Assembly: GCF_000794385.1 (NCBI RefSeq)
Contig: NZ_JTJB01000004.1
Coordinates: 1 to 60,144, forward strand
Source of the DNA: Thermus sp. 2.9
Lineage (GTDB): Bacteria; Deinococcota; Deinococci; Deinococcales; Thermaceae
Reading direction: 5' to 3'
DNA: 60,144 nucleotides
Part shown: positions 1 to 60,144 of the stretch, in pieces
Position numbering within the stretch: the first letter of the stretch is position 1
Layout of the letters: each line of letters opens with the position of its first letter
Position numbers and translations under genes: made by a program
The notes under the pieces: generated by a model
The model's database searches: none
Seen by the model: only the letters and a program-made list of their open reading frames with translations
Told to the model about the DNA's origin: nothing

Positions 1-1
1 C

Positions 2-809
2 AACTATGAAGTCACCCAAGAACTCTTGAAGCAGGCTAAGGGAGGGCGAGGAAGGAGTTTTGGGTAAAGCCCTGGAAGGAGTCTGGCCAGACCTGGTTGG
101 TGGACTACTCCCAACTCCATAAGCCAGGCCGTCCTCTGCCCATCACCATGATTGACACCGAGCGTTTCCTTCACGATGGCGGTTGGGCCATGAAGCGCTA
201 CTTCATCGTGGCCGCCAACGCCGTGAACAAGCTCATCGTGATTGACACCAAGACCCGGGAGTTTGTGGCGGAGGTGGAGGCGTGGGTGAGACCCCACCCG
301 GGCCGGGGTTCCAACTGGACCCATCCCACCTTCGGGCCCGTGTGGGCCACGGGCAACATCGGCAGTCCCGAGGTGACGGTGGTGGGGGTGGATCCGGAGA
401 AACACCCCCAGTATGCCTGGAAGGTGGTGAAGCGGATCCAGCTTCCTTACACGGGTACCCTCTTCATCAAGACCCATCCCAATAGCCCTTGGGTGATCGT
501 GGACTTTCCCATGAGCCCAAGCCCCCAGGCTGCGGCCAGCCTATGCGCGATAGATAAGCGCAAGCTGGAGGTCACGAAGTGCTGGGAGGTGCCTGGGGCC
601 CAGGAGCACAAGGCCCGCATGGTGCACCCGGAGTTCAATAAGGGAGGCACGGAGATCTGGGTTTCCGCCTGGGGGGCGAAGGACACGCCCACCTTCATCG
701 TGGTCTACGATGCCTTGACCTGAAGGAGAAGGCCCGGATCACCGGGGACTGGGTCCGCACCCCTACGGGCAAGTTCAACGTATACAACACCGCCTACGAC
801 ATCTACTAG
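2..809 (+). pseudogene. nirS: nirS, cytochrome cd1 nitrite reductase, 3' part with two frameshifts
   Basis: This is the C-terminal heme d1 beta-propeller of cytochrome cd1 nitrite reductase, which reduces nitrite to NO in the periplasm. The window starts inside the gene. Recognisable segments are LVDYSQLHKPGRPLPITMID near 100, TTHP-type strand motifs and the final TPTGKFNVYNT just before the stop at 807-809. The reading frame changes twice. From 2 to about 40 it is frame 2 (NYEVTQELLKQAK), from about 43 to 717 frame 1, and from about 717 the last 30 residues are in frame 3. Each change equals one missing base, in the G run near 40-46 and in the C pair near 719. It is either a real pseudogene or an indel-prone assembly. 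The identity is secure; its functional state is not. Confidence 0.85.
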
Positions 810-816
810 CGGGGTT

Positions 817-839
817 GGGGGAGGGGCTTTCCCTCCCCC
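817..839 (+). terminator. Hairpin terminator after nirS
   Basis: A nine-base stem (GGGGGAGGG with CCCTCCCCC) closes a five-base loop eight bases after the nirS stop. No T tract follows. Its last two bases are the first two bases of the FNR/DNR-type palindrome. Confidence 0.6.
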
Positions 840-855
840 TTGACCCGGATCATGG
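838..855. promoter_or_regulatory. FNR/DNR-type operator upstream of nirJ-like gene
   Basis: CCTTGACCCGGATCATGG matches three other sites in this window and has the TTGAC-N4-(G/A)TCA arrangement of FNR/DNR-family sites. Its centre (846.5) is 41.5 bases upstream of the ATG at 888, a typical class II activator distance if transcription begins at or next to the start codon. The ATG inside the palindrome is therefore unlikely to be the gene start. Confidence 0.7.
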
Positions 856-887
856 ACGTTGAGGACCCTTTCGCAGAGGCTAGAAAC

Positions 888-2027
888 ATGGAACGCCCCG
901 ATTTTGCTCAATACCCTTACCTCGTCGCCTGGGAGGTGACGAACGCCTGCATGCTGGCTTGCCGGCACTGCCGGGCCTCGGCCCAGCCTCACCCGTTGCC
1001 GGGGGAGCTTTCCACGGAAGAAGGGCTGCGGCTGATAGAGGAGGTCGCCACTTACCGACCCAAACCCCTTTTGCTCCTCACGGGGGGTGATCCGTTGGCC
1101 CGGCCTGACCTCTTCTCCCTCATCGCTAGGGCCCGGGAGCTCGGGCTCAAGGTGGGCTTGACCCCCGCCGCCACCCCCCTGCTTACCCAGGAGATGGTTT
1201 TCCGGCTTCGGGAGGTGGGGGTTACCCGGCTGGCCCTTTCCCTGGACGGGGCGAGCCCGGAAAGCCACGATGCCTTCCGGGGGGAAAAGGGTACTTTCGC
1301 CCGGACTCTGGCGGCCTTGGACTGGGCCCGGGACGCGGGGCTTCCCACGCAGGTGAATACCACGGTGACCCGGGAAAACTGGCCAGAACTTAAGGCGATG
1401 CCCGAACGCTTGGCGGAGAAAGGCGTGGTTCTTTGGAGCCTCTTCTTCCTGGTTCCCGTGGGGCGGGGAATGCTCCTCAAGCAGCTTTCCGCTAGGGAGT
1501 TTGAGGAGGTCCTCCATTGGCTTTACGAGGTTTCCAAGGTTTACCCCTTCCACGTTAAAACCACCGAGGCCCACCACTTCCGTCGGGTGGTTTTGCAAAG
1601 ACGGGAGGCGGAAGGGGGAAAGGACCGGGCTTTGGCGGCCGGTGAAAGCCTGCACCGGGAGTATTTTCAAGACGGCATGGAACACTCCCGCCTGGGGGTC
1701 ACGGACGGCAACGGCTTTGTTTTCGTGTCTGCCACAGGGCATGTGGCCCCTTCGGGGTTTTTGCCGGTGTATGCGGGTAACGTGCGGGAAAGACCCCTTC
1801 TGGAGATTTACCGAGAAAGCCCGCTTTTCCGCCAACTCCGCGACAAAGACCTCCTGAAGGGGAAGTGTGGGGTTTGTGAGTACCGCTACGTATGTGGAGG
1901 GAGCCGGGCCCGGGCCTGGGCGGAAACGGGGGACTACCTGGCTGCTGACCCCCGCTGCGCCTATGTGCCCCCGGCGTGGTTGGACCTGAAGGGCAAGCGC
2001 CCCCTTGCGGAAAGGAGAGGAGCATGA
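888..2027 (+). CDS. nirJ: NirJ-like radical SAM/SPASM protein (heme d1 synthesis)
   Basis: A 379-residue radical SAM enzyme. Near the N-terminus, CMLACRHC (CX3CX2C) binds the SAM cluster, followed by LLLLTGGDPL, the SAM-contacting glycine motif. The C-terminal SPASM part has CGVCEYRYVCGG and a later DPRC, ligands for an auxiliary cluster. In the family NirJ removes propionate side chains during heme d1 synthesis, and the position directly after nirS supports that role. A related heme-synthesis or unassigned SPASM enzyme is the alternative. I prefer ATG 888 because the ATG at 852 lies inside the operator. The stop overlaps the next start codon (ATGA), so the downstream cytochrome gene belonged to the same operon. 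Confidence 0.7.
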   Translation: MERPDFAQYPYLVAWEVTNACMLACRHCRASAQPHPLPGELSTEEGLRLIEEVATYRPKPLLLLTGGDPLARPDLFSLIARARELGLKVGLTPAATPLLTQEMVFRLREVGVTRLALSLDGASPESHDAFRGEKGTFARTLAALDWARDAGLPTQVNTTVTRENWPELKAMPERLAEKGVVLWSLFFLVPVGRGMLLKQLSAREFEEVLHWLYEVSKVYPFHVKTTEAHHFRRVVLQRREAEGGKDRALAAGESLHREYFQDGMEHSRLGVTDGNGFVFVSATGHVAPSGFLPVYAGNVRERPLLEIYRESPLFRQLRDKDLLKGKCGVCEYRYVCGGSRARAWAETGDYLAADPRCAYVPPAWLDLKGKRPLAERRGA

Positions 2028-2509
2028 GGAACGGGTGAATGGTCTTGGCGTTGGGACTCTTGGGGATGGCCTTGGCCCAGGATGGGGGCAAGCTCTATGC
2101 CTAGTATTGCGCCGGGTGCCACCAGCCCACGGGGCAGGGGGTTCCGGGAGCTTTTCCGCCCCTGGCGGGGTTGGATCCCTTATTCAAGGACCCTAAGGGG
2201 CGGGCCTATTTGGTGCAGGTGGTGGCCTTTGGCCTGCAAGGCCCTCTGAAGGTGGGTTCTTTTACCTATAACGGCCTGATGCCCTCCATGGGCCAGTTGA
2301 AGGATGAGGAGATCGCCCTTCTGCTCAATCACATAGGCGCCAGCTTCGGCAACCGCAACCCGCAACCCTTTACGCCCGCCGAGGTTCAAAGGGCTCGGGA
2401 AAAGCGTTTAACCCCGCAGAGTGCTCAAGGGCAGGCCTACCCGGTAGGGCAACTTCAGCGGGGGCGTGGTCTGGGCAGGCGAGGCGGAGTCTTCTGGGGC
2501 CAGCGTTAG
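2024..2509 (+). pseudogene. Class I cytochrome c (NirM/NirC-like), two nonsense codons
   Basis: Read through in one frame from ATG 2024, this encodes a signal peptide (VLALGLLGMALAQ), a CAGCH heme motif, PTGQGVPGAFPPLAG and the later YNGLMPSMG methionine-ligand region of a small periplasmic c-type cytochrome, similar in layout to the first half of NarC. Two stops interrupt it. TGA at 2036-2038 replaces what is probably Trp, and TAG at 2102-2104 replaces what is probably Gln just before CAGCH. Both fit single G:C to A:T changes and neither is a homopolymer indel. The 3' end runs into the convergent MarR gene and its last 35 residues look unlike a normal cytochrome tail. It was probably the electron donor or maturation partner of NirS. 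Confidence 0.75.
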
Positions 2510-2998
2510 CCGGAGGAGGGCGCAGCGGAGCCCTTCTTCCGCCCGGAGGTGCCGGCAGGTGAGGCACATGCCCGTATCGGCCATGACACCTTGGCGCACG
2601 AGGCCCTCGAGGAGCCGCATGAGGGGAAGGAGGAGGGCCTTATGCTCCACCCCTCTTAGTACCTTTCGCATGGGGTCCAGGTAATCCCCCAGGGCCTCCG
2701 CCAGGCGCCTTCCCTCGGCGGTGGGGGTGAGGTGGAAGCGCCGCTTGTCCGTTGGGTCCTTTTCCCGAGCCAAAAGCCCCTTCCGCTCCAGGGCGCTTAG
2801 GGCCTCGCTCACCGTGGCCGGGGTGAGGGCGAGGAGGTGGGCCAGGTCCACCACCCCTTGGGGCCTTGCCGAAAGGTGAAGGAGGAGCTGGGCCTGGGTG
2901 GCGGAAAGGCTCAGGCGGTGGGCCTTTTGCGTGAGGAGGGCCCTTTCCGCCTGGGCCAGGCGCTCTAGGAGGAAGAGGAGCTTTTCCTCGGCGTCCAC
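2408..2998 (-). CDS. MarR-family regulator with C-terminal Cys motif; C-terminus probably frameshifted
   Basis: Residues 1-110 form a MarR winged helix, with recognition helix LTPATVSEALSALERKGLL and wing KDPTDKRRFHLT. An extension follows with CLTCRHLR and LRCALL. In the annotated frame the end reads APEDSASPAQ. One base inserted near 2488-2490 would instead give PEDLRLACPDHAP, a CP(D/E)H ending that completes a four-cysteine pattern I recall from some MarR relatives. So the last ~30 residues are likely out of frame. It starts at GTG 2998, nine bases after the P460 gene, and probably forms an autoregulated operon with it. The cysteines suggest sensing of redox state, metal or NO; this is inference. 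Confidence 0.75.
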   Translation of the reverse strand: MDAEEKLLFLLERLAQAERALLTQKAHRLSLSATQAQLLLHLSARPQGVVDLAHLLALTPATVSEALSALERKGLLAREKDPTDKRRFHLTPTAEGRRLAEALGDYLDPMRKVLRGVEHKALLLPLMRLLEGLVRQGVMADTGMCLTCRHLRAEEGLRCALLRLTLAPEDSASPAQTTPPLKLPYRVGLPLSTLRG

Positions 2999-3007
2999 CC
3001 CTTTAGC

Positions 3008-3490
3008 TTAGGGCCGGAAGGCGCTGAAGACGTAGTCGGTGTTGGCCGCTCCCTGGTGGCAGGCATGGCAGGCCTTGGGGTCAATGGCAAGGGGCTTCTT
3101 GTCGGGGCCGAAGGCGTAGTAGCCCCAGCCGCCCGTTTCCGGGTAGCGCCCGGGGTCTTTGACCATGACGCCGATGAGCTTCCGCGGGCCTTCCACGAGG
3201 GCGTTTCCTTCGGTCTTGGCCTCGAGGAGGTCAAAGACGATGACCGTGCCCTTGGGGAAGGCGGCCTTCTTGCCTTCCAGGTAGGTGGGAAGCCCCGTGG
3301 GGTTCACGTAGATGTGGTGCAGGCCTCCGAAGCTCTCGTAGAGGGGATGGCCCGGCCTGAGCTCCATACTCTTCACGTGGGGCCAAAGCCGGAAGCCCTC
3401 AGGGTAAGGAATGCCTTCTTGCCCAAAAGATAGGAGAAGCGCCAGCAGGACTAGCAAAATCCCCGCTTTCCCGGTTCCCGACCTCGCCAT
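3008..3490 (-). CDS. Cytochrome P460-family protein
   Basis: About 160 residues with an N-terminal signal segment (AGILLVLLALLLSFGQ), the P460 opening IPYPEGFRLWPHVKSMEL, HHIYVNP in the middle, and a C-terminal CHACH heme-attachment motif. Cytochrome P460 proteins are periplasmic mono-heme enzymes that oxidise hydroxylamine, and NO is one product; some relatives bind NO or nitrite. Beside nir and nar genes, detoxification of hydroxylamine or NO from incomplete denitrification is plausible. I chose ATG 3490, five bases after GGAGG, over the GTG two codons upstream. A clear promoter and a palindrome lie directly upstream, and a MarR gene follows. Confidence 0.8.
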   Translation of the reverse strand: MARSGTGKAGILLVLLALLLSFGQEGIPYPEGFRLWPHVKSMELRPGHPLYESFGGLHHIYVNPTGLPTYLEGKKAAFPKGTVIVFDLLEAKTEGNALVEGPRKLIGVMVKDPGRYPETGGWGYYAFGPDKKPLAIDPKACHACHQGAANTDYVFSAFRP

Positions 3491-3500
3491 AGCCACCTCC

Positions 3501-3513
3501 TTAGGACTCCTAA
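3501..3513. promoter_or_regulatory. Palindromic operator at P460 transcription start
   Basis: TTAGGACTCCTAA is a perfect 6-1-6 inverted repeat lying immediately downstream of the -10 box, covering the expected start of transcription. A bound repressor would block initiation. The MarR protein encoded in the same operon is the natural candidate. Confidence 0.6.
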
Positions 3514-3543
3514 ATAATACCGCCCCTATAATCCTCTTGTCAA
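3514..3543 (-). promoter_or_regulatory. Promoter of P460-marR operon
   Basis: On the minus strand TTGACA (3538-3543) is followed after 18 bases by TATTAT (3514-3519). These are near-consensus sigma-A hexamers ending 23 bases before the P460 start codon, with the palindrome in between. Confidence 0.7.
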
Positions 3544-3554
3544 GCCTAAAGGGG

Positions 3555-3899
3555 TTAGCGGGTTTCTAGGATCTCCTTCAGGGCCCAGGCGTTGTTGTAT
3601 CGCCTTTCCTTGGCGGCATAGAGGAGGGTAACGCGTCCTTCCCGGGCTAAACCCTTGAGCTTTTCCAGGTCGGGGTTCTCCTGCAATTCCTTTCGGTAGC
3701 GGGCAAGGAACTCGGGGTACTTGGCTGGATCGTGGCCGAACCAACGGCGCAGGGCCTGGGAAGGGGCAAGCCCCTTGGCCTACCAGTCCACCTGGGCTTT
3801 CTCCTTGGAAAGCCCTCGAGGCCAAAGCCGGTCCACCAGGACCCGCAGGCCGTCCTCGAGGGAGGGAGGGTCGTAGACCCGCTTCACCCTCAGATCCAT
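3555..3899 (-). pseudogene. DUF488 family protein with in-frame TAG
   Basis: Read through, this gives a complete ~114-residue DUF488 protein: [50 protein letters not shown] and NNAWALKEILE. These are the usual family landmarks at the usual length. A TAG at 3780-3782, after residue 39, sits where relatives have Trp or Leu (VDLWLKELAPS type), so TGG to TAG is the simplest cause. DUF488 function is poorly known; some members bind heme and are linked to nitrite or NO. The start overlaps the end of the upstream redoxin gene by ten bases, so the two were translationally coupled. Confidence 0.8.
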
Positions 3900-4279
3900 T
3901 CTGCCTCCGGCAGGACGCACTCCGGGCACTGGGCCTCCACGAACCGAAGCCAGTCCAATACCTCCTCGGCGTCCCGCACGGGGCCCAGGTGGTAGACCTC
4001 CAGGTGGGCGTCCGTTACCAGGGCGCCCCCCGGCGGGATGGCCGCAAGCAGGGTCCCCTTTGGATCCAGGAGGAGGGGCAGGGGGCTTGGGATGGGCTTT
4101 TGCGCCAGGAGATAAGCTTGGGCGTTTACCGCCTGGAGGTCGGCGCGCCTGCGGGCCAGGGCCTGGGCCAGCCCCAGGTCCCGCACCAGGGCCAAGGGCT
4201 TTCCCTTGAGGTCGGGCAGGTAGACCTTGGCCCCTTCCGGGGTGCGGAGGGAAAGAGGGGGCAAGGGTTGCCGTAACAC
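3890..4279 (-). CDS. Thioredoxin/peroxiredoxin-fold protein
   Basis: A 129-residue protein that looks like the redoxin fold: [22 protein letters not shown] at the front, a middle strand with [22 protein letters not shown], and a C-terminal helix ending in CPEC. The usual CXXC or peroxidatic Cys after the first strand is absent, so classical thioredoxin or AhpC activity is unlikely. No signal peptide is seen. It starts with GTG 4279 and overlaps the DUF488 gene downstream. The FNR/DNR-type site at 4344-4361 lies in the divergent spacer to the ferredoxin gene and could control both directions. Role unknown. Confidence 0.55.
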
Positions 4280-4343
4280 CCTTCAAGTTTAGGCGGAAGG
4301 CCGGGAGCGGGCCTTGACCCGAGGCACAAAGGGTGCCCTTGGG

Positions 4344-4361
4344 CCTTGACCTGCATCATGG
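4344..4361. promoter_or_regulatory. FNR/DNR-type operator in redoxin-ferredoxin spacer
   Basis: CCTTGACCTGCATCATGG is the second copy of the shared palindrome. Its centre is 53.5 bases upstream of the ferredoxin ATG, which has an ordinary GGAGGT ribosome site and so a real leader, and 73.5 bases from the divergent redoxin GTG. Confidence 0.7.
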
Positions 4362-4405
4362 ACCGCCAAGGGCCGATCCCCCAAAGTGGGCCTTGGAGGT
4401 GAGCC

Positions 4406-4675
4406 ATGCCCCACGTGATCTGCGAGCCCTGCATTGGCGTGAAGGACCGCTCCTGCCAGGAGGTCTGCCCCGTGGAGTGCATTTACGACGCCGGGGAGCA
4501 GCTCTACATCCACCCGGACGAGTGCATTGACTGCGGGGCCTGCGTGCCCGCCTGCCCGGTGAGCGCCATCTACCCCGAGGAGGACGTGCCGGAAAAGTGG
4601 CGGGACTACATAGAGAAAAACCGCCACTGGGCCATGACCCTTCCCAACGTGCACGTTCTGGAAAGGGAAGGCTAG
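4406..4675 (+). CDS. fdxA: 7Fe ferredoxin ([3Fe-4S][4Fe-4S])
   Basis: An 89-residue cytoplasmic electron carrier of the well-known Thermus seven-iron type. MPHVICEPCIGVKDRSCQEV supplies the first cysteines (C6, C9, C17) and CPVECIYD follows. The second set is CIDCGACVPACP, then VSAIYPEEDVPEKW and the family tail. Compared with the roughly 79-residue classical protein it has a slightly longer C-terminus. GGAGGT lies just before the ATG. Control by the FNR/DNR-type site suggests it feeds low-potential electrons to anaerobic enzymes such as the radical SAM protein, which is inference. The stop overlaps the convergent feoC stop by four bases. Confidence 0.93.
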   Translation: MPHVICEPCIGVKDRSCQEVCPVECIYDAGEQLYIHPDECIDCGACVPACPVSAIYPEEDVPEKWRDYIEKNRHWAMTLPNVHVLEREG

Positions 4676-4887
4676 GTGCGCACCCAGTAGAGCTCTCCTG
4701 GACCTTGGCACAGCCCCCGGAAGGCGCACGTCCCGCAGGCGGTGCCGCACGCCAGGGGCTTGGCGTAACCGCGGCGGGCCAGCTGGCGCAAAAGGAGTTC
4801 GGCCCCTTCTCGGGTTAGCCCCAAGGCCCGGGCCAGCTCGGCGGCGGTCTTGGGCGTCTGGAGGAGGTCTAGGGCCTTTTGGGTCAT
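4672..4887 (-). CDS. feoC: FeoC-like winged-helix protein
   Basis: Seventy-one residues. A small winged helix (KTAAELARALGLTREGAELLLRQLARRGY) is followed by a cysteine cluster CGTACGTCAFRGLC. FeoC proteins bind an iron-sulfur cluster through such cysteines and modulate FeoB. It is the last gene of feoABC, and its ATG overlaps the feoB stop (ATGA). Confidence 0.8.
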   Translation of the reverse strand: MTQKALDLLQTPKTAAELARALGLTREGAELLLRQLARRGYAKPLACGTACGTCAFRGLCQGPGELYWVRT

Positions 4888-6962
4888 GGGCGGAGGGGAA
4901 GGTGCCCGGCCAGGAAGGCCAGGGCGTAGGCCAGAAGGAGTTGGTAGGCCACGGCGAAGCTGGCCCAGCGTGCCCCCACCACCTGGCGCAAGGCGGCCAG
5001 GGTGGCCACGCAGGGGGTGTAGAGGAGGACGAAGACCAGGTAGGCCAGGGCCCCCATGGGGGCCACGGCTCCCTTCAGGGCGGCCTGCAAGGGGGTGGGT
5101 TCCGGGGCCAAGGAAAAGCTTGCCGGGGCGAAGAGGGAAAGGAGGTTCTCTAGGGTGCCCCAGAGGGCTTGGAAGAGGGCCCCTAAGAGGGTGCGGAGGC
5201 CCTCGAGGAGGCCCACGGGCGCCACGCCTTCCCCGCCCAAGAAGCTCACCCCCAAGGCTCCCACCACCACTTCCTTGGCCACGAAGCCCGGGATCAGGGC
5301 CCCCACGAGCCGCCAGTCCCTCACCCCCAGGGGTTCAAAGAGGGGGGTAATTCCTTGGGCCAAAAGGGCGTAGGGGCTCGTGCTCCCCAAGGGCAGGTGA
5401 AGGAGGACCCAGATGAGGAGAACCGCCACCAGGATGGGCCCCCCAGCCCCCCGCACGAAACTGCCCGTGCGGGCCAAAGAGAGGCGAAGGAGGAGCTTTA
5501 GGGGCGGGAAGCGGTAGGGGGGAAGTTCCATGGCCCCTTCGCCCTGCCCGGCCCGGAGGAAGCGCCCGAGGAGCAAGGCGGTGACGAGGCCCACCAGGAG
5601 GCCCAAGAGGTAAAGCCCAAGGACCACAAAAGGCGCGTTCTTGGGGAAGAAGACAAAGGCGAACAGGGTGAAGACGGGAAGCCGGGCCCCGCAGGCCAGA
5701 AAGGGGATGGCCAGGGCCACCCGCAGGCGGTCCAAGGGGTGGGAAAGGGCCCGGGTGGCGTAAACGGCGGGCACGTTGCAGCCAAACCCCAACACCAAGG
5801 GGATGAAGGCCTTGCCGGGAAGGCCTGCCCACCGCATCACCCGGTCGGCCACGAAGGCCATACGGGCGAGGAACCCCGAGGTTTCCAAAAAGGCCAGGGC
5901 CAGATAGAGGAGGAAAAGGACCGGGGTGAAGGCCAGCACCGTGCCCACCCCCGCCACCACCCCCTCCGCCAAGAAGGAGCGGAGCATAGGCGGCAGGGGC
6001 GAGGCGGCCACCCACCCCGCCAGCACCTCCTGCACCCGGCCGATCAGGTCCACCCAAGGGCTAGAAAGGGCAAAGGTGAAGCGGAAGGCCAAGAAAAGGG
6101 TCAGGAGGAAGAGGGGTAGGCCCAAAAGGGGATGGAGTACCAAGCGGTCTAGGCGCTCGGTGAGGGAGGAGGGGGTGCCTTGGCGCTGCACCGCCTTTTC
6201 GTACACCTCCTTGGCCTTCTGGTAGCGCCCCTCCAGGGCCAGAAGGTAGGGGTCGTGCCCCTTCAGGAGGAGCTTTTCCCGCTCCTCCTGGGCGGCCGCC
6301 AGGAGGGGTTCGGGTAAGGGCACCCCTTCCCCCAAAAGGGCGAGAAGGGCGAGCCCGCGGCTGGGGAAGGAGGGCTCCAGGGCAGCCAAGGCCGCCTCGA
6401 GGGGGGCGGGGTAGCGCACGGGGGGGTGCGGCGTGCCGGCCCCCAAGGCCGCCTCCAAAACCCCTTCCACCTCGCCCCGGGCGGCCACGGCCCCGGCCAC
6501 GGGCAGGCCCAGGGCCTGGGCCAAGGCCTCCAGGTCCACCCGAAGCCCCTTGGCCTCGGCCTCGTCCAGGAGGTTCACCACCAGGGCCATGGGCAGGCCG
6601 AGCTCCATGAGCTCCAGGGTGAGGACCAGGTTGCGCTCCAGGTTCCCCGCATCCACCACGTTCAGGATCCGGTCCGGGGGGTTTTGTAGGAGCTCCGTCA
6701 GGACGAGGGCCTCTTCCGGGGAGGTGGGGAGGAGGCTATAGGTGCCGGGCAGGTCCACGAGCTCCACCCGGGCCTCACCCAGGGATAGGTGGGCGGAAAG
6801 GCGCTCTAAGGTGGTCCCGGACCAGTTGCCCACCTCGAGGCCCGCCCCCGCCAAGGCGTTGATGAGGGAGGACTTCCCGGTGTTGGGGTTGCCCACCAAG
6901 GCCCAGCGCTCCTCCGCCTTCAAGACCAAGGACGCCTGGGGTGCGCACCGGGGGCAGCTCAT
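4884..6962 (-). CDS. feoB: FeoB ferrous iron transporter
   Basis: A 692-residue inner-membrane Fe(II) permease. The N-terminal G domain shows the P-loop GNPNTGKSSLINAL at about residue 22, DLPGTYSL (G3) and NLLDEAE (G4). The helical insert and the polytopic domain follow, with the paired Gate cores PLVLGFGCNVPA and YTPCVATLAAL, each carrying the family cysteine. An unusual short N-terminal CPRC precedes the G domain. It overlaps feoA and feoC by four bases on either side. Iron supply fits the heme- and FeS-rich nitrate machinery beside it. Confidence 0.93.
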   Translation of the reverse strand: MSCPRCAPQASLVLKAEERWALVGNPNTGKSSLINALAGAGLEVGNWSGTTLERLSAHLSLGEARVELVDLPGTYSLLPTSPEEALVLTELLQNPPDRILNVVDAGNLERNLVLTLELMELGLPMALVVNLLDEAEAKGLRVDLEALAQALGLPVAGAVAARGEVEGVLEAALGAGTPHPPVRYPAPLEAALAALEPSFPSRGLALLALLGEGVPLPEPLLAAAQEEREKLLLKGHDPYLLALEGRYQKAKEVYEKAVQRQGTPSSLTERLDRLVLHPLLGLPLFLLTLFLAFRFTFALSSPWVDLIGRVQEVLAGWVAASPLPPMLRSFLAEGVVAGVGTVLAFTPVLFLLYLALAFLETSGFLARMAFVADRVMRWAGLPGKAFIPLVLGFGCNVPAVYATRALSHPLDRLRVALAIPFLACGARLPVFTLFAFVFFPKNAPFVVLGLYLLGLLVGLVTALLLGRFLRAGQGEGAMELPPYRFPPLKLLLRLSLARTGSFVRGAGGPILVAVLLIWVLLHLPLGSTSPYALLAQGITPLFEPLGVRDWRLVGALIPGFVAKEVVVGALGVSFLGGEGVAPVGLLEGLRTLLGALFQALWGTLENLLSLFAPASFSLAPEPTPLQAALKGAVAPMGALAYLVFVLLYTPCVATLAALRQVVGARWASFAVAYQLLLAYALAFLAGHLPLRP

Positions 6963-7186
6963 GCTTCGTCCAGGGCTTCCACCATCACCGCCTGCGCCTC
7001 TTCCTTCCTCAGGAGCAAGAAGGTTTCCCCCGCCCGTACCTCCAAGGGGTCGCCGAGGGGAGCCTGGAGCAAGACCTCCACCGTGGCGCCGGGGCGAAGG
7101 CCCAAGGCCAAAAGCCGGCGGCGCCCCGGCGCCACCTGGAGCACGCGGGCGCGTCGGCCAGGGGAGAGGGCGGAGAGGGGATACAT
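6959..7186 (-). CDS. feoA: FeoA
   Basis: Seventy-five residues with the SH3-like FeoA fold: LSALSPGRRARV, LLALGLRPGATVEVL and ETFLLLRKEEAQAVMVE, ending in the usual short tail. It is a small cytosolic partner of FeoB. ATG 7186 is preceded by AGGAGGTGCC. The stop overlaps the feoB start. Confidence 0.88.
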   Translation of the reverse strand: MYPLSALSPGRRARVLQVAPGRRRLLALGLRPGATVEVLLQAPLGDPLEVRAGETFLLLRKEEAQAVMVEALDEA

Positions 7187-7206
7187 AAGGGCACCTCCTG
7201 CCTCTG

Positions 7207-7236
7207 AGGCTACGATGGGCTGGCGGGAAAAGTCAA
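7207..7236 (-). promoter_or_regulatory. Possible feoABC promoter
   Basis: On the minus strand TTGACT (7231-7236) precedes TAGCCT (7207-7212) after 18 bases, ending 20 bases before the feoA ATG. The -10 match is weak. The AT-rich segment 7245-7280 just upstream could hold an iron-responsive site, but I see no convincing Fur box. Confidence 0.35.
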
Positions 7237-7683
7237 GCATTCCGGTCGGATTACATGATTTAGAAGCGATAATCGTTCTCACAAGATCTCCTCCTCCAAG
7301 GCCGTGGCGTTGGGGATTTCCACCCTTCGGCCGGAAAGCCGGATGAGTCCCCGCCGGTAAAGCTCCCCCAGGTTGCGGGAAACCGCCTCGGGCACCGTGC
7401 CCAGCAGGGCGGCCAGCTCGGGGTTGGTGGGAAGGCGGAAGCCCTGCCCTTCCTCCCTTAGCCTCTCCAGAAGGAACTCGCAAAGCCTCTCCCGCACCTC
7501 GTGGAAGACCAGGCGGTCCAGGAGGTGGAGGAGCTGGCCTTGCCGGCGGGCCAGGTAGCGGATCAGGGCCCGGGCTAGGGGGGGTCTTTCCTCCACCAGG
7601 CGGAAGAAGGCTTCCTTGGGAATGGCCAGGACCTGGCTTTCCTCCAAGGCCTCGGCGCTGGCGGGGTAGGTGGGCCGCTCTGA

Positions 7684-7686
7684 AGT
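7684..7686. repeat. Target-site duplication, left copy (AGT)
   Basis: AGT directly abuts the left end of the IS and is repeated at 8909-8911. Joining dnrT across one copy restores a continuous Crp/Fnr reading frame. Confidence 0.8.
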
Positions 7687-7750
7687 GCTGCCCCAAATTT
7701 GGACCACCCCAAGAGAGAGGCCAAGGGGTGTAGTCTGAAGGGGTAGCGAG

Positions 7751-8038
7751 ATGCGCAGGTGGTCAGCGAAGGAAAAGGCAAAAATTGTGTTGGAGGTCTT
7801 GTCGGGTCAAAGGACCGTGGCCGAAGCCTGCCGGGCTTATGGGGTGGCGGAGTCCCTCCTTTACCGCTGGCAGCGGGAGTTCCTGGAGAACGCCCACGCC
7901 GCCTTCACCTCCGGCTGCGCGGAGCAGGAGGCCCGCATCCGCGAGCTGGAACGCTTGGTCGGCCAGATGGCCCTGGAGCTGGAGGTCCTAAAAAAAGCCT
8001 CGGGGCTCTACCGGCAAAGGAAAGGCGGGAGCTGGTGA
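7751..8038 (+). CDS. IS3-family OrfA (HTH protein)
   Basis: Ninety-five residues. The N-terminal helix-turn-helix reads RRWSAKEKAKIVLEVLSGQR, TVAEACRAYGVAESLLYRW. It is followed by a leucine-zipper-like helix (QEARIRELERLVGQMALELEVLKK) used for multimerisation. Near its end the codons CTA AAA AAA form an A7 run at 7990-7996 where ribosomes can slip -1 into orfB and make the OrfAB transposase. Its stop overlaps a possible orfB GTG (8035). Confidence 0.88.
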   Translation: MRRWSAKEKAKIVLEVLSGQRTVAEACRAYGVAESLLYRWQREFLENAHAAFTSGCAEQEARIRELERLVGQMALELEVLKKASGLYRQRKGGSW

Positions 8039-8874
8039 AGGCCCTCAAGGGAGCCTACCCCCTCCGCCTGCTTTCCCGGGTCCTCAGGGTGCCCCGGAGC
8101 ACCCTCTACTACCGGCCCCAGGACCCCCCTCCCGAGGAGAGGGCCCTCCGGGAACGCTTGCGGGCCCTGGCGGCGGCCTGGCCCCGGTACGGCTACCGGC
8201 GCCTCACCGCCCTCTTGCGGGGGGAAGGTGTCCAGGTGGGGGAGAAGCGGGTGCGCTCCCTGATGCGCGAGGAGGGCTTGCTCCTTCCCCGCAAGGGGCC
8301 CTCCCCCAGGACCACCTCCCCAGGGGGCCTTCTCCCGGAAGGGGTGAAGAACCTCCTGCCGGGACTCGCGGTGACCCGCCCGCACCAGGTGTGGGTGGCG
8401 GACCTGAGCTACGTGGTCCTGGGGGAGGGGGTGGCCTATCTGGCGGTGGTGATGGACCTCCACACCCGCAAGATCCTGGGGGTGGCCCTGGGGCCGAGGC
8501 TGTCCCAGGGGCTTGCTCTTGCGGCCCTGGAGATGGCCCTGAGGGAGGGGTGTCCCGAGGTGCACCATTCGGACCGGGGGGTGCAGTACACCTCCAGGGC
8601 GTATGTGGAGCGGCTTTTGGGGCTAGGGGTGCGGCTCAGTTACGCGGGGACGGGGAGGCCTTGGGAGAACGGGCACGCGGAGCGGTTGATCCGGACGATC
8701 AAAGAGGAGTGGGTGGCCTTGCGGGAGTACAGGACCCTGGCGGAGGCGCGGGCCTCGGTGGAGCGGTTTGTCTTCCAGGTGTACAACCGTAAGCGTCCTC
8801 ACTCGGCCTTGGATTACATGACGCCCGAGGCCTTTTCGGAGAGCCTGTTGAAAGGGGATGGGAGCCCTGACTAA
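8035..8874 (+). CDS. IS3-family OrfB transposase (DDE integrase core)
   Basis: The catalytic part of the transposase. It has an HTH_21-like region (LRALAAAWPRYGYRRLTALL, KRVRSLMREEGL) and then the rve integrase core with DDE residues in VWVADLSYV, HHSDRGVQYTS and ENGHAERLIRTIKEEW, ending with YNRKRPHSALDYMTPEAF. The frame is open upstream of the A7 site, as expected for a -1 frameshift fusion with OrfA, so the active product is probably 7751-8874. Independent initiation at GTG 8035 is the alternative. Confidence 0.88.
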   Translation: MKALKGAYPLRLLSRVLRVPRSTLYYRPQDPPPEERALRERLRALAAAWPRYGYRRLTALLRGEGVQVGEKRVRSLMREEGLLLPRKGPSPRTTSPGGLLPEGVKNLLPGLAVTRPHQVWVADLSYVVLGEGVAYLAVVMDLHTRKILGVALGPRLSQGLALAALEMALREGCPEVHHSDRGVQYTSRAYVERLLGLGVRLSYAGTGRPWENGHAERLIRTIKEEWVALREYRTLAEARASVERFVFQVYNRKRPHSALDYMTPEAFSESLLKGDGSPD

Positions 8875-8908
8875 ACTGACCGGTAAGGTGGTCCAAATTT
8901 AGGGCCGC

Positions 8909-8911
8909 AGT
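8909..8911. repeat. Target-site duplication, right copy (AGT)
   Basis: AGT directly follows the right inverted repeat and matches the copy at 7684-7686. Confidence 0.8.
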
Positions 8912-9172
8912 ACACTCCAGGAAGAGGGCCACCTCCGCCAGGACCCGGCCTGGCCCCTCCACGTGGAGGACCACCTGCTTCCTTCCCTCGGGGTCTAGCT
9001 TGTAGACCTTGATGAGCCCCTTTTGCACCACGAAGAGGGCCCGGACGGCCTCCCCCTCTAAAAAGAGCACCTCCCCCTTTCGCAGGGGGCGGGGCCGGGC
9101 TTCCCGGGCCAAGGCTTCCAGGTCCTTGGGGTCCAGCTCGCGGAAGAGGGGTACTTGGGCCAGGTCCACGCT

Positions 9173-10993
9173 TCACCCCCTTAGGGCCTCGAGGCGCCTT
9201 TTGGCTTCCTGCAGGAAGGGCTCCAGCTTTAAGGCCCGGGCGTACGCCTCCTTGGCCACCTCCTTGTAGCCCAGGGCCTCGGCCAGGTCCCCCAGGCGCA
9301 GCAGGCCGGAAAGGGCCCTTTCCTGGAGGTAGGTCCGTTCCGCCTCCGCCCACTCCCCGTAGGGGTCGTCGCCGAAGAGGGGGCCTTTGTAAAGCTCCAG
9401 GGCCTGGCGGAGGGTTTTGAAGGCGGAAAGCCCCTCCTCTAGGTCCGCTTTGCGCATGAGCTCCTCAAAGCGCTCAAAGTCCAGGAAGCGCCGCTCCGGA
9501 AGGCGCAGGCGGTAGTACTCCCCTTCCCGCTCCACGATGCCGGGCAGGGCCTTGCGCAGGTGGTAAACCAGGGCGTACACCTCTTGCCGGGCCCGCTCGG
9601 GTTCCAACTCGGGGAAGAAGGCCTCGGCCAGGTCGTCCGTATAGAGGGCCCGGTCCTTGTTGGCCAGGAGGAACTTGAACAGGCGGTAAGCCCCGCTGCG
9701 GCCAAAGTCCTTGGGGGAGAGCTCCTTGCCCCGGAAGCGGAGGCGGAAGCCCCCCAGGGCGTAGACCTCGAGGTCCAGCTCCCGCGCCTCGCTTTGGGGA
9801 AAGAGGAGGGGAACGGCGAGCCGGGAGAACCAGAGGGCGGGGGCGGCGGGGCCGGTGGGGGGTTTGGGCGCACGGGCGTGGAACAAGGTGCCCACGGCCG
9901 CCACCTGCCCCTTGGCCCAAAGGGGCAGGCAGATCCTGGGCCTCCCTTCCGCTTCGGGGCATTGGGGTAGGCCGTTTTTCAGGCCCACCACCTCCCCCCG
10001 CCAGGCGGGGCAGTCCTGCATGGCGCACGGGGGCACGAGCCCCAGCTCCATCCGCTCCCCGGCTGGGGTCACCAGCCTTACCCCGGTGGCCTGGGCCAGG
10101 CGTTTGAGCCCCTGGAGGAAGGTCTGCCGGGCCTCGGAAACCTCCCCGCGGTGGAGCCGTTCCCCTAAGGCCAAAAGCCCCACCTCCCCCAGGCGGGTGA
10201 GGAGGGTGTAGAGGGTGCTGGCGAAAAGGGGGGCGATGCGGGAAAGGGCCTCGAGGGCCTCCTCGTGGTCCAGGCCCGGGTTCCGCGCTGCCAGGTTGAG
10301 CACGCCGATGAGGCCGTGGGGAAGCTCCAGGGGGTAGCAGATATAGGTCTGGTAGCCCAGCTGCTTCACCTTTTGCCGCAGGTACCGGGGGTCTTGCTGC
10401 AGGGCGTGGGTGAAGAGGGGCTCCCGACGCAGGGCCACGATGCCCGGGTACCCCTCGCCCAGGTGAAACCAGGGCTTCTCTAAAAACGCTTCCCGGTGGA
10501 GCCCCTCGTAGGCGGTGAGGATCAGGTGATGCCCTTCAGGGTCGGCCAAAAAGAGCTCGGCGGCCTCCATGCCCAGGGCCTTACGCAAGGTGCCCAAGAA
10601 GGTCTCCAGAGCCTCCGGGAGGGCTTCGGGATGGTGTAGGAGGTGCTGCGTAAGGCGGGAGAGCTCCAGCAGGAGGTCCGGGGGCTCGGCCTTTTCTGGG
10701 TAAAACTCTATTAAAAAGCCCCCATCCTCCCGGTACCCCTGGCAGCGCAGGCGCTTGCCCTTGAGGAGCAGAGGGGTGCTGGCCCGGTAGGCTCCCCGCT
10801 TCAGCTCCCGCTGCACAGGGCAGCGGGCGCAGAGAGGGCGGCCAAAGGGGTCCTGACCCTGCACCAGGAGGGCACAGGGGAGATCGGACCCTTCCAGGCC
10901 CAAGGAGGGGTCGGCCTCCAGGACCTCCGCCCACCCTTCAGCGGTGAGCCTGAGCCGGGCTAAAGGCCGCATCGCCTTCAGGGTAGGGCCCAT
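9173..10993 (-). CDS. dnrS: DnrS-type regulator (GAF plus SARP/BTAD)
   Basis: A 606-residue cytoplasmic regulator. The N-terminal ~100 residues look PAS-like and carry a CARC pair (GRPLCARCPVQRELKRG). A GAF domain follows (about 115-270, with LGEGYPGIVALRREPLFTH and LIGVLNLAARNPG), then a second sensory region with CPAW and CPEAEGRPRICLPLW. From about 415 there is a winged helix of the SARP/OmpR type (LSPKDFGRSGAYRLFKFLLA) and a bacterial transcriptional activation domain of helical repeats. In Thermus, DnrS works with DnrT to switch on nar genes under nitrate without oxygen. It is divergent from narC, and dnrT follows in the same operon. This copy is intact. Confidence 0.85.
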   Translation of the reverse strand: MGPTLKAMRPLARLRLTAEGWAEVLEADPSLGLEGSDLPCALLVQGQDPFGRPLCARCPVQRELKRGAYRASTPLLLKGKRLRCQGYREDGGFLIEFYPEKAEPPDLLLELSRLTQHLLHHPEALPEALETFLGTLRKALGMEAAELFLADPEGHHLILTAYEGLHREAFLEKPWFHLGEGYPGIVALRREPLFTHALQQDPRYLRQKVKQLGYQTYICYPLELPHGLIGVLNLAARNPGLDHEEALEALSRIAPLFASTLYTLLTRLGEVGLLALGERLHRGEVSEARQTFLQGLKRLAQATGVRLVTPAGERMELGLVPPCAMQDCPAWRGEVVGLKNGLPQCPEAEGRPRICLPLWAKGQVAAVGTLFHARAPKPPTGPAAPALWFSRLAVPLLFPQSEARELDLEVYALGGFRLRFRGKELSPKDFGRSGAYRLFKFLLANKDRALYTDDLAEAFFPELEPERARQEVYALVYHLRKALPGIVEREGEYYRLRLPERRFLDFERFEELMRKADLEEGLSAFKTLRQALELYKGPLFGDDPYGEWAEAERTYLQERALSGLLRLGDLAEALGYKEVAKEAYARALKLEPFLQEAKRRLEALRG

Positions 10994-11067
10994 CTCTTAG
11001 GACAGATGTCCCGGGCCGGGCAAGTGGCCGCCAGGCGGTGCCCCCACACTGAGGGCCGGAGGTGAGG
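10994..11067. promoter_or_regulatory. dnrS-narC divergent control region with palindrome
   Basis: Only 74 bases separate the dnrS ATG from the narC ATG. The region contains a perfect inverted repeat, GGACAGATGTCC at 11000-11011, unlike the CCWTGAC palindromes found elsewhere in the window. I see no strong sigma-A hexamers, which fits activator-dependent transcription of nar. GGAGGTGA precedes narC. Confidence 0.5.
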
Positions 11068-11859
11068 ATGAAGCGAAGGCTCTATCCCCTGGTCCTGGCC
11101 TTCCTCCTGGTCCCTGCCTGGGCCCAGGAGGGGAAGGCCCTTTACGGCCAGTTCTGCGCCAGCTGCCACGGGGCCGAGGCCCAGGGCATCCCTGGGGCCA
11201 TCCCGCCCTTGGCCGGGAACCCCAGGGCCCAGGACGAAACGCACGTGGTCCAGGTGGTGCGCCAAGGGCTTTCCGGGCCCTTGGAGGTGGGGGGTGTCAC
11301 CTACAACGGCGTGATGCCTCCCCTGCCGCAGGTTTCCGAGGCAGAGGCAAGGGCCATCGCCCAGTACCTGAAGAGCCTGGGCGGGGCCCCTGCCGAGGCG
11401 GCCCCCCCGGCGCCTAGGGTCCAAGGGGATGCCGCCTTGGGCCGGGCCCTTTACCTGGGGCAGAAGCCCTTGCGAAACGGCGGCGCTCCCTGCCAGGCCT
11501 GCCACACCGTGGCCGGGGTGGGTTTCTTCGGTGGGGGTTCCCTGGGCAAGGACCTCATGGACGCCGCCAAGCGGCTGGGCGGGGAGGCTGGGCTTTCCGC
11601 CCTGCTCACCAACCCCGCCTTCCCGGTAATGCGGGAGGCCTATAAGGGCAGGCCGCTTACCGAGGCCGAGGCGGCAGCCTTGGCGGCGTTCTTGGTGCAG
11701 GTTTCGCAGGAAGCCCCGAGGCCCCCTTCCCTGTACCTGGGCCGCTTCTTGGTGGCGGGGGTATTCCTCTTGGGGCTCCTTTTGGTCTACCAGGCGGCGG
11801 TGTGGCAGCTCCGCCCCAGGAGCCTGGCGGAGCGCATTCGGAGCCAGCTTAGGAGGTGA
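11068..11859 (+). CDS. narC: NarC diheme cytochrome c
   Basis: About 263 residues, the first nar gene as in other Thermus. It has a signal peptide ([16 protein letters not shown]), a first heme site CASCH ([12 protein letters not shown]) with the methionine region [10 protein letters not shown], and a second heme site CQACH. A single C-terminal membrane helix ([20 protein letters not shown]) leaves a short positively charged tail. NarC hands electrons from the nitrate reductase membrane part to periplasmic acceptors and is needed for enzyme assembly in Thermus. ATG 11068 is chosen because GGAGGTGAGG stands at the right distance; GTG 11062 is the alternative. The stop lies inside the narG ribosome site. 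Confidence 0.9.
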
Positions 11860-11861
11860 GC

Positions 11862-14800
11862 ATGAGGGACTGGATCAAGGAGATAGAAAACCCGGCGGAG
11901 AGGAAGTGGGAGGAGTTCTACCGCAACCGCTTTCAGCACGACAAAAGGGTGCGCACCACCCACGGGGTGAACTGCACCGGCTCCTGCTCCTGGGAGGTCT
12001 TCGTCAAGGACGGCATCGTTACCTGGGAACTCCAGGCCACGGACTACCCGAGCCTCGAGGCCGGCCTTCCCCCCTACGAGCCCCGGGGGTGCCAGCGGGG
12101 CATCAGCTTTAGCTGGTACCAGTACAGCCCCATCCGGGTGAAGTACCCCTACGCCCGCGGGGCCCTTTTGGACCTCTGGCGCGAGGCCAAGGCCAAGCAC
12201 CCAGACCCCGTGGCCGCCTGGGAGGCCATCCAGAGCGACCCCCACCAGCGCAAGCGCTACCAAAAGGCGAGGGGCAAGGGAGGTTTCCGCCGGGTGTCCT
12301 GGGACGAGGCGCTGGAACTCATCGCCGCCGCGGTGGTTTCCACGGTGAAGCGCCATGGGCCAGACCGGGTCATCGGGTTTTCCCCCATCCCCGCCATGAG
12401 CCAGGTTTCCTACGCCGCCGGAAGCCGCTTCCTCTCCCTCTTGGGCGGCGTGCCCATGAGCTTTTACGACTGGTATTGCGACCTGCCCAACGCCTCGCCG
12501 GAGATCTGGGGGGAGCAGACGGACGTCCACGAGTCCGCCGACTGGTACAACGCCCGCTTCATCGCCGTCATGGGCTCCAACCTCAACATGACCCGCACCC
12601 CGGACACCCACTTCATCGCCGAGGTGCGGCACGCCGGGGCCAAGCTCACCGTCTTCAGCCCCGACTTCTCCCAGGTTTCCAAGTACGCCGACTGGTGGAT
12701 CCCCATAAACCCCGGTCAGGACGGCGCCTTTTGGATGGCGGTGAACCACGTTCTCCTGAAGGAGTTCTACGCCGATCAGGAGGTGTCCTACTTCCAGGAC
12801 TACCTGAAGCGCTACACGGATAGCCCCTTCCTGGTGGAGATCAAGGACGGCCGTCCCGGGCGCTACCTCCGGGCGAACCGCCTTGCGGCGTACGCCGAGG
12901 AGGAAAACGGCGACTTCAAGCTCCTCATCTACGACGAGGCCAAGGGTCCCCGGATGCCCGCTGGAACTTTGGGCTTCCGCTGGCAGAAGGAAAAGGGCAA
13001 GTGGAACCTGAAGCTGGAAGACCCCAAGACCGGCGAACCCCTTAACCCCCGCCTCACCCTCCTGGGGGTGGAGGACGAGGTGGTCCTGGTGGAGCTGGAC
13101 GATTTCGCCTCGGACCGCAAGCTCAAGCGCGGGGTTCCCGTGAAGTACCTCACCACCAGGGAAGGGGAGAAGGTGGCGGTGGCCACGGTCTTTGACCTGC
13201 TCATGGCCCAGTTCGGGGTGGGCCGGGGTCTGCCCGGGGACTACCCGCAAAGCTACGAGGACGACCTGCCCTACACCCCGGCTTGGCAGGAGAAGTGGAC
13301 GGGGATCCACCGGGAAACCCTCCTCCGGTACGCCCGGGCCTGGGGGGAGAATGGCCTTAAGACCCAGGGGAAAAACCTCATCATCATCGGCGCCGGCATC
13401 AACCACTGGTACCACAACAACCTCATGTACCGCGCCGGGATCGTGGCCCTCATGCTCACGGGGAGCGTGGGGGTGAACGGGGGCGGCCTCGCCCACTACG
13501 TGGGCCAGGAGAAGCTCGCCAACCAGGCCAGCTGGGGGCCCATCGCCTTCGCCACCGACTGGGGCTACCCCCCTCGGCAGCAGAACACGCCGAGCTTCCA
13601 CTACGTCCACTCGGACCAGTGGCGCTACGAGCGTGGCTTCTCCGCCTACGACAAGACGGCCCAGGGGCTTTCCGACCACACCGTGGACCACCAGGTGCGG
13701 GCGGTGCGCAAGGGGTGGCTTCCCTTCTTCCCGCAATTCAACAAGAACCCCTTGGAGGTGGTGAAGGAGGCGGAGGCCAAAGGGGCCAAGACCGAGGCGG
13801 AGGTGGTCCAGTACGTGGTGGAAGCCCTGAAGCGGGGCGAGCTGAGGTTCGCCGTGGAAGACCCGGACGCCCCGGAGAACTGGCCCAGGGTCTGGTTTAT
13901 CTGGCGGGGGAACGCCATCGGCACCAGCGCCAAGGGGCACGAGTTCTTCCTGAAGCACTACCTGGGCACCCACACCAACGCCATCGCCGAGGAGGTGGCG
14001 GAAGAGCAGGTGGCGGAGGTGGTGTACCGCAAGCCTGCCCCCGAGGGCAAGCTGGACCTGGTGGTGGACCTCAACTTCCGCATGGACACCAGCGCACTTT
14101 ATTCCGACATCGTTCTTCCCGCCGCCACCTGGTACGAGAAGGACGACCTGAACACCACCGACCTCCACACCTTCATCAACCCCCTGCAGGCCGCCGTGCC
14201 CCCTTCCTGGGAGTCCAAGCCCGACTGGGAGATTTTCAAGGCCATCGCCAAAAGGGTCTCGGAGCTGGCCAGGGTCCACCTGCCCAAGCCCGTGAAGGAC
14301 ATCGTCATGATCCCCCTGCAGCACGACACCCTCGACGAGCTGGCCCAGCTAGAGGACCGGGACTGGAAGCGGGGCGAGGTGGAGCCCATCCCCGGGAAAA
14401 CCATGCCCAAGTTCCGGGTGGTGGAGCGCGACTACACCCAGCTCTACGAGAAGATGGTCACCCTTGGCCCGGCGGTGGAGAAGAACGGGGTGGGGATGCA
14501 CGGGCTTTCCATTCCCGTGGAGGATTTCTACCGGGAGCTCGCCGAGCGCCAACCCCGGCTTTACCAAGGGGAGAAGCGGCCCAGCCTCGAGGAGCCCCGC
14601 CAGGTGGCGGAAGCCATCCTCTTCCTGGACCCGGTATCCAACGGGGAGCTCGCCTACCGGGCCTTCTTGGACGAGGAGAAGAAAACCGGGGTGAAGCTCA
14701 CCGACCTGGCGGAGGGCAACCGCCACGTCCGCATCTCCTTCAAGGACCTGGTGGCCCAGCCCCGCCGCCAGCTCACCACCCCCACCTGGAGCGCCATCCT

Positions 14801-15452
14801 CAACCAAGGCCGGGCCTACAGCCCCTACACCCTGAACGTGGAGCGCCTCGTTCCCTGGCGCACCCTCACGGGGCGGCAGCACTTCTACCTGGACCACCCC
14901 AACTACCTGGCCTGGGGCGAGCACCTACCCACCTACAAGCCCCGCCCCGAGGTCCACATGCTCCAGGAAACGGAAAAAAGCGCTAAGGAGGCCCAGGGCA
15001 AGCTCATGAACTACATCACCCCCCACGGCAAGTGGTCCATCCACTCCACCTACTCCGAGAACCACCGCATGATGACGCTTTCCCGGGGCGGTTACCCCAT
15101 CTGGCTCAACGACAAGGACGCCGCCGAGCTCGGCATCCAGGACAACGACTGGGTGGAGCTTTTCAACGATAACGGGGTCTTCGTGCAGCGGGCCATCGTC
15201 TCCGCCCGCATTCCCCGGGGCACGGTCTTCGTCTACCACGCCACGGAGCGCACGGTGGGCATTCCCAAGAGCCCGCTAAGGGGCCAGCGGGCGGGGATGA
15301 ACAATTCCATCACCCGGGCCCGCCTCAAGCCCGTGCTGATGTCGGGCGGCTACGCCCAGTTCACCTACGCCTTCAACTACTGGGGGCCTGTGGGGGTGAA
15401 CCGGGACACCTGGGTCTACGTGCGCAAGCTGGAGAAGCCCCCGGAGTGGTAA
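11862..15452 (+). CDS. narG: NarG nitrate reductase alpha subunit
   Basis: The 1196-residue molybdenum subunit that reduces nitrate to nitrite. The N-terminal FS0 cluster motif is [11 protein letters not shown] with a later GCQRGIS cysteine. The Mo-ligand region is [20 protein letters not shown], and [29 protein letters not shown] and the C-terminal [17 protein letters not shown] segments are typical of NarG. There is no Tat signal, so it faces the cytoplasm. AGGAGGTGAGC precedes ATG 11862. narC ends just before it and narH follows after 12 bases. The sequence is full length with no damage. Confidence 0.96.
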
Positions 15453-15464
15453 AGGAGGAAGCCC

Positions 15465-17000
15465 ATGAAGGTTAGAGCCCACATGTCCATGCTCTTCCAT
15501 CTGGACAAGTGCATCGGCTGCCACACCTGCTCCATCGCCTGCAAGAACCTGTGGACCGACCGCAAGGGCGCGGAGTACATGTGGTGGAACAACGTGGAAA
15601 CGCGGCCTGGGGCCGGCTACCCCACGGGCTGGGAGGACCAGGACCGCTTCAAGGGGGGGTGGGCGTACAGGGATGGCCACCTGGACCTTAGGCTCCACTC
15701 CCGCGCCCAAGGCCTTTTCCGCCTTTTCTTCAACCCCGCTTTGCCTTCCTTGGATGACTACTACGAGCCTTATACCTTCCGTTACTCCGACCTTTTCACC
15801 GCCCCCGAAAGCGAGTACCAGCCCACGGCCATCCCCGTTTCCATGATCACCGGGGAGCCCATGACCCCCGAGACTGGGCCCAATTGGGACGATGACCTTG
15901 GAGGAAGCCCTCTCTACGCGCAGAACGATCCCAACCTCAAGGCCCTAGACCCTGAGGTGCGGGCGCAGCTTCAGGAGATTGAGGGGGTGGTCTTCCAATA
16001 CCTGCCCCGGATCTGCAACCACTGCCTGAACCCCGCCTGCGTGGCCGCCTGCCCCAGCGGGGCCATCTACAAGCGGGCCGAAGACGGCGTGGTCCTGGTG
16101 AACGAGAACAAGTGCAAGGCCTGGCGGATGTGCGTGGCCGCTTGCCCCTACAAAAAGGTCTACTACAACTGGGCCACGGGCAAGAGCGAGAAGTGCATCC
16201 TCTGCTTCCCCCGGCTGGAAACCGGCCAGGCCCCGGCCTGCGCCCACTCCTGCGTGGGGCGGATCCGCTACATGGGGGTTTTGCTGTACGATGCCGACCG
16301 CATCCCCGAGGCGGCCATGGTGCCGGACGAGGAGCTGGTGGCCTCCCAGCTCTCCCTCATCCTGGACCCCTTTGACCCCGAGGTCATCGCCGCCGCCCAG
16401 GCGGAAGGGATAGACGAGAGTTGGATCAAGGCGGCCCAGAACTCGCCCATCTACAAGTTCGTCAAGGTCTGGCGGCTCGCCTTGCCCCTCCACCCCGAGT
16501 ACCGCACCCTGGCCATGATGTTCTACGTCCCCCCCCTCTCCCCGGTGGTGGCCACGGTGGAGAAGGCCCTGCGGGCAAGCCAGGGCAATGGGGGCCTGGT
16601 GCGGCTGGACCTGCCGGAAACCGACCTGGACTTTGAGCTTTACGAAAGCCTGGAGAAGGCCCGCATGCCCGTGAAGTACCTGGCCAAGCTCTTCGCCGGC
16701 GGGAACGAGGCCCTCATCCTGCCCATCCTCAAGAAGATGCTGGCGGTGCGCATCCTCAAGCGGCAGGAGAGCCTCGAGGGCCGCCCCACGGAACGGGCGC
16801 TGCGGGTGCTGGCCGATGCGGGCCTCACCCTGGAGGAGGCCGAGGCCATCTACCGCCTCACCACCTTGCCCACCTTGGAGGAGCGGTTCGTCCTGCCCCC
16901 CTACCACCGGGAGATGGCCGCCGAGGTGTGGAAGGATCCGTTGGCCGCCAAGGGCGAGGCGGGTTTCGGCTACATCCAGCCGCCCCTGCGGGGGGAGTAG
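15465..17000 (+). CDS. narH: NarH nitrate reductase beta subunit
   Basis: A 511-residue iron-sulfur subunit that wires NarI to NarG. Four cysteine groups are visible: CIGCHTCSIACKNLW, CNHCLNPACVAACPSGAIYK, CKAWRMCVAACPYKK (Trp replaces one Cys, giving the 3Fe-4S cluster) and CILCFPRLETGQAPACAHSC. The length and the C-terminal domain match the family. AAAGGAGGAAGCCC precedes the ATG. It lies between narG and narJ in the operon. Confidence 0.96.
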   Translation: MKVRAHMSMLFHLDKCIGCHTCSIACKNLWTDRKGAEYMWWNNVETRPGAGYPTGWEDQDRFKGGWAYRDGHLDLRLHSRAQGLFRLFFNPALPSLDDYYEPYTFRYSDLFTAPESEYQPTAIPVSMITGEPMTPETGPNWDDDLGGSPLYAQNDPNLKALDPEVRAQLQEIEGVVFQYLPRICNHCLNPACVAACPSGAIYKRAEDGVVLVNENKCKAWRMCVAACPYKKVYYNWATGKSEKCILCFPRLETGQAPACAHSCVGRIRYMGVLLYDADRIPEAAMVPDEELVASQLSLILDPFDPEVIAAAQAEGIDESWIKAAQNSPIYKFVKVWRLALPLHPEYRTLAMMFYVPPLSPVVATVEKALRASQGNGGLVRLDLPETDLDFELYESLEKARMPVKYLAKLFAGGNEALILPILKKMLAVRILKRQESLEGRPTERALRVLADAGLTLEEAEAIYRLTTLPTLEERFVLPPYHREMAAEVWKDPLAAKGEAGFGYIQPPLRGE

Positions 17001-17009
17001 GGGGGAAGC

Positions 17010-17522
17010 ATGCTGAGCCCCACCTTGTTGGAAACCCTGGCCCTGGCGTTGGACTACCCGGTGCCGGGGCGGCTTGAGGAGCTTTGGCGCCGCTGGATCG
17101 CGTGCCCGAGAAGCCCAGCCAAGCAGCGGCTGGAGCGCTTCCTGCGCCAGGTGGAAGACCTTTCCCTGGGCGAGTGGGAGGAGCTCTACACCCGTACCCT
17201 GGACCTCACCCCCACCACCGCGCCCTATGTGGGCTACGCCGCCTACGGGGAAAGCTACCAGCGGGGCGAGCTTTTGGCCTCTTTGGTGCGGGCTTACCGG
17301 GAGCTCGGCCTGGACCCGGGGAGCGAGCTTCCCGACCACCTGGCCAACGTCCTCCGCTACCTGGCCCGGAGCCAGGCTCCCCTGCCGGAACTTTTGGAGA
17401 TCCTGCCCAAGGCGCTTTCCGAGATGCACCGCACCCTGAAGACCCTGGACGCCAAGAACCCCTACCTCCTGGTCCTCGAGGCCGTCCAGGAGGCCTTGCA
17501 GGGGGTCTTGTCGGGGAGGTGA
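17010..17522 (+). CDS. narJ: NarJ nitrate reductase assembly chaperone
   Basis: A 170-residue all-helical TorD/NarJ chaperone that helps insert molybdenum cofactor into NarG and dock NarGH on NarI. Landmarks are LALALDYPVPGRLEELW, LYTRTLDLTPTTAPYVGYAA (the family YVGY-type loop) and ANVLRYLA. It lacks a signal peptide. It sits nine bases after narH and three before narI. Confidence 0.9.
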   Translation: MLSPTLLETLALALDYPVPGRLEELWRRWIACPRSPAKQRLERFLRQVEDLSLGEWEELYTRTLDLTPTTAPYVGYAAYGESYQRGELLASLVRAYRELGLDPGSELPDHLANVLRYLARSQAPLPELLEILPKALSEMHRTLKTLDAKNPYLLVLEAVQEALQGVLSGR

Positions 17523-17525
17523 AGG

Positions 17526-18203
17526 ATGAGCTGGAACACCCTCCTTTTTGGCGTCTTTCCCTACATCGCCCTTACCCTGGCGGTGGCGGTCACCGCCTAC
17601 CGCATGGTCTACCGGCCCTTTTCCGTTTCCGCCCAGTCCAGCCAGCTCCTGGAGCAAAAACGCCTCTTCTTCGGCTCCACCGCCATGCACTGGGGGCTGG
17701 TGATCGTCCTCCTGGGCCACCTCTTGGCCCTTCTGGTGCCCAAGGGGCTCCTCCTTTGGAACGCCGTGCCCCTGCGCCTTTACCTCCTGGAAATCACCGG
17801 GCTTGGCCTGGGGCTTTGGGCCCTTGCGGGCACCTACATCCTCCTTGCCCGCCGCATCGCCGTGGCCCGGGTGCGGGCGGCCTCCACCCCCATGGACTAC
17901 CTGGTCTTGCTCCTGATCTTCCTCTCCGCCCTCACCGGGGTCCTCACCGCCCTGCTTTACCGCTACGGGAGCTACTGGTTCCCCGCGGTGATGACCCCTT
18001 ACCTGTGGTCCGTCTTCACCCTCCAGCCTAGGCCGGAGCTCATTTTGGACCTGCCCTTTTGGACCAAGCTCCATGTGTTCAACTTCTGGCTCCTTTTGGC
18101 CCTCTTCCCCTTCTCCCGGCTGGTGCACATCATTACCGTGCCCTTGGGATACCTGGTGCGGCCTTGGCAGATCGTGATCTGGATTAGGAAGCTGGCGAGG
18201 TGA
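17526..18203 (+). CDS. narI: NarI nitrate reductase gamma subunit (cytochrome b)
   Basis: A 225-residue membrane subunit with five predicted helices that oxidises quinol and carries two b hemes. The ligand histidines are in AMHWGLVIVLLGHLLALLVP (helix 2) and LHVFNFWLLLALFPFSRLVH (helix 5). The C-terminal cytoplasmic RPWQIVIWIRK docks on NarH. It is spaced three bases from both narJ and narK1. Confidence 0.94.
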   Translation: MSWNTLLFGVFPYIALTLAVAVTAYRMVYRPFSVSAQSSQLLEQKRLFFGSTAMHWGLVIVLLGHLLALLVPKGLLLWNAVPLRLYLLEITGLGLGLWALAGTYILLARRIAVARVRAASTPMDYLVLLLIFLSALTGVLTALLYRYGSYWFPAVMTPYLWSVFTLQPRPELILDLPFWTKLHVFNFWLLLALFPFSRLVHIITVPLGYLVRPWQIVIWIRKLAR

Positions 18204-18206
18204 ACC

Positions 18207-19535
18207 ATGGTCCATGATCCTGCGCAACTGGAACGGGAAAAGCCGGACCGCCTCCGCGTCCTTTGGCTTTCCACCCTGGCCTTCACCCTGATGTTTGCCG
18301 TTTGGCTCATGTTCGGGGTGCTGGGCGTGCCCATCCGCAAGGAGTTTGGGCTCACGGACGTGCAGCTTTCCTGGCTTTCGGCGGTGGCCATCCTGAACGG
18401 CTCCTTGTGGCGGCTCCTGGCGGGCATCTTTGCCGACCGCTACGGGGGAAGGCTGGTCTTCACCCTGATGCTCTTCTTCACCGCCATCCCCGCCTACCTG
18501 GTGTCCCGCGCCGGAAGCTACGAGGAGCTCCTCCTTTACGCCTTCTTGGTGGGCTTCGCCGGGAACAGCTTCAGCGTGGGGATCGCCTGGAACTCCGCCT
18601 GGTTTCCCAAGGAGCAACAGGGCTTCGCCCTGGGGGTCTTCGGGGCGGGGAACGTGGGGGCCAGCGTCACTAAGTTCATCGGCCCCGCCCTCATTGCCAG
18701 CATCCCGCCCGCTGGGTACCTGGGGGGGCTCATCCCCGGGGGTTGGCGCTTCATCCCCTTCCTCTACAGCATCCTTCTGGTCCTCATGGGCCTGGTCCTG
18801 TGGTTCGGCACCCCCCGACAAGACAAGCGGCCGGGGCAGGGGCGGCCCCTCTTGGCGATGCTCAGGCCCCTCAGGTACGTGCGGGTCTGGCGCTTCAGCC
18901 TTTACTACGTGGTGGTCTTCGGCGCCTACGTGGCCTTGTCCTCCTGGCTGCCCAAGTACTACGTGGACGTCTTCGGCCTGCCCCTGCACGAAGCCGCGCT
19001 CCTCACCGCCCTTTTCATCTTCCCGGCGAGCCTCCTCCGCCCCGTGGGCGGTTATTTCTCTGACCACCTTGGGGCTCGGCGGGTCATGTACTGGACCTTC
19101 GGCATCATCCTCCTGGCCTCGGGAGTGCTCATGATGCCCGAAGGGCACATCGTTCTTTACACCAAGGAGGGGACCAAGGAGGTTATGCGGTTCACCATGA
19201 ATGTCTGGCTCTTCACCCTTCTGGTCTTCCTCATCGGGGTGGGGATGGGCATCGGCAAGGCGGCGGTGTACAAGCACATCCCCACCTACTTCCCCCAGGA
19301 CGTGGGCGCGGTGGGGGGGTTAGTGGGGATGCTCGGGGCGTTGGGAGGCTTCTTCCTGCCGCCCCTTTTCGCCTACACCCAGGCTTGGACGGGACTTCCC
19401 CAGACGACCTTTTTCGTGCTCTTCCTCCTCACCGCCCTCGCCTTCCTCTGGATGCACCTCACGGTGATCAAGCTGCTTCAGGAAGAGGCCAAGCACCTGC
19501 GGCACGAGTTTGAGCTGAAAGGAGACCGGCCATGA
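18207..19535 (+). CDS. narK1: NarK1-type nitrate/nitrite transporter (MFS)
   Basis: A 442-residue major facilitator of the NarK/NasA group with 12 membrane helices. The family motifs are RLLAGIFADRYGGR (loop 2-3), LVGFAGNSFSVGIAWNSAWFP (nitrate signature, first half) and GIGMGIGKAAVYKHIPTYFP (second half). It imports nitrate or exchanges it for nitrite, supplying NarG in the cytoplasm. The first ~15 residues are charged and cytoplasmic. Its stop overlaps the narK2 ATG by four bases. Confidence 0.92.
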   Translation: MVHDPAQLEREKPDRLRVLWLSTLAFTLMFAVWLMFGVLGVPIRKEFGLTDVQLSWLSAVAILNGSLWRLLAGIFADRYGGRLVFTLMLFFTAIPAYLVSRAGSYEELLLYAFLVGFAGNSFSVGIAWNSAWFPKEQQGFALGVFGAGNVGASVTKFIGPALIASIPPAGYLGGLIPGGWRFIPFLYSILLVLMGLVLWFGTPRQDKRPGQGRPLLAMLRPLRYVRVWRFSLYYVVVFGAYVALSSWLPKYYVDVFGLPLHEAALLTALFIFPASLLRPVGGYFSDHLGARRVMYWTFGIILLASGVLMMPEGHIVLYTKEGTKEVMRFTMNVWLFTLLVFLIGVGMGIGKAAVYKHIPTYFPQDVGAVGGLVGMLGALGGFFLPPLFAYTQAWTGLPQTTFFVLFLLTALAFLWMHLTVIKLLQEEAKHLRHEFELKGDRP

Positions 19536-20863
19536 CCAAGACCCTCAAGGACACCTGGCTGAAAGAGTGGAACCCAGAAGACCCCAAGCGCTGGGACCCC
19601 GCCTTGGCCTGGCGCACCCTTTGGATCACCACCTTCAACCTCACCCTCTCCTTCATCACCTGGTACGTGGTGAGCGCCCTGGTGGTGCGCTTGCCCAAGT
19701 CCGGCTTCCCCCTGGACACGACCCAGCTTTTCTGGCTCACCGCCATGCCAGGGCTGGCGGGGGGGACGTTGCGCATCGTTTGGACCTTCCTGCCCCCTAT
19801 TTTGGGCACCCGGCACCTGGTCACCTTCTCCACCTTGCTCCTCCTGATTCCCCTTTTGGGCTGGGGCTTTGCCGTGCAAAACCCCCACACGCCGTATGGG
19901 GTTCTCCTTTTCCTCGCCTTCTTGGCGGGGATTGGCGGGGGGAACTTCTCCGGCTTCATGCCCTCCACCAGCTACTTCTTTCCCAAACGCCTGCAGGGAA
20001 CGGCCTTGGGCTTGCAGGCGGGAATCGGTAACTTCGGGGTTTCCGTGGTCCAGTTCGTAACCCCTTGGATCATCGGTTTTGCGCTCTTCGGTTCCCTGCT
20101 GGGGGGCCCCCAGACCTTTACCCCTAAGCCTGGGGTCAGCCAGCCCATTTGGCTGCAAAACGCCACGTTTATCTGGATCCCCTTTGTTCTGGTGGGAGCC
20201 TGGCTCGCCTGGACCTTCTTGCGGAGCGTCCCGGTGCGGGCCAACTTCCGCGAGCAGTTTGACATCTTCCGCGACAAGCACACCTGGATCATGACCAGCC
20301 TCTACATCATGACCTTCGGCTCCTTCTCGGGGTTTTCCGCCATCTTCCCCTTGCTCATCCGGGAGGTCTACGGGAAGTTTGATGGCGCCCCCGATCCCCT
20401 GCGCTATGCCTTCCTTGGGCCCCTGGTGGGTTCCTTGGCCCGGGTGTTGGCTGGGCCCGTGAGCGACCGCTATGGCGGAGCCGTGGTGACCCAGGTTTCC
20501 GCCCTGGGCATCTTCCTATCCGCCCTCTTGGTCACCCTCTTCACCCGGCCGACTTCCTTGGAGCAGTTCCCCCTCTTTGTGCTGGCCATGCTCCTGGTCT
20601 TCTTCTTTAGCGGGGTGGGGAACGCCAGCACCTTCAAGCAGATGCCCATGATCTTCCCCCCGAGGCAGGCGGGGGGGGTGATCGGCTGGACGGCGGCCAT
20701 CGCCGCTTATGGGCCCTTTATCTTCTCCACCCTGGCCGCTTACACCCAGAAGGCCACGGGGGGCTTTACCGCCTTCTTCTACGGCCTCATGGTCTTCTAC
20801 GCCCTAAATCTCTTCCTAAACTGGTACTACTACGCCCGCAAGGGGGCGGAGAAGCCCTGCTGA
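19532..20863 (+). CDS. narK2: NarK2-type nitrate/nitrite transporter (MFS)
   Basis: A 443-residue second MFS transporter of the same family, distinct from NarK1. It has an N-terminal KEWNPEDPKRWD extension, TFNLTLSFITWYVVSALVV in helix 1, the nitrate signatures GIGGGNFSGFMPSTSYFFP and GVGNASTFKQMPMIFPP, and GPVSDRYGGAVV. Paired NarK types usually divide the work between proton-driven nitrate uptake and nitrate/nitrite exchange. It ends the nar operon, followed by a strong hairpin. Confidence 0.92.
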   Translation: MTKTLKDTWLKEWNPEDPKRWDPALAWRTLWITTFNLTLSFITWYVVSALVVRLPKSGFPLDTTQLFWLTAMPGLAGGTLRIVWTFLPPILGTRHLVTFSTLLLLIPLLGWGFAVQNPHTPYGVLLFLAFLAGIGGGNFSGFMPSTSYFFPKRLQGTALGLQAGIGNFGVSVVQFVTPWIIGFALFGSLLGGPQTFTPKPGVSQPIWLQNATFIWIPFVLVGAWLAWTFLRSVPVRANFREQFDIFRDKHTWIMTSLYIMTFGSFSGFSAIFPLLIREVYGKFDGAPDPLRYAFLGPLVGSLARVLAGPVSDRYGGAVVTQVSALGIFLSALLVTLFTRPTSLEQFPLFVLAMLLVFFFSGVGNASTFKQMPMIFPPRQAGGVIGWTAAIAAYGPFIFSTLAAYTQKATGGFTAFFYGLMVFYALNLFLNWYYYARKGAEKPC

Positions 20864-20881
20864 GCCAAAGCCTACCCGGTG

Positions 20882-20904
20882 GGCCCCCGCCTTTGGCGGG
20901 GGCC
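20882..20904 (+). terminator. nar operon terminator
   Basis: GGCCCCCGCC, loop TTT, GGCGGGGGCC: a perfect ten-base stem 18 bases after narK2. There is no T tract. Its last two bases belong to the next FNR/DNR-type palindrome. Confidence 0.75.
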
Positions 20905-20920
20905 TTGACCTGGGTCATGG
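20903..20920. promoter_or_regulatory. FNR/DNR-type operator upstream of DUF2249 block
   Basis: CCTTGACCTGGGTCATGG contains the perfect core TGACC-TG-GGTCA. It is the best copy of the motif, with its centre 45.5 bases before the DUF2249 ATG. Confidence 0.75.
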
Positions 20921-20956
20921 CGAAGGAGGAGCCGATTTCGGGAAACTGGGGGCGCT

Positions 20957-21175
20957 ATGGAGCTGGACGTGCGGAGCATACCCCCAAGGGAGCGGCACCC
21001 CCGGATCTTTGGCGTCTTTGACGGCCTGGCGCCGGGGGAGAGTTTCGTTTTGGTCAACGACCACGATCCTAAGCCCCTTTACTACCAGTTCCAGGCGGAG
21101 CGGCCCGGGGCCTTCGCCTGGGAGTACCTCGAGGCCGGCCCCGAGGTGTGGCGGGTGCGGATCACCCGGCGGTAG
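20957..21175 (+). CDS. DUF2249 protein
   Basis: Seventy-two residues forming one DUF2249 unit: LDVRSIPPRERHPRIFGVFDGLAPGESFVLVNDHDPKPLYYQF and a short strand pair ending VWRVRITRR. The histidines in the DHDP segment are conserved in the family. DUF2249 proteins are found beside denitrification and globin genes and are suspected of handling NO, nitrite or heme. The function is not established. It is the first gene after the nar terminator and sits under its own operator. Confidence 0.8.
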   Translation: MELDVRSIPPRERHPRIFGVFDGLAPGESFVLVNDHDPKPLYYQFQAERPGAFAWEYLEAGPEVWRVRITRR

Positions 21176-21183
21176 GAGGCGGT

Positions 21184-21977
21184 ATGGTCCGGCCGGAGAT
21201 GAAGGTGGCGGAGGTGCTGAAGCGCTGGCCCGAGCTCCTAGAAGTCTTTTTGGAGGCGAGCCCCGCCTTCCGCAAGCTCAAAAACCCCCTTCTGCGCCGG
21301 ACCATGCCTAACCTCGTCACCGTGGCCCAGGCGGCGAGGATCGGGGGGCTTGCCCCGGAGGAGCTGGTGGCTAGGCTCAACCGCGCCTTGGGGGTGGAGG
21401 CCAACCCTTCTATGCCCCTGGCGGAGGAGAGCCTGGTGGGCACCCCGCCCCCGCCTGGCTTTCCGCCCCCGTGGGCTTCCATCTGGACGTGCGGCCCATC
21501 CTGGAAGGGGGAGGCGAACCCTTCCCAAACATCATGGCCGCCGCCAAGGAGGTGAAGCCGGGGAAGCGGCTCGTGCTGGAGGTCCTTTTTGAGCCTGTGC
21601 CCCTTTACCGGGTTTTGGCCAAGCAGGGCTTTTTGGCCTGGTGCGAAAAGCTCGGGGAGCGGCACTACCGGGCCCACTTCTACCGGCAAGGGGCGGAGGG
21701 GGGAATAGGGGGAGGTAAAGGGGTCGCCTCCCTCACCGAGGCCGACTGGGAAGCCTACCAGGCGGAGGTCTTCATTGAAGAGAACCTGGAGCCGCCCCTG
21801 CCCATGATGCGGGTCCTCGAGGCCCTGGCCGCTTTAAAGCCAGGGGAGAAGCTCTTGGTCCACCACGTGCGCCGCCCCGTCCACCTCCTGGCCCGCTTGG
21901 AGGAGGAGGGGCACGCCTACGCCCTAAAGGACCTGGGCCCGGGGCGGGTGGAGCTCCTCATCCGCAAGGGGGGGTAA
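21184..21977 (+). pseudogene. DUF1858-DUF2249-DUF2249 protein, one frameshift
   Basis: The front (MVRPEMKVAEVLKRWPELLE onward) is a DUF1858 domain, with AQAARIGGLAPEELVARLN at its end. After GFPPP the frame is lost at the C5 run 21466-21470. In the next frame the text continues as GFHLDVRPILEGGGEPF with a full DUF2249 unit, then a second one (PPLPMMRVLEALAALKPGEK, HHVRRPVHLLARLEEEGH) to the stop. One extra C restores a ~264-residue protein. A single deletion in a C run could be a sequencing error. The gene is eight bases after the smaller DUF2249 gene and its stop overlaps the next start (TAATG). The product is probably a cytosolic partner in NO or nitrite handling. Confidence 0.75.
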
Positions 21978-22414
21978 TGGGCTTTTGGCACTTCCTCTTC
22001 GTGCGGGCCGCCCTCCTTTACCTGGTTTACACCGCCTTGTTGGGCACCCTTTTTTACCTCTTCCCAAGCCTCGTGGGCCCCTTTCGCCCAAGCCACGTGC
22101 ACGCCGGGCTCGTGGGCTTCTTCTTGCAGATGGTCATGGGCGTGGCCTACTGGATGATGCCCAGGCCCGGGGGGCTAAGGCAGGACCGCCTCGAGGCCCT
22201 CACCTTTTTCCTCCTCAACGCCGGGCTTCTCCTGCGCCTTTTCCTGGAGCCCCTTTACCTCATGGGCCACGCCCAAGCCCGGCCTTGGCTTGGCCTTTCC
22301 GGCGCCCTCCAGCTTCTTGCCACCCTGGTCTTCGCCCACGCCATGACCAAGCGGGTGGTGACGGCGGATATGCTGAGAAAAATGCGCGAGGAGCGGGAAA
22401 GGAGGGGGATATGA
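21977..22414 (+). CDS. Small heme-copper/NnrS-like membrane protein
   Basis: A 145-residue protein with four predicted membrane helices. HVHAGLVGFFLQMVMGVAYW in helix 2 followed by MMPRPGG resembles a helix of heme-copper oxidase subunit I or NnrS-like proteins, where such histidines bind heme or metal. The cytoplasmic tail is a charged helix (KMREERERRG). It is translationally coupled on both sides (TAATG before, ATGA after). A role in heme, copper or NO handling is inferred from the context. I cannot assign an enzyme. Confidence 0.6.
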   Translation: MGFWHFLFVRAALLYLVYTALLGTLFYLFPSLVGPFRPSHVHAGLVGFFLQMVMGVAYWMMPRPGGLRQDRLEALTFFLLNAGLLLRLFLEPLYLMGHAQARPWLGLSGALQLLATLVFAHAMTKRVVTADMLRKMREERERRGI

Positions 22415-23247
22415 GCGCCGTGGAGGTGGAGGCGTTGGTCCTGGACCTGCCCCCCTTGCCCGAGGAGGTCTTCCAGGACCTCCTCGCCTTCGGGGGGCTT
22501 ACCGAGGAGGCCAAGCGGGCCATGCGCCTGGATGCGGAAAAGCTTCTGGAGGGCGCCGCTTCCTTTGTGGCCCTGGTGTACGACCACCTGAGCCGCCACC
22601 CGGGCACCGCCAAGGCTTTGGGCTGGGAAGGGCGGGTGCCGGAGGAAGAGCTTTACCTGAGGCGGGCTTTCTTCGCCGCCTGGCTCGCCCGCACCCTGGG
22701 GGTGGACACCTCGGCGGAGTTCGCCCGGGAGGTGTACCGGGCGGGGCTCTGGCACGGGGGCCTGGGGCCCAAGGGGGCCCACATTCCCCCGGAGTACGTG
22801 GGGCTTTCCTTCGCCCAGGTGGGGCGGTACGTGGCGGAAAGGGTGCGGGACGTGCGCCCTTGGCTCGCATACCTTTCTGCCCAGGAAGAGGTGATGCGCA
22901 AGGGGTTTGACGCCGCCTTGGCGCTTCGGGAAGGGGGGGTTTCCGTCCGCTTCCAGGCCTTGGGCCTGGCCCAGCCCGCCTTGCCCAAGCCCCTTTCCCT
23001 GCGGGCTCTAAGCGTGGAGGAAGCCTTGCGCAAGGTGTATGCCGCCCTTCCTGCCCTAAGGGACGTTTCCCTGGAGCCCCTCTTCGCCGAGGAGGCGGTG
23101 GGCCTATGGTTGGAGCCCAAGACGCTTTGGCGCCTCCGTCCCCGCTTTGCCGTCCTCCTAAACGGCCGGGATGTCCGCTACCTCCAGGGTCTGGCCACCC
23201 CCTTGGCCGAGGGAGACACCCTCACCCTCCTGCCCCCCGGGCGCTAG
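22411..23247 (+). CDS. Protoglobin-like domain fused to a MoaD/ThiS-like domain
   Basis: A 278-residue cytosolic protein. Residues 28-175 resemble the globin of globin-coupled sensors and protoglobin: LTEEAKRAMRLDAEKLLEGA in the pre-A/A helices, VYDHLSRHPG, a candidate proximal histidine in AGLWHGGLG (His115, or His124) and a PPEYVGLSF segment. Residues about 196-278 look like a ubiquitin-like MoaD/ThiS fold: VEEALRKVYAALPALRD, RFAVLLNGRDVRYL and TPLAEGDTLTLLPPGR. It ends in GR rather than the GG needed for thiocarboxylation, so it is probably a structural or partner domain. It sits in the NO-related block, so NO or O2 sensing or binding is likely. The fusion is unusual. Confidence 0.6.
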   Translation: MSAVEVEALVLDLPPLPEEVFQDLLAFGGLTEEAKRAMRLDAEKLLEGAASFVALVYDHLSRHPGTAKALGWEGRVPEEELYLRRAFFAAWLARTLGVDTSAEFAREVYRAGLWHGGLGPKGAHIPPEYVGLSFAQVGRYVAERVRDVRPWLAYLSAQEEVMRKGFDAALALREGGVSVRFQALGLAQPALPKPLSLRALSVEEALRKVYAALPALRDVSLEPLFAEEAVGLWLEPKTLWRLRPRFAVLLNGRDVRYLQGLATPLAEGDTLTLLPPGR

Positions 23248-23265
23248 CCATGACTTGGGTTATGG
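23248..23265. promoter_or_regulatory. FNR/DNR-type operator upstream of NnrS-like gene
   Basis: CCATGACTTGGGTTATGG is the fourth copy and a good palindrome (CCAT-R-AC-TTGG-GT-Y-ATGG). It begins right after the globin gene stop, with its centre exactly 41.5 bases before the ATG at 23298. Confidence 0.68.
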
Positions 23266-23297
23266 CCAAGCCCCCCTGGGCCCCTCAGGATTAGGGC

Positions 23298-24449
23298 ATG
23301 GTGGCGACCGTCCACACCCGGGTCATCCCCTTGGCCGTTCCCGCCGGGTTCATCTTTCTGGGGGAAGCCTTTCTCCTTTGGGGGGCTTGGCTTTGGGTCC
23401 TCCACCCGGAGGCCTTCCTCGTGCCCCGGCACCCTTTGGGCCTGGCGGGGGCCCACCTGTACCTCCTGGGCTTTGGGGTGGGGGTGCTCCTTGGGGCCAT
23501 GCACCAGCTCTTGCCGGTAGTGCTGGAAGCGCCCCTCTACCGCCCGGCCCTCGGCTACCCGGTGATGGCCCTTTGGGCCTTGGGGGTGGTCCTCTTGGCC
23601 CTGGGCTTTGCCCGGCTGCCGGTCCTTGTCCCCTTGGGCGGGGGGCTAGCCCTTCTCGCCCTCCTCCTTTTCGCCTACCACGCTTACCGGACCTTCCGCC
23701 TTGCCCCGCGCTGGAACCGGGTGGCCACCGCTTTGGCCTGGGTGGTCTTCTACCTGCTCCTCACCCCCCTCTTGGGCCTGGTCCAGGCCCTTTCCCTCCG
23801 CTATGGCTTCTACGACCCCGAGCGCTTGGCGTGGCACCTCCTTGCCGGGCTGGGCGGGGTTTTCCTCCTTTCCATCCTGGGGGTGGGGTACAAGCTGGTT
23901 TCCATGTTCACCCTCACCCACGGGGTGGACGAGGGGGTCTTGGGGCTTTTGCTTTGGGCCGCCAACCTGGGGCTTTGGGGGTTGGCCCTGGGGGAGAGGC
24001 TGGGGTACGGCCTCCTTCTCCTGGCCTACGGCCTTGCCCTCTACGACACCTATCGGATCCTCAAGCACCGCATGAAGCGCGCCCTGGACATCGGGGTGCG
24101 GCACTACCTGGCGGGGCTTGGCTTTTTGGGCCTTGCCCTTCTGGCCCTCCCCTTTAAACCGGTGTGGGCCGCCCTCTGGTTCGCCCTGGGTTTTGTGGGC
24201 CTGGCGGTGAGCGGGATGCTTTACAAAATCCTTCCCTTTTTGGTCTGGACCCACCGCTACGCCCCTAGGGCGGGGAAGGAGCGGGTGCCCCTCCTCAAGG
24301 AGATGCTCCCGGAGGGGCTCGGGTACCTGGCAGGGGGGCTTTGGGCGGTGGGGGCGCTTCTTTTCCCCGTCCTGCCCCAAGCGGCCTGGGGGGTGGCCGT
24401 GGGAGCGGCGGTGCACGCCTACGCTCTTTGGGAGGTGATGCGGCGGTGA
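23298..24449 (+). CDS. NnrS/heme-copper-like polytopic membrane protein
   Basis: A 383-residue protein with about 10-12 hydrophobic helices. It carries paired histidines in [21 protein letters not shown] and in [20 protein letters not shown], with a methionine-rich [11 protein letters not shown]. This layout recalls NnrS (heme and copper membrane proteins of NO metabolism) and heme-copper oxidase subunit I, but the oxidase copper-site HPEVY-type motif is absent. It has its own FNR/DNR-type operator, apparently with almost no leader, and its stop overlaps the DUF59 start (GTGA). A role in tolerance to NO or nitrosative stress is inferred. Confidence 0.65.
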
Positions 24450-24745
24450 GCCTGGAAACGCAAGCCTGGAACCTGCTCAAGACGGTGTACGACCCGGAGC
24501 TGGGCCTGGACGTGGTCAACCTGGGCCTCGTTTACGAGCTCAGGGTGGAGCCTCCCGAGGCCTTTGTGCGCATGACCCTCACCACCCCCGGCTGCCCCCT
24601 GCACGACAGCCTGGGGGAGGCGGTGCGGCGGGCCTTGTCCGCCCTTCCGGGGGTGGAGGAGGTGCGGGTGGAGCTCACCTTTGACCCGCCCTGGACCCCG
24701 GCGAGGCTTTCCCCGGAGGCAAGGCGGCTTTTGGGCTGGGACTAG
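24446..24745 (+). CDS. DUF59/MIP18-type iron-sulfur assembly protein
   Basis: Ninety-nine residues: [20 protein letters not shown] is the DUF59 signature, [12 protein letters not shown] holds the conserved cysteine, and [21 protein letters not shown] is the standard end. Such proteins (SufT/PaaD-like) help mature Fe-S clusters. Coupled to the NnrS-like gene by a GTGA overlap, it may repair NO-damaged clusters. It overlaps the convergent HD-GYP gene by four bases. Confidence 0.85.
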
Positions 24746-27681
24746 GGGGTGGTCTCGAGGCCCTCCCCCGCCATCATCCGAAGGAAAGCCGCCACCACCT
24801 CGGGGTCAAACTGCTTGCCCGCTTGCTCCTTTAGGTAGGCCAGGGCCCTTTCCCGGGGCCAGGCCTTGCGGTAGGGGCGGTCGGAGGTGAGGGCGTCGTA
24901 TACGTCCACCACGGCGAAGATGCGGGCGGAAAGGGGGATTTCCAGCCCCTTTAGCCCCCGGGGGTACCCCGAGCCGTCCCAGCGCTCGTGGTGGCAGTAG
25001 GGGATTTCCAGGGCCTTCTTCAGGAAGGGGATGCCGGAAAGCCACTCGTGGGCGTAGACCGGGTGCAGCCGCATCACCCCCCACTCCTCCTCCGTCAAGG
25101 GGCCCGGCTTTAGCAGGATGGCGTCGGGGATGGCGATTTTGCCCACGTCGTGCAGGATGGCCCCGCGCCTTATGTGGTCCAGGTCCTCCTCGGGCACGCC
25201 CAGGGCCCGGGCCAGGCGCAGGGTGAGCTCCGTGACCCGCTCCGTGTGCCCGGCGGTTTCCTGGTCGCGGAGCTCCACCGCCTTGGCCCAGCCCAAGAGG
25301 GTGAGCTCGTAGGCGGCTTCCAGCTCCCTTTGGCTTTTCTGAAGCTCCCGCAGCGTCTGTATGCTGTCCAGGGCCAAGGCGCTTTGCCCCACCAAGGCTT
25401 CTAAGAACTCCTCCTCGTCTGGAGAGAGGTCCCAGGGTCTGCGGGTAAAGACGGCGAGGACGCCGAGGAGCTTGCCCCGGGCCAGGAGCGGGTAGGCCCT
25501 TTCTGAGACCAGGGCCTCCTGCCGCGTGAACGCTGGGTGGCTTCCGGGTTCCTTTTCCAGGTCGTCCACCGCCACTTTTTCGCCCAAAAGGGCGGCCCGT
25601 CCCACGTGGCCCTGGCCCAGCCGGAGGCTTCGGGGAGCGAAGGCCTTGGGATTACGGAAGCCTCGGCTTGCGCTGAAAACAAGGGCCTTCTCCTCGGGCT
25701 TATAAAGGAAGAATGCGGCGGCGTCCACGGGAAGGAGGAAGATCTTGTCCAGAAGAACCTCGAGGCTCGGAGCAAGGTCCAAGGAAGCCAGGATGGCTTG
25801 GTCTATGGCCCGCAGGGCCTCCAGCTGTTCCACTCGCTGGGCAAGCTTCCGCCTTAGGTTAGCCCGGCGCACGGCGTTGCCCATGGCCTCGGCGATGAGC
25901 TGGGCCCGTTCCACCTCCGCCGGGGTGGGGGTGCGGGGGTGGGGCCAGGCCAAGGTCAGGGCCCCGATGGGCTCCGTGCCGGCCAGGATGGGGACCACCA
26001 CCCCGCTAAAGCCCTCGGGCACCAAGGGCTTGGCCCCTGGGCGCACCCGGGGATCGTTCTTGAGGTCGGGGCTCACCACCACCTCCCCTTGGAAAGCCCG
26101 GGCCACCATGCCCTCCTCGGCCAAGGTGGGGGGCGTGGGGATATGCTTGAGCCAGCCCCGGCTCGCCGCCTCCTCCAGCCGCCCCGTATCCCGGTCGTAG
26201 AGAAGGATGCTCCCCACGGGGGCCTCCAGGGCGCCCAAGGCGGCGTCCAGGGCGTGTTCCATCATTTCCTTTAGGTCCTCGCTTCGCCGCAGGGCGAGGC
26301 TCACCCGGGCGAAGGCTTCCAGGGCCAGTTCCTTCTCCTTGGCCTCGGTGATGTCCAACCCCACCCCCAGGATGGCGGGCTTGCCCATCACCTCCACCCG
26401 GGCGGCGGAGTAGTCCAGCCAGCGCACCTCGCCCCCTTTGGCCAGGATGCGGAAAGCGTAGCGCGCGGGAGGGTTTTCCCCCCTTAGGCGGGCCAGGCCC
26501 CGGTTTCGCACCGTTTCCCGGTCGGCGGGGTGGACCAACTCCCAGATGGGTCGGGAGGCGAGCTCCTCCGGGGTATACCCGGTGGTTTCCGTGACCATGG
26601 GGTTGGCGAAGACCAGGCGAGCGCTTTCCGGGCCCTCGAGGCTTTCCAGTTGCCAAAGGAGGATGAGGGCGGGGGCGGTTTCCGCTAGGGTGCGGAAGCG
26701 GGTTTCTTGCTCCACCTCCTGGCTCACGTCGTAGGTGTAGCCGGTGAGGAGGCGGGTCTCGGGGTCAAAGACCAGGGTGTCCCGCAGCCAGACCCAGGTC
26801 TTCCTTTTCCCGTGGAGAAAGCGGTAGGTGTAGACCTGAACCTTGCCGGGTTCGGCTACCGCGCGCCGGACGGTTTCCTCTAGCCCTGCCCGGTCCTCGG
26901 GATGGACTTTTTGGAAGTAGAAGGCGGGGTCTTGCAGGAGGCTTTCTGCCAGATAGCCGAAGAGGGTTTCCGACTGGGGGCTAGCGTAGAAGAGGGGAGC
27001 GTAGGCGGGGTCCTGGCCTTCCGTCACCCGGGCCTGGTAGACCACGCCCGGGAGGGCTTCTAGAACGCCTTTAAATCGGCTCCGCTCCTCTTCTATTTCC
27101 GTCTCGTCCATGACGTTCAGGACGATGCCTTGGACAGTAGGATCCCGCAGGAGGTTCTTCCCCCAGACCCGCACCACCCGCGCCCTTCCCCAGCCGTCCA
27201 GGATGCGCAGGCGGTACTCCCGTACCTCCCCGGGGTGGCGGAGGAGGTCTTCCAGGGCCGCCTCGGCGTAGGGGCGGTCCTCGGGGTGGACGAAGTCCAG
27301 GACGCGGAGGTTCTGGCGGGTATGGCCCAGGGGGTCGTAGTTTAGGACCTGGCCCACGTTGGGGGAGACGTAGCGGATGTGGCCTTCTCGGTCCAGGAGG
27401 TAGATGAGCTCGCGGCTGTTTTCTAGAAGGGTTCGGAAGCGCTCTTCCGATGTTTTCCAAGATTGGAGGTTCCTTTGCCACTTACGCTCAAAGGCCTGGG
27501 TCAAAAAGAGGATGAGTCCGCCAGAAAGGAGGACAAAGACCAATCCCTTGACGCTTTGCCAGAAGGTGAGCGCCTGGGGTGAGGGGGCGAGGTTAAGGAG
27601 AAGCCGGTCGCTTCCCAAAATCCAGGCCAAGGAAAGGAGAAGGTAAGCAAAGGCGATTTTCCAAGGATCAGGGAGCCTCAC
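24742..27681 (-). CDS. PAS-GAF-HD-GYP c-di-GMP phosphodiesterase
   Basis: A 979-residue membrane sensor. Two N-terminal helices ([32 protein letters not shown]) are followed by three PAS domains (about 85-190, 200-325, 330-445), a GAF (about 460-610), a second GAF (about 640-780) and an HD-GYP domain from about 800. The catalytic motifs are intact: [34 protein letters not shown] and [19 protein letters not shown] enzymes hydrolyse c-di-GMP. It starts at GTG 27681 and overlaps the upstream GGDEF-EAL gene (GTGA), so the two are co-translated. The ligand of the sensory part is unknown. Confidence 0.92.
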
Positions 27682-30260
27682 CTTTCCTCAGAGTATAGGG
27701 GAGAAGGCCTTCCGAGAAGGTAGCCCTGGCCCAGGCGGAAGCCTAGGGCTTTCAGGTAGGCCAGGGTGGCCTCGTCCTCAATGCCCTCGGCGATGGCCTC
27801 GAGGCCCAGGGCCTGGGCCAGGGCCAAGACGGCCCCCACCACCCGGGCGGCGGGGCTTTGGGGGTCTGGGGGGCTGCCCAGGGCTTGGGTGAAGGCCTGG
27901 CCCAGCTTGAGCCCATCCACGGGCAGGGTGGAAAGGCGCTCTAGGCTGGAGTGGCCGCTGCCGAAGTCGTCCAAAAAGACCTTGACCCCAAGGGCACGAA
28001 GCACCTTTAGGCTTTGCGTGGCGTCCCGGCCTCGCTCGTCGGGGATGAGGGTGGACTCCGTCACCTCCAGGACCAGGGCGGGCGGGGGAAGGCCCGTGTC
28101 CTCGAGGACCTGGGCCACCTGGGCGGGATAAGACGGGTCTAGAAGCTCCTGCGGGCTCACGTTCACGTGCACGGGCAGGCCGTGCCTCGCCTGCTCCTCG
28201 CAGGCCCGCCTGAGCACGAAGCGGCCCAAGGCCCCCATGAGGCGGTGGCGCTCGGCGAGGGGGATGAATTCGCCCGGCGGGGCGAGGCGCCAGCGCAGGA
28301 GGGCTTCCATGGCCACGGGCTTGCCGGCCTCCAGGTCCACGATGGGCTGGTAGGCGAGGTTAAGCCCTTCTTCCCGCTCCAGGTCCTGCCTCAGGGCTTC
28401 CACAAGCTCCATCTCCCGCCTCAGGGCCTCTTGCAGGTGGGCTTCAAAAAAGGCTAGGCGGTCTTTCCCCTCCCCCTTGGCCCGGTAGAGGGCCAGGTCC
28501 GCCCGTTGCAAGAGCTCCCCCGGGGAAAGCCCGGGTGCGCCCAGGACCAGGCCGATGGAGGTGGTGAGGTGGTAGACCCGTTCCTGCAAGGGGATGGGGA
28601 GGCGCACCACCTCAAGAAGCCTCTCGGCCACGGCCACCGCCTCCTCGGGGCCCTTGAGGTGGGTGAGGAGGACCAAGAACTCGTCCCCTCCCTGCCGGGC
28701 CACCAGGTCCCGGGGGCGCAAGCTGGCCCGCAAGCGGGCAGCCACCACCCGAAGCGCTTCGTCCCCGGCGGCGTGGCCGTCCAGGTCGTTCACCAGCTTG
28801 AGCCCATCCAGGTCCAGGTAGAGGAGGGCTAGGCTCTCAGGGTCTTCCTGGAGGGCCTGGGCCAGCTTTTCCAGGAAGAAGAGGCGGTTGGGAAGGCCCG
28901 TGAGGGGGTCGTGGTAGGCCAGGTGGTGGAGCCGCCCCTCTAGCTCCATCCGCCTTAGAAGGAGGCCCAGCTGGCTGGCAAAGGCCTGGGCCAGCTCCCG
29001 GTCTAAAGGGGTAAAAGCGTCTTCCCGCTCAAAGTTGTCCAGGTACAAAAAGGCCTTCCGCTCCCCCGCCAAGAAGACGGGCACGGAGAGGATGGCCTTG
29101 ATCTCCCCAATGCGGCCCGCTTCCTCCATCACCCGCCGCCTTTCGGGGTCCAAGCGGGCGTTGAAGCGGGCGAGTTCCCGCCAGGTGAAGACCTGGGCGG
29201 TCTGGTGCCCGGTGAGGGAAAGGGGCTCTTCCGGCCGCAGGCAGACCTGGCGCAGGGCTCTAAGGTCGTAGCCCCTGGCCGCCACGAAGTGGTAGCACCC
29301 GTCCTCCATGAGCACGGTGACGCTTCCCGCTTGGGCGCTCGGGATGGTGTCCAAGGCGGCGTCCAGGATGAGGCCGAAAATGGAGTCGGAAAGCCCCTCG
29401 GCCATGAGGGTTTCGTAGATGCGGAGGAGGTTTTTGCGGAAGGCGTTCCAGCGCCGCTCCCGGGCCTCCGCCTCCTCCCGTTCCGTCACGTCCACGCCCA
29501 GGGCCAGGACCTCGAGGGCCACGCCCCCCGGCCCCGGCACCGCCACCAGGGTCCAGGCCACGGCCCGCTCTCCCCGTGCGAAGTGGGTTTTGGGGGAGCC
29601 GGGGCTGGCCAAGGCGTTCCCTAGCGGGAGCGAAACCCCTTGGGGAAAGGCCTGCCTTAGGGCTTGGTTGGCGTGGAGAAGCCTGCCTTCCGGGGAGAGC
29701 CGGGCCAGGTAAAAGGGGGAGGCCTCCACCAAAAAGCCGAGCCAGCGGGCCCGCTCCCACAGCTCCAAGGTCTGCGCCAGGGCCTCGGCGAGGAGGCGGA
29801 GAAGGGCCTCCTCCTCCTGGGTGAACTGCCTCTCCCGAAGGCAGTCGTCCACGCCCAAAAAGCCCCAAAGCCTCCCCTCCACGAAGATGGGCACCACCAG
29901 GAGGCTTTGGATCTCTTGGGCCAGGAGAAGGGGCTGCTCTTCTTGGGGAAAGGCGGCCACGGGCCCGCCCACGCTCTGGTTGGCCAAAAAGCGCCTCAAC
30001 CAGCGCCCGTACCCCGCCTCCTCCATGGGCAGGTCCTGGAGGGCGGGGTTTTGGATCTGCGGGCTCACCCCCTCCCCGGCCCACTCGGCGAGCTGGCTCG
30101 TGTACCAGGTGCCTTGGCGCTCCTCCAAGCGGAAGAGGTAGGCCCGGTGGGCCTTGAGCGCCTGGGCCACGCCCTCCAGGGCTTGGGGAAGCCCCGTTAA
30201 TCCCTGGCGTAACAGGGGCAATAGCGCCTGGGGCAGGTGGGTGCCCGGTGGAGAGCCCAT
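27678..30260 (-). CDS. GAF-PAS-GAF-GGDEF-EAL protein
   Basis: An 860-residue cytoplasmic protein: GAF (about 15-160), PAS-like (about 165-265), GAF (about 270-430), GGDEF and EAL. The cyclase site ARQGGDEFLVLL is intact with an RPRD inhibitory I-site five residues upstream. The EAL site has VAMEALLRWR, NVSPQELLD, EVTESTLI and LDDFGSGHSSLERL, also intact, so both synthesis and hydrolysis of c-di-GMP are possible. A -10-like TAAAAT (minus strand, 30276-30281) stands 15 bases before the ATG. It forms an operon with the HD-GYP gene. Confidence 0.92.
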   Translation of the reverse strand: MGSPPGTHLPQALLPLLRQGLTGLPQALEGVAQALKAHRAYLFRLEERQGTWYTSQLAEWAGEGVSPQIQNPALQDLPMEEAGYGRWLRRFLANQSVGGPVAAFPQEEQPLLLAQEIQSLLVVPIFVEGRLWGFLGVDDCLRERQFTQEEEALLRLLAEALAQTLELWERARWLGFLVEASPFYLARLSPEGRLLHANQALRQAFPQGVSLPLGNALASPGSPKTHFARGERAVAWTLVAVPGPGGVALEVLALGVDVTEREEAEARERRWNAFRKNLLRIYETLMAEGLSDSIFGLILDAALDTIPSAQAGSVTVLMEDGCYHFVAARGYDLRALRQVCLRPEEPLSLTGHQTAQVFTWRELARFNARLDPERRRVMEEAGRIGEIKAILSVPVFLAGERKAFLYLDNFEREDAFTPLDRELAQAFASQLGLLLRRMELEGRLHHLAYHDPLTGLPNRLFFLEKLAQALQEDPESLALLYLDLDGLKLVNDLDGHAAGDEALRVVAARLRASLRPRDLVARQGGDEFLVLLTHLKGPEEAVAVAERLLEVVRLPIPLQERVYHLTTSIGLVLGAPGLSPGELLQRADLALYRAKGEGKDRLAFFEAHLQEALRREMELVEALRQDLEREEGLNLAYQPIVDLEAGKPVAMEALLRWRLAPPGEFIPLAERHRLMGALGRFVLRRACEEQARHGLPVHVNVSPQELLDPSYPAQVAQVLEDTGLPPPALVLEVTESTLIPDERGRDATQSLKVLRALGVKVFLDDFGSGHSSLERLSTLPVDGLKLGQAFTQALGSPPDPQSPAARVVGAVLALAQALGLEAIAEGIEDEATLAYLKALGFRLGQGYLLGRPSPLYSEER

Positions 30261-30344
30261 GGCTAGACCGGGAGCATTTTACCCCAACCCCCCCAGGAGA
30301 CCACCCGGTTCCAAAGAAGAGGACCCAGAGGTCTTGGGAGCGCT

Positions 30345-32585
30345 TCAGGCCACCACCGCCAGGCCCTTGGCCTTGGCTTGGTACATGCGGGTATCGGCGG
30401 CGGAGAGGAGTTCATCCGGGGTGGCGCCGTCCTCGGGGAAGGTGGCCACCCCGATGTTCACCCCCAGGCAGATCTCGCCGAAACAGAGCTTTTCTATGGC
30501 CTTGGCGTAGCGGTAGGCGGCGGCGATGGCGCCCTGCTTGGGGGTGTGGGGGAAGAGGACGGCGAACTCGTCCCCGCCCCAGCGGAATATGCGATCCCCG
30601 TTGCGCCTTTCCCGTTCTAGGGCCTCCGCCACCTTGATGAGGGCCAGGTCGCCCACGGCGTGGCCTAGGCGGTCGTTCACGGGTTTAAAGCCCTTAAGGT
30701 CCAGGATGGCCAAGGAGAGGGGGTAGCCATAGCGCTCCGCCCGTTTAAGCTCCTCCAGGAAGTGGCGGTCAAAGGCCCGGCGGTTAAGGAGGCCCGTGAG
30801 GGGGTCGGTGAGGGCGGCCTCCTCCAAGAGGCGCCGGGTTTTGGCTTCGTGGAGCAAGGTGGCCAGGGGAGCGGCGAAGTAGTGGGCCGCATGGAGGGAG
30901 TCCTCCCCGAAGGCCTTGGGGTCGTGCAAGTTGTCCAAGTTGAGGTAGGCGAGAACCTCGCCTTTGTAGGGAACGGGGAGGCAGAGGTTGGCCTGGATCT
31001 CCTTGGCCCGGCCGGCGGTGTCTATGACCTCCGGGGGAGCGGTCTGGTGGCTGATCTCGGGGATGGCCCTTTCCTCCACGCTCATGATCCGGGGCTCGCC
31101 CCGACGGGCCTCCCCTTCCCCCCGGCCGTACCAGAGGAGCATGCCCTGCGGCGTGAAGCGCACCGTCTTTAGGCCCTCCAGGTCGTAGCCCACCGCCGCC
31201 TTGAACAGGTATTCCCCGCCTTCCAGCACAAGAAGGCTTCCCGCTTCCGAGCCCGGCACCTGGCGGATGGCCTCTTCCAGCACTTCTTGATAAAGCTCTT
31301 CCAGGGGCTTCTCCAGTAGATTTAGGAAAAGCCGGTTCACCCCTTCGTGCCGCGCCTTCTCCGTGAGGCGCTCAAGCCCAAGCCCCAAGGCGCGGCAGGC
31401 GGATAGGAGCATCTCCTCTTCCGCCCGGCGCCAAAGCCGTTCTTCCCTTTGGCCCAGCACCAGGACCCGCCTCGCCCGGGGGCTTCCCGGGGTGGGAATG
31501 GGAAGGGCGGCGAAGGTGCGCCAGTTCAGGGCCTTCAAGGCGGGGACCACCCGGGCTTCCTCGGCGTAGCGGGCGGTGAAGACGGGGCTTCCCGTCTCGT
31601 AGACCTGCCAGGCGAGGCCCAGCCCGTAGGGTAGGCCCTCCCGGATCACCTGGAGGAGGGCGGGTTCCGTGACCCCCTGGTAGGCCAGGGCCTCCATCCG
31701 GCTTCCCCGGGCTTCCCAAAGGGTGCCGGCTTCCAGGTGGAGCACTTCTAGGAAGAGGGCGAGGGCTTTGCTCCCCGCCTCCTCCAAGGTGGCGGCGCTT
31801 TGCATCCTCTGGGCGAGCTCGGCGAGGAGCCTCCGCTCCTCCAGGTCCGCCAGGCGGGAAAGCTCTAGGCTCACCGCCTGGGCGAAGCGGATGAGGCCCT
31901 CCACCTCCTCCGGGAAGAAGGGACGGCTTTTCTCCAGGTTGAGGACCGCCACCACCTCGCCCCGCTCCAGGAGGGGAAGGGCGAGCTCGGCCAGGGCCTG
32001 GTGCCCCGGGGCGGGGATGTAGCCAGGCTCCCGGCGCACGTCGGGCACGTGGATAGGCCTACCTTCGCGGAAGGCCCGCCCCACCACCCCGGTGGGGGGG
32101 ATGGTTTCCAAGGCCAAGGGGGGGGCGCTCGCCAGGAGGCGGAAGCCTTCCCGCACCGGGATCCAGACCCCGGCGTGCCCGCCTTCCCCAAAGGCGGCGA
32201 GCCGCTCGGGCAGGCCGCGCAAAAGGGTTTCCCGGTCCTCGGCCTGGGGGAGGGCCTCGAGGGCCTCGGCCAAAAGCTTTTGTGCCCGGGCCAGGTGCTT
32301 GGCCCGGCGGTGGGCTAGCCGGAGGCTTTGGCCCACCTGGTGGGCCAGGAGGGCGGAAAGGAGGAGAAGCGCAACCGCCACCCCGTCAAACCCGGGGAAA
32401 AGGAGAAGGAGGAGGGTGGAAACGAGCGCCGCCCCCAGGCCCACGCCAAGCCCCCGGGCGCTGGCCAGGGTGGCGGTGGAGATCATGAACCAAGGGAGGA
32501 TGTAAGGGGCGCTATATCCCAAAAGCCCCGCTAAAAGCCCGAGGAGGAGGGCTCCCAGGGCGATGGCAGGGTAGGGGAGGAGCAT
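30345..32585 (-). CDS. Membrane GAF-GGDEF diguanylate cyclase
   Basis: A 746-residue protein. The first ~100 residues hold several hydrophobic helices (IALGALLLGLLAGLLGYSA onward). Three GAF-like domains follow (about 120-255, 260-410, 415-570) and then a GGDEF domain with FRWGGDEFAVLF, and RNGD as I-site five residues upstream. It makes c-di-GMP. The minus-strand -10 box TATAAC ends six bases before the ATG, so the mRNA is probably leaderless. It is separated by 84 bases from the next c-di-GMP gene, so the three genes may be two transcription units. Confidence 0.92.
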   Translation of the reverse strand: MLLPYPAIALGALLLGLLAGLLGYSAPYILPWFMISTATLASARGLGVGLGAALVSTLLLLLFPGFDGVAVALLLLSALLAHQVGQSLRLAHRRAKHLARAQKLLAEALEALPQAEDRETLLRGLPERLAAFGEGGHAGVWIPVREGFRLLASAPPLALETIPPTGVVGRAFREGRPIHVPDVRREPGYIPAPGHQALAELALPLLERGEVVAVLNLEKSRPFFPEEVEGLIRFAQAVSLELSRLADLEERRLLAELAQRMQSAATLEEAGSKALALFLEVLHLEAGTLWEARGSRMEALAYQGVTEPALLQVIREGLPYGLGLAWQVYETGSPVFTARYAEEARVVPALKALNWRTFAALPIPTPGSPRARRVLVLGQREERLWRRAEEEMLLSACRALGLGLERLTEKARHEGVNRLFLNLLEKPLEELYQEVLEEAIRQVPGSEAGSLLVLEGGEYLFKAAVGYDLEGLKTVRFTPQGMLLWYGRGEGEARRGEPRIMSVEERAIPEISHQTAPPEVIDTAGRAKEIQANLCLPVPYKGEVLAYLNLDNLHDPKAFGEDSLHAAHYFAAPLATLLHEAKTRRLLEEAALTDPLTGLLNRRAFDRHFLEELKRAERYGYPLSLAILDLKGFKPVNDRLGHAVGDLALIKVAEALERERRNGDRIFRWGGDEFAVLFPHTPKQGAIAAAYRYAKAIEKLCFGEICLGVNIGVATFPEDGATPDELLSAADTRMYQAKAKGLAVVA

Positions 32586-32591
32586 GTTGGC

Positions 32592-32597
32592 GTTATA
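32592..32597 (-). promoter_or_regulatory. -10 box for diguanylate cyclase gene (leaderless)
   Basis: TATAAC on the minus strand, six bases before the ATG at 32585, overlapping the 3' end of hemY. No clear -35 hexamer is seen. The spacing implies that transcription starts at the start codon. Confidence 0.4.
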
Positions 32598-33972
32598 CTA
32601 ACCGGGAGGTTTCCTTTTCGCCAGGGGGGGTTAGGGAGAGGTGGGCGAGGGCCCGCTCCGCCGCCTGCTTGCCCGAGCGCACCACCTCGGGAAGCCCCAC
32701 GCCCAAGAGGTAGTTCCCCGCCAGGAAAAGCCCCGGGGCTTTGAGGAGGGCGAGGTCCAGGCGGGTGAGGCGGTCCAGGTGCCCCACCTTGTAGGCGGGC
32801 ATGCCCTCGGGGAAGCGGAAGACGAAGGTGCGCTCCGGGCGCACCTCCTGGCCCAGGTACCGGCGAAGCTCCGCCAGGGCGAGCCGGGCGAGCTCTCCTT
32901 CGCCCATCCGGGCCACCTCCCCGGAAAAGTAGGCCCGCACCAGGCTAAAGCCCTCGGGGGCCCTTCCCGGCCACTTCAGGTGCGTCCAGGTGAAGCCGCG
33001 CGCTTGGTAGTTCTCCCCTTTGGCGATGAGGAGGCCGTGCCCCTTCACGGGGAGCGCCTCCTTGAAGGCCAGGCTCACCGTGGCCGCCGGGGTGTGGGGG
33101 ATGCCCTTTAAAAGGGCCGTGGCTTCGGGGAGGAAGGGCCTGAGGAGGGAGGCGGCCACGGGGGCGGGGATGGCGAGGATCAGGGCCTCCGCCTCCAAGG
33201 CGCCCCGTGGGGTGTGCAGACGGTAGCGGCCCCCCAAAGGCTCCAAGGCCAGGACCGGGGTGGCGAGGAGGGTGTGCTCCGCCACCCGTTCCGCCATCTT
33301 CCGGGTGAGGGCGGAAAGCCCCCCTCGGAAGGAAAAGAAGAGGCTTCCCCCTTCCCGGCTTCCCCGCCCCCTTCGCGCCCGCATGGCCCCGAGGAGGAGG
33401 CTTCGGTGCTTCCGCTCAAGTTCCAAAAGGGCGGGAAAGGCGGCCCGCATGGAAAGCTCCTCGGGCTCACCCCCGTAGATCCCCCCGGCCAGAGGGGCCA
33501 CCAAGGCCTGGAAGACCTCGAGGCCAAGCCGCCTTTCCACGAACTCCTTCAGGCTTTCGTCCTCCTTGTCCCCCCGGGGGAGGAAGAGGTCGTAAAGGGC
33601 CCGGAGCTTGCCGGAAAGGGAAAGGAGGGGGGTCTTGGCCAGGGCCTTTAGGTCCCCCGGCACCACCTGCAAAAGCCCCTCGGGAAGGGGGTGGGCTTTC
33701 CCTTTCCGCAGGATGTAGGCGGAGGGCTTGGCGGGAAGGGTGCCGATGGGCTCCAGACCCAAGGCCTGGGCCAAATCCAGGACCTCCTTCTTGTAGCGCA
33801 CGCTGGCGTCCGGGCCGCCCTCCACTAGGAAGCCTTCCCCTTGGTGGGTGAAGACCTTGCCCCCCAGGCGGGGCGTGGCCTCCAGGAGGAGGAAGTCCAC
33901 CCCCTCTTCCTTAAGGGCGAGGGCGGCGGCGAGCCCCGCCCACCCTCCGCCCACGATGGCTACCTGAGCCAC
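32593..33972 (-). CDS. hemY: HemY/CgoX-type (copro)porphyrinogen oxidase
   Basis: A 459-residue FAD enzyme. VAIVGGGWAGLAAALALKEE is the Rossmann FAD motif, LLEATPRLGGKV follows, and VEGGPDASVRYKKEVLDLAQ, GIYGGEPEELSMRAAFPAL and the C-terminal FLAGNYLLGVGLPEVVRSGK are HemY family landmarks. In Gram-positive-type pathways it oxidises coproporphyrinogen III; in others, protoporphyrinogen IX. It overlaps the hemH end by 13 bases. It is third in hemEHY. Confidence 0.92.
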   Translation of the reverse strand: MAQVAIVGGGWAGLAAALALKEEGVDFLLLEATPRLGGKVFTHQGEGFLVEGGPDASVRYKKEVLDLAQALGLEPIGTLPAKPSAYILRKGKAHPLPEGLLQVVPGDLKALAKTPLLSLSGKLRALYDLFLPRGDKEDESLKEFVERRLGLEVFQALVAPLAGGIYGGEPEELSMRAAFPALLELERKHRSLLLGAMRARRGRGSREGGSLFFSFRGGLSALTRKMAERVAEHTLLATPVLALEPLGGRYRLHTPRGALEAEALILAIPAPVAASLLRPFLPEATALLKGIPHTPAATVSLAFKEALPVKGHGLLIAKGENYQARGFTWTHLKWPGRAPEGFSLVRAYFSGEVARMGEGELARLALAELRRYLGQEVRPERTFVFRFPEGMPAYKVGHLDRLTRLDLALLKAPGLFLAGNYLLGVGLPEVVRSGKQAAERALAHLSLTPPGEKETSRLV

Positions 33973-34913
33973 GCCGCCTCCACCAGGTCCTTAAGGACCT
34001 GGATGTAGTCCAGGTCGGCGTTGAGGCTCCGGGCCCTTAGGAGCCTGAGCCCCACCGCTTCGGCGGTGGCCTGGGCCTCGAGGTCCAGGTCGTAGAAGAC
34101 CTCCAGGTGGTCTGCGGGGAAGCCCACCGCCTGCACCACCACCTCGGCGAAGCCCTCTTCCCTAAGTTGCCGCAAGAGCTCGTTGATGTCGGGCCCAAGC
34201 CAGGGCTCTGCGGTGCGCCCCGCCGACTGGTAGGCCACCTGGAAGCGGGGGAGGGAAAGCCGCTTGGCGATGAGCTCCGCCGTTTTCTCCACCTGGCGCG
34301 GGTAGGGGTCCCCCCGCTCCACCGCCGCCAGGGGGATGGAGTGGGCGGTGAAGACGTAGGCCGCCCCCTTGGGGTCTTTTAGCCGCCAGATGGCCTCTTC
34401 CAGCCGCCTGGCGTAGGCGGCGATGAGGCCGGGGTGGGCCTCATAGCTTTCCACCCAGGTGAAGTCTATGGGCTCGGGAAGGGCCTTGAGGGCGGCCTCC
34501 ACCTTCTCCCTGTACTCCGCCACGCTCCTTAGGGAGTAGTGGGGAGCGGCCACGATGGCCACCGCCCGCCGCACCCCGTCCTCGTGCATGGCCGCCACCG
34601 CCTCGCCGATGGTGGGGTGCCAGTGCTTGGTGCCCACGTAGACCCGGGCCGGCCCCTGGGGGATGCGGGGACCGAAGGGGCCCAGGAGGCGCTTGGGGTA
34701 GGCGGGGGCCTCGAGGTTCAAAAGGGCCTGGAGCCGCAGGGCCTGGACCAGGGTGATCTCGTTCAGGGGGCTTTTGCCGATCTGCTCGTAGCGCTCACTA
34801 AGCTCCTTGAGGAGCTCTTCGGAGGGCTTCTTGCCCCGGCGGATGTCGGTGTAGTAGGGTTCAATCTCCTCGGGGGCATAAGGGGTGCCGTAGGCCATCA
34901 GGAGTACGTTCAC
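33960..34913 (-). CDS. hemH: HemH ferrochelatase
   Basis: A 317-residue chelatase that inserts Fe2+ into the porphyrin. It shows VLLMAYGTPYAPEEIEPYY at the front, VYVGTKHWHPTIGEAVAAM, the metal-binding FTAHSIPLA histidine, and the substrate region with DLDLEAQATAEAVG near the end. The ATG overlaps the hemE stop by four bases. Confidence 0.93.
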   Translation of the reverse strand: MNVLLMAYGTPYAPEEIEPYYTDIRRGKKPSEELLKELSERYEQIGKSPLNEITLVQALRLQALLNLEAPAYPKRLLGPFGPRIPQGPARVYVGTKHWHPTIGEAVAAMHEDGVRRAVAIVAAPHYSLRSVAEYREKVEAALKALPEPIDFTWVESYEAHPGLIAAYARRLEEAIWRLKDPKGAAYVFTAHSIPLAAVERGDPYPRQVEKTAELIAKRLSLPRFQVAYQSAGRTAEPWLGPDINELLRQLREEGFAEVVVQAVGFPADHLEVFYDLDLEAQATAEAVGLRLLRARSLNADLDYIQVLKDLVEAAWLR

Positions 34914-35935
34914 GCCGCCACCTCCTTCAGGAGTTCTACCACGTAGCGCACGTTCTCCTCTGGGGTCTTGGGCAGGATGCCGTGGCCCAGGTTGAAGATG
35001 TGCCCGGGCCGCCCTCCGTTTTCCGCCAGGATGCGCAGGACCTCCCGCCGGAGGACCTCCTTCGGGGCGAAGAGGAGGACGGGGTCCAAATTGCCCTGCA
35101 CCGGCACCCGCCCAAGGACCTCCCGGGCCCAGGGGAGGGGGGTGTGGTGGTCCAGGCCCAGGACCTCCCCCCCGGCCTCCCGCATGTCCTTTAGAAGCCC
35201 CATGGTCCCCACCCCGAAGTGGATCACCGGCACCCCTAAAGGCCTTAGGGCCTGGAAGAGCCGCGTCATGTGGGGCTTCACGTAGCGGCGGTAGTCGGCG
35301 GGGGAGAGCGCCCCCACCCAGGAGTCAAAGACCTGGAGGAGATCCGCCCCCGCTTCTTTTTGCGCCTTTAGGTAGCGGGCCATGGCCTCGGTGAGCCTTT
35401 CCATGAGGCGGTGCCAAAGCGCCTCTTCCCGGTACATGAAGGCTTTCACCTGCAGGAAGTGGCGGCTTGGCCCCCCCTCCACGAGGTAGCTCGCCAGGGT
35501 GAAGGGAGCCCCGGCGAAGCCGATGAGGGGCACCTTAAGGACCCGCTTCAGGATGCGGATGGTTTGGAGGACGAAGGGCACCGCCTCCTCGGGCTCCAAG
35601 GGAAGAAGGGCTTCCACCCCCTTCTCGTCCCGGATGGGGCGGTGGATCACCGGGCCTTTGCCCTCCACCAGTTCCAGGTCCACCCCCATGCCGTAAAGCG
35701 GGGTGGTGATGTCGGCGAAGAGGATGGCGGCGTCCACCCCGAGCTCCTCCACCGGGCTTAGGGACACCTGGGCGGCGAGCTCGGGTTGGCGCACGATTTC
35801 CGGCAGGGTATAGCGCTCCCTTAGTGTGCGGTAGGACTTCTGGTAGCGGCCCGCCTGGCGCATGAACCAGACGGGGGGCCTGGGGGTTGCCTCCCCCCGG
35901 GCCGCTTTGAGGATGAGGTCGTTCACGCCCCCCAT
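34910..35935 (-). CDS. hemE: HemE uroporphyrinogen decarboxylase
   Basis: A 341-residue enzyme converting uroporphyrinogen III to coproporphyrinogen III. PPVWFMRQAGRY is the N-terminal signature, AAILFADITTPLYGMGVD supplies the catalytic Asp, GFAGAPFTLASYLVEGGPSR is the second signature, and FGVGTMGLLKDMREAGGEVL follows. The start MGGVNDLILKAARG at 35935 matches the family length. It leads hemE-hemH-hemY, facing ppiC only 13 bases away across a perfect palindrome. Confidence 0.94.
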   Translation of the reverse strand: MGGVNDLILKAARGEATPRPPVWFMRQAGRYQKSYRTLRERYTLPEIVRQPELAAQVSLSPVEELGVDAAILFADITTPLYGMGVDLELVEGKGPVIHRPIRDEKGVEALLPLEPEEAVPFVLQTIRILKRVLKVPLIGFAGAPFTLASYLVEGGPSRHFLQVKAFMYREEALWHRLMERLTEAMARYLKAQKEAGADLLQVFDSWVGALSPADYRRYVKPHMTRLFQALRPLGVPVIHFGVGTMGLLKDMREAGGEVLGLDHHTPLPWAREVLGRVPVQGNLDPVLLFAPKEVLRREVLRILAENGGRPGHIFNLGHGILPKTPEENVRYVVELLKEVAA

Positions 35936-35947
35936 GCTAGCATGGGG
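35930..35947. promoter_or_regulatory. Perfect 18-bp palindrome between hemE and ppiC starts
   Basis: CCCCATGCTAGCATGGGG is a perfect inverted repeat containing the hemE start codon and ending one base before the ppiC start codon. With 13 bases between divergent starts, it may be an operator or simply mirrored start regions. Confidence 0.45.
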
Positions 35948-35948
35948 C

Positions 35949-36866
35949 ATGCGCGCTCTTCTTCTTGCCCTAGCCCTTATCCTAAGCCCTTTGGCCGTGG
36001 CCCAGGAAGACCCCGTGGTGGCCCAGGTGGGGGGTGAGGCCCTCACCAAGAGCCAGTTTGAGCTCCGTTTTGGCCTGTTCGCCAAAAGCGCCCTAAGGCA
36101 ACTGGGCCTTCCCGACACGGAGGAAACCCGGGCCCTCCTCGCCCAGTACCGGCAAAAGTACCTGGAGGCCTTGGCCGAGGAGCGGGCGCTATTGCAGGTG
36201 GCGAAGGCCAAGGGATTTTGGCCTAAGCCCGAGGCGGTGGAGGCCCAGGTGCAGGCCCTCCTGGAGTCCTTCCCCGACGAGAACGCCTTGGCGGAGGCCC
36301 TGAAGGGGGCGGGGCTTCCCGATGTGGGAACCTACCGCCTTCTCCTGGCGGAGGCCTTGGCCCTCGAGGCCCTGGAAGGGCACTACCGGGAGAAGCTTCA
36401 GGTCTCCCCCGCGGCCCTCAAGGCCCTCTGGCTCCTTTCCCCGGAGTACCGCCACGGCACCCTCTACTGCGCCCGGCACATCCTCCTGCCCACCCTCGAG
36501 GCGGCCCGGGAGGCCCTAGGCCGCCTGGAAAAGGGGGAGCCCTTCCCCCAGGTGGCCCAGGCTCTTTCCCAGGACCCGGGCTCCAAGGAGGCGGGGGGGG
36601 ACTTGGGGTGCGCGCCGGAGGGCACCTACATCCCCGCCTTTGAAGCGGCCCTTTTGCGCCTGAAGCCCGGGGAGGTGTCCGGCCCGGTGGGGACCCAGTT
36701 CGGCTTCCACGTCATCCTCCTAGAGGCGGTGAAGCCCGCGGGCCGCTACCCCTTGGAGGAGGTGGCGGAAGAGCTCGCCTTGGGCGTGAAGGACCTGGCC
36801 TGGGAAAAGCTAGCCAAGGCCCTCATCCGCCCCTATACCATCCGGCTTTTCCCGGAAAGGCTTTAG
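35949..36866 (+). CDS. SurA/PpiC-type periplasmic peptidyl-prolyl isomerase
   Basis: About 305 residues. A signal peptide (MRALLLALALILSPLAVAQ) precedes a SurA-like helical region (PVVAQVGGEALTKSQFELRF, a long helical arm to ~175) and a parvulin domain (ARHILLPTLEAAREALGRLE, AQALSQDPGSKEAGGDLG, PVGTQFGFHVILLE). It folds exported proteins. I chose ATG 35949 as the signal-peptide start; an in-frame ATG at 35934 would add five residues. Confidence 0.88.
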   Translation: MRALLLALALILSPLAVAQEDPVVAQVGGEALTKSQFELRFGLFAKSALRQLGLPDTEETRALLAQYRQKYLEALAEERALLQVAKAKGFWPKPEAVEAQVQALLESFPDENALAEALKGAGLPDVGTYRLLLAEALALEALEGHYREKLQVSPAALKALWLLSPEYRHGTLYCARHILLPTLEAAREALGRLEKGEPFPQVAQALSQDPGSKEAGGDLGCAPEGTYIPAFEAALLRLKPGEVSGPVGTQFGFHVILLEAVKPAGRYPLEEVAEELALGVKDLAWEKLAKALIRPYTIRLFPERL

Positions 36867-37711
36867 GGGAAGTGGAGGAGGGCCGCGTCCCCCACGGGGC
36901 TTTGGGCCAAGGCTAGGTCCTTGCCGGGGGCGTAGATGCCGCTTCGCCCCTCAAAGGTGAGGCCCAGGATCCTGCCGTTGAGCATGGGGTTTAGGAGGAG
37001 CCGAAGGTTTTCCCGGCCCCAAAGCCGCTCCCTAGCGGAGGTGAGCCACGCCTCCTCCTCTGTGCGCTCGGGGTCCGGGGGCCAGGGCCTATCCCAGGGG
37101 GCGGGGTTGGCGGAGGGTTGGAGGAGGACCTCGGCCCCCAGGGCGTCCAGCCGGGCCAGGTGCCGCTCAAAGAAGCCGTCCAGGCAGATGAGGATGCCCA
37201 CCCGCCCGGCTTGGGTTTCCACCAGGTGGGGGCCAAAGCGCCCCCCCTTGAGCCAGCGCTCGGGGGGAGTGCGCTCCATCTTGGGCACCTGGGCCAGGAG
37301 GCGGCCCTCGGGGTTATAGAAAAGGGCCAGGTTTTGGAAGAGGGGGCTTCGGGAAAAAAGGCCCCGGGCGAGCTCCTCCTCGTAAGGCGGCGAAAGGAGG
37401 CTTCCCGCGAGGAGGTACGCCCCAAAGCGCCTCGCCGCCTCGGCCATGACCCGGTGGAGGACCGCGTAGGCCCGCCGGGCCCGCCGCCAGGGGAGGAGGG
37501 GGTTTTTTAGGAGCTCCCCCCAAGCAAACTCCCCCTCCAAGTGGAGGAGGAGGGGGAGGCCGAAGAGCTCGGGGAAGGCGGCCAGGCGGGGGGCGGGGGT
37601 GCCCTTTAAGGGGCTTAGGAGGCCGTGGACCCGCTCCCGGAAGGCTTCCTCCGTGCGGTAGGCCTCCGGCAGGACCTGGGCTTGCACGGCCAGAAGGGTG
37701 CGGAACGGCAC
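36863..37711 (-). CDS. Carbon-nitrogen hydrolase (nitrilase superfamily)
   Basis: A 282-residue protein with the Glu-Lys-Cys triad of the superfamily: AAFPELFGLPLLL (Glu), VPKMERTPPERW (Lys) and GILICLDGFFERHLARLDAL (Cys). Cytosolic amidohydrolases of this fold cleave amides or nitriles; the substrate cannot be read from the sequence. The start is GTG 37711, 15 bases after the TSUP gene stop, so it is probably the last gene of the sulfur operon. It overlaps the ppiC end by four bases. Confidence 0.8.
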   Translation of the reverse strand: MPFRTLLAVQAQVLPEAYRTEEAFRERVHGLLSPLKGTPAPRLAAFPELFGLPLLLHLEGEFAWGELLKNPLLPWRRARRAYAVLHRVMAEAARRFGAYLLAGSLLSPPYEEELARGLFSRSPLFQNLALFYNPEGRLLAQVPKMERTPPERWLKGGRFGPHLVETQAGRVGILICLDGFFERHLARLDALGAEVLLQPSANPAPWDRPWPPDPERTEEEAWLTSARERLWGRENLRLLLNPMLNGRILGLTFEGRSGIYAPGKDLALAQSPVGDAALLHFP

Positions 37712-37726
37712 CCCCTTAGGATACCC

Positions 37727-38470
37727 CTAGAGGCTTTGCGCCACGATAAAAACCCCCATGGCCACCAAGAAGAGGGCAAAGCCCCGCTTGAGGGCCTCGT
37801 GGGGCACCTTTAAGGCGAGCCTTCCCCCGAGGAGGCTTCCCAGGAAGCCCACGGCGATGAAAAGCCCCGCCACGGGGTAGTTCACGGCCAGGCCGTACTC
37901 GGGCAGGAGGTGGAGGTACTTGTAAAACCCGGCGAAGGACTTGAGGGCGATGATGAGGAGGCTTGTGCCCACCGCCAGGTGCATGGGAAGTCCACCCAGG
38001 AGGACCAAGGCGGGCACGATTAAAAACCCTCCCCCCACCCCCACGAACCCCGTGAGGGCCCCCACCCCTAGGCCCTCCAGGACGATCTTCCAGGCCTTGC
38101 GCTTCCCCCCTCGGGCCAGGGGGAGGGGCCGGGCCATAAAGTAGGCGGCGAGGAGCATCACCAGGGCGAAGACCAGGAGTTGCACCTGGCCGGACACGTA
38201 GCGGGAGAGGAAGGCCCCCAAATAGGTGCCCGCCATCCCGGGGAGGCCGAAGAAGAGGACGTTCCGCCAGTCCACAAGGCCCCTTAGGGCGTAGGGGGTG
38301 GCCCCTAGAAGGGCGATTCCCCCCACCACGAGGAGGCTTTCGGCGATGGCCTGCTTGGGAGGCTCCCCCAGGAGGTAGACCAGGACGGGCACGGTGAGGA
38401 TGGAGCCCCCGGAGCCCAAAAGCCCCAAGGAGAGCCCGATGAGGAGGGCGCCAAGGAGGGCGAGGCTCAT
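37727..38470 (-). CDS. TSUP (TauE/SafE) sulfite/thiosulfate-type permease
   Basis: A 247-residue permease with about eight helices. LGLLGSGGSILTVPVLVYLL is the N-terminal TSUP repeat motif, and GVGALTGFVGVGGGFLIVPA is its second copy. The family exports or imports sulfite, thiosulfate or sulfoacids. It is coupled to the tandem rhodanese gene by an ATGA overlap, so a sulfur substrate is likely. Confidence 0.88.
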   Translation of the reverse strand: MSLALLGALLIGLSLGLLGSGGSILTVPVLVYLLGEPPKQAIAESLLVVGGIALLGATPYALRGLVDWRNVLFFGLPGMAGTYLGAFLSRYVSGQVQLLVFALVMLLAAYFMARPLPLARGGKRKAWKIVLEGLGVGALTGFVGVGGGFLIVPALVLLGGLPMHLAVGTSLLIIALKSFAGFYKYLHLLPEYGLAVNYPVAGLFIAVGFLGSLLGGRLALKVPHEALKRGFALFLVAMGVFIVAQSL

Positions 38471-39123
38471 CGCTCCAGAGGAAGGCCCGAGGCGGCCCAG
38501 GCGTAGGTGCCGCCTTCCAGGTTGTAGACCTTCTCCCCGTCAAAGCCCTGCTCCACCAGGAAGTCCGCCGCCACCCCCGAGCGGTTCCCGGAGTTGCACA
38601 CGAGGAGGATGGGCCGGTCCTTGGGAAGCTCGGCCAAGCGCTGGGGGAGGGTGGAAAGGGGGATGTTCACCGCCTTGGGCACGTGGCCTTCCCCGTATTC
38701 CCAGGCCTCCCGCACGTCCACCACGAAGGCTTCCTCCAGGAGCTTGGCCGCCTCCAGGGGCCCCACTTCCCGGTAGGGGGTGGCGGTGTAGCCCACCTCC
38801 ACCGGGGTGGTGTCCACGGGAAGCCCGGCGCGGTACCAGCGGACGATGCCCCCCTCCAGGTTGTAGACCGGGTAGCCCTGGGCGCTAAGCCAGGCCGCCG
38901 CCTGCCAGGAGCGGTTACCCGTGCGGCAGTAGAGGACCACGGGCTGGTCCTTGGGGATTTCCTGGTAGCGGGCCATGAACTCGGAAAGGGGAAGGAGGCG
39001 GGCCCCGGGGATCCTCGCCTGGGCGTACTCCTCCACCTCCCGCACGTCAAAGAAGGGCACGCCCTGGTCGTAAAGGCGTTTGGCCTCTTCGGGGGAAAGG
39101 TCTTTCACTTGCGTCTCGTACAT
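38467..39123 (-). CDS. Tandem-domain rhodanese (sulfurtransferase)
   Basis: A 218-residue cytosolic protein with two rhodanese domains. Each keeps a catalytic cysteine in the active loop: VVLYCRTGNRSWQ (first) and ILLVCNSGNRSGVA (second). Each also has a CH2A-type VFFDVRE or VVDVREAWEY motif. It transfers sulfane sulfur from thiosulfate or persulfide. ATG 39123 follows GGAGGCGACCC. It lies 11 bases after the persulfide dioxygenase-like gene. Confidence 0.9.
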   Translation of the reverse strand: MYETQVKDLSPEEAKRLYDQGVPFFDVREVEEYAQARIPGARLLPLSEFMARYQEIPKDQPVVLYCRTGNRSWQAAAWLSAQGYPVYNLEGGIVRWYRAGLPVDTTPVEVGYTATPYREVGPLEAAKLLEEAFVVDVREAWEYGEGHVPKAVNIPLSTLPQRLAELPKDRPILLVCNSGNRSGVAADFLVEQGFDGEKVYNLEGGTYAWAASGLPLER

Positions 39124-39134
39124 GGGTCGCCTCC

Positions 39135-40571
39135 TTAGGCCGTCACCAGCTCTTCCCCCTTCACCACGGGGAAGCCCGCCTCCTGCCAAGCCCTAATCCC
39201 CCCGGTGAGGTTGAGGGCGTTGTGGACGCCGTGGGCGAGGAGGGCGGAGATGGCGGTGCTGGAGCGGTCCCCGCCCACACAGTGGACGATGAGGGGCTTG
39301 TCCTTGGGGAGTCTATGCAGGTGGGCCAGCACGCGGCCTGCGTGGATGTTTAGGGCCCCCGGAATGTGGCCGGCGAAGTACTCGTCCCGGCCCCGCACGT
39401 CCAGGATCACCGCCTCGCCCCGCTCCCAAAGGGCCTTGGCCTCCTTGGCCGTGATTTGGGGGACGGTTTCCAGCTCCCCTTGGGCGTAGCCCTCGAGGCC
39501 CGGGATATACCCCATCACCTCGTCCAGCCCGATGCGGATGAGGGCCCGGGTGAGGGCCTCCACCTCGGAGGGGTGGGCCAGGAGGATGAGGGGCCGATCG
39601 TAGGGCAGAAGCCAGCCCGCCCAGGTGGCGAAGTTCTTCCCGGCGGGGATGTTGATGGCCCCCTTCATGTGCCCCCCGGCGAAGGCGAACTTATCCCGGG
39701 TGTCCACCAGGATGGCTCCCTTCTCCAGCCAGCGGAGGAACTGGGCCTGGGTGAGCCGCCCGGGGTGGGGGACGCCGCCCAGGATGGGCATGCCGTCCCG
39801 GTTGAGCCGCTTCATCTCCTTGAAGTAGGTGGGGGCCTCGGGCTGGCCTTGGAGGAGCGCCTTCACGAAGCCCTCTTCGTCGTCCCGCTCCAGGTACTCC
39901 GCCCACCAGGCGTGGCGCCGCTCGTAGCCCACGGTGGTGGCGGGAAGGGCCCCTAGGGCCTTGCCGCAGGCCGACCCCGCCCCGTGCCCGGGCCAAACCT
40001 GCACGTGGTCGGGAAGGGTGAGGAACTTCTCCTTGAGGCTTCGGAACATGCGCCTTGCCCCGGGCTCCGCCGTGCCCTTAAGCCCAGCCGCCTCCTCCAG
40101 GAGGTCGGGCCGGCCCACGTCCCCCACGAAGACGAAGTCCCCGGTGAGGAAGAGGAGGGGCTCCTCCGTCACCGCCCCGTCCGCCACCAGGAAGGAGAGG
40201 TGTTCGGGGGTGTGGCCCGGGGTGTGGACCGCCTTCACCCGGATGTTCCCCACCCTAAACTCGTCCCCGTCCTTGAGGAGAACGTGGGGGAAGCCCTCGA
40301 GGCCCCGGTACTTCCAGTTCTCGTCCCCCTCGTCCGAGAGGTAGAGGGTGGCCCCCGTGGCCCTGGCCAGCTCCCGGGCCCCCGAGAGGTAGTCGGCGTG
40401 GATGTGGGTTTCGGCGATGGCGGTGATGCGCAGGCCCAGGCTTTGGGCGAGCTCCAGATAGGTGTCCACGTCCCGCTTGGGGTCCACCACCAAGGCCTCC
40501 CCGGTGGCGGCGCACCCTAGAAAGTAGCTCATCTGCGCCAAACCTTCCTCGTAGATTTGCCGGAAGATCAT
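39135..40571 (-). CDS. Persulfide dioxygenase-rhodanese fusion
   Basis: A 478-residue protein. Residues 1-250 are an ETHE1-type metallo-beta-lactamase domain: ETHIHADYLSGAREL, HTPGHTPEHLSFL, LTGDFVFVGDVGRPDL and VWPGHGAGSACG. Two rhodanese domains follow. The first lacks a catalytic Cys (LILLAHPSEV in the loop) and the second has IVHCVGGDRSS with Cys. It oxidises glutathione-type or protein persulfides to sulfite, which the rhodanese can combine with sulfane sulfur. Its promoter contains a CsoR-type palindrome. Confidence 0.92.
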   Translation of the reverse strand: MIFRQIYEEGLAQMSYFLGCAATGEALVVDPKRDVDTYLELAQSLGLRITAIAETHIHADYLSGARELARATGATLYLSDEGDENWKYRGLEGFPHVLLKDGDEFRVGNIRVKAVHTPGHTPEHLSFLVADGAVTEEPLLFLTGDFVFVGDVGRPDLLEEAAGLKGTAEPGARRMFRSLKEKFLTLPDHVQVWPGHGAGSACGKALGALPATTVGYERRHAWWAEYLERDDEEGFVKALLQGQPEAPTYFKEMKRLNRDGMPILGGVPHPGRLTQAQFLRWLEKGAILVDTRDKFAFAGGHMKGAINIPAGKNFATWAGWLLPYDRPLILLAHPSEVEALTRALIRIGLDEVMGYIPGLEGYAQGELETVPQITAKEAKALWERGEAVILDVRGRDEYFAGHIPGALNIHAGRVLAHLHRLPKDKPLIVHCVGGDRSSTAISALLAHGVHNALNLTGGIRAWQEAGFPVVKGEELVTA

Positions 40572-40612
40572 GGGTTTACCTCCTAGGCGGGACCTTTGTC
40601 CCCACGCCCTGA

Positions 40613-40641
40613 AGATACCCTATGGGGGTAATAGGTGTCAA
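40613..40641 (-). promoter_or_regulatory. Promoter of persulfide dioxygenase operon
   Basis: Minus strand: TTGACA (40636-40641), 17-base spacer, GTATCT (40613-40618). The CsoR-type palindrome 40615-40630 covers the -10 box and spacer, as a repressor site would. Confidence 0.65.
40615..40630. promoter_or_regulatory. CsoR/CstR-type operator 1
   Basis: ATACCCTATGGGGGTA: TACCC and GGGTA half-sites around a four-base centre, the pattern bound by CsoR-family repressors. In a sulfur cluster the persulfide-sensing CstR branch is the best guess. Confidence 0.65.
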
Positions 40642-40707
40642 GCCGGGGCAACGTGAGGTCTATCTCTATGAAGGCGGAGCGCCATCTGCTATATTTGTCA
40701 AAGGACG

Positions 40708-40723
40708 TACCCCTACGGGGGTA
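40708..40723. promoter_or_regulatory. CsoR/CstR-type operator 2
   Basis: TACCCCTACGGGGGTA has TACCCC/GGGGTA arms separated by four bases. It lies between a TTGTCA -35-like hexamer (40695-40700) and the ribosome site of the plus-strand operon. Confidence 0.7.
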
Positions 40724-40743
40724 TCCCGAATAAGGAGGAAGCG

Positions 40744-41433
40744 ATGCCGTTACTGGGACCGAAGGAGCAAGAGATCGTTCGCGAGCGGCTTTCCAGCCTC
40801 AACCGGGACGTGGAGATGGTGCTTTTCACCGACTCCTCCACCCTCATCGCCCCGGGCAAGGAGCCCTGCCTCTACTGCAAGGAGACCAAGCAGCTTTTGG
40901 AGGAGCTCGCCGCCCTTTCCGACAAGCTTCACCTGGTGGTTTACGACCTGGCCACCCCCGACGGGCAGGAGATGGCCAGGGCCTACCGGGTGGAGGCGGC
41001 CCCCACCCTGATCCTGCGGGAAAAGGGCTCGGAGGCCATCAACCTCCGCTACCGGGGGATCCCGGCGGGCTACGAGTTCGCAAGCCTCCTCGAGGACCTG
41101 GAGATGCTGGGCCGCGACGGGCACGGCCTGCCGGAAAACGTGGTCCAGGAGCTCAACGGCCTTCCCGAGGAGGTGCGGCTCCAGGTCTTCGTCACCCCCA
41201 CCTGCCCCTACTGCCCCCAGGCGGTGCGCACCGCCCACCGCCTGGCCTACGCTTCTCCCAAGGTGTGGGGCGAGATGATTGAGGCCAACGAGTTCCCCGA
41301 GCTTTCCAACCGCTACCACATCCACGGGGTGCCGGACACCATCATCAACGGGGGCAAGGAGCGGGTGCTGGGAGCCCAGCCCCTTTCCCAGTTCCTCCAG
41401 GCCATCCGCAAGGCCGTGGGGGTACAGGCCTAA
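40744..41433 (+). CDS. Protein disulfide oxidoreductase (two thioredoxin folds)
   Basis: A 229-residue PDO/glutaredoxin-like protein typical of thermophiles. The N-terminal fold has CLYC and the C-terminal fold has TPTCPYCPQA; cis-proline motifs are in EAAPTL and HGVPDT. No signal peptide is seen, so it acts on cytosolic disulfides or persulfides. AAGGAGGAAGCG precedes the ATG. Divergent from the dioxygenase operon and apparently under the same CsoR-type control. Confidence 0.92.
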   Translation: MPLLGPKEQEIVRERLSSLNRDVEMVLFTDSSTLIAPGKEPCLYCKETKQLLEELAALSDKLHLVVYDLATPDGQEMARAYRVEAAPTLILREKGSEAINLRYRGIPAGYEFASLLEDLEMLGRDGHGLPENVVQELNGLPEEVRLQVFVTPTCPYCPQAVRTAHRLAYASPKVWGEMIEANEFPELSNRYHIHGVPDTIINGGKERVLGAQPLSQFLQAIRKAVGVQA

Positions 41434-41434
41434 C

Positions 41435-41806
41435 ATGACCCGCCGCGCCCTTCTGGCCCTCCTTCCCCTCCTCCTCATCGCCTGCGGCCCCAAGGGGAGC
41501 TACCAAAACGTAGGCCCGGAGGAGCTCTACCGGGCCTTGAGCGCCGGGGCCTATGTGGTGGACGTGCGCACGCCCCAGGAGTTCGCCCAAGGCCACGTGC
41601 CTGGGGCGGTGAACCTCCCCGTGGAGGAGGTGGCCCGCTGGGCGGACAGCCTCCCCAAGGATAAGCCCGTCTACCTCTACTGCCGCAGCGGCAACCGCAG
41701 CCGCCAGGCGGCGGAATACCTCAAGAAGAAGGGCTACACCAACCTCTACAACGTGGAAGGGGGGGTGCTGGCCATCGCGCGGGCGGGCTACCCCCTGGTC
41801 CGCTGA
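41435..41806 (+). CDS. Rhodanese-domain lipoprotein
   Basis: A 123-residue protein with a lipoprotein signal (LALLPLLLIACG, lipobox cysteine ~17), then one rhodanese domain: AYVVDVRTPQEFAQGHVPGA and the active loop VYLYCRSGNRSRQAAEYL with catalytic Cys. It is an outer-face sulfurtransferase. The stop overlaps the tlpA-like start (TGATGG). Confidence 0.9.
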   Translation: MTRRALLALLPLLLIACGPKGSYQNVGPEELYRALSAGAYVVDVRTPQEFAQGHVPGAVNLPVEEVARWADSLPKDKPVYLYCRSGNRSRQAAEYLKKKGYTNLYNVEGGVLAIARAGYPLVR

Positions 41807-42594
41807 TGGACGCCCTGCAGCTGGGGCCTTTCGCCATCCCCTGGGCCCGGGTCCAGGCGGCTTTGGCCCTCCTCGCCGGGGTGGTGGTGGCGGAGGCCCT
41901 CGCCCGTAAGGTGGACAAAAGGCTGGCCCCTTGGGCCTACAACGCCCTCCTGGTAGGGCTTTTGGGGGCGCGGCTTGGGTTTGTCCTGGAAAACCTTTCC
42001 GTCTACGCCCGCGACCCCCTTTCCGTCCTCTACGTCTGGCAAGGAGGCTTTGACCCCCTTTGGGGTATCTTGGCTTCGGGAGGGTACACGCTCATGGTCT
42101 TGCCCAAACATCTTTGGCGCTACGCCCTGGTGGCCGCCTTGTCGGCGGGCCTCGTGGCGGGGCTTTTCCTCCGGGGGGGTGCCCGGCAGGAGGTGGGGCT
42201 TCCCGCCCTCACCCTTACCACCTTGGGGGGTACCCCGGTAAACCTAAAGGATTTTCGGGGCAAACCCCTGGTGCTCAACGCCTGGGCCACCTGGTGCCCC
42301 CCCTGCCGCCGGGAACTCCCCATGATGGTGCGCGTGAGCCGGGAAAACCCCGAGGTGCGCTTCGCCTTCGTGAGCCAAGGGGAAGGCCCGGCGGTGGTGC
42401 GGAGCTTCCTGGAACAGGAGGGCTTGGCGGCGGACTGGGTCTTGCTGGACCCGGAAACCAGGCTTTCCCAGGCCCTCGGGGTCCAGGGCCTACCCACCAC
42501 CTTCTTCTTTGACGGGGAGGGGCGGCTCGTGGCCCGGCACCTGGGGGAGCTTTCCGAGGCGTTGCTTTTAGGCTACCTGCGGGTGTTGCGCTAG
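41806..42594 (+). CDS. Lgt-like membrane segment fused to TlpA-type thioredoxin
   Basis: A 262-residue protein. Residues 1-~125 contain three or four membrane helices that read like the first half of prolipoprotein diacylglyceryl transferase (LGPFAIPWARVQAALALLAG; GARLGFVLENLSVYARDPLS; WQGGFDPLWGILA). Lgt catalytic residues of the second half are missing. Residues ~130-262 are a TlpA/ResA thioredoxin with WATWCPPCRRELPMM and cis-Pro QGLPTTFFF, on the outer face. It probably reduces disulfides of exported proteins, perhaps sulfurtransferases or cytochromes. Convergent with spoVR, overlapping four bases. Confidence 0.8.
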   Translation: MDALQLGPFAIPWARVQAALALLAGVVVAEALARKVDKRLAPWAYNALLVGLLGARLGFVLENLSVYARDPLSVLYVWQGGFDPLWGILASGGYTLMVLPKHLWRYALVAALSAGLVAGLFLRGGARQEVGLPALTLTTLGGTPVNLKDFRGKPLVLNAWATWCPPCRRELPMMVRVSRENPEVRFAFVSQGEGPAVVRSFLEQEGLAADWVLLDPETRLSQALGVQGLPTTFFFDGEGRLVARHLGELSEALLLGYLRVLR

Positions 42595-43964
42595 GCCCCG
42601 GCGGAAAGGAGCCTTTCCTTGCCCCCCACCACGGTCTTCAGGTGGACGGGGCGGCCCCAGAGGCGGTGGAGGTTTTCCAGGACCGCCTGGGTCTTCTTCA
42701 GGTCCAGCTCCACCCCTTCGTAGGCGTGGACCAAGAGGAGCTCGCCCCGGTTCTGGTAATTGGCGTCAAGAAGCTCCACGATGGGGTAGCCGGCGTTGGT
42801 GAGGCGGCAGAGGAGGGCCTTTTTGGCCTGGGGGAAGGTTTCCAGGTCCTCCGGGGAAAGGAGGCGCTGGCGCAGGGCGAACTCGGGGGTGAGGAACTCC
42901 TCCAGGAAGCTCAGGTCGGTGTGGAGGGTGCGCACCTGGAAAAGCTTCCTCCGCCCCTCGCCCGTGGGCCTCTCGTATCGGAGCCTTTCCCCGAGGGGAA
43001 GGGCCTCGTACTCCGGGCCGAAGCGCCCCTTGTTATAACGTTCCTCCACCTCTTGCAGGAGGAGGTAGCCCAGGCGGTAGGGGTTGAGCCCGTGGGGGGC
43101 GAGGAGGCCAGCCTGCAACTCGGCGAACTCCACCGCCTCCTCCGGGGTGAGGAGGGGGAGGAGGAGCCGGGTGTGCCAGTACGTGGCCCAGCCCTCGTTG
43201 AGGATCTTGGTGGCCGCTTGGGGCACGTAGTAGAGGCTTTCCTCCCGGATGATCTCCAGGATCCCCTTCTGCCAGGGGGCCAGGGGGGCGTGCCGGGCCA
43301 AGAACCCCAGGATGTCCCGGGTGGGCTTTGGGGGCAGGGGCTTGGGCTTGGCCCCCTCCTCCGCCTCCTTGGGAAACTCGGGGGGTGGGTTGACGAAGGG
43401 GTCCAGGTAGGGGCGGACCCGAAGGCGCTCCGGGGCCTTTTCCTCCTCTTCTTCCTGGGGCCTTTGGATGTAGGGGGCGTGGGGGTCAATGAGGTTCTCC
43501 AAGGAGAGGGCCAGGTCCAAAAACTCCTCCACCGCCTTGGCCCCGTGCCGCTCCATGGCCTTTTCCACGTAGGTGGCGTGGTGGGCCATTTCGCTGAGCA
43601 TGTCCTTGGGGATGGGCTTGAAGGCCAGGTTGTGGTGGAAGAAGTCGGCGTGGCCGTAGACGTGGGCCATGACCAGCTTCTGGGCCAGGGGCGTGTTCCC
43701 CCTTAGAAGGTAGGCCTGCACGGGGTGGGTGTTCACCACCAGCTCATAGATGCGCCCGAGGCCGTAGCGGTAGGTTTCCCGGTGGCGCAGGTACTCGCTT
43801 CCCCAGCGCCAGTGGGGGTAGCGGCGGGGGAAGCCCCCGTAGGCGGCCAGCATGGCCATCTCCTCGGGGGTCACTTCCTCAAAAAGCACAGGGGGGAAGG
43901 AGAGCCCTTCCGCTTCTGCCCTTTCCCTTAGGCGCTCGGCCCACTGGCGAAGCTCCCTATCCAC
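42591..43964 (-). CDS. SpoVR family protein
   Basis: A 457-residue SpoVR/YcgB-like protein: MAMLAAYGGFPRRYPHWRWG, YELVVNTHPVQAYLLRGN, MAHVYGHADFFHHN and WATYWHTRLL are family hallmarks. Function is unresolved. It is almost always encoded with PrkA and a DUF444 VWA protein, as here. GTG start at 43964, one base after the DUF444 stop. Confidence 0.92.
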   Translation of the reverse strand: MDRELRQWAERLRERAEAEGLSFPPVLFEEVTPEEMAMLAAYGGFPRRYPHWRWGSEYLRHRETYRYGLGRIYELVVNTHPVQAYLLRGNTPLAQKLVMAHVYGHADFFHHNLAFKPIPKDMLSEMAHHATYVEKAMERHGAKAVEEFLDLALSLENLIDPHAPYIQRPQEEEEEKAPERLRVRPYLDPFVNPPPEFPKEAEEGAKPKPLPPKPTRDILGFLARHAPLAPWQKGILEIIREESLYYVPQAATKILNEGWATYWHTRLLLPLLTPEEAVEFAELQAGLLAPHGLNPYRLGYLLLQEVEERYNKGRFGPEYEALPLGERLRYERPTGEGRRKLFQVRTLHTDLSFLEEFLTPEFALRQRLLSPEDLETFPQAKKALLCRLTNAGYPIVELLDANYQNRGELLLVHAYEGVELDLKKTQAVLENLHRLWGRPVHLKTVVGGKERLLSAGA

Positions 43965-43965
43965 G

Positions 43966-45023
43966 CTACCCTCCCAAAAGGTGCCTTAAGGCGGTGGGCA
44001 GGTCCTCCCGGCCCCGCACCTCGGCGGTGGCGAGGCCCGCCTGGCCCGCCAAGGCCTCCCGCACCTCCTCCAGGAAACGGCCCTGGCCGTAAGGCCCCTG
44101 CACCTGGGCGTAGCCGTAAAGGGCGAGGGTGGGAAGGAGGCGGCGCAGGGCCTCGAGGGCGATGGGGGTATCCCCTTGCCAGTTCTCCCCGTCGGAGAAG
44201 TGGTAGAGGTAGCGGTTGTAGAAGGCCTCGGGGTAGGCCTTGAGGATCTCCTCGGCCAAAAGGAGGGCGCTGGAAAGCCGGGTGCCCCCGCCTTCTTGGG
44301 CGCGGAAGAACTCCTCCTCAGAGACTTCCCAAGCCTCGGCGTCGTGGAGGAGGTAGCGCCTTTCCAGGCGGGGGAAGTGGCGCTTGATCCAAAGGGTGAT
44401 CCAAAAGGAGAGGGTCTTCACCAGCCGCAGCTCCTCCTCCCGCATGCTCCCGGAAACATCCAAGGCGAAGAGGACCACCGCCTGGGCGTGGGGCTTGGGC
44501 CGCTTCTTGGGGGCCTTGTAGCGGAGGTCCTCCCTTTCGGGAACCAGGCGAGGTTCTTCCGGCCGATACTCCCCGGTGAGGAGGGCCCTCTTCAGGCTTT
44601 CCTTCAGGGTGCGGCGCACGTGGCGAAGCCCCCTTGGGCCCTTCCGGGCGATGGTGGCGTAGCGGAAGGCCTCCTCCGTCACCTCTCCCTCCCCCTTGGG
44701 CAGGAGGCGCGGTAGGCGCAGGGCCTCCCCCATGAGGTCCAAAAACTCCTCCAGCTCCAGCTCGGCCACGGGGATGTGCCCCCCAGGCCCTAAGGCCTCG
44801 TCCCCGGGCCCCCCAAGGCCCAGGCCCTCTCCCAAGGGTTCCCCGTAGACGATCTTGGGAAGTTCCAGCTGGGGCAGGGGGATGGAGACGAGCCGCCCGT
44901 CCACCTGGCCGAAGAGCTCCTCCCGGGTCAGGAACTCCCGGGCTCGCTTCCTCACCTCGCCCCGGACGATCTCCTTGAAGCGCTCCAGGTCGCGGGCGAT
45001 GGGCAAAAAGCCTTCTCCAGGGG

Positions 45024-45027
<4 letters not shown>
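43966..45027 (-). CDS. yeaH: DUF444 (YeaH/YhbH) VWA-domain protein
   Basis: A 353-residue protein. The N-terminal part ([20 protein letters not shown]) has the family opening; the C-terminal half is a von Willebrand A fold with a MIDAS motif [12 protein letters not shown]. It works with PrkA in stress and starvation responses in other bacteria. The ATG overlaps the prkA stop (ATGA). Confidence 0.92.
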
Positions 45028-47036
<2,009 letters not shown>

Positions 47037-47173
47037 GTGCGCCCTCCTTCATAGGGGCTTGGCAGGAGTTGTCATAGCTTACCCCCATTGTAGCACGTCC
47101 CCGTGGGGAAATGTGGCCCCGGTCCTAGGCAAAAAGTCCGGAAACCCCCAAGATGTTAGTTTGGTTCAAAAGG
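47037..47173 (-). promoter_or_regulatory. Spacer upstream of prkA with possible -10 box
   Basis: On the minus strand TACAAT (47087-47092) could be a -10 box giving a ~45-base leader; the matching -35 is unclear. TATGAA, 16 bases after ATGACA and closer to the gene, is an alternative. The rest of the spacer shows nothing else I recognise. Confidence 0.35.
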
Positions 47174-47722
47174 CTAAGCTTCCCGCCAAAGCTCGTAAAA
47201 CCCCCGGGCGTTGTGGAGGAAGTGGGCCAGGATGCCGGGGAGGAGGCTTTCCGTGAGGAGGTAGGCCCACCCGAAAAGAAGCCCGGCCACCCAGGTGTAG
47301 AGGGGGTAGGCGAAGGCCCGTCTGGGGGCGGGGTGGAGGAGGGCGAAGAGGAGGGCCTGGAGGAAGACCCCCACCCCTCCCAGCCAGGAGACCAAAAGGC
47401 CTTGCACGAGGCCCCGGAAGAACACCTCCTCCGCCACCCCGGAAAGGAGGGCCAGGAGGATAAGTGTACCAGGACCCAATCCCGCATTCTTCAGGGCTAA
47501 ACCCAGCTCCCGGTGAAGCTTTTCCACCTCCCGAAAAGAGGTGGGGAAAAGGTGCAGGAAGCATTTTTCTAAGCCCCAAAGAAAGAAGAGAAGGGCCAAG
47601 GCTAACCAAGGGTCCTGTCCAAACCGGGGTACACCTAAGGGGAGGCCTAAAAGGAGCATTCCGGAGGCTCCAAGGAGGAGAAGCCCCGCCTGCAACAGAA
47701 AGAGCACCTGAAGGCTTCGCAC
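47174..47722 (-). CDS. CPBP-family intramembrane metalloprotease
   Basis: A 182-residue membrane protein with about five helices. The CPBP motifs are GVAEEVFFRGLVQGLL (EExxxR), FALLHPA (first His) and ILAHFLHNARG (second His). It begins four bases after the MBL gene, so the two are probably co-transcribed. The substrate is unknown. Base composition is less G+C-rich than its neighbours. Confidence 0.88.
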   Translation of the reverse strand: MRSLQVLFLLQAGLLLLGASGMLLLGLPLGVPRFGQDPWLALALLFFLWGLEKCFLHLFPTSFREVEKLHRELGLALKNAGLGPGTLILLALLSGVAEEVFFRGLVQGLLVSWLGGVGVFLQALLFALLHPAPRRAFAYPLYTWVAGLLFGWAYLLTESLLPGILAHFLHNARGFYELWREA

Positions 47723-47725
47723 GGG

Positions 47726-48481
47726 CTAGCTTTCGTCCAGTAAAGCGTAGACAAAGCGTAGACGGCTCATTATTCCTCCAGAAAGAAGGGCCCAGGCGCT
47801 TTCTCCCCCGAAAAGGCGGTCCCGGATTTCGCTGGGACGCAAACCTTTTCGCTTGAGCAGCAACGCTTGATCGCGAGTCAGTTCTAAAAAATCCACTTTT
47901 GCCTTTAGTGCTTTCACGGGTTCTTCCACCGCTCCCGCGTGAGCGCAGAAGAAGCGGCGCGGCGCGAGTTCTATAACTTTCTTCAAGCTATGGATAAGCG
48001 CCTGCACGTTAAACCCGGGGGAAGCCAAGTTTGCCTTCACCGAAAGAAACAAATCTCCTCCGAAGACCACACCTGTCTCTTCATCGTATACGATTACATG
48101 TTCGGGTGAGTGTCCCGGGGTGGGAACGAGGAAGAAAGAACCCACGCGTTCTGCGGCTTGCGCGGGTACAGGTTTTACCGTTCCCCATACCAGGCGGCGG
48201 TATAGCGGAAGAGGCGGGGGGTTTTGTAAAAGGTACGCCGCCTCCTTTCCTGTGAAAATGGGCAAGGAAAGGCGGGATGCTCCGCCAGCATGGTCTTCGT
48301 GAGTGTGTGTGATGAAAAGAGCTTCAGCACGGCTGGTATAGCGCAAAGTCCGGAGGGGGCCTGCGTCAATTTGAAATCCTTTGTACTGATAAATATGAAC
48401 CCCGAAGTTGATCCACCAGGTTAGGGGCGTGACTAGGAAAAGGGTTTCCACGCCGTGACCTAGGGGTTGCCAGTTCCACAT
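47726..48481 (-). CDS. MBL-fold metallo-hydrolase
   Basis: A 251-residue hydrolase: FITHTHEDHAGG is the HxHxDH metal motif, VPTPGHSPEHVIVY the next ligand, and VFGGDLFLSV the Asp ligand. An extra C-terminal helix pair (ALLLKRKGLRPSEIRDRLFG) is typical of the glyoxalase-II-like subgroup. Codon use is visibly richer in A and T than in surrounding genes, suggesting later acquisition. The -10 box lies six bases before the ATG (leaderless). Confidence 0.88.
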   Translation of the reverse strand: MWNWQPLGHGVETLFLVTPLTWWINFGVHIYQYKGFQIDAGPLRTLRYTSRAEALFITHTHEDHAGGASRLSLPIFTGKEAAYLLQNPPPLPLYRRLVWGTVKPVPAQAAERVGSFFLVPTPGHSPEHVIVYDEETGVVFGGDLFLSVKANLASPGFNVQALIHSLKKVIELAPRRFFCAHAGAVEEPVKALKAKVDFLELTRDQALLLKRKGLRPSEIRDRLFGGESAWALLSGGIMSRLRFVYALLDES

Positions 48482-48487
48482 GTACCT

Positions 48488-48515
48488 AGTATAAACTGTA
48501 AGAACTCTCGGGCAA
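48488..48515 (-). promoter_or_regulatory. Leaderless promoter of MBL-CPBP pair
   Basis: Minus strand: TTGCCC (48510-48515), 16-base spacer, TATACT (48488-48493), with the MBL start codon six bases further on. Confidence 0.55.
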
Positions 48516-48531
48516 GTAAGTGTATCCCAAA

Positions 48532-49215
48532 TTAAATCTCTAAGATTTTTTGGGGGCGGAACCCGAGAGCGTCAGCTGATACCAAATAGAGGGGAATACC
48601 CTGGTACGCCGGAAGAAGCTTGCTGGGGTCGGCCCCGTGGAGGTGGCCGTAGACGATGGCGTCCGGCTTAGCCTCGGCGGCCCGTTCCAAAAGGGGCGTG
48701 GCTTCCCCCCCGGGGCCGAAGGGGGGAAAGTGGAAGGCCACCACCAGGTGGCGGTAGGTTTTCCCCGCTAGGTCGTTGAGGGAAAGCTTGAGCCTTTCCA
48801 CCTCCCGGGCGAAGATCTTCTCGTCCTCGAGGCTTGCGGGCGGGTACTGCCAGCCCCGGGTGCCGGCCACCGCCACCCCTTCCAGGACCAGGGCGTCGTT
48901 TTGCAGGGCGTACATCCCCGGTGGCAAGACGGCGCGAAGGCGGCTGATGGAGGGCCACCAGTAGTCGTGGTTGCCCTTGAGGAGCACCTTCTTACCGGGC
49001 AAAGCGGCAAGGTCTAAGAGGTCGGGAATGGCCTCGCCGAGGCGCATGGCCCAGGAGATGTCCCCGGGGATGAGGACCAGGTCCCCTTCCCCCACCACCT
49101 CCCGCCAGCCCCGGAAAAAGGCCTCGGGATGTCCCTGCCAGGCGGGGCCGAAGACGCTCATGGGCTTGGGGTGAACGCGGGAGAGGTGGGGGTCGGCGAT
49201 GGCATAGACCCGCAT
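48532..49215 (-). CDS. Metallophosphoesterase
   Basis: A 227-residue calcineurin-fold phosphoesterase: YAIADPHLS, LIPGDISWAM, LKGNHDYWWPS, VAFHFPPF and VYGHLHGAD form the full dimetal site. Substrate unknown. Starts 23 bases from divergent recX. Confidence 0.9.
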   Translation of the reverse strand: MRVYAIADPHLSRVHPKPMSVFGPAWQGHPEAFFRGWREVVGEGDLVLIPGDISWAMRLGEAIPDLLDLAALPGKKVLLKGNHDYWWPSISRLRAVLPPGMYALQNDALVLEGVAVAGTRGWQYPPASLEDEKIFAREVERLKLSLNDLAGKTYRHLVVAFHFPPFGPGGEATPLLERAAEAKPDAIVYGHLHGADPSKLLPAYQGIPLYLVSADALGFRPQKILEI

Positions 49216-49238
49216 GGGCCATAGCGTACCCTAAAGGG

Positions 49239-49673
49239 GTGGGGAAGACGGAAGCTTTGGCCTACGCCTTTAGGCTCTTGGCCCGCCGGGGGCTGAGCCG
49301 GGCCCGCCTTCGGGAAAAGCTCCTCGCCCGCTTCCCCGAAGAGGAGGTGGAGGCGGCCTTGGTGCGCCTGGAGGAACTGGGCTACCTGAACGACCGGGCC
49401 TTCGCCGAAACCTTCGTGGCTGCCCGGCGCAAATACGGCCCCGCCAAGCTCCGCCGCCTCCTCTTGGCCCAGGGGGTGGCAGGGGAGGTGGTGGAGGAGG
49501 TGCTGGGGGAGGTGGGGGAAGCGGAGGTTTTGGAGGCGGCCTTAAGGGTGCTCCGCCGCTACCCCCGCCGGCACGACCAGGCCAAGGCGGTGCGCTTCCT
49601 CCAGGGGCGGGGCTTTCCCCTGGGGGTGGCGCTGGAAGCCTACCGGCTTGCCAAAGAGGAAGAAAACGGGTAA
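49239..49673 (+). CDS. recX: RecX regulatory protein
   Basis: A 144-residue three-helix-repeat protein that modulates RecA filaments. YAFRLLARRGLSRARLREKL and LEELGYLNDRAFAETFVAAR are diagnostic. GTG start at 49239. Not next to recA here. Confidence 0.88.
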   Translation: MGKTEALAYAFRLLARRGLSRARLREKLLARFPEEEVEAALVRLEELGYLNDRAFAETFVAARRKYGPAKLRRLLLAQGVAGEVVEEVLGEVGEAEVLEAALRVLRRYPRRHDQAKAVRFLQGRGFPLGVALEAYRLAKEEENG

Positions 49674-49682
49674 AAAGGGCCC

Positions 49683-50119
49683 ATGCTGAGGTCCACGCTG
49701 AGCGCTTCATCCTGGCTCCTCCTGAGAAGGTATACGCTTTAGCCAAAGATCTAGAGGGCCTAAAGCCTTTCCTGAAGGATGTACAGACGCTTCGCCTTCT
49801 GCATCAAGAGGGGAACCGGACGCGTACGGAGTGGGTAGGGGTGGCGATGGGTAAGAAGGTCCGTTGGGTAGAGGAGGAAGAGTGGGATGACGCGCTCCTT
49901 CGCAACCGCTTTTGGTCGCCCGAGGGGGATTTTGACCGCTATGAGGGGACATGGGAGTTCATCCCCGAGGGTGAGGGTACAAAGGTTGTGCTAAACATAA
50001 CCTACGAGCTAACCATACCTATTTTTGGTCCCCTTTTGCGCCGGTTAATCCACAAGTTGATGCAGGAAAACGCTGTGTCTGTTCTCAAGGGCCTGGAGGA
50101 GCGGGTCCAGTCCGCCTAG
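49683..50119 (+). CDS. SRPBCC/polyketide-cyclase-like protein, start codon disrupted
   Basis: The frame reading AEVHAERFILAPPEKVYALA onward gives a complete ~145-residue START/SRPBCC domain (GVAMGKKVRWVEEEEWDD, YEGTWEFIPEGEGTKVVLNI, PIFGPLLRRLIHKLMQ). It has no usable start codon: ATG 49683 is one base out of frame, and one extra G after it (ATGGCTGAGG) would restore MAEVHAERF. Otherwise translation would begin at GTG 49841 and lose the first third. Such proteins bind hydrophobic ligands or assist ubiquinone-type metabolism. Composition is relatively A/T-rich. Confidence 0.65.
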
Positions 50120-50211
50120 TTGCGCAAGCCGCCCGTTTGTTCTACCATGGGCCCTGAAGCCGCCCATGTTTTTGCCGAACGGGGTGGCCTAAGAGCTTTC
50201 AGGAGGTCAAA

Positions 50212-50484
50212 GTGGAAACGTTGCGCGTCTCTTCCAAGTCCCGCCCCAACTCCGTGGCCGGCGCCATCGCGGCGCTTTTGCGCACCAAAGGCGAGGTGGA
50301 GGTGCAGGCCATCGGGCCCCAGGCGGTGAACCAGGCGGTGAAGGCCATCGCCATCGCCCGGGGCTACATCGCTCCCGACAACCTGGACCTGGTGGTCAAG
50401 CCCGCCTTCGTCAAGCTGGACCTGGAGAACGAGGAGCGGACCGCCCTGAAGTTCAGCATCAAGGCGCATCCCCTGGAGTCTTGA
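50212..50484 (+). CDS. spoVS: SpoVS-like protein (Alba fold)
   Basis: Ninety residues, strongly conserved: LRVSSKSRPNSVAGAIAALL, EVQAIGPQAVNQAVKAIAIA and ALKFSIKAHP. The Alba-like fold suggests nucleic acid binding. Thermus does not sporulate, so the role is different from the Bacillus one. GTG start preceded by AGGAGGT; the stop overlaps the rsmB TTG start. Confidence 0.92.
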   Translation: METLRVSSKSRPNSVAGAIAALLRTKGEVEVQAIGPQAVNQAVKAIAIARGYIAPDNLDLVVKPAFVKLDLENEERTALKFSIKAHPLES

Positions 50485-51680
50485 GGGCCGCGAACCCCAG
50501 GGCCCTGGCCCTCGCCCTCCTCCTCGAGGTGGAGCGGGGAGGGAGGGCCCAGCAGCTTTTAGACCGGGCGCTAGACCGGGTGGCTTGGTCGGAGCGGGAC
50601 AAGGCCTACGTGACCCACCTGGTCTACGGCGCCTTGCGCCGGCTTCGGCTTTTGGACCATCTCCTCGCCCCCCACCTGCCCCGCCCTGAAGGTCTGCCCG
50701 CACAGGTGCGCTGGGCCTTGCGGCTTGGGGCCTTGGAGTGGCTCTTGGGCAAGCCGGACCACGCCCGGGTGAGCCCCTGGGTGGAGGCGGTGAAGGGGCG
50801 CTACCCCCGACTGGCTGGGCTCGTGAACGCCGTGCTTCGGCGCCTGGCGCCCCTCGAGGCCCCGGAGTGCGTGCGCCTATCCCTCCCCAACTGGCTCTGC
50901 GAAGCGTGGCGGGGGTTTTTGGGGAGCCTGGCTTTTGCCGAGGGCTTCAACGAGCCCGCGCCCCTTTTCGTCACCGCCGTGCGCCCGGTGGAGGGGCTAA
51001 AGCCCGGGCCCATCCCCGATAGCTACGTTTGGGAAGGCCCCAAGGCCGACTTTCCCGCCCTCGGCCTCCAGCCGCAAAACCCCGCCTCCCTCTATGCCGC
51101 CCAGCTCCTGGAGGCGGGGCCGGGGGAGCGGGTCTTGGACCTCTGCGGTGGGGCGGGGCTAAAGGCCTTCCACCTGGCAAGCCGCGGGGCGGAGGTGGTT
51201 TCCTACGACCTAAACGCCAAGCGGCAGGAGGCGGGGAAGCGCACGGCGCAAAGGCTCGGCCTTCCGGTGGCCTACCGCACCCAAGACCTCACCCTTCCCA
51301 TTCCCGAGCGGGCCAAGAAGGTGCTCCTGGACGCTCCCTGCACCGGCACGGGAACCTTCCGCGCCCACCCCGAGCTTCGCTACCGCCTTCGCCCCGAGGA
51401 TCCAAGCCGCATGGCTGAGCTCCAGTTAAAGCTTTTGGAGACCGCCGCCTCCGCCACGGAGGAGGGAGGGGTGTTGGTCTACGCCGTCTGCTCCCTCACG
51501 GAGGAGGAGGGGGAGGGGGTGGCCCGGGCTTTCCTCGCTCGGCATCCCGAGTTCGTGCCCGAACCCTTTTCTTGCCCCTTCCCGGTGCTTCGGGAGGGCC
51601 TTGGGGTTTACGTGGCCCCGGAAGGAGGCCTGGACGGGTTTTATTACCTGCGCCTGCGGAGGGTAGACTCTAGGGCATGA
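50481..51680 (+). CDS. rsmB: RsmB-type 16S rRNA m5C methyltransferase
   Basis: A 399-residue enzyme: an N-terminal NusB-like helical domain (to ~130; [24 protein letters not shown]) and a Rossmann methyltransferase ([26 protein letters not shown] with one catalytic Cys, [10 protein letters not shown] with the second). TTG start 50481 overlaps spoVS. Stop overlaps proC. Confidence 0.9.
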
Positions 51681-52462
51681 GGCTTGCCTTTTTGGGCCTG
51701 GGCAAGATGGGCCGGAGCATCCTGAAAGGGGCCCTGGAGCGGGGCTTCCTCCGCCCCGAGGAGGTGGGGGTGGTGGGCCGCACGCCCGAGCGCACCCGGG
51801 AGTTGGCGGAGGCCTTCGGTATAAGGCCCTTGCAGGTCAAGGACCTGGCCCGGGCGGAGCGGGTGCTTTTGGCGGTGCAACCCCGGGACTTCCCCCACCT
51901 GGCCCCGGAGATCGCCTTTCCCCAGGTGGGCTACATCTCCATCATGGCCGGGGTGTCCACCGCGGTCCTTGCCCGCAGGCTGGACACGCGGCGGGTGGTG
52001 CGGACCATGCCCAACCTGGCGGCGGTGATCGGGGAAAGCTCCACCGCCCTCACCGCGCTGCGCGAGGCCAAGGAGGCGGGGGATTTGGACTTCGCCCGGG
52101 CCCTTTTCGCCACGGTGGGGGACGTGTACGAGATCCCCGAGCACCTCTTTGACCCCTTCACCGCCATGTCCGCCTCCGCCCCCGCCTATTTGGCGGTGGT
52201 GGCGGAGGCCTTGGCGGACGCCGGGGTGAAGATGGGCATGCCGAGGGCCCTGGCCCTCCGCCTGGCGGCGGAGGCCTTGGCGGCCACGGGGGAGCTCCTC
52301 AAGACCCGCCACCCCGCCCAGCTCAAGGACGAGGTGGCGAGCCCCGGGGGCACCACCATCCACGGCCTCCACGCCCTCGAGGCCCGCGCCCTCCGCGCCG
52401 CCTTCTTTGAGGCGGTGGAGGCCGCCACCCGGCGGGGGCACGAACTGGGGGAGGCGGAGTAG
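51677..52462 (+). CDS. proC: ProC pyrroline-5-carboxylate reductase
   Basis: A 261-residue last enzyme of proline synthesis. [20 protein letters not shown] is the NAD(P) motif, [18 protein letters not shown] is typical, and [20 protein letters not shown] is the C-terminal signature. ATG overlaps the rsmB stop. Confidence 0.95.
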
Positions 52463-52990
52463 GTGCGCCTTTTGGCTCTTTTACCCCTTTTCCTTTTGGC
52501 TTGGGCCCAACCCTTCCCCCCAGGGGGAGGCCGCTACGCCTACTCCGACGGCACGCTCCAGGAACTCCTCCTATACCCGGAGGGCTTCCGCCTGCGCTAC
52601 CTGAAGGAGGGGCGGGTTTTCCGGGAAGACCGGCTCCGCTTCACCCCCGATGGGGTCCACCTCCTGGGCGTGGGCTTCCCCGAGGGGTACTTCCCCTTTG
52701 ACCCGCCCCTCCTCCTCTACCCGGCCCAGCTCTTTCCCGGGGCGGCCTGGGGGGGAAGCGCCCGCTTCCGGGGGCAGAGGGTGGCCCTTTCCGCCCGGGT
52801 GGAGGGCGTGGAGGGGGTGAAGGTGAAGGCGGGGGCCTTCAACGCCTACCGGGTGCGGGTGGCCTACACCACGGAGAAGGGAGGAACCGACCTCAAGGAG
52901 CTCTACCTGGTTCCGGGCCTGGGGGTGGTGGCCTACCGGGCGGGGGAGGCTTGGGTGGAGCTCCTCCGCTTCACCCCAGGTGCGCCTTGA
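52463..52990 (+). CDS. Secreted protein of unknown function (DUF3108-like)
   Basis: A 175-residue protein beginning with GTG directly after the proC stop. It has a signal peptide (LLALLPLFLLAWAQ) and then alternating strands (GRYAYSDGTLQELLLY, FPGAAWGGSARFRGQRVALS, VKAGAFNAYRVRVAYTT, KELYLVPGLGVV). This beta-rich pattern resembles DUF3108-like envelope proteins. No catalytic motif is seen. Converges with the glycosyltransferase gene, overlapping by 20 bases. Confidence 0.65.
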   Translation: MRLLALLPLFLLAWAQPFPPGGGRYAYSDGTLQELLLYPEGFRLRYLKEGRVFREDRLRFTPDGVHLLGVGFPEGYFPFDPPLLLYPAQLFPGAAWGGSARFRGQRVALSARVEGVEGVKVKAGAFNAYRVRVAYTTEKGGTDLKELYLVPGLGVVAYRAGEAWVELLRFTPGAP

Positions 52991-53603
52991 AGGAGTAGCG
53001 GAGGATCTCCCAATACATCCGCATCCGGTGGAGAAGCCCGGGGAGAAGGCCCCGCTTTTCCTCCTTCATCACCTGGCTCACCCCGGGAAGGGGCAGGTAG
53101 CGCACCCGCCAGCCCTGGGCCTTGGCGTAGCGGGTGAGGAGGAGCTCCAGGTCGTAGCGGGCTTTTTCCAGGCCCGGCACCCCCCGTAGCGCCCCCGTGG
53201 CCAGGGCCCTCTGCCCGGAGAGGAAGGGGGTGAGGCGCATGGCCAAATCCGTGGAAAGCCGCCCCCCCTGGAAGACGCCCACGGTCATCTCCGCCTCGCC
53301 GGCGCGCACGGGGTCCAGGAGGGCCTGGAGGTGTTCGGGCTTGAGCCCAAGGAGGTCGGCGTCCAGGAGGATCACGTAAGGGGTGGCCACCCGCCCGAGC
53401 CCGGTGGCGATGGCCCCGCCCTTGCCCCGGTTCTCCCTTAGGCGCACCACCTCCGCCCCCGCCCTTTGGGCCTCTTCCGCCGTGGCGTCTACTGAGCCAT
53501 CGTCCGCCACCACCACGGGGAAGCCCGCCTCCTTGGCCACCCGCACCACCTGGGCGATGGTGGCGGCCTCGTTGTAGGCGGGGATGAGGACCGTGGCCTC
53601 CAT
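52971..53603 (-). CDS. Family 2 glycosyltransferase
   Basis: A 210-residue GT-A enzyme: VLIPAYNEAATIAQVVRVAK, VVADDGSVDATAEEAQRAGA, NRGKGGAIATGL and VILLDADLLGL (DXD). No membrane domain is seen, though the C-terminal amphipathic stretch may touch the membrane. Sugar donor unknown. Its ATG shares one base with the rseP stop. Confidence 0.88.
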   Translation of the reverse strand: MEATVLIPAYNEAATIAQVVRVAKEAGFPVVVADDGSVDATAEEAQRAGAEVVRLRENRGKGGAIATGLGRVATPYVILLDADLLGLKPEHLQALLDPVRAGEAEMTVGVFQGGRLSTDLAMRLTPFLSGQRALATGALRGVPGLEKARYDLELLLTRYAKAQGWRVRYLPLPGVSQVMKEEKRGLLPGLLHRMRMYWEILRYSFKAHLG

Positions 53604-54613
53604 CAGCCCCCCAAAAGCCGCCTCAGGTCCTGGAGGGTGACGAGGAGGACCAGGAGGATGAGAAACAGGAAGCCCAGGTAGTGGACCACCGCCTCCTGCT
53701 CGGGGCGGATGCGGAGGAAGCGGCCGAGGAAGAGGAGGAGGATACGGCCCCCGTCCAGGGCGGGGATGGGCAGGAGGTTAAAAAGGGCCAGGGAGAGGTT
53801 GATGGCCGCCGCGAGCTCCACCAGGCGCAAAAGCCCCTCCTGCGCCGCTCTGCCCGTTTCCGCCACGATGCCCACCGGCCCCATGACCCCGCTATCCGGG
53901 TTGCCGGAGAGGACCCCAAGGAGCCCCCCCACCAGGGCCCGCACCATCTCCGGGCCGAAGGCCAGGGTGCGGCCCGCCGCCAAGGCGAGCCCTTCCCCAA
54001 AGCCCACCTTGCGGTAGACCACCTCCGGCTGGTAAACCACCCCAAGCCGCTCCATCCCCGCTTCCCAGGTGAGGGTGAGCTGGACCACTTCCCCCCGGCG
54101 CAGGAGGGAGAGGGTGTGGGTGCCGGGGGTCTTGACCCGCTCCAGGTCCTGGGGCCTTTGGAAGGGGGTGCCGTCCACGGCGAAGAGGACGTCCCCGGGC
54201 TTTAGCCCCACGCCTTCCGCCACGCTTCCCGGCACCACCTCCAAGACCACCGCCCGCCCCGTGGCCTCGGGCACCCCTTGGGCGCTGAAGAGGTAGCCCA
54301 AAAGCCCCCAGGCCAGGAGGACGTTCATCCCCACCCCGGCCACCAGGACGAAGAGCTTGCCCAAAAAGGGGAGGGCGTCGTACCCCCGGCCCCGCTCCTC
54401 GGGGAGGAGCCCCTCAATGTCGGCGTAGCCGCCCAAGGGGATGGCGGAAAGCCGCCACTCGGTGCCGAAGGCCTCCCGCCGCAGGAGGACGGGGCCGAAG
54501 CCCACGCTGAAGGCCTTGACCCGCACCCCCTGGAGGCGGGCGGCCAGGTAGTGCCCGAGCTCGTGGACGAAGACGCTCACGCCGATGATGAGGAGGAACC
54601 AAAGAAGGCTCAT
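53603..54613 (-). CDS. rseP: RseP site-2 membrane protease
   Basis: A 336-residue zinc protease: [18 protein letters not shown] (HExxH) in the first helix, a PDZ domain in the middle ([18 protein letters not shown]), and [19 protein letters not shown] with the third zinc ligand Asp. It cleaves membrane regulators. ATG 54613 overlaps the dxr stop. Confidence 0.94.
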
Positions 54614-55713
54614 GTCCACCTCTTGGCCTCTTCCCGGGCCCAAGCGTCCACGGCGAAGAGGTTCTCCCATGTTAGGGGAAGGGTGGGGGTGGCTTCCAGG
54701 ACCCGGGCGAGGATCGCTGGGATGCGGGTGAAGGGGATGCGACCCGCCAAGAAGGCCTCCACCGCCACCTCGTCGGCGGCGGAGACCGCCACCTGGGCCA
54801 CCCCGCCCCTCCTTCCCGCCTCGTAGGCCACCTGTAGGGCGGGGAAGCGGTTTAGGTCGGGCTCCAGGAACTCCAAGACCCCGGGGAGGGGAAGGTCTTT
54901 TAGGGGGGTTTCCGCCCGCTCGGGGTGGGTGAGGGCGTACTGGATGAAAAGCCGCATGTCCGTGGGGCCGAGCTGGGCTTTGAGGTTGCCGTCGGTGAAG
55001 CGCACCAGGCCGTGGACGTAGGCCTGGGGGTGGATGAGGACCTTGATCCTTTCCAAAGGGAAGCGGAAGAGCTCCTTGGCCTCCAGGACCTCGAGGCCCT
55101 TGTTGAAGAGGGTGGCGGAGTCCACGGTGACCTTGGGGCCCATCTTCCAACGGGGGTGGTTCAGGGCCATCTCCGGGGTCACCTGGGAGAGGTCCGCCGG
55201 TTCCTTGAGGAAGGGCCCTCCGCTGGCGGTGAGGATGAGCTCGGCCACGTCCTCCCGCCTTTCCCCCAAAAGGGCCTGGAAGAGGGCGGAGTGCTCCGAG
55301 TCCACGGGAAGGACCTCGGCCCCGTGGGCCTCCGCCTCCTGCCAGAGGAGGGGCCCCGCCGCCACCATGGCCTCCTTGTTGGCCAGGGCGAGGCGCTTGC
55401 CGGTTCTCACCGCCGCCCGGGTGGGGGAGAGGCCCGCCAGGCCCGGGATGGCCGCCACCGCCACCTCCGCCTCGAGGGCGGCCACCTCCTCCGGGGTGCC
55501 GAGCTTTAGCCAGGGAAAGCGCGCCTTGAGCGCGGGGTGTAAGCTTTCCTCCGCCGCCACCAGGAGGGGCTTCCACTCGGCGATCTGCTGGGAAAGCGCC
55601 TCCAGGTTCTTCCCCGCCGCTAGGCCCACCACCTTGTAGCCCCGCCAGCGGCAGACCTCCAGGGCCTGCCGGCCGATGGAGCCCGTGGAACCCAGGATCA
55701 CGACCCTTTTCAT
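54610..55713 (-). CDS. dxr: Dxr 1-deoxy-D-xylulose-5-phosphate reductoisomerase
   Basis: A 367-residue MEP-pathway enzyme. [17 protein letters not shown] is the NADPH motif; [14 protein letters not shown] and [11 protein letters not shown] hold metal and substrate residues; [20 protein letters not shown] is diagnostic. Coupled to cdsA and rseP by four-base overlaps. Confidence 0.96.
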
Positions 55714-56540
55714 GTGAAGAGCACCACCAGAAAGTACGTGAGGGGGAAGGTGAAAAGCAGGCTATCTATGCGGTCCAAAAGCCCCCCGTGCCCGGGAAGG
55801 AAGCGCCCGGAGTCCTTTACCCCGGCGAAGCGCTTGAGCATGGACTCCGCCAGGTCGCCCAGTTGCGCCGCCAAGGAGAGGAGGAGGCTAAAGAGCCAGA
55901 GCTCCAAAAGGCCGAAGGGAAACACCTCCCGCACCATTCCCGTGTAGGCCAAGAGGGCCAGAAAGCTCACCAGGATGCCGCCCAAGGAGCCTTCCAGGGT
56001 CTTCCCCGGGCTGATCTCCGGGGCGAGCTTCCGGCGGCCAAAGGCCCGGCCCACGAAGTAGGCCCCGATGTCCGTGGCGAAGCTGGCCACGATGGGGAGG
56101 CTTAGGGTCCAAAGGCCCAGGTGGCCATCGGGGGTTTCCCGCAGGAGGAGGACGTAGCCCAGGCTCCAAGGTAGATAGAGGAAGGCGAAGAGGGTGAAGA
56201 CGAAGCGGGTGAGGTCGGCGCCCCGAAGAAGCTCGTAGCTGAAGCTCGCCATGAGGAAAAGCCCCAAGGCCACCTCCCGCCAGGGGACCTGGGGAAAGTG
56301 CCAGTAAAGGGCGGGCAAGGAAAAGAGGTAGACGCCCACGCCCCCCAGGTAGAAAAGGGGCAGATTGAGACGGATGTCCCGCCGGGCCAGCATCTCCTTG
56401 AGTTCCAGCCCCCCCAGGAGGAGGACCAGGACCAAGGTGGGCAGGATGAGGGCCACCCCGGCCCAGAGGACGAGGAGGAGAAGCCCCGCCCCCACCAAGG
56501 CGGAAACCACCCGGGTGGGGAGGTCCTCCCGTCCGGTCAT
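55710..56540 (-). CDS. cdsA: CdsA phosphatidate cytidylyltransferase
   Basis: A 276-residue membrane enzyme making CDP-diacylglycerol. It has about eight helices and the C-terminal signature region [34 protein letters not shown] 56540. Confidence 0.94.
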
Positions 56541-56609
56541 CCCGAACCCCCAGCAAAGGGGGGCGGCTTGCCCACCCCTAGCGCCGGCACCCCGCCCCTC
56601 GCCCTGGGC

Positions 56610-57167
56610 CTAGCCCAGGATCTCCTGCTCCTTCTTCTCCAAAAGCTCGTCCGCCTTGGCGATGAACTCGTCGGTGATCTTCTGGATCTCCGCCTCGGCC
56701 CGCTTGGTGTCGTCCTCGGAGAGGTGGAGGTCCTTGGCGAGCTTTTTGAGCTTTTCCAGGGCCTCGCGGCGGATGTTGCGGATGGCCACCCGGCCTTCCT
56801 CGGCGTAGTGCCGGGCCGCTTTGACGAGCTCCTTGCGCCTTTCCTCCGTGAGGGGGGGGATGTTGATGTAAAGGGCGTCCCCCTTGTTGGCGGGGTTGAG
56901 GCCGAGGTCGGAGTCGCGGATGGCTTTTTCAATGGCTTTTAAGGCGTTTTGGTCCCAGGACTGGACCACCAGGGTCCGGGCGTCCGGGGCGCTGACGGTG
57001 GCGATCTGGTTGAGGGGGACGTGGGTGCCGTAGTACTCCACCTTGAGGTGGAGGAGAAGCGCGGGGTTGGCCCGCCCCGAGCGCAGGCCCGCCAGGTTGT
57101 GCTCCAGGGCCTCGAGGCTCTTTTGCATGTGGCTTCGGGTTTCCGCGTACAGCTCCTTCAGGGTCAT
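56610..57167 (-). CDS. frr: Frr ribosome recycling factor
   Basis: A 185-residue three-helix-bundle protein: LEHNLAGLRSGRANPALL, TLVVQSWDQNALKAIEKAIR and PPLTEERRKELVKAARHYAE are hallmarks. Twelve bases after pyrH. The 69-base gap to cdsA shows no clear signal. Confidence 0.96.
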   Translation of the reverse strand: MTLKELYAETRSHMQKSLEALEHNLAGLRSGRANPALLLHLKVEYYGTHVPLNQIATVSAPDARTLVVQSWDQNALKAIEKAIRDSDLGLNPANKGDALYINIPPLTEERRKELVKAARHYAEEGRVAIRNIRREALEKLKKLAKDLHLSEDDTKRAEAEIQKITDEFIAKADELLEKKEQEILG

Positions 57168-57179
57168 GGCGCCTCCTTT

Positions 57180-59312
<2,133 letters not shown>

Positions 59313-59416
59313 ATTCCTCCCGTTCGGGGAAGGTTGGGCTTGGCGTTCCCCGTGCGCCGGCCTCGTTCCCGCAGGACCTTCCCCTGCCTGGCGGGCTGGT
59401 CCGGCACACCTCTCCG

Positions 59417-59445
59417 ATTATAGAGGGGCTTTCCCCTTTGCGTAA
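59417..59445 (-). promoter_or_regulatory. rpsB promoter
   Basis: Minus strand: TTACGC (59440-59445), 17-base spacer, perfect TATAAT (59417-59422). Its -35 overlaps the -35 of the divergent tRNA promoter. Confidence 0.8.
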
Positions 59446-59466
59446 GCCCCCCCTTTGGGCTATACT
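59438..59466 (+). promoter_or_regulatory. tRNA-Ala promoter
   Basis: TTGCGT (59438-59443), 17-base spacer, TATACT (59461-59466), then 11 bases to the tRNA. It shares four bases of -35 sequence with the rpsB promoter on the other strand. Confidence 0.75.
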
Positions 59467-59477
59467 CCCTAGGGCGT

Positions 59478-59552
59478 GGGGCGGTAGCTCAGAGGGAGAG
59501 CACCCGCCTTGCAAGCGGGAGGTCAGGGGTTCAAATCCCCTCCGCTCCACCA
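59478..59552 (+). tRNA. tRNA-Ala (anticodon UGC)
   Basis: A complete cloverleaf with encoded CCA. The acceptor stem GGGGCGG/CCGCTCC includes the G3-U70 pair that identifies alanine tRNAs. D arm GCTC/GAGC, anticodon stem CCCGC/GCGGG around loop CTTGCAA (anticodon TGC), T arm AGGGG/CCCCT with TTCAAAT loop. Confidence 0.97.
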
Positions 59553-59571
59553 GCTTCAGGACGCAAAGCTT

Positions 59572-59599
59572 CACCCCCCGGTAGCGTGGCCGGGGGGTG
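59572..59599 (+). terminator. Terminator after tRNA-Ala
   Basis: CACCCCCCGG and CCGGGGGGTG form a ten-base stem with an eight-base loop 19 bases after the tRNA, followed by GTTCTGTT. Confidence 0.7.
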
Positions 59600-59604
59600 G
59601 TTCT

Positions 59605-59625
59605 GTTAGCTTATGGTTAGCTTAT
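59605..59625. repeat. Two tandem copies of GTTAGCTTAT
   Basis: GTTAGCTTAT occurs at 59605-59614 and 59616-59625. The repeat ends immediately before the stop of the integrase-like remnant and might be an integrase arm site or a chance repeat. Confidence 0.6.
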
Positions 59626-59730
59626 CTAGGCCTGCCCTCGAGGCCCGGTCAGGTCCTCTGGGTCCAGGACCCAGCTCCGCCGCTCCTCCTGGAGGTGCCG
59701 GTAGACATTGAGGGTGATGATGTAGCGGGA
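59626..59730 (-). pseudogene. C-terminal remnant of a tyrosine-recombinase integrase
   Basis: On the minus strand the ~33 residues before the stop at 59626 read RYIITLNVYRHLQEERRSWV and then LDPEDL. TLNVYRHL resembles the segment with the catalytic Tyr at the end of phage-type integrases (TLDTYGHL type). A stop stands a few codons upstream and the rest is gone. Its position beside a tRNA 3' end fits a lost integrative element. The short length limits certainty. Confidence 0.5.
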
Positions 59731-59859
59731 CTACTCCGGGCTATTCCTTCTCCTGAGGGCCCCGCATCGTTTCCCCCGGCCTGGTGGCGGGAGGTGCTCA
59801 AGGAGGCCCTTGTCTCCTGGCAGCAACGGCTCTATCCCCCTGGCCTCGTTGGAACTTAA
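59722..59859 (+). other. Short open frame of unknown meaning between tRNA and transposase fragment
   Basis: One frame reads LLRAIPSPEGPASFPPAWWR then EVLKEALVSWQQRLYPP, ending at TAA 59857. It looks protein-like in composition but I recognise no family, and there is no clear start. It could be a fragment of the same lost element. The remaining bases to 59930 show no feature I can support. Confidence 0.3.
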
Positions 59860-59930
59860 GGGGGGGAAGGTCAGCAGAAGCCTCATGGGCTTGCCTTGCA
59901 AACCTCGTCTACGGTATACATCCTAGCGCC

Positions 59931-60144
59931 ATGGGCAAGCGCGGCTTTCCCCGGCGAGAACCGAGCCCCAAAGAGGTCCTCACCCACCGCCTCCGCCTCG
60001 CCCAGGAGGTGGCCCCTCCCACCCCCACGGGCCGAAGGGGCAGACCCTGGCGCTACCCCCACGCCCTCTACCTCGCCCTCCTCCTAGGCAAGTTACGCTT
60101 CGCGTGACCCGCGCCTTCTACAAGCTCACCTACCGGAAAACCGA
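59931..60144 (+). pseudogene. Transposase-like N-terminal fragment, frameshifted, cut by window end
   Basis: ATG 59931 opens MGKRGFPRREPSPKEVLTHR with RLAQEVAPPTPTGRRGRPWR and YPHALYLALLLGKLRF, resembling the start of DDE transposases in Thermus (short basic front, then GRRGRPWRYPHALYLALLL). The frame stops at 60105-60107, but the next frame carries on as VTLRVTRAFYKLTYRKT to the window edge, so one indel near 60090 is likely. The IS family cannot be fixed from this piece. Confidence 0.45.

Follow-up and report, generated by a model that had tools for sequence, protein, structure and literature searches.

The window analysed here, a stretch of 60,144 nucleotides from Thermus sp. 2.9, carries a nitrate respiration operon followed by a tight row of smaller genes, one of which encodes a protoglobin domain joined to a MoaD-like domain. 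The genes of this locus are as follows.

11062..20863, + strand: narCGHJIKT nitrate respiration operon (narG above the NCBIfam cut-off; synteny with T. thermophilus SG0.5JP17-16)
20957..21175, + strand: drpA (DUF2249), a published denitrification regulatory protein (Pfam; PMC6282519)
21148..21977, + strand: drpB (DUF1858 and two DUF2249), frame-shifted in this assembly
21977..22414, + strand: orf145, a small COX1-like membrane protein (Pfam COX1, E 1.8e-5, under the cut-off)
22411..23247, + strand: the protoglobin/MoaD-like fusion gene, 278 aa (ORF, Pfam, orthologues in Thermus and in the sister Thermales family, purifying selection)
23298..24449, + strand: a multi-span membrane protein of 383 aa, heme-copper-oxidase/NnrS-like by eye
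24446..24745, + strand: a MIP18/SufT-type Fe-S assembly factor (Pfam FeS_assembly_P, E 1.7e-21)

In Thermus the gene order is narCGHJI with MFS transporters, drpA, drpB, orf145, the fusion gene, the 383-aa gene and MIP18/SufT. The place of the fusion behind nar and drpAB is conserved in T. thermophilus and other Thermus and is absent in the sister family; synteny within Thermus supports a fixed position beside the nitrate respiration genes. The stop codon of orf145 and the start codon of the fusion overlap by 4 nt, and drpB and orf145 likewise overlap by a few bases. DrpA and DrpB form a nitrate-sensing system in T. thermophilus, an organism without FNR and NarX/NarL; anoxia together with nitrate activates their promoter, and the loss of the two proteins renders nar expression nitrate-independent (PMC6282519). 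The drp transcript was published as bicistronic in that study, which was limited to drpA and drpB and whose text contains no globin (PMC6282519); the fusion gene lies at the same locus, downstream in the same tight row. In our assembly drpB consists of two overlapping ORFs in different frames and, since it is a single CDS in T. thermophilus, we attribute this to a one-base frameshift, either a sequencing error or a real loss.

The two membrane proteins that flank the fusion each have invariant histidines. Those of orf145 form an HxH motif (H40/H42); its profile gave no convincing solved relative, and its model (pLDDT 69.8) resembled nothing more specific than generic four-helix bundles and thus provides no fold evidence. 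In the 383-aa protein, which is kept in Thermus, in the Meiothermus group and in some other Deinococcota, they are His53 and His180; Pfam and NCBIfam give no family for this protein and its profile no convincing solved relative.

The fusion ORF is complete, with an ATG at 22411, a stop codon ending at 23247 and 278 residues in between. NCBI labels the product 'protoglobin domain-containing protein' and leaves the MoaD-like half unnamed. We delimited the following features within the gene.

22453..22923, + strand: globin domain of the protoglobin/globin-coupled-sensor type, residues 15-171 (PF11563; model match 8h17)
22579..22581, + strand: codon of Tyr57, distal B10 position, invariant (aligned with four solved globins)
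22753..22755, + strand: codon of His115, candidate proximal F8 heme ligand, invariant (aligned with four solved globins)
22939..23244, + strand: MoaD/ThiS-like beta-grasp, residues 177-278 (PF02597; 1v8c by phmmer and by the model)
23071..23136, + strand: beta-hairpin, residues 221-242 (model strands 221-230 and 233-242; W233 invariant)
23233..23244, + strand: C-terminus PPGR replacing PPVAGG, diglycine absent (orthologue comparison)

The protein matched two Pfam families above their cut-offs, Protoglobin (PF11563) over residues 20-145 (E 6.5e-10, 39.7 bits, cut-off 25) and ThiS (PF02597) over residues 238-276 (E 8.6e-6, 26.7 bits, cut-off 22.5). When orthologues were scanned one by one, Protoglobin was detected in 25/25 and ThiS in 23/25 (E<=0.1). 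An AlphaFold2 model built from 18 orthologues gave two confident domains (pLDDT 86.8, pTM 0.86). Its globin half (15-171) has a 3/3 globin fold and matches tlr1989 (8h17) with a Z of 18.1 and 2.0 A over 148 residues, and AfGcHK (5ohe) with a Z of 17.9. The beta-grasp half retrieves 1v8c by phmmer (E 5e-7), and in the model (179-278) it matches the same structure with a Z of 12.6 and 1.8 A over 84 residues, at 39% identity. The last globin helix covers residues 149-173 and the first beta-grasp strand begins at 177. Median dN/dS is about 0.14 for the globin half and about 0.26 for the MoaD-like half, that is, purifying selection acts on both. A chance ORF or a frame artefact is ruled out by the orthologues and the model. 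An earlier note on this DNA had described a globin-like domain fused to a MoaD/ThiS-like domain, to be checked by a profile search and structure prediction of both halves; Pfam and the model agree with it, returning a globin and a MoaD-like fold. The layout that it gave has to be corrected for the second domain, since the beta-grasp spans not the last ~80 residues but ~100 (about 177-278).

In a joint alignment, His115 aligns with the F8 histidine His123 of HemAT and with the F8 histidines of AfGcHK, GsGCS and tlr1989, and Tyr57 aligns with the B10 residue Tyr70 of HemAT and with the equivalent tyrosine of three further solved globins. The protoglobin of M. acetivorans, in which F8 is His120 and B10 is Tyr61, binds O2, CO and NO in vitro (PMC3680402). 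Judging from its sequence, the globin of the fusion probably binds heme. His115 and His124 had both been put forward as the proximal ligand, and the proposal was to fall if no globin fold was predicted or if the histidine was not conserved. The fold is present and His115, at F8, is invariant; His124 is discarded, this position being occupied by Y, F, L and other residues in relatives. The genome also encodes a second protoglobin, a stand-alone protein of 181 aa (G000:C5:7077-7532, L093) which is close to the cyanobacterial tlr1989.

The 3/3 fold, the F8 histidine and the B10 tyrosine are common to the fusion and to globin-coupled sensors and protoglobins (AfGcHK, HemAT, tlr1989/8h17, M. acetivorans Pgb) and, as in globin-coupled sensors, where an N-terminal globin precedes a C-terminal effector, the globin is N-terminal and followed by another domain. 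However, this C-terminal domain is a tailless MoaD-like beta-grasp, whereas that of the sensors is a kinase, cyclase, chemotaxis or STAS domain, and the fusion has extra residues after F8 (LGPKGAHIPPEYV) in comparison to the canonical F-G region of globin-coupled sensors and protoglobins. On the beta-grasp side, the closest solved relative is 1v8c, a MoaD-related protein from T. thermophilus HB8, which with its Thermus paralogues has the same fold and the motif GRDVRYLxGLxTPL. Unlike these proteins, the fusion ends with PPGR rather than PPVAGG, its MoaD-like domain is the C-terminal part of a fusion, and the hairpin 221-242 contains an insertion of ~16 residues, missing in the nearest MoaD-type paralogue when aligned within the same genome.

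The LPPGR ending is identical in 31/31 intact orthologues (26/26 in a first set and 5 copies from MAGs) and also terminates three Thermus plasmid copies, two from T. thermophilus and one from T. brockianus. The PPGR end without GG, which had been correctly pointed out before, is thus a fixed trait and, together with the purifying selection on both halves, this rules out a degenerate or decaying tail: the loss of GG is not simple decay. Since MoaD/ThiS adenylate or thiocarboxylate chemistry uses the terminal glycine, according to Iyer et al. 2006 (PMC1779556), the known sulfur-carrying mechanism is not available to the beta-grasp of the fusion. The nearest carrier in the same genome has PPVAGG and then a further domain. 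Apart from the fusion, the genome encodes carriers that do have a GG tail: a protein joining MoaD to MoaE, a MoaD-related protein, and two short proteins, one of which resembles TtuB. A sixth ThiS match (C36:33947) is a RelA/SpoT-type protein, with what looks from its sequence like a TGS domain.

Fusions of a ThiS/MoaD-type domain to another protein are known, and the available part of Iyer et al. 2006 lists MoaD-MoaE, ThiS-ThiG, sulfite reductase-ThiS and AOR-MoaD; in these, the joined proteins work together in sulfur transfer or in cofactor enzymes, and no globin partner is named in that part (PMC1779556). The accessible text of a beta-grasp survey (PMC1949818) does not contain the word 'globin', and a literature search, with most subscription papers outside its reach, found no description of a globin-MoaD fusion. 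Globin-coupled sensors and MoaD-type fusions are therefore each known, and their combination was not found in the literature searched. Among the globin-coupled proteins described so far we found none with this type of output, and the fusion also presents a sulfur-carrier fold that is fixed in a state incompatible with the known way of carrying sulfur.

The distribution of the gene was examined in 111 Deinococcota genomes, 27 of them Thermus. The intact fusion is present in 19 Thermus, T. parvatiensis having one further, broken copy, and a second Thermales family (f4) adds 12 genomes with an intact copy. When 84,980 species genomes, reaching beyond Deinococcota, were scanned for a peptide pattern, only Thermaceae were returned; a plasmid search returned Thermus only, and a phage collection gave no match. 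Within Thermus, all narG-positive genomes have the fusion (18/18, one copy broken) and seven genomes have neither the fusion nor narG (p about 4e-5), an association that physical linkage alone could explain. In a close relative (G005), an internal deletion has removed narGHJI and left truncated narC and narT remnants (locus L100, C2:29000-48000), and the row from drp through orf145, the fusion and the 383-aa gene to MIP18 is intact despite this deletion. Another genome (G015) has kept the module with the fusion and lacks narG altogether, and on the 26.5-kb plasmid pTF21c of T. brockianus (L034) the drpA-to-MIP18 module lies among sugar and carboxylate transport genes, with no nar genes in the stretch examined. 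In the sister family the fusion and narG are not linked: several genomes have the fusion without narG, and in one (G047) narG is more than a megabase away.

In the Meiothermus group, narG, drpAB, orf145 and the 383-aa protein occur and the fusion is missing; on the Deinococcus side, some genomes likewise encode drpA, orf145 and the 383-aa protein and no fusion. These observations indicate that the module works without the fusion and, with the fusions found away from narG, that the fusion is an optional addition to a broader module of the nitrate/NO type; the distribution outside Thermus rules it out as an obligate partner of nitrate reductase. The companion present in every fusion-bearing genome is orf145 (in pieces in G024), which adjoins the fusion in Thermus and in the sister-family genus g12, where a universal stress protein gene precedes the pair. 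In the genus g19 of the same family, orf145 lies elsewhere, a ferredoxin gene is directly upstream of the fusion in three loci, and a hemC-like gene is found 3' of it in L046 and L047. It is thus orf145, and not any molybdopterin or sulfur-transfer gene, that is the most constant genomic companion of the fusion; no moa, moe or sulfurtransferase gene adjoins it.

A predicted heme globin joined to a tailless carrier fold in a nitrate-respiration setting suggests that the fusion may be an undescribed gas sensor or NO-handling protein. The explanation that we favour, tentatively, is that of a cytoplasmic heme-based gas (NO/O2) sensor-adaptor, in which the beta-grasp has been recycled as a docking module. 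Sequence and model show a globin of the protoglobin type, with His115 at F8 and Tyr57 at B10, whose last helix (149-173) leads into a MoaD-like beta-grasp; this beta-grasp has a fixed, short GR end and lacks the diglycine required by sulfur carriers and conjugated modifiers. The heme would take NO or O2, the ligand would shift the last globin helix, and the docking of the beta-grasp, as putative effector domain, would be altered; its partner may be the co-encoded orf145 or DrpB, so that the gas state would tune the Drp-controlled nitrate/NO response. Both domains above curated cut-offs, a confident model with clear solved-structure matches, the invariant F8 and B10 residues, and a fixed PPGR with both halves under purifying selection argue for such a function. 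The tie of the fusion to the nitrate/NO-response module is supported by the 4-nt overlap with the ever-present orf145, by upstream drpA and drpB, which are published as regulators and are induced when anoxia and nitrate coincide (PMC6282519), and by the Thermus pattern, in which the seven genomes without the fusion all lack narG, although linkage of the genes could by itself produce this pattern. On the other hand, there is no signalling-type output domain, the Meiothermus-group module functions without the fusion, and its position in g19, apart from orf145 and beside ferredoxin, would suit an electron-transfer role equally well. With somewhat less assurance still, we propose that the fusion might represent a new class of globin-coupled sensor, with a tailless former sulfur carrier as docking output and a heme whose NO/O2 state would control the Drp regulators or a heme protein of the membrane. 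The gene is in any case a conserved candidate for nitrate signal perception in T. thermophilus, a genetically tractable host.

The main rival is a globin that detoxifies the NO of nitrate/nitrite respiration by dioxygenase or reductase chemistry, with the beta-grasp docking an electron donor such as ferredoxin. The proximity of nitrate respiration genes and of membrane proteins resembling heme-copper oxidases, the ferredoxin gene immediately 5' of the fusion in g19 and the persistence of the fusion in G005 despite the narGHJI deletion are consistent with this role, but the protein has no flavohemoglobin-type reductase domain and the ferredoxin adjacency is restricted to g19, and we consider it possible but rather unlikely.

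The earlier note had suggested that the fusion could bring a gas-binding heme together with the machinery of molybdopterin or sulfur transfer, and so link gas to nitrate reductase maturation. In such a role the fusion might, for instance, be a MoaD decoy docking on MoaE or MoeB. A MoaD-type fold nearest to 1v8c and the presence of the fusion in every narG-positive Thermus genome would fit, but GG is missing in all orthologues, a MoaD-MoaE fusion and further GG carriers are encoded in the genome already, and the neighbourhood includes no moa, moe or sulfurtransferase gene. Furthermore, the fusion and narG are separable, the former occurring alone in G005, G015, pTF21c and several sister-family genomes and the latter alone in the Meiothermus group. 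With orf145 as constant partner and GG-tailed carriers encoded separately, the link is left unsupported and we regard this coupling as improbable.

A heme carrier or reservoir supplying the co-encoded membrane heme proteins is less probable again: orf145 and the 383-aa protein do resemble heme-ligating membrane proteins and some g19 genomes have a hemC-like gene after the fusion, but the usual gas-pocket Tyr B10 and His F8 are retained and the neighbours of the fusion vary between lineages. That a protease removes the terminal Arg to give a working sulfur carrier or conjugated modifier is hardly credible, since, although the final Arg and the single Gly before it are invariant, the end is two residues shorter than PPVAGG with one Gly only, and NCBIfam SAMP1 is matched at 27.3 bits, below its cut-off of 60.

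Other genes of the region also deserve mention. At the dnrT position, a CRP-like regulator gene (window 7279-9353, - strand) is split by an IS at about 7690-8915: an HTH half (7279-7707) and an apparent other half (8871-9353) are separated by an IS3-family transposase ORF (7759-8874, + strand); this strain may have a disrupted nar master regulator. Upstream of the nar region lies a cytochrome P460-family gene (window 3008-3496, - strand); proteins of this family act on hydroxylamine/NO in other bacteria. Finally, in the Meiothermus group and f4, we observed a gene for a YwiC-like membrane protein adjoining orf145 or one to two genes from it (L105, L110, L091, L050, L108 and L109), assigned by Pfam for L105 and by sequence similarity judged by eye for the other five.

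Follow-up and report, generated by a model that had tools for sequence, protein, structure and literature searches.

The window analysed here is the whole of contig C4 (60,144 nt) of the 62-contig draft genome of Thermus sp. 2.9, and it ends at position 60144 inside a repeated insertion sequence (IS). From the tRNA-Ala onwards, the contig end comprises the following features:

59478..59552, + strand: intact tRNA-Ala (anticodon TGC), the target gene of an integrative element (ARAGORN; Rfam RF00005, 73.9 bits)
59507..59552, + strand: half of the tRNA from anticodon loop to CCA, the attL core, corresponding to the 45-46 nt stretch that is duplicated at the far ends in relatives
59572..59599, no strand: terminator hairpin between tRNA and integrase, able to serve either convergent gene (folding; match on contig C35)
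59605..59614, + strand: first GTTAGCTTAT unit, candidate arm-type integrase site, starting 53 nt past the tRNA end
59616..59625, + strand: second GTTAGCTTAT unit, candidate arm-type integrase site, starting 64 nt past the tRNA end
59626..59718, - strand: tyrosine integrase gene, stop codon and last 30 codons (ITLNVYRH..GPRGQA), by homology
59719..59877, + strand: truncated 3' end of an IS, IS4/IS701-like judging by relatives, joined to the integrase tail
59886..60144, + strand: left part of a multicopy IS5-like IS, cut by the contig end; its copies share the start base

The original prediction had described a tRNA-Ala followed by a terminator, two repeat copies, an integrase-like C-terminus ending at the repeats, an orphan frame and the start of a transposase. 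All these parts were recovered. The tRNA is 100% identical over 75 nt to copies in genomes G007, G011, G012 and others. The hairpin at 59572-59599 has an 11-bp stem, and the folding energy of the 54-nt stretch is -30 kcal/mol (z = -3.73, equalled by none of 200 shuffles). The two GTTAGCTTAT units, 11 bp apart, are the only occurrences in the 60 kb of the window, even when one mismatch is allowed, and as single words they are a weak signal (5 of 100 shuffles reach two matches).

The integrase tail (59629-59718, - strand) is 87% identical to an integrase domain encoded on contig C35 of the same genome (E = 9.3e-10; 83.9% over 31 aa by tblastn) and aligns to residues 205-235 of that frame. A profile search of the tail had been proposed as a check. 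The 31-aa tail alone had no match in Pfam, whereas the homologous C35 frame matches PF00589 at 4.6e-30, and the N-terminal C35 frame, split off by a frameshift, matches Arm-DNA-bind_4 at 1.7e-07. The tail keeps the Y of VYRH, which from its place in the family we take to be the catalytic tyrosine. A tyrosine integrase gene beside a tRNA is thus represented by the tail in the window together with longer tRNA-adjacent homologues.

Integrase similarity ends at 59718 and IS similarity begins at the adjoining base, 59719, as after a deletion. The IS similarity extends to 59874-59877 in two copies in G022, and in a relative (L121) profiles of DDE_Tnp_1 and the IS4 family match upstream of the corresponding stretch. 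The orphan frame ending at 59859 had no match of its own in profile searches and shares 61% identity over 46 aa with the end of a relative's IS-borne frame. The IS5-like element starts at the base matching 59886 in the copies of this genome and of the genus; its transposase frame (ATG at 59931, stop at 60107), also without a profile match when searched alone, shares 79% identity over 57 aa with an IS5-like ORF. The original prediction had read the whole as the scar of an integrative element. The scar stands, but the transposase pieces are no part of the element's machinery and come from later insertion sequences. G022 has several copies of the IS fragment 59719-59877 (76-88% identity; G022:C13:22220-22374, G022:C7:32125-32256 and G022:C7:14752-14895), and a second full copy is absent from the genome of the window.

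The layout behind the tRNA-Arg(TCT) of contig C35 is the same as that behind the tRNA-Ala of the window, with a longer, frameshifted integrase copy. Between the two loci the hairpin region (41/41 nt) and the repeats (21/21 nt) are identical; the tRNA halves match at only 35/46 positions and the first 11 nt at 5/11. The hairpins of C35 and of the tRNA-Arg end in G022 match at 33/41. Recombination over the identical hairpin and repeats might have placed a copy of the left end of this genome's tRNA-Arg element behind tRNA-Ala, with no integration there. The hairpin and repeats, more alike within this genome than the C35 hairpin is to that of G022, and the differing tRNA halves fit such an event. 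Yet the integrase tail differs from its C35 counterpart (87% protein identity), so copying, if any, was limited or old, and integration at tRNA-Ala is established for relatives (see below). We regard copying as unlikely. The C35 locus itself (L010, positions 306-1635) has its integrase broken by a frameshift near 1162, and a DDE transposase ORF (2813-3718) lies 1.2 kb beyond the integrase.

Empty and occupied tRNA-Ala sites

The locus, with rpsB on one side of tRNA-Ala, is present in all 27 genomes of the genus. We compared 1,500 nt of downstream flank in each (592 nt in the genome of the window and 1,045 nt in G022). Rather than being identical in all relatives, the flanks range from empty to occupied. 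Integrase similarity was found in eight: that of the window (tail only), G005, G008, G009, G011, G016, G021 and G025, those of G008, G011 and G021 being distant (31-34% identical). G007, a close relative whose upstream flank is 98% identical over the 393-nt query, has an empty site: there, as in G013, a different terminator (short in G007) and an oxidoreductase gene follow soon after tRNA-Ala.

The 3' half of tRNA-Ala is copied elsewhere, over 45-46 nt at 93-98% identity, in G008, G009, G016, G021, G023 and G025; further copies among relatives are shorter or weaker (87-94%). Two elements at tRNA-Ala have such a second copy downstream, at 7.4 kb in G009 and 20.2 kb in G023, and so do two at tRNA-Arg, at 13.2 kb in G026 and 13.3 kb in G005. 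In each of the four, the duplicated stretch begins at tRNA position 30 or 31; its end is the CCA for G026 and G023, and it continues for a further 15 nt in G005 and 58 nt in G009. A copy of the tRNA 3' end and of the tandem repeat, which the original prediction had suggested looking for beyond the contig, hence both exist at the far ends of relatives' elements. With the integrase similarity, these duplicated halves bear out its view of an integrative element that used or sat beside the tRNA gene, in this case by using it. The attL core at 59507..59552 was presumably brought in by the element. In G008 (G008:C1:913657-986334), about 72.6 kb separate tRNA-Ala from a copy of its 3' half (98%), and the two possibly bound a large island at the same site.

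In the genome of the window we found neither a second copy of the tRNA-Ala 3' half nor the oxidoreductase gene of the empty-site right flank. We therefore see neither the far end nor the original right-hand flank, and since no duplicated tRNA 3' part was found at a far end in this genome, we file the object as a remnant and not as an element. The search for the lost right side also led to tRNA-Ser(GGA), but this lies on a separate contig, C34, neighboured by ORFs that resemble polysaccharide genes by eye. Among viral contigs no relatives were upheld by tblastn, and all matches in plasmid records were below 60% identity.

Position and role of the repeat pair

The spaced GTTAGCTTAT pair, exact or near-exact, has nine matches in 5 of the 27 genomes and none in a reversed control. 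In G026, and likewise in G005, the tRNA-Arg element carries one at both ends; two contigs of G009 (tRNA-Met) have one each, G022 has one, and the genome of the window has two, on C4 and C35. In the window, C35, G026 and G005, the left units start 53 and 64 nt past the tRNA end; at the tRNA-Met of G009, where the tRNA end was placed by hand, they start at 52 and 63 nt. At far ends, the units precede the tRNA copy by 124/113, 125/114 and 126/115 nt. The element of G023 has a different repeat sequence at the same left positions, 53 and 64, with a single one-mismatch unit at 128 on the right. In that at tRNA-Ala of G009, the left units stand at 49 and 62, accompanied by three more with one mismatch, and the right side has three units at 144, 131 and 121. 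Pairs thus occur 113-144 nt inside attR in G026, G005 and both G009 cases, and more weakly in G023.

To what extent is this position general? Our scan covered 49 integrase loci, 37 of them with a convergent tRNA no more than 200 nt away. Within the interval from integrase stop to tRNA, the top-scoring tandem repeat exceeds all 60 dinucleotide shuffles in 29 of the 37, although in two of the 29 (L089 and L092) the repeat is the terminator hairpin sequence and not arms; the other 8 of the 37 fail to exceed every shuffle. The repeat starts 47-54 nt past the tRNA end in 32 of the 36 loci with a detected repeat, a count in which the rows are not independent, several being near-identical copies across species, and in which the searched stretch of many loci spans just 60-85 nt, restricting the possible positions. 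Where the stretch is longer (99-179 nt), the start is likewise at 47-53. The 32 loci cover 10 anticodons and many repeat sequences. The exceptions are L014 (33), L073 (24), L089 (18) and L092 (20), and L014 nonetheless has degenerate arms at 53/64. By eye, a tandem pair also stands behind the integrase stop in three Meiothermus loci, and none was seen there in a distant deltaproteobacterial locus. A distant class of integrases (L034, L085, L086 and L087; 34-35% identical) adjoins a bare tRNA 3' half. Because a complete tRNA was not found beside the integrase end in these loci, the integrase of this class seems to lie at the other end of the element.

We considered the hairpin as a hallmark of the element and dropped it, its motif CAAARCTTNNCCCCCC being often away from tRNAs: with one mismatch allowed it has at least 43 matches in 6 genomes, and a tRNA is directly adjacent in 8 of the 30 loci examined. 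Terminators of the window's type also follow tRNA-Ala without a nearby integrase, G012, G003 and G020 being among the examples; the hairpin alone is therefore no element marker. One might go further and see in repeats and hairpin an ordinary host tRNA terminator, beside which the integrase tail stands by chance. The hairpins without integrase, and the 22 of 30 motif loci with no directly adjacent tRNA, would agree with this. The repeat pair would not, since it is missing from the reversed control and, where present, lies beside this integrase family or at a far end; moreover, the empty sites of G007 and G013 bear other terminators. We give this explanation almost no credence.

It is little more probable that the repeats are the att core, or a transposon end, instead of arm sites. 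They are indeed direct repeats at both ends of elements. However, in the two elements whose duplication ends cleanly at the CCA (G026 and G023), what is duplicated is the tRNA half, which lies 53 nt off the left pair and at least 113 nt off the right one, and between lineages the position of the repeats is constant while their sequence varies. Fixed spacing with changing sequence fits protein-binding sites that evolve with their protein. Integrases of the lambda and Tn916 types hold arm pairs with their N-terminal domain while the catalytic domain acts at the core. By analogy, we infer that the pair represents arm-type binding sites of the integrase. Both Arm-DNA-bind_4 and the repeat geometry are seen in relatives; the N-terminal part of the integrase is absent from the window. 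In our literature search, no paper combined Thermus, arm-type and integrative. The rule on arm sites, together with the use of one arm class for several tRNAs, is modestly new.

Arm classes and tRNA targets

According to the locus labels, arms of the GTTAGC type occur at Arg-TCT, Met-CAT and, in the window, Ala-TGC; those of the TGACCCCCA type at Ala-TGC, Arg-TCT and Arg-CCT; those of the CAAATRGCCC type at Ile-GAT and Val-CAC; and those of the GGTTGCAGTA type at Ala-TGC and Asn-GTT. An integrase tree of 33 of the 49 loci, hand-picked and hand-labelled, groups L013, L014 and L017 (98/94). L018 joins them in an open fork together with L016, which has another arm, and neither L033, a short row, nor the rows for tRNA-Arg(CCT) are resolved by the tree. 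As the tree groups by arm class just in part, arms may tend to follow the integrase lineage, a tendency and not a proven rule.

The anticodon stems of Ala-TGC and Arg-TCT are nearly alike (CCGCCTTGCAAGCGGG vs CCGCCTTCTAAGCGGT), so one integrase could use both tRNAs. We tentatively suggest, as a possibility we would not bet on, a two-part address: the arm pair at 47-54 nt would belong to the integrase lineage, and the 45-46 nt tRNA half would be an exchangeable cassette, such that a lineage could move between tRNAs with like anticodon stems and fossil ends could serve as partners for gaining a new tRNA half. This offers a testable proposal on how such integrases switch tRNA target. A precedent is that Int2 is reported to mobilise ICETh1 (tRNA-Ile) as well as ICETh2 (tRNA-Val) (PMC7693054).

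A stretch of 2,307 bp is 99.2% identical between Meiothermus luteus (L198, 1-2307) and Thermus caliditerrae (L199, 1033-3339). The stretch comprises the end of an element, including its integrase and a tRNA-Met half, and diverges at the anticodon loop; its identity across two genera reflects either a recent transfer or assembly contamination.

The remnant left end and known elements

Taken together, we hold with high confidence that an ICETh2-like integrative element was once inserted in tRNA-Ala and that 59507-59718, with its presumed arm sites, is what survives of its left end (attL) after later decay through insertion sequences. The tyrosine integrase would have exchanged strands within the anticodon loop. 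With a new 3' half and a terminator both contributed by the element, the tRNA would have remained functional. The tandem GTTAGCTTAT units would have been arm-type binding sites some 100 bp from the exchange point, and a second arm pair would formerly have lain inside the far end. The IS4/IS701-like element probably came first and the IS5-like element next; together with a deletion, they would have removed the cargo, the far end and all of the integrase except its final 30 codons, so that what remains is an immobile fossil.

There is nothing unusual about the fossil itself, which is what an element of a known kind has left behind at a hotspot. Its interest lies in documenting a tRNA-Ala hotspot in Thermus with a clear mobile-element fossil, beyond the published tRNA-Ile and tRNA-Val cases compared here. 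In addition, the positional rule, an arm pair 47-54 nt past the tRNA end, could reveal remnants without any integrase.

The integrases of the Tn916/Tn1549 type and of lambda share the Arm-DNA-bind_4 domain with the Thermus family, and sequence matches in the PDB include 6emz (Int protein) and lambda Int (1z1g, 5j0n); we take 6emz to be a Tn1549-like Int. Those integrases have paired arm sites on either side of the core. In contrast, the Thermus elements, judging from their sequences, appear to have another arm-site sequence and to target tRNA anticodon loops.

Within Thermus, ICETh1 of T. thermophilus HB27 occupies tRNA-Ile, spans 14,857 bp and has 47-bp direct repeats (PMC5365140). The insertion logic and size class are alike, but ICETh1 has genes for DNA donation, whereas the window retains no cargo.

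ICETh2, from the same strain, is closer. It lies at tRNA-Val, measures 11.3 kb and carries Int2 and Ppol, with a tyrosine integrase beside the tRNA 3' end and a duplication of about 47 nt of that end (PMC7693054). The tRNA-Val class integrases are 55% identical to the C35 integrase, and the best-preserved relative of the window's element, in G026, has Prim-Pol and AAA_25 genes, comparable to Ppol and a helicase. The ICETh2-like traits were found through relatives only, in the integrase family tree and the 45-46 nt copies. The window differs from ICETh2 in its place at tRNA-Ala and in its repeat sequence, and it keeps only a fossil end whose cargo is lost.
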